From NCBI GenBank assembly GCA_949358305.1, contig OX442315.1, positions 3,968,001 to 4,032,000 of the forward strand: a DNA stretch of 64,000 nt, given 5' to 3'. The translations under genes and the position numbers were made by a program. Positions within the stretch are counted from its first letter, which is position 1; the number at the start of each line of letters is the position of its first letter. The stretch is from Strigamia acuminata. Its lineage: Eukaryota; Arthropoda; Chilopoda; Geophilomorpha; Linotaeniidae. Of the stretch, positions 1-64,000 are shown one piece after another. The notes below the pieces were generated by a model, which was not told the origin of the DNA, ran no database searches, and worked only from the letters and a program-made list of their open reading frames with translations.

Positions 1-262
1 TGTTTAAATTTAAAAAAAAGAAAACCTTTAGTTTTGGTTTTGGTTTGCCACGACGCCATTCCGCGAACACTTCCTTTGTTCTAGTTTTTTGGCGGCCTTG
101 ACTCCGAGGTGAATCTGGGTCCACTCTCGGGTTTTTAGCCAGCCTTAAATCAATAATAAAACAGAAAGAAATATATCAGTCACAAGTCACGCTCCAATCT
201 GGGTTGGATGCAACAGATTCAAAGAATTATGTGATTTCTCTGGGGAAATCACACTAATTTAC
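1..262. other. Non-coding stretch, possible intron
   Basis: No supported gene. On the minus strand this follows a good splice donor (CAG|GTAAAT at 263/262), so it could be intron. A perfect 9-bp hairpin (TGTGATTTC at 230-238 against GAAATCACA at 245-253, 6-nt loop) lies about 10 nt downstream of that donor. Confidence 0.3.
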
Positions 263-379
263 CTGCAACGGCGGTTGTTCGTCCCAATTCTCATCGTCTT
301 CAGCGTTTACGATTAGGCCGTCGCTCTCGTCTCTCGACGATGCGCTCGGCTCTAATCGTGGGTTGCGTCGATCGGCCAT
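263..379 (-). CDS. Candidate first coding exon, unknown acidic protein
   Basis: An ATG at 379 in a fair context (TTGAAATGG) opens 39 codons that end exactly at a strong donor, CAG|GTAAAT, in phase 0. The peptide starts MADRRNPRLEP and is acidic near its end (NAEDDENWDEQ). If unspliced, the frame stops two codons later. No family is recognised. It may be the first exon of a host gene leaving the window to the left, or a spliced accessory exon of the neighbouring minus-strand gypsy element, whose 3' LTR is not in view. The next exon is not identified, so this rests on start context and donor only. Confidence 0.3.
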
Positions 380-758
380 TTCAATTTAGGAAAATGAAGT
401 TTTGTTTGAGAGGTCTTTGTTTTCTCTTTGGGGAGAAGCAAAAAACACGTCTCGTCGTGTTAAAAACAGTCGGAAACTGGGCCTATCAACGCTGAGAATT
501 GTGGGTCTCGAACGCGTCTCGTATTTTGCGAGATCCGCCGTGCTGGCAATGACGCTACGGGGTCGACCGCGTGGTTTCATTGTCACGTGGTCGCCCGATA
601 CGTCATAACTTCTCGTCTGTTAGTGGTGACTGCGACAATTCGTTGCGAAGTTTGGACTTAGCCAAATTTTCGCGTTTCAACATGTGCAGCAGCTCTCGTA
701 AGTAAATCTTTTTATTTTACAAGGCCTCCGCTCCATGTTATCACATTTTCTTTTATTT
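380..758. other. Spacer between candidate exon and gypsy pol; promoter-like or element 3' end
   Basis: No gene seen. It contains a CACGTG E-box (about 584-589) and a CRE-like TACGTCA (about 600-606), so it could be a promoter for the minus exon at 379. A plus-strand ATG with a GTAAGT donor (680-705) faces the other way. Just downstream of the gypsy pol stop, the minus strand reads a purine tract and then TGTGATAACATGG (746 leftward), which resembles a polypurine tract plus LTR start. That sequence does not match the 5' LTR seen at 8097-8919. Confidence 0.25.
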
Positions 759-1838
759 TTAGTTCTTCCCCACGACTTTGCCGTCCCGAATGAACGGATT
801 ATTGCTTCGTCGCGGTCGAAGGTTGATTTTTGACGTGCATGTAGATCGTGACTCTACTTGCTCGTTCATCTCCGATGTGTTGGCATTTTTCTCATTATTA
901 ATTTTTTTATTTTCCATTTCAGAAGTACATTCTTCTGCTTCCTCCCTCTCCGAAATTGCTTGCTCCGGCTGAGCTGGAGCCTCGTCGGCTGGGGATTCGG
1001 CATCGAAGAATTCATCCTCGTTCTCCGCTATATTTTCCGCTTCATTTGTTTTTTGGAACGTGTCGACCACGGTGCCCCCTTGGCCGCTGTGTGTCTGACC
1101 TTCCAGCCAGATTTCTTGGGGAAACTCTGGCAGATATGGCCTTAAATCTCGGCCATGTATCGACTGAAAATTTTTGTTGTCCTCTAAGCGGCGTAGTTGG
1201 TATGCGTTGCCGCCGTGTTCGGCCACAATTACATAGGGACCGTCCCTCTTGTCGGCTAAACCGGCGGCGATGCCCCTCGCTGCATTGGACAACGTGTGTG
1301 CCTCCTTCCACACTAGATCATTCACTTTAAAGTTCGCGAAAGCGAGATCGCCTTCTTTATCTGCGATTCTCTCTCTCATGTTGAAAATATGCGCCATCAT
1401 ATGCTGGTATGTGTCGGATATAGTCTGTTCCAAACGGCACACGTACTCATGTGGGCTCGATGGGTCTAATACGTTAACAGCTTCGGCAACGCGTGGGTCC
1501 CATGGCATCCTTAATTCGCGGGCGAAGTTGAGGTACGCCGGTGAGAATTCGCGTGTTCTTGACACGGTTGAGCGAATGCTGAAAGCGATTTCTCGCAGGT
1601 ATTCGTCCCATCGATTGTGAATGTCGGTGAATACTGTCAGCGCATACTTTATGTCTTTATTCAATCTCTCGACTGGATTTGTCTGAGGATTATACGTGGA
1701 GGTGTTTGATGCATCCATTTTAAATTTTCTACAGAAGTCCTTATATATTCTTGATCGGAATTGGGGGCCGTTATCCGAAATGAGTTTTCTGGGAAACCCA
1801 AATCGCATTGCTACGTCGTAAAGGCACTCGACTATGTT
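759..1838 (-). CDS. pol: Gypsy-1 pol, 3' part (integrase core second half and C-terminus), beyond an in-frame stop
   Basis: The frame is the same as the upstream pol segment and continues directly after the TAA at 1841-1839; the first internal ATG is at 1808. It supplies the second catalytic Asp of integrase (LISDNGPQF) and the Glu (NPVERLNKD), then a GPY/F-like module (KRDGPYVIV) and an acidic, low-complexity tail ending near VVGKN. With the upstream Asp these complete the DDE triad, so the active site is split between the two segments by the stop. Product if translated: integrase C-terminal half of a Ty3/gypsy polyprotein. It would need readthrough of the stop, or it is dead in this copy. 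Confidence 0.8.
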   Translation of the reverse strand, partial: NIVECLYDVAMRFGFPRKLISDNGPQFRSRIYKDFCRKFKMDASNTSTYNPQTNPVERLNKDIKYALTVFTDIHNRWDEYLREIAFSIRSTVSRTREFSPAYLNFARELRMPWDPRVAEAVNVLDPSSPHEYVCRLEQTISDTYQHMMAHIFNMRERIADKEGDLAFANFKVNDLVWKEAHTLSNAARGIAAGLADKRDGPYVIVAEHGGNAYQLRRLEDNKNFQSIHGRDLRPYLPEFPQEIWLEGQTHSGQGGTVVDTFQKTNEAENIAENEDEFFDAESPADEAPAQPEQAISEREEAEECTSEMENKKINNEKNANTSEMNEQVESRSTCTSKINLRPRRSNNPFIRDGKVVGKN

Positions 1839-4800
1839 TTAAGCCGAGGGCTTCACGAGGGCGTACAGCTCCGGCCATCGGGTGGCCACATCCATAATTA
1901 CGAGAATATACATGTTCTTGTTTCCTGTTGTGGGCTTGGGGCCCATCAAGTCTATGCTTAGGCAGTCAAACGGTGCGTAGGGTCCGAGAGACATGGCGTT
2001 TCTGGCTACTTTATCTCGCGGTCTGCACGCCTGGCACCGGGGGCAGTGTCGGATAAATTTCGTTATCTTTTGCTGCGCGCCCGGCCAGAAGAAAAGTTGT
2101 TTTACTCGATAAAGGGTTCTCGCTATGCCGGAATGGCTGGCGAGCGGGTGTCCGTGCATCAGCCACAGCAGTCGGGTGTGCAGCGATGCCGGTACGACCA
2201 CCTTAACCGAGTTTCCCGCTCCGCTGAGGTCGTCTTGAAACGTCGGGTGGTATTTTACCAGGAGTTCATCGTCTATGAGGTAGCTCGTCGCCTCTTTGGC
2301 GAACTGTTTTCGGCGGTGAGGGTTTGTCATCCCTTTCGGAAATTCGCCGTTTAGCAAATATTGTGTTATAATTTGACATTTCGTGTCTGCTGCCTGGTGT
2401 TCGACGAACTCACGTCTCGTGGGTGGAGCGTATTGTGTTTTTTCTTCAATTTTTGCTGTGAAGGCGTGTAGTAGTGTTTTGTGGGTTTCTCCGGGGGGCG
2501 GAGATTGAATTTCGGATGTTGAATCGTTCGTCCCAGCTGGCTGGTATGTTCGAGTCCAAAAACCACAAAACGTTCTATCTTCGGGCTCCATCACTGGTAG
2601 CTCGTTCGCCTTTCGCAAACGCCATATTCTCCGTGGAGTCGGGCAGTACAAGAGGTGGGTGTCGTCCTCGCCGTCGTCGTCTGGACCTTGGGGGTCAGAG
2701 GCTGGGGCTCTTGAGAGGGCGTCGGCCACATGATTGTACTTCCCAGGGCGGTACGTAATTGTTATATCGCACGCCATTAACTCCAGTTGCCATCGTGCGA
2801 GTCGGCCGGAGGGTTCCTTGAGCTTCATCAACCAGCTTAGTGCCTGGTGATCTGTCTGAACCTCGAAGTTCGTGTACTCCAGATAGTCGCGAAATTTCCG
2901 AACTGCCCAGATTACGGCTAGGCATTCTAGTTCCGTTGCCGTGTAATTTTTCTCCGCGCCCTGTATTTTTCTGCTTATAAACATACAGGGTACCTCTTGC
3001 GAGATTCCGTTGTACACGTGGGTCTGCAGAAGGGCTGCACCCAGTCCGATCTTACTCGCGTCGGTGTGCAACACGAACGGTCGGTTTAGGTCCGGCAATG
3101 GCATCTTTTCGACGTCAGCCAGCATTTGCTTGATAGTGCTAAATGCGGCCTCGCACTGGACCGTCCACTCAAACTCTTTATCAGTTCGTAAGAGATCCGT
3201 TATAGGCGCGGCCACCTCAGCCAGACCAGAGAGTAGTCGGCCGAAGAAATTGACCATGCCCATGAATCTCTGGACACCTTTTATATCTTCGGGGGCGGGG
3301 AATCCGTTTATTGCTTTGACTTTTTCGAGGTCAATCGCGATTCCCTCGACTCCTATTCGATATCCTAGGAAGGCAAGCTCTTTCCTGCAAAACTTGCTCT
3401 TCCCTGGATGGATGTGGAGTCCCGCCTTGGCTAGGCGAGAGACCACTCTATCGATGTGGTCTATATGCTCTTCGAATGTGTCCGACGTTATTATGATGTC
3501 GTCGAGATACGCCCACACAAAGTCGTGCAGCATATCTCCCAACACGCTTTCGATCAATTTCTGGAACGTGCTCGGGGCGTTTACAAGCCCGAACGGCATC
3601 ACGTTGAACATTAATCTTCCTATCGGGGAGTAGAAAGCCGTTTTTAGTTTGTCTTCGGGTTTTAGCTCCACTTGCCAATACCCCTTAGACAGGTCCATGG
3701 TGGTTACCCACTTGAACGGGCTCAGTTCCCGGAGGATCGAGTCTATAGACGGCATCTGAATCGGGTCTATAACTGTTATCGCATTCAGGAGGCGATAATC
3801 AATGCATAGTCGAGGTTCCGAGCCTGGACGCATCACCAGGACGATCCGCATCGCGTATTCGCCCAGCGCTTGAGTTACTATGCCCTTGTCGAGCATGTCT
3901 TGGCACATCTGCGTCACAATGTCTCTTTTCTGGGGGTTCATCCCCTTGTAAGGCACTCGAATCGGCTTGTCTGTGGTTAAGACTATTTCGTGGGTTGCTT
4001 CCGTCGTTCGACCAGGTGTCTTGGTCAGAATTCTTTCATGTTTTCGAAGCACTCGCCGTAGTAGCGATGCCTCGGTAACACGCAGTGCTGCCTCCTCGAC
4101 CAGAGTGTCCACGACGTTACTCCTTTGTAATTCTAGGGTGAAGGCTGCGAAATCGTAGTCTTGGACGAATTTTCGCAATCCTCTTCCGTATTCCTCTTTG
4201 TCCTTGGCTTCGTCCAGTAATTTTTGGGGAACTACGGGGACTGGCCGTTCTCCCTCGGGACTTATCCAGTTCCATGAACGGGTTATCGGGTTTGGCTGAA
4301 TTTTCAGTTTTGCCATGATATCCATCCCTAGGAGGAATACTTTGTCGTGGGATGGCAAGACTATGAAGGGGTGGGACAGGTTCCCCCCCTTCCAGTCGAT
4401 CATGATGCGAACTACGCCCTTCGGCTTGACGTAGCCGTTGGCGGTGAGCAATTCTACGTTCGCGTTCACTTGTGCCACTTTTTTTCCAATATCCAAGTCC
4501 TTTACTATATCTTCGGATATGAATGAACGATCCGCCCCTGAATCCAGCAGACCGAACAATTTTTGGTTTTCTATCTCCACTGGCAGCATACACAGAGTTT
4601 CGCAATGTGCTTTCGTGACATTGCAGTGAAATACGCGTAATGTCTGGGGCTCAACCTCCAGATTGAACGGAAGGTCCGTCCAATCTATGTCGACATCCGG
4701 TTTCGTTCTCACTTGCATACTCGTTAACGTCACTTTTTCCTCCTTCTTCGGAACGGTCTGTATGCGGTCTTTGATCTGCGCCTCTGCCAAGGCATGACCT

Positions 4801-4895
4801 GCGGGTCCAGTGTGATATTTCTTCTTTTTAATTTCCGCGGCTGGCGCAGACGAAGCTGAATTTATTTCGGCGACGCCTGCGCTTGGGAGTTTTTT
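1839..4895 (-). CDS. pol: Gypsy-1 pol, 5' part (protease, reverse transcriptase, RNase H, integrase N-terminus)
   Basis: There is no ATG at the start of this frame. It is entered from gag by a -1 shift at 4895-4889. Counting from the first conventional position (4790), the aspartic protease motif LLDSGAD is at residues 81-87, RT has AYLDD at about 427-431, RNase H has TDAS at 576-579 and HVADALSR at 687-694, and integrase has an intact HHCC zinc finger (HGHPLASH ... CPRC) followed by the first catalytic Asp (SIDLMGP). The frame ends at TAA 1841-1839, which immediately precedes the rest of integrase in the same frame. It copies element RNA into DNA in virus-like particles; the missing integrase half makes it defective unless the stop is suppressed. 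Confidence 0.88.
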   Translation of the reverse strand, partial: KKLPSAGVAEINSASSAPAAEIKKKKYHTGPAGHALAEAQIKDRIQTVPKKEEKVTLTSMQVRTKPDVDIDWTDLPFNLEVEPQTLRVFHCNVTKAHCETLCMLPVEIENQKLFGLLDSGADRSFISEDIVKDLDIGKKVAQVNANVELLTANGYVKPKGVVRIMIDWKGGNLSHPFIVLPSHDKVFLLGMDIMAKLKIQPNPITRSWNWISPEGERPVPVVPQKLLDEAKDKEEYGRGLRKFVQDYDFAAFTLELQRSNVVDTLVEEAALRVTEASLLRRVLRKHERILTKTPGRTTEATHEIVLTTDKPIRVPYKGMNPQKRDIVTQMCQDMLDKGIVTQALGEYAMRIVLVMRPGSEPRLCIDYRLLNAITVIDPIQMPSIDSILRELSPFKWVTTMDLSKGYWQVELKPEDKLKTAFYSPIGRLMFNVMPFGLVNAPSTFQKLIESVLGDMLHDFVWAYLDDIIITSDTFEEHIDHIDRVVSRLAKAGLHIHPGKSKFCRKELAFLGYRIGVEGIAIDLEKVKAINGFPAPEDIKGVQRFMGMVNFFGRLLSGLAEVAAPITDLLRTDKEFEWTVQCEAAFSTIKQMLADVEKMPLPDLNRPFVLHTDASKIGLGAALLQTHVYNGISQEVPCMFISRKIQGAEKNYTATELECLAVIWAVRKFRDYLEYTNFEVQTDHQALSWLMKLKEPSGRLARWQLELMACDITITYRPGKYNHVADALSRAPASDPQGPDDDGEDDTHLLYCPTPRRIWRLRKANELPVMEPEDRTFCGFWTRTYQPAGTNDSTSEIQSPPPGETHKTLLHAFTAKIEEKTQYAPPTRREFVEHQAADTKCQIITQYLLNGEFPKGMTNPHRRKQFAKEATSYLIDDELLVKYHPTFQDDLSGAGNSVKVVVPASLHTRLLWLMHGHPLASHSGIARTLYRVKQLFFWPGAQQKITKFIRHCPRCQACRPRDKVARNAMSLGPYAPFDCLSIDLMGPKPTTGNKNMYILVIMDVATRWPELYALVKPSA
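4844..4895 (-). promoter_or_regulatory. -1 ribosomal frameshift signal, gypsy-1 gag to pol
   Basis: Slippery heptamer A AAA AAC at 4895-4889 is in the correct gag phase (GC-A AAA AAC). After a 6-nt spacer comes a 9-bp stem (4882-4874 with 4852-4844, one G-U pair, 21-nt loop). Pol is open in the -1 frame from this point, while the -1 frame has a stop just upstream. Gag terminates 8 codons beyond the heptamer at 4864-4862, so gag and pol overlap. Confidence 0.85.
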
Positions 4896-7800
4896 GCCAG
4901 ATTAGTATTTAACTCCATCATCATTTTCATCAGGGTTTGCATGATGCCCTTTTCTTTGACGGTTTTTTCGCATTTGTCTGAATAGTGACCGTATTCTCCG
5001 CAGCTGTAACATTTGATGTTACTTTTGTCCCCTGTGGGAGTGAATCCCGGTTTTTTGGGGACGAAGGGCGTCGGGAATTGTCTTTTTCCTCCCAATGCCC
5101 CTCTCGCTTTTGTTGCTTGCACGTGTGCTCTGAATTGTGCGATTGCCAAGGCCCGGTGCGCGTGGTGCAAATAGGGACCTTGATCGTCGCATCCCGTCGA
5201 CAAGTGTTCGAGGTGCTCATTTAGGGCTTCCTCGTTGCTTGATGCTGGCTCCTCTTCTTTAGCCGTGGCGAGAGGTGTTGTCTCTTCGACTTTCTCCATC
5301 TGGGTGGAGTCCGTCGAGGTCACCTGCATCGCCGTCGCTGCCGGTGCTTTCTTTGGGGCAGCTATCAGGTTAGCTGGAAGAATACTGCCTGCTTTAGGCG
5401 TCAGCATTCGTCCGAAGGATGCTTCAGTGAGACTCATTATGCCGCTCAAATATTCACTTGGCCTCATTAATTTCTCTGAGGTCTTGTGACGTTCGGCGCT
5501 CGTCTGCAACCGTTTCTCGTGTGCGTCAGCCTCTTCCGGGGGCAGAGTGGCGTAATACCGCTGTTCTATTTCCAACGTGTTCGTTAGAAGATAGTTACTG
5601 ACATCTTGGTAATCGCCGGTGCGGGGGGCGCGCATGTCCAGCAGAATTCTTTGCGAGTGGGCCGATAATCCTCCGTAAAAGATCATCGTAAAACCGGCGG
5701 GGTTTATTTCGTACGGCGCTCTTGCAAACAGGAGTTTCGCTCGGGCGTCGTAGTCGGCTAATGTTTCTCCTGGGGCTTGTCGTAGACCACGTAATTTGTT
5801 ACTGATCTCGTCTGTAGTCTCGCCGTATCGGAGATCGAAGCGGACGAGAAAATCGTCCCAGGTTGGGTTTTTCAGTCCCTGGTACCATTCTCGAGCTGAC
5901 CCCGTGGTTAGCTCCACTAGACCGTGGGTTAGCATGTCGGCGACGGTGGCTTTTGTCGCTTTCTTGATACGCATTACTTCGTCTAGGAAGCGGTCTCCGG
6001 TTTTCCACGAACCGTCGAATCGTGTTTGTATGTAGTGTTGCCAACGGATGTTACCCGTGGCTTCGCCGCTTGGTTCGTTTCGTACGCCATATTTGCGCTT
6101 AACCCTCTCTCCCGCGCGATTATGTTCGTCGCCTGGATGGCCTAGATCGATTCCTTCTCTTCTGAAAGAGTTCAGCAGGGCTCGGCCTAGCTCAGACATC
6201 GTGTAATGTCGGCCAGATGAGTCCTGAAAGTTCCCTTCCTCCGAACGAGGGTTGGAGCTCCGGGAAGAGCGGTCTGAAGCATTCGGCCGGTTCGACCGGT
6301 GCCCATCGCTGCCTTCTTGACTCCTCCCGGTAGACGGTCGACTCGGATGGTCGTCGTCCGACGAATCGGAGGGCTCGGAGGGATCTCCTTGGGGGTGAAA
6401 CCTCGGCCCTCTCGGTGGGGTCTTTCCGCCAGCCTTCTTCTGTTTCGAGCCTCCGGATGGCGGCGGCTCCCCTCCGTCGTTGTTCTCGTAAAAAGAATGC
6501 CATCTGTTTTCCTCGCTTTCGGGGCGTTCCCGATTTTTATTTGCGTTTTTCTTTTCGAGTAACGCGTCGATGGCTGCTCCCGTCTCGGATCTTTTTGAGG
6601 GGTGACGGTCCTTTGTTTTTGGGATCGACTCGTCTCTCTTTTGAGATTTCCCCCTTTTCGCCGTTTTTGCCGGCTTTGTTGCACCTTCTCCTGTGTCGGT
6701 ATCAGAGCCGCTGGGGGGTTCTGATTTCCGTTTCAGGTTTTCTTCATTTTTCTTCCTGTCCGAGTCGTCTTGTTCGTACTCTTTTTGGAACTTTTCTGTT
6801 TCTTTTTCCCAGTTTTCGGCTTCCCATCTTTTTTGCTCGTCTATTATGGCTTGCTTCTTCGCTTTGTACTCTTCGGTCCATCGGTCTCGTTCCCACTCTT
6901 CTTTCTCTTTCAGAAACTGTTCTTTTTCTTTTCTGGCTTCCTCTTCTCTCAACCTCTCGCGATGTTGTTCTTCCCATTTCTGATGTTGTAGAATGGCTTC
7001 TTGTCGCAACATTTTTAGCTTTTCTGCTTTTCTTTGAGCTACGAGCGTTTGAAATTGGTCCTCGTACTCTTGAGCTTCTCGATGTCGCCCTTCTACTGTC
7101 GCGTTCCATTCTTTTCGAATTTTAGCTTCTCGTTCTTCCCTCATTTTTTGGACTAGTTTCTCTGTTCTCTCGGTGGTTCTTCTCTCGCGCTGCTCCCTTT
7201 CTTCCTCTTCCTTCCAGAGTTCTCGCCGCTCTGCGCTCAGTCTTCGTTGGCGATTAGTCGCTTCTTGTCTGGCTTCTTCGCGGGCCTTCTCTCTGGATTC
7301 GTGAAGTGCTCGGTTGGGGTCTGGCGCGAAACCTCCGGTGTCACTGGGCGTTACCTGGGGCATGGGCGTCTCCGCTGCTGGTCTTGCGACCGGCGTCGGG
7401 GCTTGTGCCGCGCAGATAGCGTCCGTGAGTAGAGTAATCGATTCCCAGACTGATGTTCCTACTGGAATGTCTATCATCGCTTTTAGTTGGGCAGCTTGCT
7501 GCGTCAACCGCATTAGGTGAGCTACTTCGAAGGAAACAACTGCAGGACTCGCCGTAACTCGGGGGGTTATCGGGGTCCCGCCGTCGTTTTTTCGTGGGGT
7601 TTGCTCTACGGACGTCTGAGCCGTTGGTGGCGATGGGTTTGTGCCGATCGTGACCGTTTTTTTTGGAGCTTCATTCGTCTCCTCGGTCATCAATATCGAT
7701 ACTCGTCCTGGTGATACGTCGCGAATTTCTTCTCGATTTTCTAGGGCTTCCGTATCGGTATCTTCGAAGGGTTGCATATTCAAGGGAACCCGCTCTCGCT

Positions 7801-8002
7801 CTGGCCCGTCTAGGGCCGCGAGCGATGCAGCTTGCTCCTCTTTCTGCGCCTTCGCTCTCCTCTTGTTCGCTCGGGCTTTCGCCTTCGCGGACATTTCAGG
7901 GACGGGACCATCCGACCTTAGGTGGTAGTCGGAGGTCCTTTTTCCCTTCTCGGGCATTCTCTGCTCGGTTTCAGACGCGGATTGTTCATCTTTGTCTGAC
8001 AT
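4862..8002 (-). CDS. gag: Gypsy-1 Gag (coiled-coil/charged N-half, capsid, zinc knuckle)
   Basis: Structural protein of 1046 residues starting at ATG 8002. Residues about 1-230 are low complexity. About 230-430 is a very charged R/E/K helix, probably coiled coil. About 430-620 is basic, serine-rich and likely disordered. A Retrotrans_gag capsid-like domain follows (about 640-790, including WYQGLKNPTWDDF). One CCHC zinc knuckle lies at about 998-1011 (CYSCGEYGHYSDKC, spacing CX2CX4HX4C). It is longer than most gypsy Gags because of the charged insertion. It packages element RNA and forms the particle. The stop at 4864-4862 lies inside the frameshift cassette. Confidence 0.88.
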   Translation of the reverse strand: MSDKDEQSASETEQRMPEKGKRTSDYHLRSDGPVPEMSAKAKARANKRRAKAQKEEQAASLAALDGPERERVPLNMQPFEDTDTEALENREEIRDVSPGRVSILMTEETNEAPKKTVTIGTNPSPPTAQTSVEQTPRKNDGGTPITPRVTASPAVVSFEVAHLMRLTQQAAQLKAMIDIPVGTSVWESITLLTDAICAAQAPTPVARPAAETPMPQVTPSDTGGFAPDPNRALHESREKAREEARQEATNRQRRLSAERRELWKEEEEREQRERRTTERTEKLVQKMREEREAKIRKEWNATVEGRHREAQEYEDQFQTLVAQRKAEKLKMLRQEAILQHQKWEEQHRERLREEEARKEKEQFLKEKEEWERDRWTEEYKAKKQAIIDEQKRWEAENWEKETEKFQKEYEQDDSDRKKNEENLKRKSEPPSGSDTDTGEGATKPAKTAKRGKSQKRDESIPKTKDRHPSKRSETGAAIDALLEKKNANKNRERPESEENRWHSFYENNDGGEPPPSGGSKQKKAGGKTPPRGPRFHPQGDPSEPSDSSDDDHPSRPSTGRSQEGSDGHRSNRPNASDRSSRSSNPRSEEGNFQDSSGRHYTMSELGRALLNSFRREGIDLGHPGDEHNRAGERVKRKYGVRNEPSGEATGNIRWQHYIQTRFDGSWKTGDRFLDEVMRIKKATKATVADMLTHGLVELTTGSAREWYQGLKNPTWDDFLVRFDLRYGETTDEISNKLRGLRQAPGETLADYDARAKLLFARAPYEINPAGFTMIFYGGLSAHSQRILLDMRAPRTGDYQDVSNYLLTNTLEIEQRYYATLPPEEADAHEKRLQTSAERHKTSEKLMRPSEYLSGIMSLTEASFGRMLTPKAGSILPANLIAAPKKAPAATAMQVTSTDSTQMEKVEETTPLATAKEEEPASSNEEALNEHLEHLSTGCDDQGPYLHHAHRALAIAQFRAHVQATKARGALGGKRQFPTPFVPKKPGFTPTGDKSNIKCYSCGEYGHYSDKCEKTVKEKGIMQTLMKMMMELNTNLAKNSQAQASPK

Positions 8003-8074
8003 TTTCTTTCGGTAATTCTACGATTTGGGTTATCTTATTGAGAGATCACAAGTTCAGATTTGAGATTTATTTCT

Positions 8075-8094
8075 AAATCCCGGACAGGCCCCCA
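8075..8094 (-). other. Primer-binding site, gypsy-1 (tRNA-Pro-like)
   Basis: The plus-strand sequence equals a tRNA 3' end: T-loop AAAT, CCCGG stem, then ACAGGCC and CCCCA. It matches 18 of 20 positions of the usual animal tRNA-Pro 3' end, including the Pro-specific C discriminator. It lies 2 nt from the LTR edge at 8097. Confidence 0.7.
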
Positions 8095-8096
8095 CG

Positions 8097-8919
8097 TGTC
8101 GCGTCCTACTTGGTATAGGTTTAAATAGCGCTAACGTGTAATACTTTACCTGTGATCAATTATGCAAATACCCAAATGAATACCAAATGTATGTAAATAA
8201 ACAGGTAATTTATTCACCAGGCTTTATGCCTTTAAAATACACTCAGTATACAACTAAAGTCGACTTGGTCAGAGTCGAACAAAGGATTTCTCAAGATGGC
8301 GTCGTCGGTTCCGCGTGGTCGGCGGAACAAAGGCGGCGTCTCGAGTTGTCGTAAATTCGTCACGGATTCGTCGTCACGGACGCGGTGGAATGCTCTTTCG
8401 AGTCTTCTATCCGTGCCTGTTGTCTAGGGTTTGGTTTAGCGTCGCAGAGGCCTCGTCTAGGAACTTCGGGGTTCCCTACAAAGCACTCGGACACTTACTT
8501 CGGCGAATAATCGTCTGGGCGATTATTCTGGGTGATTTCACAAGGGCTATTCTCGTGCTTTCGCAGGAATAGCTCGCAAGTGACTTCGTGAGAGTTACAG
8601 TTTGCACTTTACTCAGCGATCCTCGATCAATCCTAACTTGTAGTTGAAGTTGGCCTGACGGTGAGGTAGTTGCTGTGTTCTTGGTGTCGTTTGTGTAAGT
8701 TCTGACTTTAGGCGGGAAACACAGCCTTTTATGCAGTGGGGTGAAGGGCCGGCGATCAACCAATGGGGGCTGACCACCAGCCGCTTCCTCCCCCTCGGGG
8801 CACACACCTGCCATGGGGAGGTGGAGCCAACTCGGGGGGGGGGAACGACTCTTCAATCATAGTGACTCAGAGGACAAGTATCCGCCCTGGGGGGACACTT
8901 ATCCAACTGGGTCACCACA
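8097..8919 (-). repeat. Gypsy-1 5' LTR
   Basis: The inner edge is fixed by the primer site: the minus strand ends ...GCGACA, followed by 2 nt and the PBS. The outer edge at 8919 (minus TGTGGTGACCC) is inferred from the TG...CA rule. Inside on the minus strand are a TATA-like GCATAAAAGG (about 8725-8735) and AATAAA (8214-8209), spaced as promoter and polyadenylation signals of an LTR. No second copy is in the window, so the outer boundary is unproven. Confidence 0.65.
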
Positions 8920-9240
8920 AGGTAACACTGATTTTGACATTGCTCCATTTTGGTAATGTCGACACATGGTGATGATTTTCGGTTCAAAAATATGTACTGT
9001 GTTGAACAGAAAAGACAGAAGAATATAGTACAAGTGTGGAGTTGAGTTGAGTTTAGGATTTGGGGTCTTCAGATGTTGAGACAGAAGGGACGGGCTGACA
9101 GCTGGTTTCACGTCGTGTCACCAATGCATCAACATCATACCGTAGTGGATAGAAGGAGTGTGTGCAAGGAGGAGTGTAGTTGACTGACTCCTAATGGGCC
9201 TTAGAATCTAAAGCTTAGTATTTGTAAGTTCATCTGCTAA
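8920..9240. other. Unassigned intergenic sequence
   Basis: No gene, RNA or clear repeat recognised. The composition is mixed, with no splice-bounded frame. Confidence 0.5.
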
Positions 9241-9832
9241 CAGAAGTGTTGGGCTCGCTAATTGAGTTTCGCTATCGCTAGTAGTGATAGCTATCGCTAT
9301 TTTAGCGAAACTGAAAAATTAATATGGAATTAGCGATTTTTTTAGCGAAGCTAACAAAAAATGGTTTATTAGCGAGAAAATCAGCGAAAATTTCGCTGAA
9401 TTTCTCGCTAATCAATACGTTTTTACGACTTTCGGAATAATAACATTGTATTGCGAAAATAATACGAAAACGTCTGTGTAACACAACAAGTTATGTTACG
9501 TAGACGTTTTATTTTTGTTTTTACATAAGTAAGCATCTGTCATTCGTCATTTTCGCAATTTGTTATTTTCGTCATTCGTCATTCGTCATTTTTGTCATTC
9601 CTCACTCGTTTTCGTCATTCCTCATTTGTTATTTTCGCGATTTTAATTTAGCACGTGGCAATGCCTTGTTAAATAGTTAGCGAAATATTAGCGATAAAAT
9701 AGCTAAAATTAGCGATGTTTTAGCTAACTGGTACAAGTTAGCGATAGCGACAATTAGCAAAATGTAAATTTTGGGGGAAAAGCGAAACTTCAGCGAAGCT
9801 ATTCTTGTTGGTTAGCGATCCCAACACTTCTG
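9241..9832. mobile_element. hAT-like inverted-repeat element (MITE)
   Basis: It begins CAGAAGTGTTGGG and ends with the reverse complement CCCAACACTTCTG. Similarity of the two ends continues inward through (A/C)TCGCTAA. The interior is AT-rich and saturated with AGCGAAA/TTAGCGAT words on both strands, with no transposase. The AGTGTTGGG core resembles hAT termini. An 8-bp target duplication is not clear (5 of 8 positions at best), so superfamily placement is tentative. Confidence 0.65.
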
Positions 9833-9982
9833 AGAAGTGTATGCCCACAGACTTTTCTGTGAGTATAGACTTGACAGAAGAGCCTATCAGAATCATCTGG
9901 TAGCAGAACATGTGCTAGTCGGTCACACCAGACTTTTTGTGGTACTCACAGCTCTATGCAACAGAAAAAGATTTGGTGAATG

Positions 9983-10229
9983 TGTGACACCATTCCCACG
10001 TGGCCCAGCCCAACCCCACCCGCCAGGTGGCGTTGACGATTGTGGAGTAGTGACCCGGATGACATCACTTCCGGTAAGTAATGCGCCAACCAATGAGGAG
10101 AGGTACTCTCGTACCCATGGTGTAAGAGTGGACTATAAAAGACCTAACATCCTGTTTGTGGCCAGAGTTCTGTAGGAACGGCTCTAATAAACATCTGGCT
10201 TTTTCCCACTCATGTTCACCATGGTGACA
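9983..10229 (+). repeat. Short solo-LTR-like segment
   Basis: It begins TGTGACACC and ends ATGGTGACA (TG...CA with imperfect inverted ends). It contains TATAAAAG (about 10134-10141) and AATAAA (about 10187-10192) in the correct order and spacing for a compact LTR. No second copy, no target duplication and no convincing primer site were found, so it could also be an ordinary short promoter/terminator pair. Confidence 0.35.
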
Positions 10230-10640
10230 CTTAGGGACTTGGCCGGTACGCCAGTCCCAGTACCGTGTGCGATCACCATGGGCAATATGAACATCTGCGT
10301 GACCACGCTGCCCAACCGGTTAACACTAACCACTTGTTGTACCGCGTGTGGTCGCAGGTATGCTGCAGCAATGCAGCGTAGCGATGGGAGAGACATAAGA
10401 TTCTGACCCCTAGACACTGAATTAAAGCCATAAACCATTAATACAGTCTCTTGTGTGTCTTCTATCTTCACGTGTTGAGCGTCCGGCGCTGTTTGGGCAA
10501 CAAACAATGAACAATAAACTGCCCAGGCTGCAGTTTGAAGCTTTATGGTGCAGTATAAGTACAAGTATAGTTTTTTTACCCTTTTAAATGAAAATTGGAA
10601 TGCATTGGATTTGAATATATGTCCCAAGTGAAATGGTGGG
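10230..10640. other. Unassigned flank of the copia insertion
   Basis: No gene recognised. This is the host sequence into which the copia element inserted. The last five bases before the element (AATAT, 10641-10645) are duplicated on its far side. Confidence 0.5.
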
Positions 10641-10645
10641 AATAT

Positions 10646-11207
10646 TGTTGGTCTAAGAACCACTCATGTTGTCGATATCAAATGTTTATATACTATATGT
10701 TTTGTGTTCAAACACATTGTATTGATATTTGATCATTTATTTACTGTTTTCTCTATTTGGATTTAATTTCTGCTGTCCAGTATGTAATTCCATACTTTGC
10801 TTATGTTTTACTTAGATGATTTGTTCTTTAATTTAAAACTTAATGTTAATAACTGTCACCAGAGTGCTGTGACACTCTTATCCCTAATCCAAGATGGCAG
10901 CGCACACAGGTGTGTGCACTTTCACATCTTTTCACCTTTGGAAATCCATTTATGTAAGATATGGTTTACTTTTCATTAAACTTTTATGTTTTTAAGTGTT
11001 TACCTTCACTTTAGAGCACCTTCAGTGCTATTTAAGCGCATATAAGCGACCATAAGTCGCGCGCTCGCTCGAATCGCATCACGCGCTCGCTCGAATCGCA
11101 TCATGCGATTCTGTTATCGGAATTAACCGTCGCGCATTTGCGAACCGCTTTATTTCACGCTTCCACATCGGTTCATTTGCCGATTATTTGCGCACCACTC
11201 ACCTACA
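10646..11207 (+). repeat. Copia 5' LTR
   Basis: TGTTGG...CCTACA. It carries a TATA-like stretch (ATATAAGCG, about 11040) and two tandem copies of a 22-bp word starting CGCGCTCGCTCGAATCG near 11058-11102. A CAAGATGGC motif lies at 10890-10898. Confidence 0.93.
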
Positions 11208-11208
11208 G

Positions 11209-11220
11209 TGGTAGCAGAGG
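11209..11220 (+). other. Primer-binding site, initiator tRNA-Met
   Basis: TGGTAGCAGAGG is a perfect 12-nt complement of the 3' end of animal initiator tRNA-Met (CCTCTGCTACCA), one base after the LTR. Confidence 0.9.
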
Positions 11221-12102
11221 TCTGGGGACGATCTGCTCTTATTTTTCACCTAATTTTCGGCGTAATTTTCGCGGGATTCGCGATTTTTGCGGCGAAATTC
11301 ATTTTATTTTCAGATTTCGCCGATTTCGACGATTTTCGCCCGAATCTTCGCTTCGAAACGTTCGATCAACGTTCTGGACTGCCAGGGCAGTCTATTTCAC
11401 CATTGCTTCGTTAATTTTGTCCGAAATTCCGCGGGATTCGCGAATTTCGCGACAAATTTTTGTTTTTTTTCAGGTTTTTTTTGTCAATCTGGATTCACTT
11501 CTCCGCTTAGCACGTTGCGGCGGATACAACGAGAATCCGATACACGTTTATCGGCGGCTTAGTTCCCCGGTGAACGGTCGTAATCATCGATCTTTAGAAC
11601 ATTTTCACGAAGAGCCTCGAATTTTTTCGAGAAGAATTCGGATTTTAAATCCGAATTTGCGTTTTCTCCAGCTTTTCGAGAAAGCTGAGCCGTGCCTTCA
11701 TTTGCACGAGAGTTGCACCCGCGACCGATTCATCTATTTCTCCTTCTTGTCGAAATTACTTGTTAGCATTAAGATAATATTTAAGGCTTTTGGGGGACAT
11801 TTAGCATCGTATTCGCCCTTCGATCGAATCCGATCAAGCGATTACGTATTCTCCGGTAGTGCTTGTCGTGGTACAAGTGAGGTTTCCCGCGGGCCCAGGT
11901 GCACCGATCGGACCCTCTCAGACTGGCTACCGGAGGTTTTTGAATTCCTTCAGAAGGAATTGCCCAATTTGACGGTTTCCGCCTCGAAAGTGCTTCGCAT
12001 CGAGTGTTGTGCTTCGTTTTCGTGCAGTGCTACGGTGTCTCCTGTGTGCCATTTCTCTGAGCCTGTGTTTTCGTCGCAAAGTGTCGAGTTTTCCACGCCA
12101 CG

Positions 12103-15100
12103 ATGCACAAATCTGGAGATTCATCGAGCAAAATTCCCGTACTCGGAGTTGGGAACTACGAGCAGTGGCAACGATCAATGCGGATGCTCTTAAAGTCCGA
12201 GGGCCTTTGGAGGCATGTTACCGAGGAGAAGGAAGTCGAACATTTAGCTACCTTGACGGAAAAAGAAAAGGATCGGTACATGACCAAGAAAGATAAAGCC
12301 CTCGGTCACATCTATATCCAAGTCAGCGAGCCCAAAAGATCAGTGTTGGACACGTGCAACACGCCGAAAGAAGCGTGGGACGCGCTGGCTAAGATTTATG
12401 CGCCAAGCTCACGGGCTAGAAGAGCAGCCATGCGTTGGGAGTTTTTAAATCTCCAGATTGGACCCAACGAGGATATGCCGGATTTTATTGCCCGAGTCGA
12501 TCACTACGTGAGGCAATTAAAGGACGTTAAGGAGGAAACTTCGCCCGACCACCACGCATATCAGTATCTTAAGGGATTGCCACCTGAGTATGCCCAGGCA
12601 ACGTTCGCAATTTACCATTGGCCGGATGACAAATTTACACCGACTTTGGTTGCCGAACAGTTGATATCCGAACAATCTCGTTTAAGATCGGCGGGTCTGC
12701 TTCGAACAACTCCACCGACGGCTCATACTTCTGCGAAAGGACAGTTTCGCCCGCGTAATAAATCCGGTGCCCGTGATTTGTCAACTATTCGGTGTTTCAA
12801 TTGCGACCAGATGGGCCACTACGCGAATAAGTGCCCCCACCCTCGACGTGAGAATCCGAACCCGAATCAGTCGACGGCTTCCGTACAACGCTCCTCGAGA
12901 AGTAAGAGTCGAAGACGGAATAAGAACGCCGTCGCCAAGGTCGAAGACACTCGTCCTCGAGGGAGCTCACGTCCAATTCGGAAAGGGACATTTTTCTGCA
13001 GTGCACCGCAAGTCGTTGAGCGCCCAGTTGCCCACTTTATGCAATCCAATGAGTGGATTGTTGACTGCGGCGCTACCGACCATGTGACCCATGTGCGAGC
13101 TTTATTCACCGATTTTACGAACATTCCGCCTTTCGACATCGAGTTAGGACAAGGGAAATCGCAGGTCACTGGACGGGGAACGGTTCAACTTCTCACTTCA
13201 GTTGATGATGCGGATTGCGTTCTCGATTTAACGAATGTTCTGTACGCACCGAATTTCGAAGCAAATTTGATTTCGGTGTCGAAAATCGATAAAACGCGTC
13301 ACCACATCCACATTTTCAACGGAGATGTCAACGTTTACAAGTCAGACTATCGTATGCCTATCATCCGTGCAAAAGAACGTGGCGGCTTGTATTATTTGGA
13401 CGGTTTGTGTTCGGTTCCCATCAGTTCGACAACGGTTTCGACGGCCACTCCACCGGTAATTCAACCTGTCAAAACACTGGTCACGACAGAAGTGGATTTC
13501 GACAATGTTCCGAAACCGGTTAACGGAAAACAAAAGCAACGGGAAATTACAGACTATCGTTTTGATCCGCCAGCGGTTGAGAGTGCGAAGGCAATTCCCA
13601 CCCAACCAATTCCAAACCTGACCGATCCTACACATTTTCTTGTCCTTACTCCTATTCCTCCACCGGTCATTGTCAATCCGACCACACAGTCCTATTCCAA
13701 TGCTCTGCAATTTCTACCGATTTCCCCTCCTCCTGGCAATTTACCTCCGTCACAGAAGAAGGTAATTGCTAATCCTGCTTCGGTTAAAGATGCCACCGGT
13801 CTATGGCATAGTCGACTCAGTCATCTGCATACCAATGCAATGAAGCTTCTGGCAGCCAACGACCAGGTTTATGGTTTGCAACCAGCTGAAGTTCGACAGG
13901 AATTGTCGTGTAACGACTGCAGAATTGCTAAATCAACCAGAGCTTCGCATAAACCGGACCCGAATCCCTGTACATCGAAACCATTGGATCTTCTACACAT
14001 GGATTTGTGGGGACCAGCCCCGCTCACGTCACTGGGCGGTTCGGATTATGTTTTTACCATCATCGACGATGCCACACGTTATACGTGGATTATCCCGTTG
14101 GCCCAGAAGTCGCAAACCTTTGGGGCATTCAAAGACTTCGTCGCCCGCGTTGAACGAATTCAGAATACGCGTGTGAAAGCGATTAGATCCGACCGTGGCG
14201 GCGAATTCATGTCAAATGAATTCTTGAACTATCTCAAAGAAAAGGGCATCCAAGGGCAGAGGACCAATCCCGCGTCGCCCCAAATGAACGGGACTGCCGA
14301 ACGCATAAATCGAACGATGGCCGACAGTGTCCGATCTCTTATCTCCGAAACTCAACTCCCGGATGACCTTTGGGCGGAACTCGCAGTCACTTTTGCGTAT
14401 GTGAAGAACCGAAGTCCGCATTCGAGATTGAATAACCAAATTCCGTACATTCTATGGCGACAACGAGCATTGTCTTTACGACACCTACGCAAAATGGGGT
14501 CCAAATGCTGGGTGCATTACACCGCGCAAGGCCGCAAGAAACTAGATCCGCGTGCATGGGAGGGATATCTCGTTGGTTACGCGACTGGTACCCGCGGATA
14601 TAGAGTTTGGAATCCAGTAGAAGATCGAGTTTACGAAACGGTTCACGTCAAGATCGATGAACGCCAATCATATCGGAAATCCCGTCGTGGCGCATCTCAA
14701 CGGCCCGAAGAAACTTTTTCTGATGTCGGACAGCAATCGGTTTCGTTTAACGACAACGTCCAGTTCCATGACTGGCCAAGAGGATCCGATTCCGAACATT
14801 CTGACCATTCCGACGACGACTCCGATAATGGTGGAGCAAGCCACGCCAGCGGCGTATCGACATCTCACTCTGTTCATACACCGGTCATCCAATTGCCGCC
14901 TCCGACAACGCCAGAGCAGTTACTGTTGGATGCGTGTGCACTGCAATTACCGAGTTCGGCAAGTCTAGGACATTCACAGTCCTATCCTGTGCTTTATCAG
15001 GAGGGCGATACGGAGGATGATGCCGAACAAATTAACGATGATCGAATTGACGAGATTTCACTTTATCCCGGTACATCTGAATTCACTGGGACGTCTGCAG

Positions 15101-15501
15101 AGCAATCCCCTCGCCAGTCACCGCCGGGTTCTCCAGCTAGATACATCACATATCGCCGGAAAACCCGTGGAGCAGACTTATCTCACACAGTGTCGGTATT
15201 TGACAATACTCCAATGTCTCCTGCTCCAATTCAGCACATAGTCGGGACAGAAGTCTTGCCTGCTACGGATCGCCATACTGCATATATTTGGCGACCCATT
15301 GGGGGAGATTCCGAGTGCAGTGACTGGAGACGCGAGGAACACCTCCGGAAGGATCAAGTCCCGGGATCGATTAAAACGGACGTTTACTACTTTCCGATGC
15401 CCGGCATTCGACTTAGATCTCAGAGAGATGTTGAGGAATATTGTATGCTCAACAATATCGATTATGAGCCAGAACTGTTTATTTGGAGCAACATTGAGTA
15501 A
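12103..15501 (+). CDS. gag-pol: Copia gag-pol, first part: Gag, protease, integrase
   Basis: 1132 residues from ATG 12103. The Gag domain of the copia type occupies about 1-200. A CCHC zinc knuckle is at 231-244 (CFNCDQMGHYANKC). The protease active site is at 321-323 and reads D-C-G (WIVDCGATDH) where D-S/T-G is usual. The GAG_pre-integrase zinc region (HSRLSHLH ... CNDC) precedes an integrase core with Asp 634 (MDLWGP), Asp 697 (RSDRGGEF) and Glu 733 (GTAERINRT), a DD35E spacing. A serine-rich spacer follows. The frame ends at TAA 15499-15501, and RT continues in the same frame right after it. An 880-nt leader precedes the ATG. Confidence 0.92.
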   Translation: MHKSGDSSSKIPVLGVGNYEQWQRSMRMLLKSEGLWRHVTEEKEVEHLATLTEKEKDRYMTKKDKALGHIYIQVSEPKRSVLDTCNTPKEAWDALAKIYAPSSRARRAAMRWEFLNLQIGPNEDMPDFIARVDHYVRQLKDVKEETSPDHHAYQYLKGLPPEYAQATFAIYHWPDDKFTPTLVAEQLISEQSRLRSAGLLRTTPPTAHTSAKGQFRPRNKSGARDLSTIRCFNCDQMGHYANKCPHPRRENPNPNQSTASVQRSSRSKSRRRNKNAVAKVEDTRPRGSSRPIRKGTFFCSAPQVVERPVAHFMQSNEWIVDCGATDHVTHVRALFTDFTNIPPFDIELGQGKSQVTGRGTVQLLTSVDDADCVLDLTNVLYAPNFEANLISVSKIDKTRHHIHIFNGDVNVYKSDYRMPIIRAKERGGLYYLDGLCSVPISSTTVSTATPPVIQPVKTLVTTEVDFDNVPKPVNGKQKQREITDYRFDPPAVESAKAIPTQPIPNLTDPTHFLVLTPIPPPVIVNPTTQSYSNALQFLPISPPPGNLPPSQKKVIANPASVKDATGLWHSRLSHLHTNAMKLLAANDQVYGLQPAEVRQELSCNDCRIAKSTRASHKPDPNPCTSKPLDLLHMDLWGPAPLTSLGGSDYVFTIIDDATRYTWIIPLAQKSQTFGAFKDFVARVERIQNTRVKAIRSDRGGEFMSNEFLNYLKEKGIQGQRTNPASPQMNGTAERINRTMADSVRSLISETQLPDDLWAELAVTFAYVKNRSPHSRLNNQIPYILWRQRALSLRHLRKMGSKCWVHYTAQGRKKLDPRAWEGYLVGYATGTRGYRVWNPVEDRVYETVHVKIDERQSYRKSRRGASQRPEETFSDVGQQSVSFNDNVQFHDWPRGSDSEHSDHSDDDSDNGGASHASGVSTSHSVHTPVIQLPPPTTPEQLLLDACALQLPSSASLGHSQSYPVLYQEGDTEDDAEQINDDRIDEISLYPGTSEFTGTSAEQSPRQSPPGSPARYITYRRKTRGADLSHTVSVFDNTPMSPAPIQHIVGTEVLPATDRHTAYIWRPIGGDSECSDWRREEHLRKDQVPGSIKTDVYYFPMPGIRLRSQRDVEEYCMLNNIDYEPELFIWSNIE

Positions 15502-15504
15502 ACA

Positions 15505-17076
15505 TTGCCGACTATTCCGGGTGTTCGTCATGCCGCTCATCTCTGTAGAACGGAACCAGCTTCCTACGCTGAAATCCCGAAATTCTCCGACGCTCCAAAA
15601 TGGCGCGAAGCCATTAAGGAAGAGCTCGACACATTTACCGAAAGAGAAGTTTATCTCGAAGTTCCAAGGCCACCGGACACTACGATTCTTGGCTGCAAAT
15701 GGCTTTTTAAGCTGAAGACCGATGCAGCAGGGACGATCACCAGATATCGAGCTCGTTTAGTCGCCCAGGGTTTTCGTCAAACTCTCGGAGTCGACTACGA
15801 TGAAGTTTTTAGTCCGGTGGTGAATTTTGTTTTAATCCGTTTATTCTTCTGTCTTCTCGTCGTGTTGCGTGGTTGGAAGGATGCACACTTAGATGTGAAA
15901 TGTGCGTACCTGTATGGCGAACTTAAACACAAAGTCTACATGCGGATCCCTGCAAGTGCCACATGTTCCAACCCCAACAATGTTTGGCTACTCGTTAAAT
16001 CCCTTTACGGCCTCCACCAGTCGGGAAGACAATGGTTCGAAAAGTTAGACGAGACGCTTCGAGACCTCGGATTCCGAAGAATGCCAGCTTGCAACTGTGT
16101 TTACGTCTTTGGAAACTCCGCTATCATGTTAATCTACGTGGACGATATTATTTTATTCTACGCGTCCGACAGCGTTTTCGACCAATTGATCCAACTTATC
16201 AGTTCGAAATTCCAAATCGTCAACCTCGGTCCGATTACGAAATTGTTAGGCGTCGAGTTCATTCGTGATATGGGACGCACATTCATTTCCCAACGTGCTT
16301 ATATCGCGAAAATCATTAAGAAATTTGGAACCTCGACCAACAAGCTCGTGAAAGTTCCCGTGACACCCGGGACGACACTCGTCAGAGGATCGACCGAGAA
16401 TTTGGAAGATTTTCCATACCGCTCGCTGATCGGATCGCTGTTATTCTTGGCTTCGAGGACACGCCCCGATATACTTTACTCCGTTATCCATTTATCGCAA
16501 TACAACACCTGCTATAATAAGACCCACATTCGAGCATTGCTTCAAGTTCTACAGTACGTCGCTAACACCGCGCACTTTTGCATCGAATTATCCGGCTGTA
16601 CATCTTCACAATTATGGGCTTACACCGACGCTTCGTGGGCATGCGATCCGGAGACATCATTAAGTTTCGGCGGTTATATTACTTTCATCGGCAACATTCC
16701 AATCGGCTGGTCTTGCCAAAAACAGTCCACCGTGGCGTGCTCAACAATGGAAGCGGAATTCATCGCCCTTGTTGAGTGCGTCAAGGAGCTTTACTGGTTG
16801 GACCACGTTTATCTTCAGTTTCCGATTCTCAACCGATTATCGCGACCCGTCATTTATTCCGACGCTCTCTCGGCCATACAGTTTACTTCCAACGATGTCG
16901 AAACTTCGAAAACTCGACATATTCGTGTACGTTATCATTGGCTCAGGGAGTGGTATACGGCGGGACGTTTCGAACTCCGCAAAGTGCCCGGCGATCTCAA
17001 CGTCGCCGACATCTTCACGAAGTGGCTCGGATCGGAACGTTTACAATCGTTGATTTCTCGGATTTTCCGATTGTAA
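15505..17076 (+). CDS. pol: Copia pol, second part: reverse transcriptase and RNase H
   Basis: Same frame as the preceding gag-pol part, separated only by TAA and one codon. RT contains YARLVAQGF-like and SLYGLHQSGRQW motifs and the active site YVDD at residues 211-214. RNase H has AYTDASWACD, CSTMEAEF and the ADIFTKWL ending typical of copia. There is no good start codon at the beginning, so it was part of one polyprotein. It could be expressed only by readthrough or complementation from another copy. All catalytic residues are intact. Confidence 0.9.
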   Translation: MPTIPGVRHAAHLCRTEPASYAEIPKFSDAPKWREAIKEELDTFTEREVYLEVPRPPDTTILGCKWLFKLKTDAAGTITRYRARLVAQGFRQTLGVDYDEVFSPVVNFVLIRLFFCLLVVLRGWKDAHLDVKCAYLYGELKHKVYMRIPASATCSNPNNVWLLVKSLYGLHQSGRQWFEKLDETLRDLGFRRMPACNCVYVFGNSAIMLIYVDDIILFYASDSVFDQLIQLISSKFQIVNLGPITKLLGVEFIRDMGRTFISQRAYIAKIIKKFGTSTNKLVKVPVTPGTTLVRGSTENLEDFPYRSLIGSLLFLASRTRPDILYSVIHLSQYNTCYNKTHIRALLQVLQYVANTAHFCIELSGCTSSQLWAYTDASWACDPETSLSFGGYITFIGNIPIGWSCQKQSTVACSTMEAEFIALVECVKELYWLDHVYLQFPILNRLSRPVIYSDALSAIQFTSNDVETSKTRHIRVRYHWLREWYTAGRFELRKVPGDLNVADIFTKWLGSERLQSLISRIFRL

Positions 17077-17272
17077 CTTTATCGTGACATTCCTAATTTA
17101 GTTTTTCCCGATTGCGAGGATCATCGAGTTTCAGAGGGAATATTCGGGCTTCCGCAGAGTTTTTCAATGATACTACCCGGCTCGGTGATTCGACATTATT
17201 ATTTCCCTTTTGATTAATGTTTATACTATAATTCTAGTACCCGATTGTATCTTTCCCCGAACATTTAAGATC

Positions 17273-17282
17273 GAAGGGGGGA
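17273..17282 (+). other. Copia polypurine tract
   Basis: GAAGGGGGGA lies 2 nt upstream of the 3' LTR and serves as plus-strand primer for reverse transcription. Confidence 0.8.
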
Positions 17283-17284
17283 TT

Positions 17285-17846
17285 TGTTGGTCTAAGAACC
17301 ACTCATGTTGTCGATATCAAATGTTTATATACTATATGTTTTGTGTTCAAACACATTGTATTGATATTTGATCATTTATTTACTGTTTTCTCTATTTGGA
17401 TTTAATTTCTGCTGTCCAGTATGTAATTCCATACTTTGCTTATGTTTTACTTAGATGATTTGTTCTTTAATTTAAAACTTAATGTTAATAACTGTCACCA
17501 GAGTGCTGTGACACTCTTATCCCTAATCCAAGATGGCAGCGCACACAGGTGTGTGCACTTTCACATCTTTTCACCTTTGGAAATCCATTTATGTAAGATA
17601 TGGTTTACTTTTCATTAAACTTTTATGTTTTTAAGTGTTTACCTTCACTTTAGAGCACCTTCAGTGCTATTTAAGCGCATATAAGCGACCATAAGTCGCG
17701 CGCTCGCTCGAATCGCATCACGCGCTCGCTCGAATCGCATCATGCGATTCTGTTATCGGAATTAACCGTCGCGCATTTGCGAACCGCTTTATTTCACGCT
17801 TCCACATCGGTTCATTTGCCGATTATTTGCGCACCACTCACCTACA
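17285..17846 (+). repeat. Copia 3' LTR
   Basis: Same length as the 5' LTR and no difference seen on reading. It is followed by the AATAT target duplication (17847-17851). Confidence 0.93.
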
Positions 17847-17851
17847 AATAT

Positions 17852-18437
17852 GAGTGGAACAAGATGCTTCGTGTTTGCTGTTAGAACAGTCTGCGGTAGA
17901 CCATGTCATTACATTAATTTAAGTGTATTCAAATTGAAAAAAGAAATTGTATAGCTACCATGAGAACATGGTAAGGTTCATTGGACATTTTGGTCTGGAT
18001 CCAAATTTTAACTCGGCTCTCTGGTCCAAGTTGGATGGGTTTCACTGGGAAAAAAAATTATTCACTGATTATAACTAATCTTACCTACAACTGAACGTTT
18101 TACCATTTTCAATTCTTGTGTATAATGAGACAATTGTTGGAATTTCAGTTGTATTAAATTTGTTGACGTAAACTTTTGTTCCCTGAAACGCAATATTACT
18201 CTACTTTAAACGTTTGTCCCAAAAAAAGCAAATGACTAAAGTTTGTACTTACTCTTGAAAAAGTGATATTTTGAATCATTGTTGTGACGTTTTTCTTTTT
18301 TAGCACTTGATGCAAATCTGTGACATTGTCTAAGCGGAACGTTAGACTGTGATAGCATTCTACAATTTTTTACATTTTAACTTTGTCAAAATTGATGAAC
18401 AATAAGAATACTTGGCTCATTATTCTTTGTACTTTAC
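17852..18437. other. AT-rich spacer, probable intron or intergenic
   Basis: Nothing recognised. It lies downstream (minus sense) of the DEG/ENaC exon at 18780-18438, so it may be intron of that gene. Confidence 0.4.
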
Positions 18438-18780
18438 CTTGCGCAGTCTGGTTCTTCACTGATTTGTAATATTCTTTCATGGTTTCGTATGTGTAAGCCG
18501 AAGTTAGATGTATTGCTGGAAAGTCACCAACGGATTCTTCAGAAATGGCAGCATCAACTTTGATAGGCTTTTGTCTGTAAATGACAATTTGTTGCCAGCA
18601 CTGGAATACACACATCGAAAGTGTAATTATGCCAAAAGTTAGCCGGCACATGTGATATATGGATGGACATTTTTTGTTTTTCGTAGTTTCGACGGATGAA
18701 AATGTCGATTCTTCTAATTCCTGTTTCACATACGTTTTAGCAATCCTTCGAATTGCTTGATCTTTTCTATTGTAATGCAT
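18438..18780 (-). CDS. DEG/ENaC-like channel, N-terminal exon (partial gene)
   Basis: ATG at 18780 opens about 114 codons to a consensus donor (AAG|GTAAAGT at 18438/18437). The peptide has a basic N-terminus, one membrane span (about residues 45-65, LTFGIITLSMCVFQCW) and then a VGDFPAIHLTSAY stretch, in the place of the FPAVTICN-type post-TM1 motif of DEG/ENaC subunits. It is clearly diverged from the pair at 27-40 kb. Later exons were not found downstream, where the copia insertion starts 0.6 kb away. It may be an exon of a third cluster member or a remnant. Confidence 0.5.
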
Positions 18781-19554
18781 ACTATTGGAAATTAAGAATA
18801 ATTAAAACTTAAAAAACATTCGCAATTTTATGGTATGGACGTTCCCATTGACAATTGAAACAAACCACATTATTCTCAAAAGAAACAAAAATCTCAGAGT
18901 TTCAATAGATTTTGTCATTTGGCCGCTTCTATTAAGCTTACAGCTAAATTGAGCTAATCAATATTAATTCTTCTTTTTGTGCATCAACCACTTTTAATGT
19001 CATGTGACCGTTTGGCCACCCACGGTGACCTGCATTACTCCACACACTGCTCACTGGCCCTAAAGTCATTCCTCGTTGTGGGGTGAACTGAAACAGTATA
19101 AAGGAGGAGGGAACTGAGTGATGTGGTGAGGAGAGGGTGTCACCGACCGTGACAAAGAGAGGAGCACCAGGTCTCAACCGAGACAGTCGTGTGTCAAGGA
19201 AGGTCCTGAAGTCAGCAGGGGCAGCTGTGTCCTTTGCTATCTCCGCTCTCCTTCCCATTCACCACTGCGACGCTCAGTAGCATGACGATGGGTCTGCTAC
19301 AGCCTCCATGAGTGGCTGCATGGGTTGGAGGTGAGTTCAGCAGAATGTTATGTGTTAACCGACAACGTCATCGTCTCTATCATTTAAGTGAGGTTACGTC
19401 CCACCTATGGTATCCAGTCCCCAGGCTGCCATGGCAAAGCCATAACCTGTCACAGTCAGTACAAACATAAGTTTACTTAATGTAATTACATTTTATATCT
19501 GACATAGTTTAATTGGCACGACTCATAATAATTTTCCATCTTAAAACTTGTAGA
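18781..19554. other. Unassigned; contains a TATA-like promoter motif
   Basis: No gene recognised. GTATAAAGG at about 19097 (plus) is followed by a GC-richer stretch with TGACC/GGTCA-type inverted words, similar in layout to the LTR-like piece at 9983-10229. Too weak to call an LTR. Confidence 0.3.
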
Positions 19555-19632
19555 AAACAGGTAAGCACTTATCTAAGTGACCGAAAACAGGTAAGCACTT
19601 TTCTAAGTGACAGAACGCAGGTAAGCACTTAT
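19555..19632 (+). repeat. Three tandem copies of a ~29-bp unit containing a splice-donor consensus
   Basis: Units of the form AACAGGTAAGCACTTWTC, followed by TAAGTGAC, are repeated three times, the last one partial. Each has CAG|GTAAGC, a near-perfect 5' splice site. Confidence 0.75.
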
Positions 19633-19698
19633 CAAATCAATTTATTTTATCGACTAACTGAATGTGCATTAAGTTTTAAGAGAACTAATCGGTTAAAC

Positions 19699-19935
19699 CA
19701 GGGGTCGGCAAGTAATTTTAAGTGGGATCCGGATACTATTGAAAATTTTCATCGAGCTCCAGAAAAAAACACTTAAAAACCAAATAAACCCCCCAATAAA
19801 CATACACAACCCAAAAAATACCAATAAAACCTAAAAAACATGAAAAAAACAGGAAAAACATGAAAAAATACCGAAAAACCAAAGAAACCGAGGGAAAAAT
19901 GTCGCTAAAACGTCACCGCCTGTTGCCGACCGCTG
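19699..19935. mobile_element. hAT-like MITE remnant
   Basis: Left end CAGGGGTCGGCAA and right end TTGCCGACCGCTG are inverted repeats of the kind found at hAT termini. It is 237 bp with an A-rich interior and no coding capacity. No matching 8-bp target duplication was seen. Confidence 0.55.
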
Positions 19936-20588
19936 GATTTCCATACACAACAAATACGGTACTGCAGTGCATCTGTTTGACCTTGTACTTGAGAAATGTA
20001 CTGCTCTACAGTACTGGTTTGATGTCGCCAACCTAAAAGGTATTTTCACTTTCTGCTTAAGCTTACTTTGTGATAGTAGAGCTACACAGAGAGCAACGTG
20101 CAAAATGTGTATTCTTGTTGACAGAAGTTGAACCAATGAAATGCTCGAATTCACGTCAGACGGCAACAGCATCAATGCAGTATCGAGTAGAAGAAATGTC
20201 TTGCTGGAACGCAGTTGGTTGAGCGCTTTAAATACAAACTCATCATAATTATGTGATAAATTAAGAAAACCAATAATCATTGAAAATATCAAAATCACAA
20301 AAAAATAAACATAATTACCGTAATAATAATTTACGTAATTATCTTAAACTATTATTTTTCTTTGTTGGCGAGCAGGAATTCGACTCACAGTTCCTGGACG
20401 GATTCAAAGTCCAACATGGAGCAGGCCTCGAAAATGTGGTGCATCGTGCAGCTGCTAGCCTGAAATTTGTGCGTGTAGGCGAAATCGACGAGTGTTTACA
20501 GCACTTGCTGGGTTTCACGTCCTGCAATTTGAATTTTAAACGTTAAAAAAGTTTAATTTTAATTTTATTTGAATAAATGAATGATTAC
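19936..20588. other. Unassigned, with splice-bounded open segments on both strands
   Basis: Around 20378-20545 both strands carry plausible splice signals (plus acceptor GAGCAG at about 20375; minus acceptor TTTCAG and donor ACT|GTGAGT), but no model links to neighbouring exons without a stop. Left uncalled. Confidence 0.25.
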
Positions 20589-20713
20589 TTGCAATGAGAT
20601 TTCTTTGGAGGCTTGGAAGTAATTATAGGGCTGTGTGCGGATAGAATTCGACGGTGACGGGCAAAGCGGCAGCGGCAGCAGACGAGAACCACAACCGGCT
20701 CGTCGTCGTCCAT
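20589..20713 (-). CDS. Candidate small first exon, unknown protein
   Basis: ATG at 20713 in a strong context (CCAAAATGG) opens MDDDEPVVVLVCCRCRF and about 41 codons, ending at a possible donor (GCAA|GTAATC at 20589/20588) or, unspliced, at TAA. The CCRCR cysteine run is suggestive but no family is recognised. A following exon in frame could not be established. It lies on the same strand as U2 snRNA and 0.4 kb downstream of it. Confidence 0.2.
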
Positions 20714-21130
20714 TTTGGAATTAAACTGTAGAAAATGAAAGTAATCTGTAGATAGTGTGGCCTAATGAATGATTAAATGGCTAAAAAAAATTTATTGTGC
20801 TGTGCGGTGTGGATGTAGACGCCATTTGTTGATTTGCGATGGTGGCGGATGGTAGTGTTAATCTGTTCCCAGTTCGATTGTGAATGCGATTTGGATATTC
20901 CGGGTATTCTTATGACGTAAGTAATTCAAAAGCGGTATGGAAATAGCACAGTTCAGATTTCCTCTCTCTCGAAAATATATGAAGAGGTTTATGTAATTTG
21001 AAATAAACGTGCAATTTAACCACTATAAAGTCAAGGTGGAGCGAAATTACATTTCTTAAACTTAACAACAATATGAACTGAGGTTGTTTGTTTTTTTTGG
21101 TTCTATTTTTATATTTGTTTGTATCTCCCG
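20714..21130. other. Spacer downstream of U2 snRNA
   Basis: No gene or repeat seen. Confidence 0.4.
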
Positions 21131-21323
21131 AAGGAGTGGGCCGATCCCGGAGGTACTGCAATACCGGGCCAACCCGTAGCAGGGGTGGAGCAAGCTCCGA
21201 GCACCCCACCTGGTTCCAAAAATCAGTTTAATATTCTGGGCCCTCAATGAGGACCGTATCAGATATTAAGCTGATAAGAACAGATACTACACTTTGATCT
21301 TAGCCAAAAGGCCGAGAAGCGAT
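21131..21323 (-). ncRNA. U2: U2 spliceosomal snRNA
   Basis: The minus strand begins ATCGCTTCTCGGCC and runs about 193 nt. The branch-site recognition sequence (GTGTAGTATCTG), stem-loop IIa (TTATCAGCTTAATATCTGA), an Sm site (ATTTTTGG), stem III and stem IV (CCCGGTATTGCAGTACC) are all present and undamaged. The extra A in ATCAAAGTGTAG and the stem IV sequence resemble arthropod rather than vertebrate U2. U2 base-pairs with the intron branch site in the spliceosome. The upstream side (21324-21400) is where an snRNA promoter (PSE) should lie; I cannot assign one with confidence. Confidence 0.95.
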
Positions 21324-22395
21324 AACCACAGAAACTCAGCCAAAAACACCCAGTCCGACATCTTTCTCTACTCGCTCTGGCACATCACTTCACTTTCTAA
21401 TTGTAATTTTGGAATGACAATTAAATGGGAAATAGAGAAAATTATTCTATTTAGTTTATATTTGTCTTCATTATCATTATTATATATCGGATAAAGTCTT
21501 TTGATGGATTTGTTATTGAGTAAAACAAAATTCTCATATTTATTCATCTGAAGTGCACAGTCGAGTAACTGGAAAGCTAAAACGCTCCTACCTGACGCTT
21601 AGAAAGAGAAATGGACTCGGTGCTATTAAAAATATATATTATCAATTTGTTAAATTCAAAATATATAATTTAGTACATCAAATTTAAATGTAGAGTCCAA
21701 ATTACATCGTTTATTTCTTTAATAAAACCCGTCACATATTACAAATAATTAATTTTGTCGCCAGATGGCAGCTGCGTGCAGTCATCAAGCAGTAGTCATT
21801 GCAGGTAGTATGGTATGCCATAGGAGCGATTAAGATAAAGTTTATCAATGTTCACTTTTCACGTCTAATGGAAAGAAAGCAGAATCGGCACTTACGATGT
21901 GGTCGGGACGAACCTGGCGAGGAGTCTAATTAGATGTATGAACGAATAAAAGTACGACTTGTTGGTTTCCGCGTCACCCACAGCCGTGACTGTGACCACG
22001 TGACATGCTGACTCGTCCAGACACACAAGTTCTCATCTTCATTACTCTACACGTTTTCCTATAAATTGTTACAGTTTATTAATTAATTTACCGATTTGAC
22101 TGATTCCGTTACATGTATCCACCCAGTCCTTAATGCCATCCATGTTTTAACCGGTAATTATATAGGTCGCGAGTCGCGCCATAGACTCTTGAACGGACAA
22201 CACGCCATACAGACAAAGCCAACTTAGCATAAAAGGCGATGCGGAACCGAACAAACTCGATGAAATTATTTTAAAAATTATTTAATTCAATATCTTTCTG
22301 GTGTGTTATTTATTCACCTATCGTTTATTTCTTGTTTTCACTTCTTTAGCTTTGTGGTTACGTGTGGTCGGGCCTTCTGCGCTAAAAATCGTAGG
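21324..22395. other. AT-rich intergenic sequence upstream of U2
   Basis: No protein gene recognised. The first ~80 bp should hold the U2 promoter. The remainder is AT-rich without clear repeats. Confidence 0.4.
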
Positions 22396-22403
22396 ACCCA
22401 CCG

Positions 22404-24623
<2,220 letters not shown>

Positions 24624-24631
24624 ACCCACCG

Positions 24632-24931
24632 TAACCACTCGCTTGGGTTCTTCGAGAAACAACGAAACTCACCAGCTCAGATGTTGAAAAGTAACAAAAA
24701 ATATAACAATAATAATAAAAATTAAATTTTAAAATTAATGATTCATTTTATTCTATTTTTTGTTACAGTTTAGGAGGCCTTGGTCAATTGCCAAGTGAGC
24801 ATAGCATCAGTGTGAGTGAACAGTTCAAATTCAAAGGCAATCATATTTTGAATGTGTAAACAAATTGGATACTTGAATTTAATGTATTTAGAGCATATTG
24901 TGGATGGCATGGCTTCTAAATGGTGTCCCAA
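24632..24931. other. Spacer
   Basis: No gene recognised. Confidence 0.4.
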
Positions 24932-25520
24932 AAGTAACGCAAGATTTGAATTCGCCGCCATTTGTGCAGTAAATTGTTTGCAACCCTGAAACAACAACAA
25001 ATTGACAGCTGAGAGTTTAGGGTTAGTGAAAATGGAGTGTTACACGATACAACAACGTGTTTAGGGTTAGTAAAAATGGAGCGTTACACGATACAACAAC
25101 GTGTAACAATTCAATTACTGCATGAGACATTTCCTGATCGTGTACTCTCTCGTTTCGGTGATCAGAATTGTAATGCAAGGGTAGTTGTGGGCTTGTTGAT
25201 ATAGACCTTTGACTTCAAATCATCCCATAAAAAGAAATCTAATGGTGTTAAATCACACGATCTAGGGGGCCAATTCTGATCACCGAAACGAGAGAGTACA
25301 CGATCAGGAAATGTCTCATGCAGTAATTGAATTGTTACACGTTGTTGTATCGTGTAACGCTCCATTTTTACTAACCCTAAACACGTTGTTGTATCGTGTA
25401 ACACTCCATTTTCACTAACCCTAAACCTTCCCTAAACTCTCAGCTGTCAATTTGTTGTTGTTTTAGGGTTGCAAACAATTTACTGCACAAATGGCAGCGA
25501 ATTCAAATCTTGCGTTACTT
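24932..25520. mobile_element. Long inverted repeat derived from a Tc1/mariner-like element
   Basis: Arms of about 240-248 bp (24932-25170 and 25273-25520), nearly perfect reverse complements, flank a 102-bp centre. Outer ends read AAGTAACGCAAGATTTGAA. The right arm plus centre on the minus strand (25404-25162) encodes a fused transposase remnant: an N-terminal HTH-type start (MERYTIQQRVTIQ) joined by a deletion to the C-terminal region (NWPPRSCDLTPLDFFLWDDL). The transcript would be a hairpin of about 240 bp, a natural endo-siRNA precursor candidate. Confidence 0.8.
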
Positions 25521-26139
25521 CCTATTTTATAATCCTATTTTTAATTCAGTGTTTACCTGTCTAACCTTATTGATGAAAACATCTAACCATTCAAATGTCT
25601 TGTTCTATGAACAAGTTGTACGTGTCGGTTGCCTATTGAGGTTAGTAGTACACAAATTTATATTAGCATTATGACATAATGAAAATTGAGATTTAATAGC
25701 TTCCTTATGCTATTTAAATTTAATGTGTAATTAAGCTTAGTGCAGTTTCTCAAGCTGTGTAAATATTGTTATGACGTTGTGTCACTAAACTACTCAGTTG
25801 AATCAACATACATGCTGGACTTTCTATATTCTTATTTTTCGTTCTACAGCTTGTGGGTTGTGCGGCAATCCGGGTTTTTTACCGACTAAATCCATAAATT
25901 TAATAAGTAAACTCACCATCGAGATGCCTTATAGGACTTCTACTCAGCGGCCAGGGGAAATGATTTTATACACACAAATAATGAACTTTGAATTGATTGT
26001 TTTAATTGTTCTCAAGTTACAAGATGAATATGCGAAATAATAATGTTGGCAAAACTCCTCCTTGGATATACACACACTCACGGTTAATGGTCGGCTCCAA
26101 GATGGCGTCGATGGCGTCACGTGAGCGAGAATTTTGGCA
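25521..26139. other. Unassigned AT-rich sequence
   Basis: No gene. A possible LTR- or MITE-like left end (TGTTGGCAAAAC, 26044) has an inverted partner ATTTTGCCA near 26749, but nothing else supports an element. Confidence 0.3.
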
Positions 26140-26305
26140 GAGTAAACTCAATGCCAAAATTTGCCTTTAAATACACTCTAATGCCCATGGAGCACGCTCA
26201 ACACGAAGATTCGTCTCATACACAGCGTTTATTCCCACGGAGCAAGCTCAATGCAGAAATCCGTCTTCACACAGCTTTCTTTGTGGAGTAAACTCAACAC
26301 AAAGA
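26140..26305 (+). repeat. Four degenerate tandem copies of a ~48-bp unit
   Basis: GGAG(Y)AA(R)CTCAA(Y)(R)C recurs at 26140, 26190, 26240 and 26286 with similar following sequence (AARATYCGTCTTCACACAGC-like). Confidence 0.6.
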
Positions 26306-27265
26306 ACCTCAATTGACACAGGTCAATTTCACACTGCACAAGATGGCTCAAATCACAGTTAGTGATCCAAGCAGTGGCGCTATTCTGTACAAATGGCACA
26401 GACCAGCAATAAGTCTCAATTCTTCCAAAACTTCTCACAGATCACACTTAGCAAACGGGCATAAGTTTGACACGAATGTGAGTTTTTTGGAAGCAGAATC
26501 AAGAGTGATCAGAGTGCGCCAAAATGGTTTGACTCACTCCGAATCCTGCTCAGTAAAGCTGCGCAGAACATCAATTTGCGAAGATCACATGCGACCGCTT
26601 TCGGGTCGTGTGCAACAATTCGGCTAGGCACGCGCGAGAAAGAGGGAGGCTACGCCTCCAATTCGCGCCTTGCAGCAACATAAAAAAAGGGTGTTGCAAC
26701 GTGATTGGCTGAAACTGTTGCCAAGCTGAAACTGGGCACACAATATTATTTTGCCAGAAAAATATTGTGTTTTATTTGCAATAAAAGTGGAATATGTTTT
26801 ACTTCAACATGCGTTTAAATAAAATATAAAATAATATTTATTCTTGTTTTCACATCATTTGGGAATATGGTGCTCACTCAAATAGGTATATTCGAGGTCA
26901 CCAAAGTTGATACACGTGTGCACGAACTTTTCCAAATCATTATTCATTATTCATTCATCGTTGTACTGGGCGTGATACAAAGTTCTCCGCATTTTAATTT
27001 ATACGATAATAAACTGTTGGCTTTGTTCTTGGAATCAATCGTGATTATGCATGCAAGGCAAGGGTTTAACCATTCAATCAACTCGGTTCTCACATACACA
27101 AAAGGTTTTTCTCCATTGCTGAAAGTGCTCATTTAATTATTTAACAAAAACATGAGAAGGTGTTGAAAATTGATTTGTTTCCACAATAGGTGTTTTCAAA
27201 GCAAAGTTATTTGAAACGTATCAAAAGGACGTAGAAATCGTTCACACATGCTGTCGAGTGAACAT
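26306..27265. other. Unassigned intergenic sequence
   Basis: No supported gene. Two CAAGATGGC motifs flank its left side (26098-26106 and 26339-26347). Confidence 0.4.
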
Positions 27266-27433
27266 TTAAAGCAAGAGCTCTGCAATTCTTTCCTTCTTTA
27301 GGTATTTTGTAAGAATGCAATTAACTTTTGCAGTCATTTCTTTTCCATGAGCCATTGTTTTCTTAAGAAAATTTATCGACACATCTTGTACAGTTTGATC
27401 GATAGAAATTTTACAATTTGGAATTTCAGACAT
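27266..27433 (-). CDS. Small open frame, hypothetical
   Basis: 55 codons from ATG 27433 (MSEIPNCKISIDQTVQD...), protein-like in composition and ending in KKERIAELLL. It faces away from, and overlaps the promoter of, the plus-strand DEG/ENaC gene. No family recognised; it could be chance. Confidence 0.2.
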   Translation of the reverse strand: MSEIPNCKISIDQTVQDVSINFLKKTMAHGKEMTAKVNCILTKYLKKERIAELLL

Positions 27434-27435
27434 GC

Positions 27436-27443
27436 TATAAAAG
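27436..27443 (+). promoter_or_regulatory. TATA box of the plus-strand DEG/ENaC gene
   Basis: CTATAAAAGG lies 39 nt before the ATG at 27482, predicting a very short 5' UTR (start near 27466). Confidence 0.55.
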
Positions 27444-27481
27444 GCATTTAATTTGCGATTGTTTGTTAAACCAATGACATT

Positions 27482-30400
27482 ATGGTTTGCAAACTTAAAC
27501 CTCGGTTCCGCAAGAGAGTCCTTCAATTGGTGCGAAACCATAATTTATCTCGAAATAGTGACGACGCTTTCTTGAGTATCATGGTGAAGATAAACGACGG
27601 CAAATCGATTTGGATTGTACGCATCTTGTGGGTTGCAGTCCTCGTAGTGAGCGTACTACTCTGCACCGCATTGGTCTACGACCGATTAACATACTACATG
27701 TCTGAACCATCGGTGGTCAACATATACACGCAAGTAGATAATATCGTCTCGTTTCCCACTGTTGTGTTGTGCACAACCACCACTCCCGAATTAACAGAAT
27801 ATGCCTTAAAGATTGATAATGGTGTGAGTTCGGAAGGTGTGAGTTGCATAGATCCTCTGTACTGGTACAGTCGTGATTGCAACGTGAGCGCAATAAAATT
27901 ATGGTCCATGTTTAACACAAGCCACATTGTTGACAACATCCACACTCTACAAGTAAGTGTTACATCTGTCTCTTAATAAATGGAAATTAGATTTCTCTTT
28001 TATTAGGATAAATCTGTAAATCTAAAATATAAAGTGAAACATGTATTCTCTTCTGTGGGATTGTGTCTTCTTATGACACTTGGTAAGAAAATACAATTGA
28101 TTTCATTGGATTGTCAGTGATGTTCATTACTGTCGGTAGATAAAAAAGTTCGACTGTCAAATCCAAAAAACCAATTGGTTTTTAAATTTGACGAATCCAA
28201 GCTTGGAAACAGATGTTCAAATCCTTTGATCGGTGTAAGTGTAATGGGCACATCAAATAGTCTTTATTCTCAGATTATTTTAATTTCTTTATGGCGTAGT
28301 TTATATTAGCAGATACAGACAATTTCCCACTTCAATGGAAACTTTCCTTCCCATCTAACCATACGGCACTAAGTGTTGCATCTATTCAAAAAGTGATTAT
28401 AATTATTTAAGAACTATAGCGGTTGTGTGATCATTTTATTGTGTTGTAGTACAAATTCCTGAACAGGTCCAAACACGTGTGCAGTTCAATTGCAGATTTT
28501 GAATTCTGCGAAGAAGAGTGCACAAGGCAGCAAATAAAAAAAATTAAGGTGGATTGCAGGTTTGTACGATCAAGAAGAATGCCGTAAAACATCAAGTTAA
28601 TTTTTTCTTCTGTTTAGGTTGCCATTCATGCGAAACTTTGAGCATTTACCAGAGTGTCAACAAGATTATAGTGAGAAGTATGATGACGCGAAAGAAGCAT
28701 ACATGGGTCTTTGGAAAGCCGGCAATGATACAAATACTTGCAAGTGCACCACATCTTGCAAACATCAAATTATTTTGAATCGTTTAATAATTGAAGCAGA
28801 ATCCGGATCGAATTTGAGAGTCAAAGTGATGGATTCGATAAGAATCGCAAAAGAAGTGGCAACTTACGATATAATAGCGCTACTCTGCGATTTAGGAGGA
28901 AACATCGGACTCGCTCTTGGAGTTTCTTGTCTCATGATTGCTGAGATAATCATCATTCTAATCACTCTGCTTATTCAAAATGTGAAAAGATCCAAGCAGA
29001 AATCACTTCAGTTTTCTATGCTAGAATACAGAGCTAAGAAATGTCTTAAGAAATATGTGGATGAAAGCGAAGAACATTTGCTCGATAGTTTCCAACTAAC
29101 TGGTTTGAAGTACATTTTGGCTAAACAAAACTACAAGAGAAAGTATATATGGATTTTTCTCACGGTACTCTTAAGTTTTGCGTGTGCTTTTAAGATTTAT
29201 GATCGCTTTGTGTATTACTTGTCCTATCCGAAAACCATATCTGTAAGAATGGTGGAAATTGAAAACATTGAACTTCCATCGGTAGTTTTATGCTCGGATA
29301 GTAGTAAACTGGTGGCTCAAAAGTGGAAGTACATGAAGCTGAATAACATCTCTGGTTGTCCGGATGATTTTGATATGTTAAATATGGTGAATGCTAAAAT
29401 GTCTTTTGATCAATTGTGGTCATCGTCTGCAAAGGGTTCAAAATTTATGCTTCTGGCAGAAATGGTATAATTATGGAACCTTCATTATGTTTTTGTAATT
29501 AATGTCTAACTTTTTCTGTTGGAAATATAGGATATTGCTAAAAATACTCCAGTTCCAATAACTATTGAACCTTTTTCAACGGTTTTCGGTTTCTGTTCAA
29601 AATTTAATCCGGGTAAGAACACTTACAAGAATTCATAATGGCAATAACAAAGTTGTTTTCAATTATATTAAGTTTTGTTTTTTCAGGTATTACTAAATAT
29701 TTTCCATCTTTTTCTGGTTATACGGTAGTCATTTTTTCAAAGAGCGGCAACTGTCTAATGAAAACAAAAGTTAATAAATAAACATTTTTTAAATCTTATT
29801 TTATTATTAATTCATTTTGCTTTTGAAAAAGATATTTCAAATATTTCCTGGCAACGAATTCAGTTTGAAAACATATCTGCACATGCAAGTGACTGGAAAT
29901 TATATACTTCTCTACACAATGCAAAAAGTATATGATGTTGCAAACAACGAATAATATGTCTAATGGTGGCTCATTTTTGCAGTTAGTCAGAATAAACACA
30001 CCAAAGAGTCGATGCGTTGGAAGAACAGAACACGTGCAATGTGTCAAAAACTGCTTAGATAAAAAAATGGTGGCAAAGTTTTCTTGCAAGTATGCTATTA
30101 TACTTACAAATCTTTTTTTGCCAGTTCCAGAAAAAGTTTATTTTACTTCATACATATCAAAATATAAAGATTTATTGCCAATTTGTGACATCATATGAAT
30201 GATGTCATAAAAAATCAATGAATTTTTGCTTTATCTGGTGAATCAAGTGAAAGCACTTATTCTGGAGCTGGTCCTAACTTCTTAAACGCCGTCATCGGTT
30301 GAGAAAAGAAGATGTTGTGTCTTTTTAGATTGCCTTTTATGAACTCATCTTTGGAGATGTGTCCAAATGCAGAAACAGCCAAACTGGTCAAATCACAATA

Positions 30401-30713
30401 CCTTTCTATCATGCTGAAAACGGATCCGACAAGCGACTGCAATTGCACCAAACCTTGTGTCGTTTCAATCTACAATCTTGAATTTAATGTGTTGGCGCAT
30501 TTGTCAGTCCAAAGTGTACTAACTGTTAAAGTTTTTCATAATTTGCAAGAAGTTATTGAGGAAAAGTTGTCATTTTCCTTCGTCAAACTTCTTTGTGATG
30601 TTGGTTCTACCGTATCTTTTATTCTTGGTCTATCGGTTATGGAATTTTTACATGACATTTTGCTATTCCACAAATACAAACAACAAATAAAATACACGAA
30701 ATATAAAATTTGA
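27482..30713 (+). CDS. Double DEG/ENaC channel protein (two subunits fused), copy A
   Basis: Eleven exons with GT/AG borders join in phase into 809 codons: 27482-27952, 28007-28082, 28140-28232, 28313-28392, 28450-28559, 28618-29464, 29531-29612, 29687-29769, 29832-29927, 29983-30089 and 30329-30713. Unit 1: TM1 about residues 41-66, post-TM1 VSFPTVVLCTTT, cysteine-rich ectodomain, CRLPFMRNFE before TM2, and a G-V-S selectivity motif (LALGVSCLM, about 370). A cytosolic linker of ~60 residues follows. Unit 2: LTGLKYI in place of the HG motif, TM1 (about 455-480), ELPSVVLCSDS, CXnC ectodomain, KLPFMNSS, and TM2 with G-L-S (ILGLSVMEF). Ectodomains are short for the family. Topology fits, because both termini of a subunit are cytosolic. 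It is probably a Na+-permeable, ligand- or mechano-gated channel. The alternative, two genes with a missed boundary, is unlikely since exon 6 spans TM2 of unit 1 and TM1 of unit 2 without interruption. Confidence 0.85.
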
Positions 30714-30910
30714 AATATAAAATATGAAATATAAAATATGAAATATAAAATATAAAATATAAAATATAAAATATGAAATATAAAATATAAAATATAAAAT
30801 ATGAAATACGAAGTATAAAATATAAAATATAAAATATAAAATATAAAATATGAAATATGAAATATCAGATATAAAATATAAAATATATGAATATGACACA
30901 TGAAATATAT
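30714..30910 (+). repeat. AT-rich microsatellite (AAATATA/AAATATG)
   Basis: About 190 bp of 5- to 7-bp units (AAATATAAAATATG and variants) start exactly at the DEG/ENaC stop codon. The last codons (KYTKYKI) already have the repeat's composition. Confidence 0.85.
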
Positions 30911-31611
30911 GAGTATAAGAGTATTTTATCAGGAAATAATTCAACTTTATGTCACCAATCTGTTTTCAATGTATAGAAACACATTAGGAAGTTGCGTAAC
31001 ATTAATCTACACATTTAATGTACGGTGTGGGATTTTAACATTGCACGATGCAGTGAAATTTTGGGTCCATTACAGAACAAAAATATCTTTATTCAACATG
31101 CTACAATAGCTTAGTTTTAATTCAGTGCTCGCAAACAGCTGTGTAAACTTATCAGTGTAATCATCTGTTTAATTGTCTTGCTCTGTCACAATTGTATTGT
31201 AGAGTACACGGAGAAAATAAAGTGAATATAAATCATGATTTCAACTTGGACGAATACCACAGGACATGTCACCCTGAGCAATACACAATATAAAGAAAAA
31301 AATTAAAATTTGATATTTTTCAGCAATTGTCAAAAATTTCTCAAATTTGCGAATTCATTATTGACAATCTATTTTGTAGCAAAACAAGTCATCAAACACA
31401 CATCAAGTTATTACATAATGTTTTTAGATGAGACATGCACTTGATGTTTTTTTTTCAGCAACATACTAGTATTTATCAGACAGTTATTTTCGCATTGTTT
31501 GAATTCTATTGAAGTTACACACTTATTTCTTCGTGATTCCAGACAGCGTATCTTTTTTTTTTTAAATTTCAATTAATAATCATTTTTTAAATAGATAAGT
31601 GTAAATTGAAT
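30911..31611. other. Intergenic sequence between the convergent channel genes
   Basis: No gene recognised; AT-rich. Confidence 0.4.
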
Positions 31612-31765
31612 TTGGACAGCGTTTGTTGAGAAGATCATTTTTAAATTTAAAAAACGAAGGGTCCACTAACCTTATTATCATTATCAAAGTCCAAGAGCCA
31701 CTATTGTCGAGCTAAGCGCAACGAACAGCTTACATCGCCATCTTGCTTGCAATTCTCCCTCTGGT
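31612..31765 (+). repeat. Dispersed repeat, copy 1
   Basis: About 150 bp (TTGGACAGCGTTTGTTGAGA ... CGCCATCTTGCTTGCA) similar in the same orientation to 42532-42672, including CCACTAACCTTATTATCA in both. Origin unknown. Confidence 0.7.
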
Positions 31766-33110
31766 GGCGAGAGAAAAATTAATTAAAACAAAACTATTTC
31801 TAAAATTAATCATTTTGTGGTTGCAAATACGGAAAAAGTCCACGAATTCCGGCCGATACATTTGGGAGTCCTCCAAGGCTGCACTGAGTAATTTGATCAA
31901 ATTACAAAGTGGGTTTGTTTTGTTTGACAGTAGCGCCATTTAGTGGCCTAATGGTGAGTTAAACAATTTCTCACATTGATGTGTCGTCTTAAATCTTTTA
32001 AAACTTAGAAGATTTCCATATGACGATAAATTTAAAATACAAAATAAATTAAATGTTGTACGATTTAACCGAATTATCAATTCAAAGGCAGAATGTTAGA
32101 TAAAAAATAAATAAATACCGGTAGTTCTGCGCATTGTGCCATTCGGTAAGCATCAACCATCGCACCGCGCAACATCCTCGCAATCACAAAGTTGCCATCT
32201 GGTTAACAAGTCACCATGCAGGACGTTATCTAAACATGGACCCAGACAGCCACACATGATACTAATAATAAGTAGACTACTTTGGCATCATTCGCTATGG
32301 AACAAGTCACACAAACACATATGGTGCTACTAATGGTTACTATATACTTTCGTATCATACATCACCACATCACCATGCATAAAGATACTCGCTACTCAGC
32401 ATAACTGTTGACTCAAACATTAGTATTGAGACCTTCACAAATTAATCCAAGTGACTTTACATGGCAATGTAGATATTCAGACTGACAAGTGAGTATTTCT
32501 TCCTCCCTAGGCGGCAGGAAGTGCTTCCTGCCTGCCATAGGGGCTTAAACTTAGGTTGCCCATGACAACAACTTGTTATTAGGGCAAAAGCAAAAACTTC
32601 AAATAAAAAACTCAAAATAAATCCTGGAAAATATTCCAAATTTCTCTAGTGACATACTGGTCAATAAAAATGTATACTGTACAGTATACTTACTAACTTA
32701 TCCATAGACTTTTTGTATAGTGACATAATGATGTATCAATATTTATGCAGCTTGAGAAATAGTACTAACACACATAATTTAAATAAGATATACCAGTTAT
32801 ATTTAATAAATAAATTGACAGAGAATTTATCTGCAGATACAAGTTTAGAAATGTGTTTATTCAATTTAAATGTGTAAATTAATGTTACATAACTTAGGTA
32901 GATACTATGGTTGTGTAAAAATAGCAAATTTTTAGACAATGTATTGCTTAAAATACTTATACATTGAAGTGTTCTTCACTCCAAGGCACCTCACGTGTTA
33001 CTTGTTAATTGTGACACTGGTCAGTAATGTTTTAACCAGCTAAGATGGCCGTGTCCAGTTTTCTACACATTCTACAGTACATGTAAGATTCGATATTTAG
33101 TTAAGACAGA
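31766..33110. other. Unassigned intergenic sequence
   Basis: No gene or clear repeat recognised. Confidence 0.4.
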
Positions 33111-33171
33111 CTATACATTATTGGATACAACTGCAAATATATATGTTTTATTTCTTTTGTGATATTGTTTT

Positions 33172-36100
33172 TTATTTGTATTTGTGGAATAGCAAAATGT
33201 CGTGTAAAAATGACATAACCGACAAACCAAGAATAAAAGATACGGTAGAACCCATATCGCAAAGAAATTTGTCGAAAGGGAATGACAAGTTTTCTTCAAT
33301 GACTTTTTGCAAGTTATGAACAACTTTAACAACGAGGAAATTAGGGACGGCATCGAAACCCACGAACACATCAATTTCAGGAAGGTAGATTGAATCGACA
33401 CAAGATTTGGTGCAGTTGCAGTCGTCTATGGGATTGGTTTCAAGCTTGATAGAAAGGTATTGAGATTTGACCAATATGGCTGATGTTGCATTTCTACACA
33501 TTTCTAGAGTTGAATTCATAAAAGGCAATCTAAAATGGCATACGGTAACATCACAATTTATGGCACTTGATCCACCAGATGGGGCAAAAATTCATTCACT
33601 TTTTTAAGATATCATTTGATGAAATCACAAAAATGTTAATGAATTTTTATTTTTTGTATGTTTAAAGTAAAATAAACTCTTTCCTCAACTGGAAGATTTA
33701 TAAGGGATTCCATTTATTGGCACCCCATTTTAATTTTTAAAAAACCCATAAATAATTTAATTTCACATTTATTTTTTCACCGTTTAAATTAGTTGTACAT
33801 CTCACTTTTATTTTTTGATTAAATTAAAGAAATTTAGTTCTTTGGATGTTTTGTGGTAATCCCAAATTACTACTAATAAAGGAAATTCCTTAAATCTAAT
33901 AATTTTGTGAAGTCTAGTTTGAGTACCAAAAGAGTTGCAGAATTATCCAGGCACAACAGGATGTTGCCCCCTATGATTGTGTGGAAAACAGCTGGGATCT
34001 AGGGACTACAGGAAGTGCTACATCCTGTTAGCAGGAGAGGATTCTGCTAGCAACTCAGTCTGAACCAAACCATGAACCTGAAAACATCTCACAAAAACAC
34101 ACAACTGAAAACCATTGAAAATCATTGTTTGTTTGAGATAATCACTTCATTTGGACTCTGGGCTCACATCTTGAAATAACTGTTGAGGAACAAATGTGTC
34201 CAAGCATTTGAATGAGATTTCTCTAGTGTATATAGTTATTGTTTAGGTGTGTTATTTGTTGGCACAAATAACATACCGTACTTTCAGTTATGATTTGTTC
34301 TTTGTTTCCATTATGTAATATAATTTGCTTCTGTAGACAGTGATTCACTGATGTATGATTTGTTCTGTACTTTTACTGAGTGAGGTCACTCTTTGCCAAA
34401 CAGTGAATAAAGTGGCAGCCATTTTTAGTTGGTGGTTTTAAGCCAAGCTTAAGAAGATGTCTCCTTACTGTCCAACACTCACCCAACATTCACAGGAACC
34501 CAACAATTGTAGCAGAGGGTGGTTCCTCAGTTGTGGTGAGTGTTGACAACGTTTGAAAAACGTTGCCAAGCATTTTCGATCGTTTTTCGAGCTGCGGAGT
34601 TCGTCGCGCGGCCGGGCGGACAGCGAGCGACGAAGCGCCGCGAGAGAAGACGGTTTTCTTCGCCCCTGCTAAGCAGGAAAGCTTCGTGCGTCGTATACGC
34701 ACTCGCGACGATCGCGATTACGGGTTCGAGACGGTTTTGGGCCGAGGATTTGACGGCAAGCGCCGGGAACGAGCCGAAGAATCGTCGGGCACGGATTCAG
34801 AACGGAATTCGATTGGTTTTTGCGTGGAATCGGTGTGGATTGGATTCGTAGACTGTAAGCATTATTTTCGAGCTATTTTCGTATTTTTCGGGCGGAAATA
34901 TAAGCCCATTTATCGCGAATTTGCCGAAACGAATCCCGACGATGATGTCACGATCCAAGATGGCGGCGGCCATCGCGAAATGCAAAGCCAAGTGCTAAAG
35001 GTAGCACGCGACGGACATCGTGAATCACGACAAATAGGGACGGAAAACGAGGTTTTCACGGAGATTTTCGTGTCCGGGACACGAGAAACGACCACGGTGA
35101 CCGTGAACAGATTCACGGCGTCGCAAAACGATAATTCACGCGCCTGCGAGGCAGGAAAGCTAGATCGCTAGCGGACAAAGCCCTTCCTCTTGATTTGTGG
35201 CAGACGCGTTTTGGACATCTGCATAAAGAGAGCGTTCTTGGTATGAACCAGTCAAAGAGAGTTTTTGGCGTCCTATTAGAGGACAGGGAAATTGCCCCTC
35301 ATGCATCATGTGTAGCAACAGAAGCTACAAATCCGGATATGCCCCCAACACAGAGAGTGCACCTCGGGGAGGTTTTAGATTTAATATATCTAAGTGTTTG
35401 GGATGTCCCACACAAAATGGGAGGACAATACATGGTTTTAGTTGATAATTGTTCGCATTATATCTGGATTAGACATTCAAAGAATGGGGAAAGTGCAATT
35501 GATATGTTTCAGGATTGGAAGAAGGAAACTGAGCATATGATTGGCAGGAAAGTTAGAAGAATTTATTTGGGACATGGAATAGATTATTCCCCAAAAGAAT
35601 TAATTGAATGGGTTGAAATTGCCGAAGGTATTGGAATCGAGATTCCTGGAATTGAATCTACCAACCCGGACATTTATTCCATCTCTGAGAGCGCCAACAA
35701 AGACATTGTAACGGGAGTGAACCGTTTGATACGGGAAAATAGGTTTCCAAACACTTTATGGATGGAACTTGCCAATACGGTGGCATATTTGCGGAATCGT
35801 GTTCCAAAAGTGGGTTTACATATGGAGGCCCCCTATAATGTATTGTATACACGACCGGTATCAGTGAGACACCTTCGGTGCATTGGGTCGAAGGTTAGAG
35901 GTTAAACTTTTCTCATGTGTATTTTCCTTTGAGATTTAGAATCTGTTTTTTCTCAAATGTTTGGACAGAGGGGGAATGTTGAGGAACAAATGTGTCCAAG
36001 CATTTGAATGAGATTTCTCTAGTGTATATAGTTATTGTTTAGGTGTGTTATTTGTTGGCACAAATAACATACCGTACTTTCAGTTATGATTTGTTCTTTG

Positions 36101-39100
36101 TTTCCATTATGTAATATAATTTGCTTCTGTAGACAGTGATTCACTGATGTATGATTTGTTCTGTACTTTTACTGAGTGAGGTCACTCTTTGCCAAACAGT
36201 GAATAAAGTGGCAGCCATTTTTAGTTGGTGGTTTTAAGCCAAGCTTAAGAAGATGTCTCCTTACTGTCCAACACTCACCCAACATTCACAGGAACCCAAC
36301 AATAACACAAGGTTATTTCAGGATATTATCGGTTATTCTCTTCCCGCCGAAGAGAGGGATTACACTCTTCTCCAAGTAAGAGTTGGCCAACACTCTTAGC
36401 CAAAAAAAGTCAAGATTCTCCAGTCGCCACGGCTAGGACGCTCGCCCTTCGTTGCAACAAGCGTTGGGTTGAAGGAGGGAGAATCACCACGTTGCCGAAC
36501 GTAAGCAGATCTAGTTTACGGGATTTCCCGACTAAGACAGCGGAATTCCGCTTGCGTTTGTACTCCGCTCGTATGAGTGGAAATATTCCGTTGGAACCAA
36601 TTCCCGAGACGTACGAAGACGCCACGGACGAGTTACAGCCACGACCGGTGTATCTCGATTTGAGAGCAGTCCAAGACGAGCCGCAGCCCGCCACGAGGAC
36701 GCAGACGAGGACCGAGGCCAACGTCAACTTCCAATTTGACGTTCGAGCGAACTCCGTCGCCCACGCCGAACGATTGGATGCAATCCGCCGATTCCGGACG
36801 GAATCAATCGTGTTCATCGCCTCAGTATTTTTCCTTATTTCTCTTTTCCTCGTCATATCATATTTCGTTATTCAATCGTATATTAATTAATCTTTCTATT
36901 TTGAATTCTTCTTAAAGTCTGGCAAGAACCAGCATTGTAATTAATATCATTTATTTATTGTAAACAATTTCGGGCAGAAATTGTTCTAAAAGTATTTTAT
37001 TAAAGTCAGAGAGTTAAATTATAAAAGTTAGTAATTATTTCTAGTATTTGTATTAAGTATAAGTCTTTTTAAAAGCATCAACGGTCTTAGGTTTACTACA
37101 CTTGAGAACGTTACAGTTTTTAAAGTGTTTTGGCACGGTTCCAGCATGTTTATGGTACGTTTGTTTGCTGATATTGACAAACCTTTAAGACAGCCCGAAC
37201 TTAGAAATTGGTGCCGTTTAGAAACATAGGAATTCATGCAAACGTCTCTTGCTTGTAACAATACTTGATGTTAAGTAGGATGAAGGCAATTGTACGTGTC
37301 CAACATTCTCTAAAACATATGTGTAAGCATATTTTGGAAATTTTTATAACTGAGGGGTCAGTCTCAATTGGGCAGAAACGCAAACGTTGTATCCCAGCTA
37401 AGGTTGTAAATGTAAAGTTTTTCGGACCCGTCCTATGTCCGGGCTACAGATTACAGAGAGTACACTGTAATTACATACTTGCAAGAAAATGTCGCCATCA
37501 TTTTTTGGTCTAAGCAGTTTTTGACACATTCCAAGTGCTCCGTTTTTCCAACACATCGACTGTGTGGTGTGTTTATTCTGACTAACTGCAAAAATGGGCC
37601 ACCATTAGAAAGGTTACTCGTCGTTTTGCAATTTTATTTACTTTTTGCATTGTGTAAAGAAGTGAATACATTCCAGTTTCTGCCATGTGCAGATATGTTT
37701 TCAAATGGAATTCGTTGCCAGGAAATATTTGAAAAATCTTTTTTCGAAGTAAATGCAAAAGAAATGAGTACACTAAAACCGATAATAACTTTTAAGAAAG
37801 GTGTTTTCTTAATTACTTTTGTTTTTATTACACAATTTTCATTTGCTGCTGAAACGATTATGAAATATCCAAGAAAAGATGGAAAATATTTTGTAATATC
37901 TAAAAATAAAATTGTAAAATACTTTGTTAATATTGCTATGACAAATAAATGTTCTATAAAAATAATTACTCGGATTTGATTTTAAACAGAAGCCGAAAAC
38001 CGTAGAAAAAAAATCAAGTGTTACTGGAACTTGAGTATTTTTAAGACCAACCTACATTGTACATTAACACCAGACAAAAATTAGAAATTATTAAAAATTT
38101 TAAATTTCAAATTTTAATTTCCATAATCATACCATTTGTGGCACATCAAATTTTGAATAAATCATAGACCACTTCCACAAATCATCAACAGATACGTTGT
38201 CGCTCATCATTTTCAACATTTCAAAAACATCGACACAATCAGAGACATTATGTTGTTCCATGTATTTTTTCTTTTCCGACACCAGTTTACCGCTGTCCGA
38301 GCATAAGACTAACGAGGGCGATTCAATGTATTCAATTTCCACCATTCTTACAGATATGGTTTTCGGATAGGACAAGTAATACGCAAAGCGATCGTAAATC
38401 TTAAAAGTGCAGACAAAACTTGAGAGCGTGATGAGAAAAATCCACAAATACTTTTTCTTGTAGTTTTGTTTATCCAAAATGTACTTCAAACCAGTTAGTT
38501 GAAAACTGTTAACCAAATGTTCTTCGCTTTCATCCAAATATTTCTTAAGACATTTCTTTGCCCTGCATTCTAGTACAGAAAAATGATGCGATGTTTTCTG
38601 CTTCGATCTTTGTACGTTTTGAATAAGCAGAGTGATCAGAATGAAGAGTATTTCAGCAATCATGAGACAAGACACTCCGAGAGTGAGTCCGATGTTCCCC
38701 CCTAAATCGCAAAAGAGCGCGATGAGATCGTAGGCTGACACTTCTTTTGCGATTCTTATCGAATCCATCACTTTTATTCTCAAACTCGATCCATATTCTT
38801 CCTCAACTATTAAACGATTCAAAATGATGTTCCGTTTACAAGGTGTGCTGCACTTGCAAGGATTTGACGCATTGCCCTTCCAAAATCCAAAGTAAACCGT
38901 TTTTAATTCTTCGTGTATCGAAAAATAATCTCGTTGGCACTCTGGCAAATGCTCAAAGTTTCGCATGAATGGCAACCTAAGTGAAAGAAAATTTGTACTG
39001 AATGTATTCTTCTAATATCAATGTTAAAAGAATGATACTTGTCGATCAGATCGCACCAACCTGCAATGCACTCCACTCTCTTGTATTTGCTGTTGTAGAC

Positions 39101-40158
39101 ACCTTTCTTCACACAAGTCAAAGTCAGCAATTGAACGGCACGTGTGTTTGGTTTTGTTCAGGAACTCCTACTACAATACAATCAAATGATCACACAATAA
39201 CTTGTAGAATTTCGAATTAGAATAATTACTTTTTGAACCGATACACGACTGAGCGTCGTTCGTTTGGATAGGAAATCAAGAACTCCTTCAACTGAGAAAT
39301 TCTCTTTATCTGCCAATACAAACTAACACAAAAGGAATAGATACAGAATACTCTGAGAATGATTGTGAGAATAACGAGTTAATCGTTTGCTTACATTAAT
39401 CGGTGGATTTGAACATCTGTTCCCAAACTTGGATTCGTCAAATTTAAAAACCAATTCATTTTTTGGATTCGATAATCGAACTTTTTCATCTATCGACAGA
39501 AATGAACATCACTCGTGACAATTCTAAATCAAATTGTATTTTCTTACCAAGTGTCATGCGAATACACAATCCCATCGGAGCGAATGCATACTTCACTTGA
39601 TTTTTCAGATTTACAGATTTATTCTAATCAAAGAGAAATACAATTCCATTCTGCTAAGAGACAAATTTAATACAAACTTACTTGCAGAGTGTGAATGCTC
39701 TCAACAACATGACTAGTGTTCAACATGGACCACAATTTCAATGCGCTCACATTGCCTCCCCAACTGTACATTGACAAAGGCTCAATACAAGAACCGGACA
39801 TAGCTTCTGGCTTGGCACCATTATCAGTCTTTAAGGCATATTCCGTAAACTCGGGAGTGGAGGTTGTGCACAACACAACAGTGGGAAACTGGACGATGTT
39901 GTCTACTTGCGTGTATATGTTGACAACCGACGGCTCAGACATGTAGTAGGCTAATCGGTCGTATGTCAATGCGGTGCAGAGAAGCACGCTCACTACGAGG
40001 ACTGCAACCCACAAGATGCGGAGAATCCAATTGGATTTGCTGTCGTTTATCTTCGCCATGATGCTGAAAAAAGCGCCGTCACTATTTCTAGATAAGTTGT
40101 GGTTTTGCACCACTTGACGGACTATCTTGCGGAAACGTGGTTTAAGTTTGCAAATCAT
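33172..40158 (-). CDS. Double DEG/ENaC channel protein, copy B (last intron hosts an LTR element)
   Basis: Inverted paralogue of copy A with the same exon plan: 40158-39682, 39623-39548, 39489-39397, 39309-39230, 39167-39061, 38976-38133, 38051-37970, two small exons near 37940-37850 and 37775-37680, 37585-37479 and 33529-33172; about 800 codons. Unit 1 has VVNIYTQVDNIVQFPTVVLC and TM2 with LTLGVSCLM. The single exon 38976-38133 again runs from TM2 of unit 1 to TM1 of unit 2 (LTGLKYIL, then ISVRMVEIEYIESPSLVLC). Unit 2 ends with CDMGSTVSFILGLSVM. The last intron is about 3.9 kb against 0.24 kb in copy A because of insertions. Exon 3 has lost the donor used in copy A (AATGTAAG in place of GGTGTAAG); the only GT left is 2 nt downstream and would shift the frame, so this copy may be decaying or spliced differently. 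Confidence 0.75.
33530..34175. other. Intron sequence of DEG/ENaC copy B, left of the LTR element
   Basis: No gene seen. Not visibly similar to the short equivalent intron of copy A. Confidence 0.4.
34181..34505 (+). repeat. 5' LTR of the 2.1-kb element
   Basis: TGTTGAGG...CCCAACA, 325 bp, with GAATAAAG near position 225 of the LTR as a possible polyadenylation signal. Confidence 0.92.
35195..35905 (+). pseudogene. Eroded copia integrase fragment, still an open frame
   Basis: 236 codons, open further upstream (about 35150) and with no clear ATG start; the first internal ATG is at 35243. It aligns with copia GAG_pre-integrase and integrase: LWQTRFGHLHKES, then a region where the first catalytic Asp context (HxDxxGP) is replaced by LDLIYLSVW, the second (DNGGE) by YLGHGIDYS, and the NGxxER Glu context by SESANKDIV. 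RENRFPNTLWMELANTVAYLRNR and the C-terminal RHLRCIGSK remain recognisable. The Cys-Cys pair of the zinc region is also altered. Gag, protease, RT and RNase H are absent. It cannot catalyse integration, so the recent insertion must have used proteins from another element. Confidence 0.8.
35977..36301 (+). repeat. 3' LTR of the 2.1-kb element
   Basis: Same 325 bp as the 5' LTR; no mismatch seen on reading. Confidence 0.92.
36573..36890 (+). CDS. Small tail-anchored membrane protein, hypothetical
   Basis: 105 codons from ATG 36573 (the frame is open from 36492). The soluble part is Pro/Glu/Arg-rich (MSGNIPLEPIPETYEDATDE...), followed by a single hydrophobic span close to the C-terminus (VFIASVFFLISLFLVISYF) and a 6-residue tail, the layout of a tail-anchored protein. 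The coding part is more GC-rich than its AT-rich surroundings, like the transposon genes here. It lies in the expanded last intron of DEG/ENaC copy B, on the opposite strand, 0.27 kb beyond the LTR element. No family recognised; it may be a leftover of an older element. Confidence 0.4.
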   Translation: MSGNIPLEPIPETYEDATDELQPRPVYLDLRAVQDEPQPATRTQTRTEANVNFQFDVRANSVAHAERLDAIRRFRTESIVFIASVFFLISLFLVISYFVIQSYIN

Positions 40159-40430
40159 GATGTCGTTGAGTGTTGGTTGAGCTCTATGAACAACTACGGC
40201 AACCCAAGACGACCGTTTAAAAGTACCTAATTTATTGTAATGCCAAAAGCAGCATTAAAAAGTTGGATTGGCATCCATCTTGAACTGACAAGTTAACATG
40301 AACAATTCCTACCTGAATAATAAAATTTCTTTTGCTGCACTTGTGCTGCTGCTTCCTGCCGGCTTGACACACACTAGGTAGTGCCAAAACAAAATCAATG
40401 TTTCAACTAACATGACGTTGAAAAACTTGT

Positions 40431-40645
40431 ATCGCTAGTCGCACCATGTGATTAGTGTGCTGTATGTAGTTATTAACTTTGCCTTCAAAACATAGTAATT
40501 AATAACGATGTCAATTCAAGTTCTCATCGCTAGTCGCACCATGTAATTTGTGTTCTATATGTAGTTATTACCCAAATAGGATTTCGTGACAAACCTTGCT
40601 TTCAAAACTTCGCAGAAATTATTAACGATGTCAATTCATGTTCTC
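40431..40645 (+). repeat. Two diverged tandem copies (~100-117 bp)
   Basis: CGCTAGTCGCACCATGT...TATGTAGTTATTA...AACGATGTCAATTCA occurs twice in a row (about 40431-40528 and 40529-40645), with an indel between copies. Confidence 0.7.
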
Positions 40646-41995
40646 GTACAAGTTTTTTTTTCCTTAAATAATTGCAGTGACATTTGATACAAAATATGAA
40701 TTATTTAAATTCAATCAATTGCCGCACTGACAACAGATAACAAACATGCTTAGTTGGCAAGCGATGCATGACACATGATTGCAGTCATCCAATCAGTGCA
40801 TAAAACAACGAATCAATAGGAAATAACACACAGATACTTGTCCATGTTATGTTCGAGTGGAATGGGACGTTGGGGTGCAGAGAAGCCAACATTCAGCAGG
40901 AGTTTTTGAGAGATAACGAATGACGCGCAACAGGAAGTCTGCGAAAAGTGTCATAAATTATGCTTAATTATCCTTTGTTCCCTCGAATATTGAAATGTAA
41001 ACCCCAAGAAATTTTTGGGTTTTGGTAGAACCTTTTGTGTTTAATTGTTTCATACGTTGTTTGCGTTAGTTTCATCTGTTGCACATTTATGGTTAAGTTG
41101 AATCAGTAGTGTTGTTTTCTCACCAAAACACCATTAAATTCTCAGAGTAACTTATTAATAAATAAGGATTTGTTATGTGTGGCAACTGTGAAAACCGTGT
41201 GGTTTTACAAGTTTTTTTGATTTTATTTACCATTTAGTTGTTGAAATTCTTTATTCTTATATTAATTTGTAGTTGCTAAAGTGTTTTAATATGTATTTTT
41301 AGTTTATTTGTAACATTGCTCGACTTTATATTATTGAAACTATTGCATTTATTGTGTTTCTTTTATTTCATTTGTTTTAAATATTCCAAATAATATTTCA
41401 CTTGTTCTATTTGTATTTGGTTTTAATTTCACCTAAATTGGGGTCTGTGACCCCGGAGACCCTTCCAGGTTAAGGATGTGTCTCCATTTTTAATTGTATC
41501 TTCCTGTTGGGTTTGACTCTGTTGAACCAATAGGAGTGTCTGTTGTAGATATGTTGAGAATCCCCCACCCAGTGAAATAAAACCTTCAGTATGACTTTGG
41601 ACTCAAAACTGTGTGTGTGTGCTTTATTTTCTACTCTGGCTGCCATCTTGGAATCTACAAGAAACATCAAATTTTCCACTTTGAACCAACATTTGCTACC
41701 AGGACTTTAGAACTCACTACTTAAATTGAGATCTAGTGTGAGCATTTGACAGCAACCCCATGTCACACGTAACAATATCGTTATACTTGAATGCATTGAA
41801 AATGCATTAAAAATGCATTAAAAACATGTTGATAAATACAATTATTCAGAGCTACTGTGACAAAAATTATATATAATTAGTGGAATGAATAAATTGAGAA
41901 AGATAATTTTGCTGTTTTCAATGTGTATTTCAATGTTGCCAACCAGAAATTGATGTTATTTTATTTTAAAAATATGTTATTATTTACAATCGATT
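40646..41995. other. Unassigned intergenic sequence
   Basis: No gene. 41580-41695 carries AATAAA, a CCATCTTGG motif and a CAACA-like end that resemble the tail of an LTR, but no partner copy or target duplication was found. Confidence 0.3.
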
Positions 41996-42075
41996 CAGAG
42001 CTTAAGTCGCTTAATTGGTACAACAGTCTGAAAGGCAAACAGAGGATCTGCGTTCAACTCCTGGCTCGTGACTCC
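41996..42075 (+). repeat. tRNA-like sequence, possible SINE head
   Basis: It has words resembling pol III boxes in the right order and spacing: TCGCTTAATTGGTACAAC (A box) and GCGTTCAACTCC (B box). Stems do not fold as a tRNA, so it is a degraded tRNA or SINE head at best. Confidence 0.25.
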
Positions 42076-42531
42076 TCAGTGTCCGAATCATTTCAAATTT
42101 TGAACTTTGAATTTTTTTCTCTAGAATCTTGTTGCTGCTTTCTGTCAACAACACATTTTTCCAGACAGTTTCATAATGTATGTATGTATTTTTATTTCCA
42201 ATTAATATTCATTTTTTATAAGATGTTACTCACCATTTGTTTAAACAATTCTGTACACATTCATGAATTGTGAGACTGCACTGATTCGTTCGAAGGTTTT
42301 CATAAAAACATCTGAAAAAGCCAAATTTTGTTCAATTTTATTCACGACAATTTCTCTTACCGGTAATTGGTTTTAATTAGATGCATTTTCCAATTGCCGT
42401 CACCTAGAAAAATTAGATAATTGTACATTAATCTTTGAGGAAATTTGCTATTGCCTTAATTGGAATAAAAACAATACGAATAAACAAAAAGTAATAATCT
42501 GCTGCATAATAGCTAAGCACGTCTCCAGAGT

Positions 42532-42672
42532 TTGGACAGCGCTCGTTGAGAGAATCATTTCTAAATTTAATAAACGCTAGGCTCCACTAACCTTATTATC
42601 AATATGGTTGTGCAATGTCGAACTAAACGGCAACGAACATCTTTCACCGCCATCTTGTTTGCACTACTCTTG
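42532..42672 (+). repeat. Dispersed repeat, copy 2
   Basis: Same orientation as 31612-31765, diverged by many substitutions; both include GCCATCTTG and CCACTAACCTTATTATCA. Confidence 0.7.
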
Positions 42673-43032
42673 CATCTTCAAACAAAGAGGATTAGCGAAA
42701 AGAGCAGATTGAAACTATGATTTATTCAGTTTTTATTGTAACATAGCACTTGAAAAGATGTTTACACTGATGAATAAACACAGCTGTTTAAGTGCAGCGA
42801 TTTAAAACTATGGTTTTTAATAAATGTCTGTTTTACAGTGCACTACTAATATTTAATAAATTAATTTACAAAGAATTTAAATTTACAAATTTAAAATACC
42901 GAGCCATTATAGTCATCTTGCAGCAATTATTGCATTCAAAAGCAAGTAAGACATTTGCACATATATATGTTTACGCTATTCTTTACATTAAAAACTGATT
43001 GGTAACATACAAGTACAATTAAGTCGTGACGT
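42673..43032. other. Unassigned AT-rich sequence before gypsy-2
   Basis: No gene recognised. Confidence 0.4.
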
Positions 43033-44771
43033 TGTGACGATTCTACTTTTGGGCTAATTTATTAGTCCTTTTTGAGATAGATAATTCGGTTTATACAAGA
43101 CGTTGCTAAGTTTAGCAACAACCTAACCGAGATAAGCTACGGAAGCCTTCACAAACATGAATATGTAATCAAGTAGAAATAACTTACAGTTTCAGTGTGA
43201 CATGACATATTTATTACTAAATACTAACAACAAAAGATGGGTTCTGGACGCGTGTAAACGGGCGGCATCAACTGGTTGAGGATCCGGGCGAAGCCAGAGG
43301 GATACGGCTGACTTGCGGCATCGTCACAAATATCGCTACGGAGACGTATTTGGTCCGCAGCTCGAGTATCTAATAATGCGAAGAGTCCTTCGCATAAGTA
43401 GGAATATTCAGCAGAATATTCCATGTTCCAAATGAATAAAAGTAATTAGTGGAATACAACAAATGAATTGCTGTATAAATATTGATTGGGCGGGGACCGT
43501 CACGACAATTGAGAGAACGTCGCGGGAGTTGTTGAGACTCCATCCGCCAGCATGCCTTACGACGACAAGATCTCGTGATCAGGCGCCGAGTATTTGTTTG
43601 TACGCTTTAATTCGCTGTCGGTGGTACCAGCCACCAGGTAAACATTTCTATGGACTTACCGGGTTTAAAAGATATTGCCAACACAGGATTACCAATGCCC
43701 GAGTAATTTGTTTAACACAGTGTTGTTCAACTCCTGTTCACGGGTTACTAACCCGGAGGGTACGATGGGGCGGGGACCGTCACGACGGTCTAGAGAACCA
43801 TCGCGGGAGGATTTGACTCCTCCATCCGCCAGCATGCCTTACGATGACGGGATCCAATGATCGAGCACCGGGTAAAATATTATTTGGCCACTGCCGTTGG
43901 ATTACCATTATCCAGGTAGTTTTTTATCGCAACATCTTGAAGATACTACTCACGGGCTACCAACCCGGCGTGTTACCTGTGCATTAGGCCTTTACCGGCT
44001 TTTAACAAGCGGAAGGACCAATCATAGAAAGACGGGAACCTGCGTGGGCTGTTTACAACAACCATCCTGCAGCGGACTGTGGCCAGTTAGCTGAGGGACC
44101 TACTTTCATTTAGCAAGGTCGTACTGTATACGACCGTTATATTAAGCCACCGTACGAAGTCCTACTGTCCCGTAGAACAGCTGGCTAACGTTACGGGGCC
44201 ATTTCATGCGAATGCATGTCTATTACCGGAGTTAGCCTTCCCGAAATAGCCCTACAACAGCAATAACAAATAGTAATGAATACTAACTGTGGAGAGCTGA
44301 GGTGGCCTGATGTGTCGATAGAGAATAATGAAATCAAACGATAACAATTCAACTACAGACAATATACAAGTTCAGTTATCAAGCTAGGGGGAAGTGAGAA
44401 ACTGATGCTTATATAGTTCTGTAGAACTACTAGATTGGCGACAGCCAATCAACGTACGGATCGGCGGATTCGTGGGTCACTAGTCCGGACCTAATATATG
44501 ACTATGTCCAGATGGGCCCAGTTGGGGGTCCGGAAGGGTCCAATTGGTTCCCTTCGACAGGTAAGTAATGTGGATATTGATTCGATAGAATCAATATCAT
44601 CAAGTAATTAATACTTAATTCATATTGAATAAAATAGTTATATTTTATTCACCGTGTCCAAGTAATAATTTATTACGCCTTTTTTAGTTTCGTCGAGTTT
44701 GAATTGCGCGCGTTTGTTAAACAGCGCCATCTATTGTGAACATTGATAAATACTGATTTGTAATCATCACA
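43033..44771 (-). repeat. Gypsy-2 3' LTR (complete, 1739 bp)
   Basis: The minus strand starts TGTGATGATTAC (44771) after a purine tract and ends GAATCGTCACA (43033). A TATA box, CTATATAAG, is at 44416-44408 and AATAAA at about 43213-43208. Within it a ~280-bp unit is repeated about 1.7 times (starts at 43488 and 43768, each GGGCGGGGACCGTCACGAC), probably an enhancer-type duplication. Confidence 0.85.
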
Positions 44772-44785
44772 CATCCCCCGGTGAC
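44772..44785 (-). other. Gypsy-2 polypurine tract
   Basis: The minus strand reads GTCACCGGGGGATG directly before the LTR start. Confidence 0.65.
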
Positions 44786-45509
44786 AAGCATAGAGTTTAC
44801 TAACTCTCGATTGTCATTCTTAATGGATAAGAATGTTCACCTAATTCTATCGAATTAATCCACTTGGTAAGTATTTTATTAACTTAATCACGTTATTTCT
44901 TTCAGAAACTTCGTCACCCGATTAGACTAATCGGCTTCCCTGTACAACGCAACTCCCGGTTGCTAAGCGACGGAAATGAACTCGTCCGAACATGGATACA
45001 TGTTCGAGAAAATACAAATTTCGATAGAAATCTTATTTCTCCGTCAAATAACTTACTCATAGCTTATTAATCAACAAGATAATCAATAAAAATAAATTTA
45101 TGCAAAACTTTATTTATCGAAAATCTAAACTACTAATTTTTATTACGATTGTCATAAAAATTATTGAATTTCAACTTGAAATTCTTCAACACTTTGAACA
45201 AAGCAAAATAAACACAAAATTTCCACAAATAATTATGAAATTTGTAAATAAATCAAACAAACATATATTAATATGATTCGTTCAAACAAAATCAAATTGA
45301 ATTCGGAAAGAACAATTAAATTGAATCCAATTTTTTAATCAACTATATTCGTTAGAATATTTAAATAATTAGTTCTAATTTTAAATAAAAACTGAACACA
45401 CTACTCATGAGAATACTGGAAAAATTGCAAACACAACAAAACACTTGGAATATTTTTAGTCAAAAATATTTCCACTCAGAAAAAATAACGAATGTTAATT
45501 TTGTCCCTT
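44786..45509. other. AT-rich non-coding part of gypsy-2
   Basis: 3' untranslated region between the third gene and the polypurine tract; nothing recognised. Confidence 0.5.
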
Positions 45510-47027
45510 TTAATCCTTCTTTTCGACGTCAGTCGAAACTTTTTCCTCCTTTTTCTCGACTTCAGCAGAAGTCAGAAAATCCGACTCTTCAGTCGCCTCT
45601 GTCGAGACGGCGGAAAACACAGCTTCTTCCGGCGCTTCGATTTCATCCGGACTCGGAGGCGGAAACGGCATGTCGTCGAGAAGCTCAGCCACGAAGTCAA
45701 CGACGGAAAGCAGCTCTTCAGCGTCCTCGAACTGTGCCTCGTCCGAAGTTTCAGACTTAGGCGCGATAGGAGCGCTCGACACGTCGATTACGACCGCTGG
45801 AGGATCCTCCACGGGTTTGGACGACGCTTCTACGGCCTGTTGAAGCTTACGAGCTCGCCCTCGTGCCAAGATGTTGGTGCGTTGAGCCTTGGCAATTTCT
45901 CTCGCTCGGTCGAGCGTCAGACAGCCTCGACCACGCGACATCGTTCTTGGTCGAACGATTTCCTCTTGTACCTCGCTTCCGGCGCTTTCGACAGCTTGGA
46001 CAGTTTCGGTAGAAACTTCAGAGTCCTCGGAAGGCGGCGGTGATTGTCGAAGGAGTTCGACTCTTACACCAGCGTTGGCTTCAGCGCGGGTCCAGGTGAG
46101 GAAACGCGGGTCGATGTACACAGCCTCGCCGCGGCTGTTTAGAAACAATCGGCACTTGGGGCAGTGAGCCCAACATCGCTTCTCGTTAGGCTTAATGCCT
46201 TTCACCACGTGGGGCTGAACCTCCTTGCGCCACGGCTCCGAACGCGGGCGCGTTTTCCTTCCTCGACAGTTTGGACAACGCATCAATGAAGACCCTGCGG
46301 ATGCACCGCAGCACCACCCACAGCCGACGCAAAATGGGCAGATCGTCTCTGTTGCCTGGTCCGTCACGATGTTATCGTGAGGTATTCCGGCTGCCATGTC
46401 TCGTTCGCACTGCTCCTTGCGCAGGCGGGCCTTCTCATCCTTCTTCCTTGCCTTGTTGGCCGCTCGGTACTCGCGGTTGCGAGAAACAGGCTCCGAATAA
46501 CGCAGAGCGCCCGGCGGCGGCTCATTCCATCCGTATTCTGACGCAGAAGACTCAGCACCAGCAGGAAGATGCGTAGCAGACGCTGATTGTCCCGTCATAG
46601 TCGGTGCAGCCGCATTCGACGTGTTGGCGACGGTAGGCGCCACGCTTGCAGTTGGCGGCCGAAATTCTGGCGAATGCGGGGCCAACGGGACGTTGATAAC
46701 GTTTACAGGCGGATACGCCACTTGGGCCAACGGGGCCAATTGCGCCGACTCATAAACAATTGGCTGCGCAGAAGTGGACGGGGCCTGCATCATCGCATTT
46801 AAGTCGAGCGGAAGTCCGTCCGGATGGACGCTCAGCCAATTTAGCGTTGCTAACTGCAGTGGCGTCAGGGCATACATGGAGGCTGGTGCCGTCGGTATCG
46901 GTTGGGCCCTCATATAAGCGCGCTCGGCCGAACGACGTTGCTCGTCACTAGACGAGGTAGACGAGCTGGAGCTTTCGTGACGATGACGTCGATGACTCCG
47001 TTTCGAACGGTGTTTACCACTTCCCAT
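45510..47027 (-). CDS. Gypsy-2 third gene: RS-rich, zinc-ribbon-like accessory protein
   Basis: 505 residues from ATG 47027, which directly follows a splice-acceptor-like TTTGCGTCTGCAG; this suggests a spliced subgenomic mRNA as for retroviral env. The N-terminus is basic and serine-rich (KHRSKRSHRRHRHESSSSS). Residues ~60-190 are Pro/Ala-rich. A basic helix follows (about 200-230), then a Cys cluster (CPFCVGCGWCC ... CPNCRGR ... CWAHCPKC) fitting one or two zinc ribbons, then an acidic, disordered tail ending in EKK repeats. There is no signal peptide, membrane span or fusion-type motif, so it is not an envelope protein. Its place after pol and its zinc/RS character suggest RNA or nucleic-acid binding. 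Function unknown. Confidence 0.75.
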   Translation of the reverse strand: MGSGKHRSKRSHRRHRHESSSSSTSSSDEQRRSAERAYMRAQPIPTAPASMYALTPLQLATLNWLSVHPDGLPLDLNAMMQAPSTSAQPIVYESAQLAPLAQVAYPPVNVINVPLAPHSPEFRPPTASVAPTVANTSNAAAPTMTGQSASATHLPAGAESSASEYGWNEPPPGALRYSEPVSRNREYRAANKARKKDEKARLRKEQCERDMAAGIPHDNIVTDQATETICPFCVGCGWCCGASAGSSLMRCPNCRGRKTRPRSEPWRKEVQPHVVKGIKPNEKRCWAHCPKCRLFLNSRGEAVYIDPRFLTWTRAEANAGVRVELLRQSPPPSEDSEVSTETVQAVESAGSEVQEEIVRPRTMSRGRGCLTLDRAREIAKAQRTNILARGRARKLQQAVEASSKPVEDPPAVVIDVSSAPIAPKSETSDEAQFEDAEELLSVVDFVAELLDDMPFPPPSPDEIEAPEEAVFSAVSTEATEESDFLTSAEVEKKEEKVSTDVEKKD

Positions 47028-48085
47028 CTGCAGACGCAAATAAATTATTTTATTAAAAAATAATTCCACTCTAAATAGTCATTCCTTGAGTCCAAAGAAT
47101 TTAAACGTATTGTTCGCAACGAAAAATACACAACTTGAGTTATTTATAACCCTTAACACGTGACACTAATGAGTCACATTTCCCTTGTGTTTATGACACG
47201 AGAATGGACTCGCCGGCAAAGATTTTCATCGAAAATCGCAACTTGTTGATTTTTTCAAAAGAAAAATTCTTTTAGTTTCTTTAAACCATTTAATCCAACT
47301 TTTCGAATATCAAAGATAACTTTCGTATTAATTAATTAACACTTAGTCTAATAAATATCTCAAATCGAAAATTTACCGCTAAATAATTCATGCAAGCCTC
47401 GACCGCGACTTGATTTAAATAATTAGTGCCCACGTACTTAAACTTAATAAATAATTATTAAATTTAACCCAACTATTCGACTGAATAGCTAAACTTCCAG
47501 AGTGATTTAATGCCGATTCACGCTTATAACAGCACGTGAATTTATAACTTTTTTATCGGGACGCCGATATTTTCAATTGTTGCGAACAATTTTCTAATTC
47601 TTTAATCAAAGAATATTAACGAAAACTACTTACAATTAGAAGCTAGTTTTCCTGGTTTGAAGTCGGCTAAATAAATTAGCGTCGAAATTCTCAAGTCGAA
47701 AAAAATGAAGACGGGTCGAAGGGACGAAGTCACTAGTATCCGTGTGTATTACGAAGTGTTTGTGTGCAATGAACCCTGGGAATTTTATTCCCTATTAATT
47801 GTCGGGTTCGAGGTTTAATCACACCTCGTAAGTCTCGTACCTTCGTAATTACGCGAGATTATCACTTTTCAAAGTAATTCTCTGTATTTTGGTTAAAATA
47901 CATGTAAATACGACCAAAAAATTAAAATATTCTACCGAATATTTAATTCATCGCAACAAATTCATATTTTTAATATAAATTTCCATAAATATCGTAATAT
48001 CTTGTCCCCCGGTGTTGAGATTATAAATCACTACACCTGTCAGACATGTAAATAATTACAGTCTTCAAGTTTTGAATAAAACTTA
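47028..48085. other. Gypsy-2 gap between pol and third gene
   Basis: 1.06 kb, AT-rich, without coding potential. Unusual in a compact retrotransposon; probably holds the intron end and regulatory sequence of the third gene. Confidence 0.5.
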
Positions 48086-51000
48086 TCAATTCCAACAGAA
48101 CTTTGAGGCTTTTCCTCGTTGTTGGTATGGTTTTTTAAATACTGCAGTGATGTTTCGCACGAAATTTTCATCTGCATATTTAGGATTCGGCCTTCGCTCT
48201 CGTCGAGGACGAAGGCTAGTTCGCGGAACTACCGGTTGGGGTTTGCGGGGTTTTCGAGGTGGTTTCTTTGGAGTTTCACCTCTTTTCAACGCCGCTTTCT
48301 TTTCTATAGCAGTTAATCGTTGTCTATGTCTATGTTTAGACTTAATGGGCGCAGATTTGTCAATTTGCACCGAAGTTGAGTCGGATAATTCCATTGGAAT
48401 TTCTGAAGAAGTTTCAGGAATTAATTCCATTTCTTCAGCATCCGGAAGTTGATTACTTTCGTTCATCCATTTAGGATTTTCTTGAGGCGAGTAAGAGGCG
48501 GACTTTTGTCCTATTTTCCAAGTCTCAATCGGGTATGACGGAGTATAGGGATACAATGCTTTAATATTCACTGATTTTTCAATCGAACCATCAGCTAGTT
48601 TGCGTAATTTATACGCTCCGCCTGGAAGTACTTTAGTAATTTCCCACGGTCCATCTCTCTTCTCGGCAAATCCAGCGGAGATATTTTTATCTGCGCACGA
48701 GAGAATGTGAGTTTGTTTCCAAACTAAATCTCCAACTTCAAACTCCGTAATTACGAACTTTTGTTCGTGTATTTTCCTATGTCGTTCAAAATTCAATTGA
48801 ATTCTGCGATGCATCTCTTGATGCGATCTGCGTAATACATCCAATAGTACTCTGACATATTTTTCTGGATTTTCTTTGTCAAATGGATTGGCATGTTTGA
48901 TAATCCTTGGGTCGAAGGGTAATGTTACGATTCTCCCCGTGTTAAGTAGCATCGGGCTTGAGCCCGTTGCCGATGACACATTATTTCGCATTGCAAATGC
49001 GAATTCGTCTAGATATCTTGGCCATTGCGTGTGCACATCTGTGTACAAAGCCAGCATGGTCTTTATATCTCTATTGGCTCGCTCTGTCGGGTTCGCCTGG
49101 GCATGATACGTGCTTGTATGGGACGGGCGAATGTTGTACATTTCGCAATACTCATTGTAAATATCGGAAACAAATTGTTTTCCGTTATCGCTCACAATCT
49201 TTTTTGGGTGTCCCCATCTGTTTGTAACAGATCTTAATTCTTGAACGCAGTTAGCGCTCGTGGCTTTGGTCAAAGCCTTAATTTCAACGAACTTGGTACA
49301 ATTGTCAATAATGACAAAAATATACTGGTTTTGGGACCTTCCCGCGGGTTTTGGGCCCATCAAGTCCATGTTAATACATTCCCAAGGATTGGTCATGTTG
49401 TGTGGTGTGTAAGGAGCTGCGTGCCTTTTCTGTTGAATAGGTTTGTACTGAGCACAGTGCGTGTAGCTTTTGACGTAGTTCCTGACACTTCTACTCATAC
49501 CAGGCCAGAAATATATTAAACGCGTTTTCTCGAGCGTCTTACTCATCCCAGCGTGACCGCTTAGGGGGTGGCCATGACAAGCAAAGAGTACTCGTTTTAC
49601 GAGTGAACTGGGTACAACGGCTTTAAAGCCGTTTCCCGAATCGTTTAATTCCTCTTCGAACGAAGGGTTAAAATAGATGATCATTTGATCACCATCAACT
49701 TCTTTTTTGTCCAAACAATAGTTTTTGACTTTGTTTTTCCATTCTTTTATTTCAGATTGTGGTATCCCAACAACCTTGTCATTCAATAAATATTCTCGAA
49801 TGCGTTTGCATTCGGTATCTAACAACTGAGCATCTATTATTTCTCTCCTTGTAGGAGGGACTTCTTTAAGTACTTCAGTCAACGCACTGTACAAGGTTTC
49901 TTGTACTTCCTCCCCCTCCTTTTCTTCAGAACATTCTTTAGAATTTTCTGAAAAATAGGAACGCACACTAGCCAAATATTCTCGTTTCTCCGGGGCACGA
50001 TTTAATGAAACAGAAGGATTTCCGTCCCACTCAGGCCAGTATTGTTTAATTTCAACAGGTTCCACATGATCACGAAGAGGAATGTCTTCCTCTGTTAGTG
50101 GGGCTCTAGAAAGTGCATCTGCAACTTGATTAGCAGCACCTTTTCGAAAAACAATTTTAAAATTTCCACATTGGATTCTTAAGGCCCATCGGCCAAATTT
50201 CCCAGATGGTTCAGGCGTTCGCATCAACCATTTCAGTGCTTCTGCATCTGACTCTAAAGTGAATGTACCATATTCGAGATATGGTTTAAATCGATCAATA
50301 GCCCACACGACTGCGAGACATTCGAGTTCCGGCGTTGTATAACGCTTCTCCGCTCCACGTAAAACTCTGCTTGCATAAGCTACAGGTCTGGGTACAGAAA
50401 TATTTTTCTGCTTCTTTTCATCGAATATATCGACGTCTTGGCAAAGGACAGCTCCTAAGCCTTCATGTGAAGCGTCAGTCATGACAACAAATGGCAAAGT
50501 CATATCTGGTTTGTGTAGACAATTGTCACCACAAAGTAGCTCTTTAATTTTATTAAAAGCTTCTGTCTGCTCATCTCCCCATTCAAATGGAGTTTTCTCA
50601 TTCATCATACGTGTGTATGGTGCGGCAATAGTTCCGTGATTTGGAACAAACTTCCTGAAGAAGTTAGTCATGCCGTGAAAGCGTTGAATGTCTTTAGCAC
50701 ACGTGGGGGTGGGAAATTTTATGATCGCCGATATTTTATCGGGATCACCGAAGAGACCTTCGGGTTTAATCCAGTGGCCCAAGAATTTTAATTCTGTACG
50801 CCCAAAACGAGATTTCGCTTTATTTATTGTCATGTTGGCTTGGTTAAGCCTTTCCAAAACATCTCGAACATGTTTGAGATGATCATCCCAATTATCTGAA
50901 TACACAATTACGTCATCCAAATAAACTAACGCGTAGTCTTGTAAAGCTGAACCTAAAATGCCTTCCATCAGACGCTGGAAAGTACAAGGCGCATTGCAAA

Positions 51001-52291
51001 GGCCGAACGGCATTCGCACAAATTGATAAGGACCGTTTGGCGTATAAAACGCCGTTTTTGGACGATCTTCCTCACACATTTCGACTTGGTAGTAACCTTT
51101 AACAAGGTCAATAGACGTAAAATACTTTGCCGGACCAGTATTATGCAACAAAAGGTCAATACTTGGCATTTGTATTACTTCGACTTCAGTGATGGCATTT
51201 AGCCACCGGTAGTCAATGCACATCCTATACGAGCCGTCAGGCTTCGCAACAATGACGGGATGACTTATGAAGGGCCCTTTGGCCTTTTCAATGAGTCCAT
51301 CCTGTTCCAATTCTGCAGCTAGTTTGGTCATAATGGCTCTCTTGGCCGGGTTATACATTCTATACTGCATTTTGGGCAATGAATGCCCTTCTTTAAACTT
51401 AATACGATGTTGGGTCACGTTAGTGCACCCAACTTGATCACGAAATACATTTGGTATCGAGTTAACCACTTCGCGAAGTGCTAGTCTTTGTTCCGGAGTG
51501 CAGTCGCTCTCCTCAACTAATTTTTCATCCCAAGTCAACACAGGAGTGTCTGTTAACTCAATTGAGTTGAGAGTGGAAGACAGTCCTAAATAATCGAAAG
51601 TAATTCGATTTAACGGGGCGAGGGCCAAATTGGCTTCTTCCGACTCATAAGGGGCGGACCAATTAGGTTTATCTGCACAAGAGAACTCTTGTAAATGTGG
51701 ATGCGGACTAATTTTCTGTCTGCGCATGAAATTGTGACCAAGTATCAAGCCACAAACTCGTTTTGCTAAAACGATGAAATTCATTGGTGTAAATTCATCA
51801 GCCCATTGCACGCACAAAGTTATTTGTCCGACAGGTTTGTGTGCTACGCCTACAGCGTTAACCAACATATTTCTGGGGGCCTCTTGCAAAAATTCTGGCA
51901 AAGCCTGAGTTTCAGACAAGAGTTGTTCCCCAATGTAACATTGAGATGCTCCTGTATCCATGAGCGCGTTGTAGGTGAGTCCACCAATTGTGATCTTCAT
52001 TCGAGGATCATCTTTATTATTACCTAAAGTAATATTGTGCAAATTGTTACCACCTATGACTCGATTGAGTCGGCGGAGTCTACAGAATTTCTTCGTGTAG
52101 CACTTGTGTGGAAATAACGTCAGATTTTTTAATTGTTCTGTCATTTCTTGCAGATTTTCCTCTACTCCGCCACTATGACTAGTGGCTATTTCAAGACAAG
52201 TTGTGTCTACATCCATAAATAAAGATTCCGACGCAGCATTAGCTACTTCTGGGGGATGGAATAAACCTTCGTCCCCCGGATCTAGTTTTTT
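48086..52291 (-). CDS. pol: Gypsy-2 pol: protease, reverse transcriptase, RNase H, integrase
   Basis: Entered by a -1 shift at 52291-52285; the first ATG in frame is 52216 (1376 residues from there). Protease LMDTGASQ at 86-92; RT VYLDD at 431-435; RNase H TDAS at 580-583 with ESDAEAL in place of the common TDH; QVADALSR at 697-704. The integrase zinc finger has HGHPLSGH and then C-A-Q-Y (921-924), so the last ligand is Tyr instead of Cys. Catalytic Asp 951, Asp 1010 and Glu 1045 are present. A GPW-type GPY/F module (KRDGPWEI) and a long basic tail follow. The frame is uninterrupted. It reverse-transcribes and integrates the element; only the zinc-finger change and the truncated 5' LTR argue against activity. 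Confidence 0.92.
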   Translation of the reverse strand, partial: KKLDPGDEGLFHPPEVANAASESLFMDVDTTCLEIATSHSGGVEENLQEMTEQLKNLTLFPHKCYTKKFCRLRRLNRVIGGNNLHNITLGNNKDDPRMKITIGGLTYNALMDTGASQCYIGEQLLSETQALPEFLQEAPRNMLVNAVGVAHKPVGQITLCVQWADEFTPMNFIVLAKRVCGLILGHNFMRRQKISPHPHLQEFSCADKPNWSAPYESEEANLALAPLNRITFDYLGLSSTLNSIELTDTPVLTWDEKLVEESDCTPEQRLALREVVNSIPNVFRDQVGCTNVTQHRIKFKEGHSLPKMQYRMYNPAKRAIMTKLAAELEQDGLIEKAKGPFISHPVIVAKPDGSYRMCIDYRWLNAITEVEVIQMPSIDLLLHNTGPAKYFTSIDLVKGYYQVEMCEEDRPKTAFYTPNGPYQFVRMPFGLCNAPCTFQRLMEGILGSALQDYALVYLDDVIVYSDNWDDHLKHVRDVLERLNQANMTINKAKSRFGRTELKFLGHWIKPEGLFGDPDKISAIIKFPTPTCAKDIQRFHGMTNFFRKFVPNHGTIAAPYTRMMNEKTPFEWGDEQTEAFNKIKELLCGDNCLHKPDMTLPFVVMTDASHEGLGAVLCQDVDIFDEKKQKNISVPRPVAYASRVLRGAEKRYTTPELECLAVVWAIDRFKPYLEYGTFTLESDAEALKWLMRTPEPSGKFGRWALRIQCGNFKIVFRKGAANQVADALSRAPLTEEDIPLRDHVEPVEIKQYWPEWDGNPSVSLNRAPEKREYLASVRSYFSENSKECSEEKEGEEVQETLYSALTEVLKEVPPTRREIIDAQLLDTECKRIREYLLNDKVVGIPQSEIKEWKNKVKNYCLDKKEVDGDQMIIYFNPSFEEELNDSGNGFKAVVPSSLVKRVLFACHGHPLSGHAGMSKTLEKTRLIYFWPGMSRSVRNYVKSYTHCAQYKPIQQKRHAAPYTPHNMTNPWECINMDLMGPKPAGRSQNQYIFVIIDNCTKFVEIKALTKATSANCVQELRSVTNRWGHPKKIVSDNGKQFVSDIYNEYCEMYNIRPSHTSTYHAQANPTERANRDIKTMLALYTDVHTQWPRYLDEFAFAMRNNVSSATGSSPMLLNTGRIVTLPFDPRIIKHANPFDKENPEKYVRVLLDVLRRSHQEMHRRIQLNFERHRKIHEQKFVITEFEVGDLVWKQTHILSCADKNISAGFAEKRDGPWEITKVLPGGAYKLRKLADGSIEKSVNIKALYPYTPSYPIETWKIGQKSASYSPQENPKWMNESNQLPDAEEMELIPETSSEIPMELSDSTSVQIDKSAPIKSKHRHRQRLTAIEKKAALKRGETPKKPPRKPRKPQPVVPRTSLRPRRERRPNPKYADENFVRNITAVFKKPYQQRGKASKFCWN
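52251..52291 (-). promoter_or_regulatory. -1 ribosomal frameshift signal, gypsy-2 gag to pol
   Basis: A AAA AAC at 52291-52285 in gag phase is followed immediately by the gag stop TAG (52284-52282). A 7-nt spacer leads to a GGGGGA/TCCCCC stem (52277-52272 with 52256-52251, 15-nt loop). The pol frame (-1) is open from the heptamer onward. Confidence 0.82.
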
Positions 52292-54492
52292 GAACTAGTC
52301 GTACTTGAATCAGCAGATTCTGGCTTGATCAAAGTCTTGACCATTTCTGCCAACGAGTTAGTCAGCGAAGTTTGTAACTTATTTTCAAAAGTATTAAGTT
52401 TCGCATCAAGTTTAGCATCTAGTGTTGCATCCAATACTTCTTGAGTTATCCATCTGTTATTAGGACGTTTAGAAGTAGGATCCACAGTCGGGGAATCCGG
52501 CGTACTTCGTTTTTGCAACTCTTCAGAGTTGAAATTTGCACGTGGTTTTAAATCTGGACATTCTCGACGCATGTGTCCTGGTTTCTTACAGTGGTAACAA
52601 ACTAATTGACCACGTCTGGTCTGATCTAATACTCCATTCATTAAATAAACAGTCTCGCACTCCTCAGGTAACTCTTCCTCACAAATATTAAGTTGTTCTT
52701 GTGAATCCAAAGTTAAAGATTTAGCATTTGTCTTCGACTGAGGACGTGTGTCAGTTTTCCGAGGTGGGAAAACGACTGGATTGGAAATATTTTCCCTTGC
52801 TCCATTAGCTGTACGACTGTACAAGCCTTTATTTTTCGTTATAACGGTATAAATCTCTGTCAGAGGTAAATCCGCTATGCCTTGCGTATGCAAAAGCAAA
52901 TCATTAGCAGGAGTTACACTCCCGATAAAAAGACAACCAGCCCCTTTTGCATCAAGACTGTCTTGCAATATCCATAACTGGTAATATTTGTGCATAAAGT
53001 CGTAAAGACTTTCTGTTTCCAGTTGTTTCAACTTAGTTAGTTGGTTCGTCCGCTCTTGTCGAGTGGCTACAAACCGTTCTTTGAACGCCTGTTCAAATAC
53101 TTCCCAAGATGTGAAATCTTCTCTCCTTTCATGAAACCAACCATGCGCTTGCTCGGTTAGATAACCAGCAACGCCTTTAACAAGCATGTCATCGAGTGAC
53201 ATGTTTCGCAGGAAAGCGACATTTTTTACAATATTGAGAAAGCGTTCGCTTTCTTCTGCTTTTCCGGAGAATACAGGGATATCTGGTGGTTTCAAACAGT
53301 TAGTTTGAGGGACAGTGGCGGAACTTTTTCCTGCCTGCATCAACTTGTGCATGGTCGTGGCAATTGACGCGAGGTCATCAGCCGTCATTCCAAAGCTACT
53401 GGGGGGGCGCGAGTTGTCGTTTGACGACCCGCCATTGTTTGGTTGACTCAAGTTATTTTGACTTGAACCACCACTATTAGGGTTGAAATTATTCGACCTT
53501 CCTTGATTTGACCTACCGTGGTTACCAAAGTTCGAATGGTTATTCGAATTGCCTTGGTTCCCATAATTCGAATGATTATTAGAATTACCCTGATTGTCAA
53601 AATTCGGACGATAGTTCGAATTACCTGGCGTACCCCGATTCAAATAGTTATTTGAATTTCCTGGAGTTCCAGTAGAAGGATTATTTAAATCGTTCGGATT
53701 ATTTGGGTTATTCGAGTTCGGAGGAACTGGGCGACCCCTTTGCATGTTAGGTGCTGGACTAGAATTGCTTGCAAATCTAGAGTTTGGGTCAAAACGACGG
53801 TTTGGACCTCTTGTCGCACCTGAATTTGGGTTCAAATTTCCAGCGAGATTCGGACAACTATTTGATCCGTTTGGAAAACTTGGATTAGGGTTGGCCATAT
53901 TAGGCGGACCCAAATTCGCTCTGTTGAACGTATTCTCAAAGTTCTCTGGATTTGTAAATCCTCTTTGTTGGTTGCGAGCGAAGTTATTCGCTCGTAATCG
54001 TTGTTGGAAAGCACGATTAAAATCTCCTGGTGTCAAATTCGACTGATCTTGACGAGGAGGTTGTGCATTTTTATTTCTATATCTAGAAATAGGCGTCGAA
54101 GGAGTGGGACTAAAATTATTTAATCTTTGGCTGGCTGGGGAATGGAGTTGCTCCGACGTAGCACGAGGCGCGTGTACAAAATCTAACACTTCGGTCAAAG
54201 ATCTAAATTGGTTTGGGTTCAAACCGTGATCCTGACAAAATAATAGACCGCCTCGGCCTAAATGGGAACCTTCAGGAATGCATTCCTCTTCTCCAGGCGG
54301 AGTAGGTTCACGTGGAGTCCTATTCTCTCCAGATGGTCCGGCTGTTTCATTTGAAACGCCATTATGGACCGCGTGGTTTCCCACTTCTTCAATTCCATTA
54401 GGAACAGGTATAAACCCGGATAGATTCATTCCACCGGTCAAACAAGTTCTTTCCTTACCACGGGTGTTCATGTGATGCTGATTATTAGTCAT
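52282..54492 (-). CDS. gag: Gypsy-2 Gag (Asn/Gly/Ser-rich N-half, capsid, zinc knuckle)
   Basis: 736 residues from ATG 54492. Residues about 150-370 are an Asn/Pro/Ser/Gly-rich disordered region with GNSNNHSN-type repeats, prion-like in composition. A Retrotrans_gag capsid region follows at about 390-540 (GYLTEQAHGWFHERREDF, FKERFVATRQE). One CCHC knuckle is at 632-645 (CYHCKKPGHMRREC). After it come ATLDAKLDAKLN-type helical repeats. It forms the particle and binds element RNA. The stop is part of the frameshift cassette. Confidence 0.9.
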   Translation of the reverse strand: MTNNQHHMNTRGKERTCLTGGMNLSGFIPVPNGIEEVGNHAVHNGVSNETAGPSGENRTPREPTPPGEEECIPEGSHLGRGGLLFCQDHGLNPNQFRSLTEVLDFVHAPRATSEQLHSPASQRLNNFSPTPSTPISRYRNKNAQPPRQDQSNLTPGDFNRAFQQRLRANNFARNQQRGFTNPENFENTFNRANLGPPNMANPNPSFPNGSNSCPNLAGNLNPNSGATRGPNRRFDPNSRFASNSSPAPNMQRGRPVPPNSNNPNNPNDLNNPSTGTPGNSNNYLNRGTPGNSNYRPNFDNQGNSNNHSNYGNQGNSNNHSNFGNHGRSNQGRSNNFNPNSGGSSQNNLSQPNNGGSSNDNSRPPSSFGMTADDLASIATTMHKLMQAGKSSATVPQTNCLKPPDIPVFSGKAEESERFLNIVKNVAFLRNMSLDDMLVKGVAGYLTEQAHGWFHERREDFTSWEVFEQAFKERFVATRQERTNQLTKLKQLETESLYDFMHKYYQLWILQDSLDAKGAGCLFIGSVTPANDLLLHTQGIADLPLTEIYTVITKNKGLYSRTANGARENISNPVVFPPRKTDTRPQSKTNAKSLTLDSQEQLNICEEELPEECETVYLMNGVLDQTRRGQLVCYHCKKPGHMRRECPDLKPRANFNSEELQKRSTPDSPTVDPTSKRPNNRWITQEVLDATLDAKLDAKLNTFENKLQTSLTNSLAEMVKTLIKPESADSSTTSSKN

Positions 54493-55600
54493 AACTAAAC
54501 TTAAAACTGAGAAAATTTCCTAAGTCTGAGAGATAACGATGAAGTTGCAAACGTTCAGGAGGATCGCAAACGAAGCAGTGGTCACACTAGTTCGAAAGGA
54601 AGTAAGGGTACTTCGATACACCTCTCTGATTGGTCAAGTATCAACGCTAGTCTCGCGAAAGTCCAATCTCGTCCGAGATTGGTGGAAATCATCAAGTTCG
54701 TGGAACCGTAATCTTGACAGATTCCAGTGTTATGACGTAGTCACCAAACAAAATGGATACTTTTCAAAATATTTTAAAATATCCCCGCATTTATTAATAA
54801 ATGAATGATCACCTTTATGGAATTTTTTAAAGTTTTTAAACTCGTAATTTCAAAAGACGCGCCGATTCGTTTGAATCGACGGCTTTTCTGCACAACACGG
54901 GTTGCTAGGCAACACAACAGCGAGAATTCTTCTTCGCTAAAATTCGAATGGTATTCTATTCGTAAAATTCGATTTCAATGACTTGAGATCACGATTTTTA
55001 ACCAACATTTTAATGTAGATCAAGTCTGTAAACTAAGGTAAACCCACTTTGAAATAAAATATAAATTTTAATTCCTTCGAAAAAGTGTCAATTTTTCTTT
55101 CTATTTTATTTAGGCAAATAAATTTAGGTTTTAACTTGAAGTCTCAAGCAAAATACGTATAAAAGAATATTCTAAAATTAAAACAACTGTTAAATTGATA
55201 GAATTCTTTAAGAATTCCATCAAAAGTCAACTTTTCAAAATTAGGCCCGACCGCGTGGTTTTGTCAGATTGTTAACAACAAAATGACGCTACCCGGGCGG
55301 GACCAACTTTAACAAGTTCGGGCAAGATTCTCATTTTCGGGGTTGGGCCTTTAGGCCTGACCACGCGGTAGAAATTATTATTTTGTTAAAACGTATAATT
55401 TCCACGGCGGAGAATAAAGAACAAAGTGAGTTACACTTATTATCTTTCCAACAAAATTTAAGACAAAAATAAAATATATTAAACACTTATAAATCTCAAA
55501 CGAAATTTATTTTTCACACAAAAATTACCATAAACGTTACACTACTCGAATTCATCATAGACATGCAAAACTTCAAATTTTATTTAAAATTTGGCAGCCT
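54493..55600 (-). other. Gypsy-2 leader
   Basis: 1.1-kb untranslated leader. It holds two similar GC islands (GACCGCGTGG near 55250 and GACCACGCGG near 55360) able to pair with each other, a candidate packaging or dimerisation structure. Confidence 0.5.
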
Positions 55601-55618
55601 ATCTCGGTAGAACCTCCA
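55601..55618 (-). other. Primer-binding site, gypsy-2 (tRNA-Gln-like)
   Basis: The plus strand ATCTCGGTAGAACCTCCA equals the 3' end of animal tRNA-Gln at 17 of 18 positions, 2 nt from the LTR. Confidence 0.75.
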
Positions 55619-55620
55619 CT

Positions 55621-56516
55621 TGTGACGATTCTACTTTTGGGCTAATTTATTAGTCCTTTTTGAGATAGATAATTCGGTTTATACAAGACGTTGCTAAGTT
55701 TAGCAACAACCTAACCGAGATAAGCTACGGAAGCCTTCACAAACATGAATATGTAATCAAGTAGAAATAACTTACAGTTTCAGTGTGACATGACATATTT
55801 ATTACTAAATACTAACAACAAAAGATGGGTTCTGGACGCGTGTAAACGGGCGGCATCAACTGGTTGAGGATCCGGGCGAAGCCAGAGGGATACGGCTGAC
55901 TTGCGGCATCGTCACAAATATCGCTACGGAGACGTATTTGGTCCGCAGCTCGAGTATCTAATAATGCGAAGAGTCCTTCGCATAAGTAGGAATATTCAGC
56001 AGAATATTCCATGTTCCAAATGAATAAAAGTAATTAGTGGAATACAACAAATGAATTGCTGTATAAATATTGATTGGGCGGGGACCGTCACGACAATTGA
56101 GAGAACGTCGCGGGAGTTGTTGAGACTCCATCCGCCAGCATGCCTTACGACGACAAGATCTCGTGATCAGGCGCCGAGTATTTGTTTGTACGCTTTAATT
56201 CGCTGTCGGTGGTACCAGCCACCAGGTAAACATTTCTATGGACTTACCGGGTTTAAAAGATATTGCCAACACAGGATTACCAATGCCCGAGTAATTTGTT
56301 TAACACAGTGTTGTTCAACTCCTGTTCACGGGTTACTAACCCGGAGGGTACGATGGGGCGGGGACCGTCACGACGGTCGAGAGAACCATCGCGGGAGGAT
56401 TTGACTCCTCCATCCGCCAGCATGCCTTACGATGACGGGATCCAATGATCGAGCACCGGGTAAAATATTATTTGGCCACTGCCGTTGGATTACCATTATC
56501 CAGGTAGTTTTTTATC
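55621..56516 (-). repeat. Gypsy-2 5' LTR, truncated
   Basis: Matches 43033-43928 base for base in length, with at least one substitution near 56378 against 43790. Identity stops abruptly at 56516; the ~840 bp of U3/R sequence present in the 3' LTR, including its TATA box, is missing. Confidence 0.9.
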
Positions 56517-56876
56517 CTTTTCGCGGATTGGCTTCCGTGAAATCCGCATTTCGGGGGCGACTATTCTGGGGATTCCGGGTGGACCAAACTCTTCCGGAAA
56601 ACGTCCGGGGTGGTGTTGGGAGTGTCAATAGACTGTTTTGTGTCAAGGTTGTCAATTTTCATGTGAGTATTGGAAGGTTCATTTCTGCACATTCTCATGT
56701 ATTTTTTTTCACAGGAGCGACAAGGAGCGATGAAGCGGGATCGAGCGAGAGTGGGTAAAATAAACTGGTTTACGTCTCCAATGCGCGTTCAAGATGGAAT
56801 ACGAACTCGGAATCGACTCCAACACGCGTTCGCGTGACATACGGACGCATTCACGACCCAGATCAAAAAATGATCT
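56517..56876. other. GC-rich flank of the satellite region
   Basis: No gene recognised. It replaces the missing part of the gypsy-2 5' LTR. Confidence 0.4.
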
Positions 56877-57790
56877 CGTATTCGACTCGTTTTCGAGTCG
56901 AATGCAAATTTTGCCCTTCTTTGACGCGAAATCGTATTCGACTCGTTTTCGAGTCGAATGCGAGTTTTGCCCTTCTTCAACGCGAAATCGTATTCGACTC
57001 GTTTTCGAGTCGAATGCGAATTTTGCCCTTTCTCAACGCGAAATCGTATTCGACTCGTTTTCGAGTCGAATGCGAGTTTTGCCCTTCTTCAACGCGAAAT
57101 CGTATTCGACTCGTTTTCGAGTCGAATGCGAATTTTGCCCTTCTTCGACGCGAAATCGTATTCGACTCGTTTTCGAGTCGAATGCGAAATCGTATTCGAC
57201 TCGTTTTCGAGTCGAATGCGAGTTTTGCCCTTCTTCAACGCGAAATCGTATTCGACTCGTTTTCGAGTCGAATGCGAATTTTGCCCTTTCTCAACGCGAA
57301 ATCGTATTCGACTCGTTTTCGAGTCGAATGCGAGTTTTGCCCTTCTTCAACGCGAAATCGTATTCGACTCGTTTTCGAGTCGAATGCGAATTTTGCCCTT
57401 CTTCGACGCGAAATCGTATTCGACTCGTTTTCGAGTCGAATGCGAAATCGTATTCGACTCGTTTTCGAGTCGAATGCGAGTTTTGCCCTTCTTCAACGCG
57501 AAATCGTATTCGACTCGTTTTCGAGTCGAATGCGAATTTTGCCCTTTCTCAACGCGAAATCGTATTCGACTCGTTTTCGAGTCGAATGCGAGTTTTGCCC
57601 TTCTTCAACGCGAAATCGTATTCGACTCGTTTTCGAGTCGAATGCGAATTTTGCCCTTCTTCAACGCGAAATCGTATTCGACTCGTTTTCGAGTCGAATG
57701 CGAATTCGTATTCGACTCGTTTTCGAGTCGAATGCGAATTTTGCCCTTCTTCAACGCGAAATCGTATTCGATTCGCTTTCGAATCGTATA
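56877..57790 (+). repeat. 56-bp tandem array with 258-bp higher-order period
   Basis: Each unit has TTCGACTCG, four T, CGAGTCGAA (a perfect hairpin), then GCGARTTTTGCCC and an A- or B-type tail (TTCTTCAACGCG, TTTCTCAACGCG or TTCTTCGACGCG). Order A,B,A,B',short recurs; the short 34-bp unit is at 57181 and again at 57439, exactly 258 bp apart. Confidence 0.9.
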
Positions 57791-59850
57791 CGAGATGGTC
57801 GATTTTTGTTTCCCGGACTTTGATTTGTATTCGAGTTGTTACGAGTTCGTATTTTGATCGTATTCGTATTCGAATCGAATTCGAATCGTATTCGAATCGA
57901 ATACGAATCGAATTCGAGTCGTATTCGAGATGGTCGATGATTTCCACTCGCTCGTATACGCGTTGTATACGAGCTCGTATTTTGATCGTAATCGTAAACG
58001 AATCGTTTACAAGTCGTATACAAGTCGTATACGACGTGTATACACCTCGTATACGAACGAAGTTTGTGAAAACACAATTTCCAAATAAGACGTATGTGAC
58101 TACTATGTGTTTTCATGTCGTAGTAAGTGTCCGGTGGATTTTCCAAACTTCGTTCGTATACGAGGTGTATACACGTCGTATACGACTTGTATACGACTTG
58201 TAAACGATTCGTTTACGATTACGATCAAAATACGAGCTCGTATACAACGCGTATACGAGCGAGTGGAAATCATCGACCATCTCGAATGCGACTCGAATAC
58301 GATTCGAATACATCTCGAATACATCTCGAATACGAGTCGTACGAGTCAAAGTCCGGGAACGGGTCATCGACTATCTCGTATTCGAGTTGTTACGAGTTCG
58401 TATTTTGATCGTATTCGTATTCGAATCGAATTCGAATCGTATTCGAATCGAATACTAATCGAATTCGAGTCGTATTCGAGATGGTCGATGATTTCCACTC
58501 GCTCGTATACGCGTTGTATACGAGCTCGTATTTTGATCGTAATCGTAAACGAATCGTTTACAAGTCGTATACAAGTCGTATACGACGTGTATACACCTCG
58601 TATACGAACGAAGTTTGTGAAAACACAATTTCCAAATAAGACGTATGTGACTACTATGTGTTTTCATGTCGTAGTAAGTGTCCGGTGGATTTTCCAAACT
58701 TCGTTCGTATACGAGGTGTATACACGTCGTATACGACTTGTATACGACTTGTAAACGATTCGTTTACGATTACGATCAAAATACGAGCTCGTATACAACG
58801 CGTATACGAGCGAGTGGAAATCATCGACCATCTCGAATACGACTCGAATTCGATTCGTATTCGATTCGAATACGATTCGAATTCGATTCGAATACGAATA
58901 CGATCAAAATACGAACTCGTAACAACTCGAATACGAGATAGTCGATGACCCGTTCCCGGACTTTGACTCGTACGACTCGTATTCGAGATGTATTCGAGAT
59001 GTATTCGAATCGTATTCGAGTCGCATTCGAGATGGTCGATGATTTCCACTTGCTCGTATACGCGTTGTATACGAGCTCGTATTTTGATCGTAATCGTAAA
59101 CGAATCGTTTACAAGTCGTATACAAGTTGTATACGACGTGTATACACCTCGTATACGAACGAAGTTTGGAAAATCCACCGGATACTTACTACGACATGAA
59201 AACACATAGTAGTCACATACGTCTTATTTGGAAATTGTGTTTTCACAAACTTCGTTCGTATACGAGGTGTATACACGTCGTATACAACTTGTATACGACT
59301 TGTAAACGATTCGTTTACGATTACGATCAAAATACGAGCTCGTATACAACGCGTATACGAGCGAGTGGAAATCATCGACCATCTCGAATACGACTCGAAT
59401 TCGATTCGTATTCGATTCGAATACGATTCGAATTCGATTCGAATACGAATACGATCAAAATACGAACTCGTAACAACTCGAATACGAATCAAAGTCCGGG
59501 AAACAAAAATCGACCATCTCGTATACGATTCGAAAGCGAATCGAATACGATTTCGCGTTGAAGAAGGGCAAAATTCGTACTCGACTCGAAAACGAGTCGA
59601 ATACGATTTCGCGTTGAAGAAGGGCAAAACTCGTATTCGATTCGAAAGCGAGTCGAATACGATTTCGCGTTGAAGAAGGGCAAAATTCGCATTCGACTCG
59701 AAAACGAGTCGAATACGATTTCGCGTTGAAGAAGGGCAAAACTCGTATTCGATTCGAAAGCGAATCGAATACAATTTTGCGTTGAAAAAGGACAAAAATC
59801 GTATTCGATTCGCTTTCGAATCGAATACGAGTTTTGTCCTTTTTCAACGC
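56877..59850. repeat. Foldback/satellite region of nested palindromes
   Basis: The left block (56877-57790) is a tandem array; the right block (about 59531-59850) is the same unit inverted. Between them, segments rich in GTATAC, TTCGAA and CGAATCG alternate orientation, with three copies of an ~80-bp core (58067-58145 and 58618-58697 plus, about 59165-59250 minus). The whole can fold back on itself, like Foldback-type elements. Confidence 0.85.
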
Positions 59851-60626
59851 TTGGGAAAAGGACTCGAATGCGCCTCCACGTTGCAATGCGCATTTGTGTA
59901 AACGATGATGGAATCCCCTGCTTAAATACTGGCTATTGCGTCACGTAACAGCAACGTGCCACGTCACGTAATTGCAACGTGCCGCGCTATGCCACACAAT
60001 GTGCCGCCGCGATAGGCCATTGAACCCGAATGTGTGTGATGCGAAACGCGCGAGTACGCGCGCGGAGAACGCGCGGTAATGCTAGCAACAGGAGCGCAAC
60101 TGCCCAAGAAATTGCTCAACAATAAAAGGCACGTGGAAGCACGTGCCTGAAACAATAGGCACTTCAAATAAAGTTATTGTTAAAAAACGGGCTTGAAAAC
60201 CAACAATTACACAATAATTAAGGGGCAAGAAATGAACTTTGCTGCAATGCAAAGTTCTCAAAATACAGAGAAATGAAAGTTACACTTGTATAAAGAATTG
60301 ACAATGTTTGAAACCAATAAAAACTACAAAAACACACTTGTAAAAAACCCAAAACAATCCCAGAATGAATTATTTGACTCAAATTAACCCTAAAACGGTC
60401 TTGGAGGTCGTGCAGACGACAGAGTCGGATCGGAAGGTTGCTAAAACCTGACGCCAAAACTAGCAATGGGACAGCTAGTTAGAAAACAGCTTTTTCATCA
60501 ATCATGAACGCTGAAAACCTCACCCAGGGGTAGAAAATGATGGAGAGAACGTTTTCGCCATCTAAAACGGTCTAAAACGGGTCTAAAATGCCTAAACCGG
60601 CGCCTGGAACGTGGCGCAGTTGTTGG
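59851..60626. other. Unassigned; AATAAAG and short inverted words
   Basis: No gene. A plus-strand AATAAAG near 60170 follows CACGTGGAAGCACGTGCC-type inverted words. Confidence 0.35.
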
Positions 60627-61110
60627 GTCAAATATTGTCAAAAATCAGTGGAAATTTGTCAAATACTGGCAAAAATCTGCTGAAATTTGTCAAAAATTGC
60701 CAAATTTTGGCGCAAGTTACGTGAGGTTTGCGCGCATCCAACTATGACGAAAAATCCACGCGTGTGCACGCGCGATTTACTGGCGCGTTGGAAGCGTTAA
60801 AATAAATTTTTCCAATGTCTAACACAATTTGCACCGAATTATGGCAATTTTTGACAAATTTACATGGATTTTTGCCAGTATTTGACAAATTTCCACGGAT
60901 TTTTGACAATATTTGACAAATTGCAGACAAATTTCAGACAAATTTCAATTAATTTTAGAAATTTTATGAGAAATTTCAGCAAATGTTTGAGGATTGAGGA
61001 AATCTTCTGAAATTTGTCAAATATAGGCAAAAATCTTCTGAAATTTGTCAAATACAGGCAAAAATCTGCTGAAAATTGTCAAAAATTGCCCAAATTCCGT
61101 GCAAGTTTTG
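60627..61110. repeat. Inverted and direct copies of a ~100-bp unit
   Basis: 60627-60722 (GTCAAAAATCAGTGGAAATT... AAATACTGGCAAAAATC) recurs inverted at about 60819-60917 and directly at about 61005-61110. The inner period of about 30 bp is AATTTGTCAAATACTGGC. Confidence 0.7.
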
Positions 61111-61852
61111 CAAGTTTTGCGCGCATCAAATCGTATGCGCGCCTATACTATTGCACGAGCGCATTGACGCGTGATGAACACCGATTACGTTTACGAAGTG
61201 AATTCGAGCTACAAAAGTATCGAGTCGCCATTCTATGATGGAAAAAAAAAATTAAGTGTAAACAAACAAAATAAAAACTTTAATATACAAGAAACGTACA
61301 ATTCCACTCAACTTTGTTTCAAATTTTATTTATTGGATCATTGAAAATAAACAGTAGTGTTGTGCACTGTACGCTTAAGTGTTTACCGGCGATGCGTTGT
61401 TTTGTGGTGGGGATTTGCCTCGATAATTGATCTTTTCTCTTTGTTTGCAATATTTTTTTGGCCTTTTTTGTTGATTTTTCGGTTTGAAATTGTTTTTTTT
61501 CCGGTGTAATTTAAGTGGTGGAAGGTTGTTGGGGTGTGTTGAGGGTAATTTTGGCGGTTTTTGGGTCGGGATTAGTGTTTTCTGCGATTTTTGATCGGTA
61601 TTTGGGGTAACGCATGCGAATCGCCGTCGATGCGTCGACCGTAGCAAGTGTGGTTGAAGTGATTTCGTTCATTCGTTATTTTAATGAAAATTAGGTATTT
61701 ATTGTGACCACACGAGCACGTAGCAAGTGCGCGCGCAAGTTAAATGTGTAGAGGCCTGTGAGAAAATAAAACGTGCGTGGAAGCGGCGTAAATATTCTTT
61801 GGTGACTGCCATGGGTTTGTGCTTTGTCGTGGGCGCGATATGTCTGCGATAT
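61111..61852. other. Unassigned intergenic sequence
   Basis: No gene recognised. Confidence 0.4.
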
Positions 61853-61860
61853 ATATGCGT

Positions 61861-62252
61861 TAGGGATGAGAACGGGACCAATTTTCGGGTCCCGACCCGT
61901 CCCGGGTCCATTACGTTAGCGTAATACGCGCGTATGATTGCATAATTGAAATAAATCAGTATTAAGCCTAATATTAGGCCTAATAATGCTAAAATAAAGT
62001 AAAGAAACAACAATATTTTGGTCATACAGTGTAATTTACTTTTAATAATGAGTTTGTTGTTGTTGTTTATTTACTTTATTTTAGCATTATCAGGCTCAAT
62101 ATTAGGCTTAATAGTGATAAATAACAACTGGAATTAGAAAATTGTCTCCGCCTCGCAGTACGAATTTAGCAACTGTAATCCCGTCCCGTCCCGTATCCGC
62201 ATAGGGCAAACATTACCAGTCCAGTCCCTATCCCGGTCCGTTCTTATCCCTA
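61861..62252. mobile_element. hAT-like MITE with 8-bp target duplication
   Basis: Ends TAGGGATGAGAACGG and the reverse complement of TAGGGATAAGAACGG, flanked by ATATGCGT at 61853-61860 and 62253-62260. The interior has a second inverted repeat (CTAATATTAGGC...GCTAAAATAAAGTAAA against its complement, about 61965-62115). 392 bp, no coding capacity. Confidence 0.88.
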
Positions 62253-62522
62253 ATATGCGTGATGTAGCGCGTTTGCGCGCGCGATCTAGTGCGTTTGAGC
62301 GCGCGATGTAGCACCTTGAGCGTGTCCAAATGTGTACAGGTGCTCAAAAGATGTGCGAGGGCTTCACGTGCATACACGAAGCATAAACGTGAAGAAAACA
62401 GCAGAAGCAGTTGTGTGTGATATTTATAAAACCACATCACACAAGGGAATACTACTAATGATACAAAAAGCAATAAACTTTATGAATATTGAAATAAACT
62501 TACAAAATGGTGGAAAAAACAT
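62253..62522. other. Spacer
   Basis: Nothing recognised. Confidence 0.35.
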
Positions 62523-62610
62523 GGCGTACTGCCTTGAATATATGCCGGGATGTTATCAATCTTCCGGGCCCCATGTGTGTTTGATTTTAGTCCTAATTTT
62601 GGTGTATTTT
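62523..62610 (+). repeat. Dispersed MITE-like repeat, copy 1
   Basis: TACTGCCTTGAATATATGCC... resembles 63538-63612 (GTATTGCCTCGAATAAACGCC...). A related inverted word (GCGTTTATTAATTTCTCCAC) is at about 62744. Typical of small DNA-transposon remnants. Confidence 0.55.
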
Positions 62611-62819
62611 TTTTTTTTTGCCTTGGTTTTTCTCGTTTCTTGGAGAGTGCTGAGGCATGCCGAGGTGTTCTCGGGCGTGTGCGCCTGTTGAAGATCGAGC
62701 GTTTCATATTTTGTGTTTAATAAGCCTACCGTGGTGCCTCGAGCGTTTATTAATTTCTCCACTCGAGGCACTTCACTAACACCTCCCCGGTGTTTAAACG
62801 AGTAGCGGCGCTTATTTGA

Positions 62820-63537
62820 CCCCGGTGTTTACTGTTTAAAATTGTCGTGTGTTTTCAAAGTTCTTAATTTGTTTAAAAGCAAACAAAATGGATATTTGTT
62901 AATTTTTATTTGATTTTATCAATTTCTATTGGTTTCTTGCTGATTTTTAATCGGTTTTTCTCTATTTGTGACAATTTTTGCCAATTTTAATCGTTATTTG
63001 TCATTCTGAATTGATTATTGTCCGATTTCAGTCGATTTTTGTTGATTTTTAATCATGTTTGTTCGTTTTTAATCAATTTTTGTCCCATGCCTTACGATCA
63101 GTTCGAATAATTGACACCATACTGTGCTGTTACTCGTATTCAAGATGGCGTCGCAAACTCAAGGCCGAATTCCGCTGATTTCATTTATTGCGACTGTTTG
63201 CGCTCCATACGTGTGAAAAGGATTATGGGAAAAATCCTCAATGCAGGCCATTTTGGTGTTAAATGAGCGAGGAAGGCAGGAGATGAGAAAAATTTGTAAA
63301 ATTTCAAAAAAAAGCTAAACAATCAAAATTTACATGAAGATCAATATTTCTGGCTCGAAATGCATGTATCAGCAATTTCGGGATATTTTCGGGGTGAAAT
63401 TGACTCGTTCGGAACACTGGGAAGGAACCCCACCCCGCATTCCCCATGCGTCGGCGCGCGCGTAGACGAAAATTCAAATCCAGGTGTTCAGACGGCCCCA
63501 CGTTATTTTCGGGTTCCAAGTTGGGTTTCACAAATGT
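62820..63537. other. Unassigned T-rich sequence
   Basis: Tandem-like TGATTTTTAATC words at about 62930-63090. A CAAGATGGCG motif at 63141 starts a 23-codon frame only. No supported gene. Confidence 0.35.
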
Positions 63538-63612
63538 ACCGTATTGCCTCGAATAAACGCCGGGACGTTTATTAAACTTCTCGTGTGTGTTTAATTTTGA
63601 TCCGCATTTAAC
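63538..63612 (+). repeat. Dispersed MITE-like repeat, copy 2
   Basis: See 62523-62610; same orientation, with TCGAATAAACGCCGGGACG followed by its near-inverse GTTTATTAAAC. Confidence 0.55.
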
Positions 63613-64000
63613 TGTTTTTTTTTTCACCGAAAGTTACTTCATTTTTTATTAACATGGAAAAAAAATGAACCTTTACAAAATACTAATAATAACGTTATAA
63701 TAAGCAGTTACAATTGAAATTAAAACAACATTTTTTTTTTAATTAGAAACCAAAGCAGAATCATCCCTAAATTCTGACACGGCGTTGTCAAACAAACAGT
63801 TGGCGCCAAAACGAGAAATTAGGCAACAAAACATTTTGAATGCTACAAAAACACATTAAATAACCATAAAACAAATAAAAATAAATACAACAGCTAAACC
63901 AAATTGTAATAAACAAGACAGCAAAGTGCGGGAGTGAGTGACAACGCCAAAAAAACGCCCGAAAACGCCCCAAGAACGCACCAAAACGCCCCAAGAACGC
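63613..64000. other. Unassigned; short AACGCCCC tandem words at the end
   Basis: No gene. 63952-64000 repeats AACGCCCCAAGAACGC-type words and runs out of the window. Confidence 0.4.

Follow-up and report, generated by a model that had tools for sequence, protein, structure and literature searches.

DEG/ENaC proteins are amiloride-blocked cation channels regarded as trimers whose subunits are each made as a separate chain. A subunit consists of two membrane spans (TM1 and TM2) around a cysteine-containing ectodomain, and a His-Gly (HG) gating motif ahead of TM1 is common, though not universal. Other channel families, such as the voltage-gated Na+ and Ca2+ channels and the two-pore channels, went from single-domain subunits to multi-domain chains. 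For DEG/ENaC subunits, covalent linkage is known from the laboratory: trimeric engineered ASIC concatemers with 19-residue linkers work (PMC10329638), and pH50 and amiloride block are tabulated for the dimeric ASIC1a construct 2ASICFP (PMC4529235). These working concatemers and tabulated values suggest that a dimer can act.

The gene family described here joins two DEG/ENaC units in one reading frame. With a profile of four such double proteins, the nearest solved structures by sequence were two centipede channels, PDPNaC1 (the best solved match, PDB 9JF7; 1.1e-31, profile positions 19-405) and BRTNaC1 (PDB 8YMR and others; 1.3e-28, best stretch positions 238-404). PDPNaC1 is a proton-dissociation-permeated channel of the antenna of Scolopendra subspinipes mutilans, a single-subunit homotrimer of 421 residues encoded in nine exons (PMC12714832), and BRTNaC1 is broad-range thermal receptor 1 of the centipede antenna (PMC12804983). 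The kind of channel is already known; what is new, as far as we have seen, is a natural two-subunit chain and its scale. We found no report of a natural DEG/ENaC concatemer in open-licence PubMed Central, in line with the view of an earlier, sequence-only reading of this DNA that no such family is established. A term search of the main text of the Strigamia genome paper (PMC4244043) returned no mention of sodium channel, ENaC, pickpocket, degenerin, or amiloride.

Architecture of gene A and its inverted copy

We analyzed a 64-kb stretch of DNA (the window, C3:3968001-4032000), in which gene A and its paralogue, gene B, lie on opposite strands (Table 1). The introns of gene A are all GT-AG and in phase, the joined exons comprise 2445 bases (814 residues plus the stop), and the same 10 introns were recovered by a purpose-written spliced-alignment program. 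The open frame of exon 1 starts after a stop just before 27470. The 11 exons with consistent phases of the sequence-only reading were thus confirmed, while its 809 codons became 814 residues, a difference that lies only at the border between exons 3 and 4. The borders first given there (28232 / 28313) were dropped since they allow no GT-AG splicing in copy B, and those in Table 1 were adopted because they serve A and B alike.

Table 1. Features of genes A and B in the window
Feature	Position	Strand	Description
Gene A	27482-30713	+	11 exons; start codon 27482, stop 30711-30713
Exon 1	27482-27952	+	Start codon, N-terminus, unit 1 TM1, post-TM1 FPTVVLC
Unit 1 TM1	27608-27664	+
Exon 2	28007-28082	+
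Exon 3	28140-28234	+	End corrected by comparison with copy B
Exon 4	28300-28392	+	Start corrected by comparison with copy B
Exon 5	28450-28559	+
Exon 6 (fused exon)	28618-29464	+	Unit 1 pre-TM2 and TM2, linker, unit 2 TM1 and post-TM1, in a single open frame
Unit 1 TM2	28871-28975	+	G-V-S selectivity tract 28919-28927
Linker, unit 1 to unit 2	28979-29143	+	55 residues, basic, net charge +8
Unit 2 TM1	29144-29200	+
Exon 7 (unit 2)	29531-29612	+	Counterpart of exon 2
Exon 8	29687-29769	+	Counterpart of exon 3
Exon 9	29832-29927	+	Counterpart of exon 4
Exon 10	29983-30089	+	Counterpart of exon 5
Exon 11	30329-30713	+	Unit 2 pre-TM2, TM2, stop
Unit 2 TM2	30582-30668	+	G-L-S 30627-30635
Gene B, paralogue of A	33172-40158	-	Inverted; same 11 exons, same phases; 805 aa
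Fused exon of gene B	38133-38976	-	Unit 1 TM2, linker, unit 2 TM1

Each half of the protein has the features of a complete subunit. A search of both halves against Pfam ASC (PF00858, DEG/ENaC), which had been proposed as a check, placed each unit alone above the cut-off of 23.6 bits, with 51.9 bits for unit 1 and 72.9 bits for unit 2. Hydropathy peaks at residues 43-61 and 383-401 (unit 1) and at residues 458-476 and 782-800 (unit 2) give each unit the two-span layout, and TM1, TM2, and the G-x-S tract are all present in both. Among 34 rows, G-x-S was found in 33/33 covered unit-1 rows and in 8/9 covered unit-2 rows, the exception (L023) lying past a frameshift. At the site of the HG motif, unit 2 of A reads LTGLKYI and so retains the G, while 24 of the 28 close loci have T or S in place of the H. 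By eye, unit 1 showed no clear equivalent of the motif, and its H was not seen in any of the members read. Unit 2 of A matched BRTNaC1 at 1.5e-11 (phmmer). Gene A resembles PDPNaC1 in sequence and in the shortness of its subunits, but with two units in one frame it differs from the single-subunit centipede channels of this type, that is, from BRTNaC1 with one subunit per chain of 431 residues and from the homotrimeric, nine-exon PDPNaC1.

The fused exon carries the junction. It had been described as containing the pre-TM2 motif, TM2 with G-V-S, a linker, LTGLKYI, and TM1 of a second unit, and all of these elements were found in order, within an open frame of 289 codons (28601-29470). Two sequence features had been singled out as telling against the fusion, a stop or a polyadenylation site inside this exon; the exon has no stop, and the hexamers AATAAA and ATTAAA are both absent. 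The eight linkers that we examined have net charges of +5 to +13. Such basic linkers are expected of a cytoplasmic loop and fit the usual orientation of both units, and we therefore take the linker of A to be cytoplasmic, so that the chain would run TM1 - ectodomain - TM2 - cytoplasmic linker - TM1 - ectodomain - TM2. An AlphaFold2 model of a related protein, T1IT41, from a 4-row alignment had a mean pLDDT of 34 and was not used.

Gene B is 72% identical to A. The region of the two genes contains 14 inverted-repeat pairs, 71-87% complementary, which match A piecewise. Comparison of A with B (NG86) gave a dN of 0.169 and a dS of 0.422, and the linker alone gave a dN of 0.082 and a dS of 0.414. 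An apparent stop at the start of exon 5 of B turned out to be a tandem AG acceptor, the second AG of which, three bases on, leaves the frame open. A mobile-element-like insert, of Ty1/copia type by eye and with open frames at 34557-35905, has lengthened the last intron of B to about 3.9 kb.

Paralogues in the genome and relatives in a second species

We then searched the genome (237.5 Mb, 157 contigs) with the fused exons of A and of two remote members, L041 and L042, scoring the best 135 of 1877, 148 of 1614, and 150 of 1440 candidates, respectively. The A query yielded 138 rows. In 121 of these a single match runs from TM2 to TM1, in 114 cases with no stop; the other 17 were dropped. The L041 query yielded 148 rows, of which 147 were kept and one, a partial row, was discarded; the L042 query yielded 150. 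After merging of loci with starts within 1.5 kb of each other, at least 381 distinct loci had a match spanning TM2, linker, and TM1, a lower bound because only part of the candidate lists was scored. In the other direction, small contigs carry six of these loci, possibly as second haplotypes, and assembly duplication may account for some neighbours in tandem that score identically. Of the 381 loci, 371 were scored without a stop at least once and 37 were found by two of the searches. The sequence-only reading had seen the fused gene as a single gene; the fusion stands, the singularity does not.

Twenty further loci, chosen by hand from seven contigs (C1, C3, C4, C5, C6, C8, and C9), were read over about 1 kb each. 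All 20 have TM2 with G-x-S, a linker (31-47 residues by a stricter measure), and a hydrophobic TM1 in one frame. A Pfam scan of 10 of them placed 10/10 above the ASC cut-off, seven with two stretches and three with the TM2 half only. Together, copy B and the hundreds of open paralogous exons make the fusion more than a chance event.

A set of 28 close loci was aligned (L009-L036, where L009 is A and L022 is B). The junction is covered in 26 and is free of stops and frameshifts in 25 of these, the linker of L029 being frameshifted. Four loci are full length and intact (L009, L011, L017, and L021), and B, which is cut in the alignment and whole in the window, is a fifth; many of the others end at the limit of the fetched 1.5-kb flank. 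Six loci (L013, L014, L019, L023, L024, and L029) are interrupted by a stop or frameshift at some point, and pseudogenes or forced alignments may be among them. Three more (L026, L030, and L032) showed a stop in the first genome search and none in the alignment of close loci.

The double genes appear to end after two units. Both A and B, bounded by a start codon and a stop, comprise two, and we saw no chain of three or more where we looked for one. The smallest spacing between neighbouring same-strand fused exons was 4980 bp (among the 121 rows of the A search). Along its strand, L041 shows the TM2 of the previous gene, unit 1 TM1, the fused exon, unit 2 TM2, and the TM1 of the next gene; it is part of a tandem array of double genes, and two further exons found there belong to its neighbours in the array. 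Three loci (L040, L042, and L043) have a unit-2 frame that runs only 9-12 residues past G-x-S. The first exons of L039, L040, and L042 showed no TM2 ahead of TM1, a region in which L043 is cut. As a control for the fusion, the TM2 frames of the single-subunit genes of the same genome (L001 and L044-L046) end about 17-22 residues past the G-x-S region. Separately, a 1016-residue open frame, P0004, contains three ASC stretches, which hints that fusion has occurred elsewhere too.

The protein database searched reaches few relatives of the double-protein family, and our searches returned two matches each. With gene A as the query, the only proteins found were T1IT41 and T1JF12, uncharacterised UniProt entries from another geophilomorph centipede, Strigamia maritima. 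T1IT41 (540 aa; 52% identical to A over 69% of A, with a best match in the genome of the window that is 62% identical) covers the N-terminus, unit 1, and the linker and runs into unit 2 but lacks its end. T1JF12 (546 aa; 50% identical over 48% of A) lacks the start of unit 1; it contains that unit's end, the linker, and unit 2 at both of its ends. Although each model thus misses one end, both resemble A in running from unit 1 TM2 through the linker into unit 2 TM1, and each has two ASC stretches. The same fusion in a related genome, which the sequence-only reading had suggested looking for, is therefore present. A millipede protein with a single unit (P0003) was found as well.

Origin of the fusion and constraint on the linker

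The introns of gene A record a repeated gene structure. Unit 1 has introns after residues 157, 182, 214, 245, and 282, and unit 2 has them after residues 564, 591, 619, 651, and 687, in both cases with phases 0, 1, 0, 0, and 2; the offset between the two sets is 405-409 residues, and the linker has no intron. This pattern is what the joining of two head-to-tail six-exon genes, last exon to first exon, leaves behind. We propose that two such single-subunit genes were joined in this way, an event that would have removed the stop codon of the first gene and the intergenic space.

The 30 units of a tree (19 unit 1s, 10 unit 2s, and the single unit of the millipede protein) were taken from 17 loci and three proteins of the database. 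A branch with support of 97/94, present in 100% of 200 bootstrap trees, separated every unit 1 from every unit 2, and branching was similar inside the two halves, within which several rows are long-branched or partial and support is mixed. One old fusion thus came before the sampled members, whose identity falls to about 25%, diverged from one another. We place this single event early in the history of a centipede lineage, with the expansion of the fused gene to hundreds of loci after it. In the midpoint-rooted drawing the millipede row joins the unit-2 side (83/80), suggesting that the two copies may have diverged before they fused.

Codon constraint was estimated from the 25 loci with a whole fused exon (300 pairs, usable at a dS of 0.05-1.5). 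Median pairwise dN/dS was 0.29 for the linker (190/300 pairs), 0.27 for the pre-TM2/TM2 part (299 pairs), 0.30 for TM1/post-TM1 (298 pairs), and 0.45 for the rest of the unit-2 ectodomain part (279 pairs). The linker is thus constrained like the membrane parts that flank it, which indicates that the frame through it has been maintained as coding sequence. The sequences thus demonstrate the architecture and its paralogues, a shared origin for the members sampled, and selection on the frame through the linker.

These data bear on the simplest alternative, that two genes have separate transcripts and the open frame arose by accident, from an error of assembly, or in a recent pseudogene. A second protein could start at the methionine in the linker of A (FSMLE), yet this residue is A's alone among 25 linkers (V or L stands there in 14 others), and with the position not conserved we ruled out an internal start. 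One or two AATAAA/ATTAAA hexamers occur in the fused exon of 4 of the 25 close loci (L012, L019, L020, and L022, which is B) and none in the other 21, though by position none of these lies between TM2 and TM1. Against two genes stand also the open frames in 371 of the at least 381 loci and in the 20/20 that were read, the fusion in a second species and assembly, and the dN/dS of the linker. We consider this alternative close to refuted. Since paralogues, second species, intron symmetry, codon constraint, and unit tree agree, A and B each very probably encode a two-subunit DEG/ENaC protein.

Alternatively, the chain could be cut in its K/R-rich linker after insertion, giving two free subunits, and the fusion would then secure only equal amounts of the two. 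The charge of the linkers would suit such a cut, but basic residues are expected in any cytoplasmic loop, and both the length (55-60 residues in the 25 close loci) and the sequence of the linker are conserved across the close family, which makes cleavage improbable.

Possible assembly and role of the double chains

The double protein is presumably made as one chain. Its linker would then hold the two subunits adjacent within one trimeric pore, and either an ordinary DEG/ENaC protein with a single subunit or one unit from another double protein would take the third position. Going by sequence, the single-subunit genes of the same genome are possible partners. We tentatively favour this pore of two tethered neighbours plus a third unit, at slightly less than even odds.

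The sequence-only reading had argued that a built-in dimer cannot fill a trimer evenly, a point that overlooked the case of three double proteins, whose six units are enough for two whole trimers. In such a double-barrelled channel the three unit 1s would form one pore and the three unit 2s another, tethered by three linkers. Unit 1 and unit 2 stay distinct groups in the sampled members, as if each kept its own interfaces, G-x-S is kept in both, and the linkers, by either measure of their length, are long if extended. Two neighbours with fixed places in a single pore would, on the other hand, be just as likely to form distinct groups, and we know of no DEG/ENaC channel with a double-barrelled assembly; we regard it as unlikely.

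Somewhat less likely still is an assembly of two double proteins, in which either three of the four units line the pore with one left over, or the channel is fourfold and uses them all. The tabulated values for 2ASICFP channels, and a homotetramer argued from cross-linking in the same report (PMC4529235), would agree with it, and the short ends of unit 2 in three remote members may favour an idle unit. PDPNaC1, the best solved match, is a homotrimer (PMC12714832), and whereas decay would be expected of a permanently idle unit, TM1, TM2, and G-x-S have all been retained in unit 2 of A. The engineered ASIC concatemers resemble A in being covalent tandem DEG/ENaC subunits that still give channels (PMC10329638, PMC4529235), but they are laboratory constructs with artificial linkers, whereas the linkage of A is natural and evolved.

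Returning to the tethered pore of two neighbours plus a third unit, we propose as the overall explanation that these genes encode tandem-dimer subunits which arose by one early fusion, then expanded, and now contribute to tethered 2+1 pores used in sensing, and we give this explanation as a whole a probability of about 60%. By analogy, the family probably serves antennal or cuticular sensing, because its nearest characterised relatives are BRTNaC1 and PDPNaC1 and because its expansion is receptor-like.

For centipedes, the finding suggests a candidate sensory gene family of very large size, of which we found no description in open-licence PubMed Central. The family may even, on a more speculative reading to which we give about one chance in three, consist of hundreds of concatenated dimers of fixed order that form either obligate 2+1 heterotrimers with a shared single co-subunit, much as Orco serves insect odorant receptors, or double-barrelled six-unit channels. 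If true, the 2+1 or six-unit plan would be a new quaternary plan for the channel superfamily. The double chain would also be the kind of step that lies behind the multi-domain chains of other channel families. A two-subunit chain that is natural, old, selected, and multiplied would make the assembly rule of DEG/ENaC channels directly testable, in terms of which positions have to be adjacent, what fills the third position, and whether one chain can take part in two pores.

Apparently unequal units in some remote double proteins

In L040, L042, and L043, remote members of the double-protein family, unit 1 (the first channel subunit) retains a longer TM2, whereas unit 2 is shortened, its frame stopping only 9 to 12 residues past the G-x-S tract of TM2. 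The double glycine preceding G-x-S is replaced by GN or GS in unit 2 of L040, L041, and L043. Judged from these sequences, the two units of such remote members look functionally unequal.

Other open frames and repeats in the window

By eye, one open frame resembled the TM1 exon of a remote member, with a likeness to unit 1 of L039. A Pfam scan of this frame gave no match to ASC, the DEG/ENaC profile, and a search with the double-protein profile found no match at its position. Mobile-element-like frames were also noted by eye, in an insert within the final intron of B (the inverted paralogue of gene A) and, from the open-frame listing, in three further stretches. The same listing showed several frames open on both strands of a region dense in RNRIRLVFESNA-type units; they are open because of the dense repeats, and the region is probably a satellite-like array, not genes.

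Positions of the features discussed (window coordinates unless a contig is named)
Feature	Position	Strand
TM1-exon-like open frame	18370-18801	-
Insert in gene B, Ty1/copia-like open frames and repeated flank	34557-36890	
Long open frames, LTR-retrotransposon gag/pol-like	759-8017	
Long open frames, LTR-retrotransposon gag/pol-like	12061-17076	
Long open frames, LTR-retrotransposon gag/pol-like	48086-54519	
Open frames among dense repeats	56759-59940	both
L045, single-subunit type	C11:5264800-5271200	

Possible tandem units and tandem genes

The protein homology search matched P0004, a database protein (1016-aa open frame; tags lgn and ena), three stretches of which scored as ASC in the profile scan. 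P0004 reads as three DEG/ENaC-like units in tandem, the middle one short, and is a candidate natural trimer in one chain. At L045, the exon order is TM1, TM2, TM1, and a separate search of the window's genome gave an additional TM2 match. From these exons, L045 apparently comprises two predicted single-subunit DEG/ENaC genes in tandem, a layout that could give rise to fusion.
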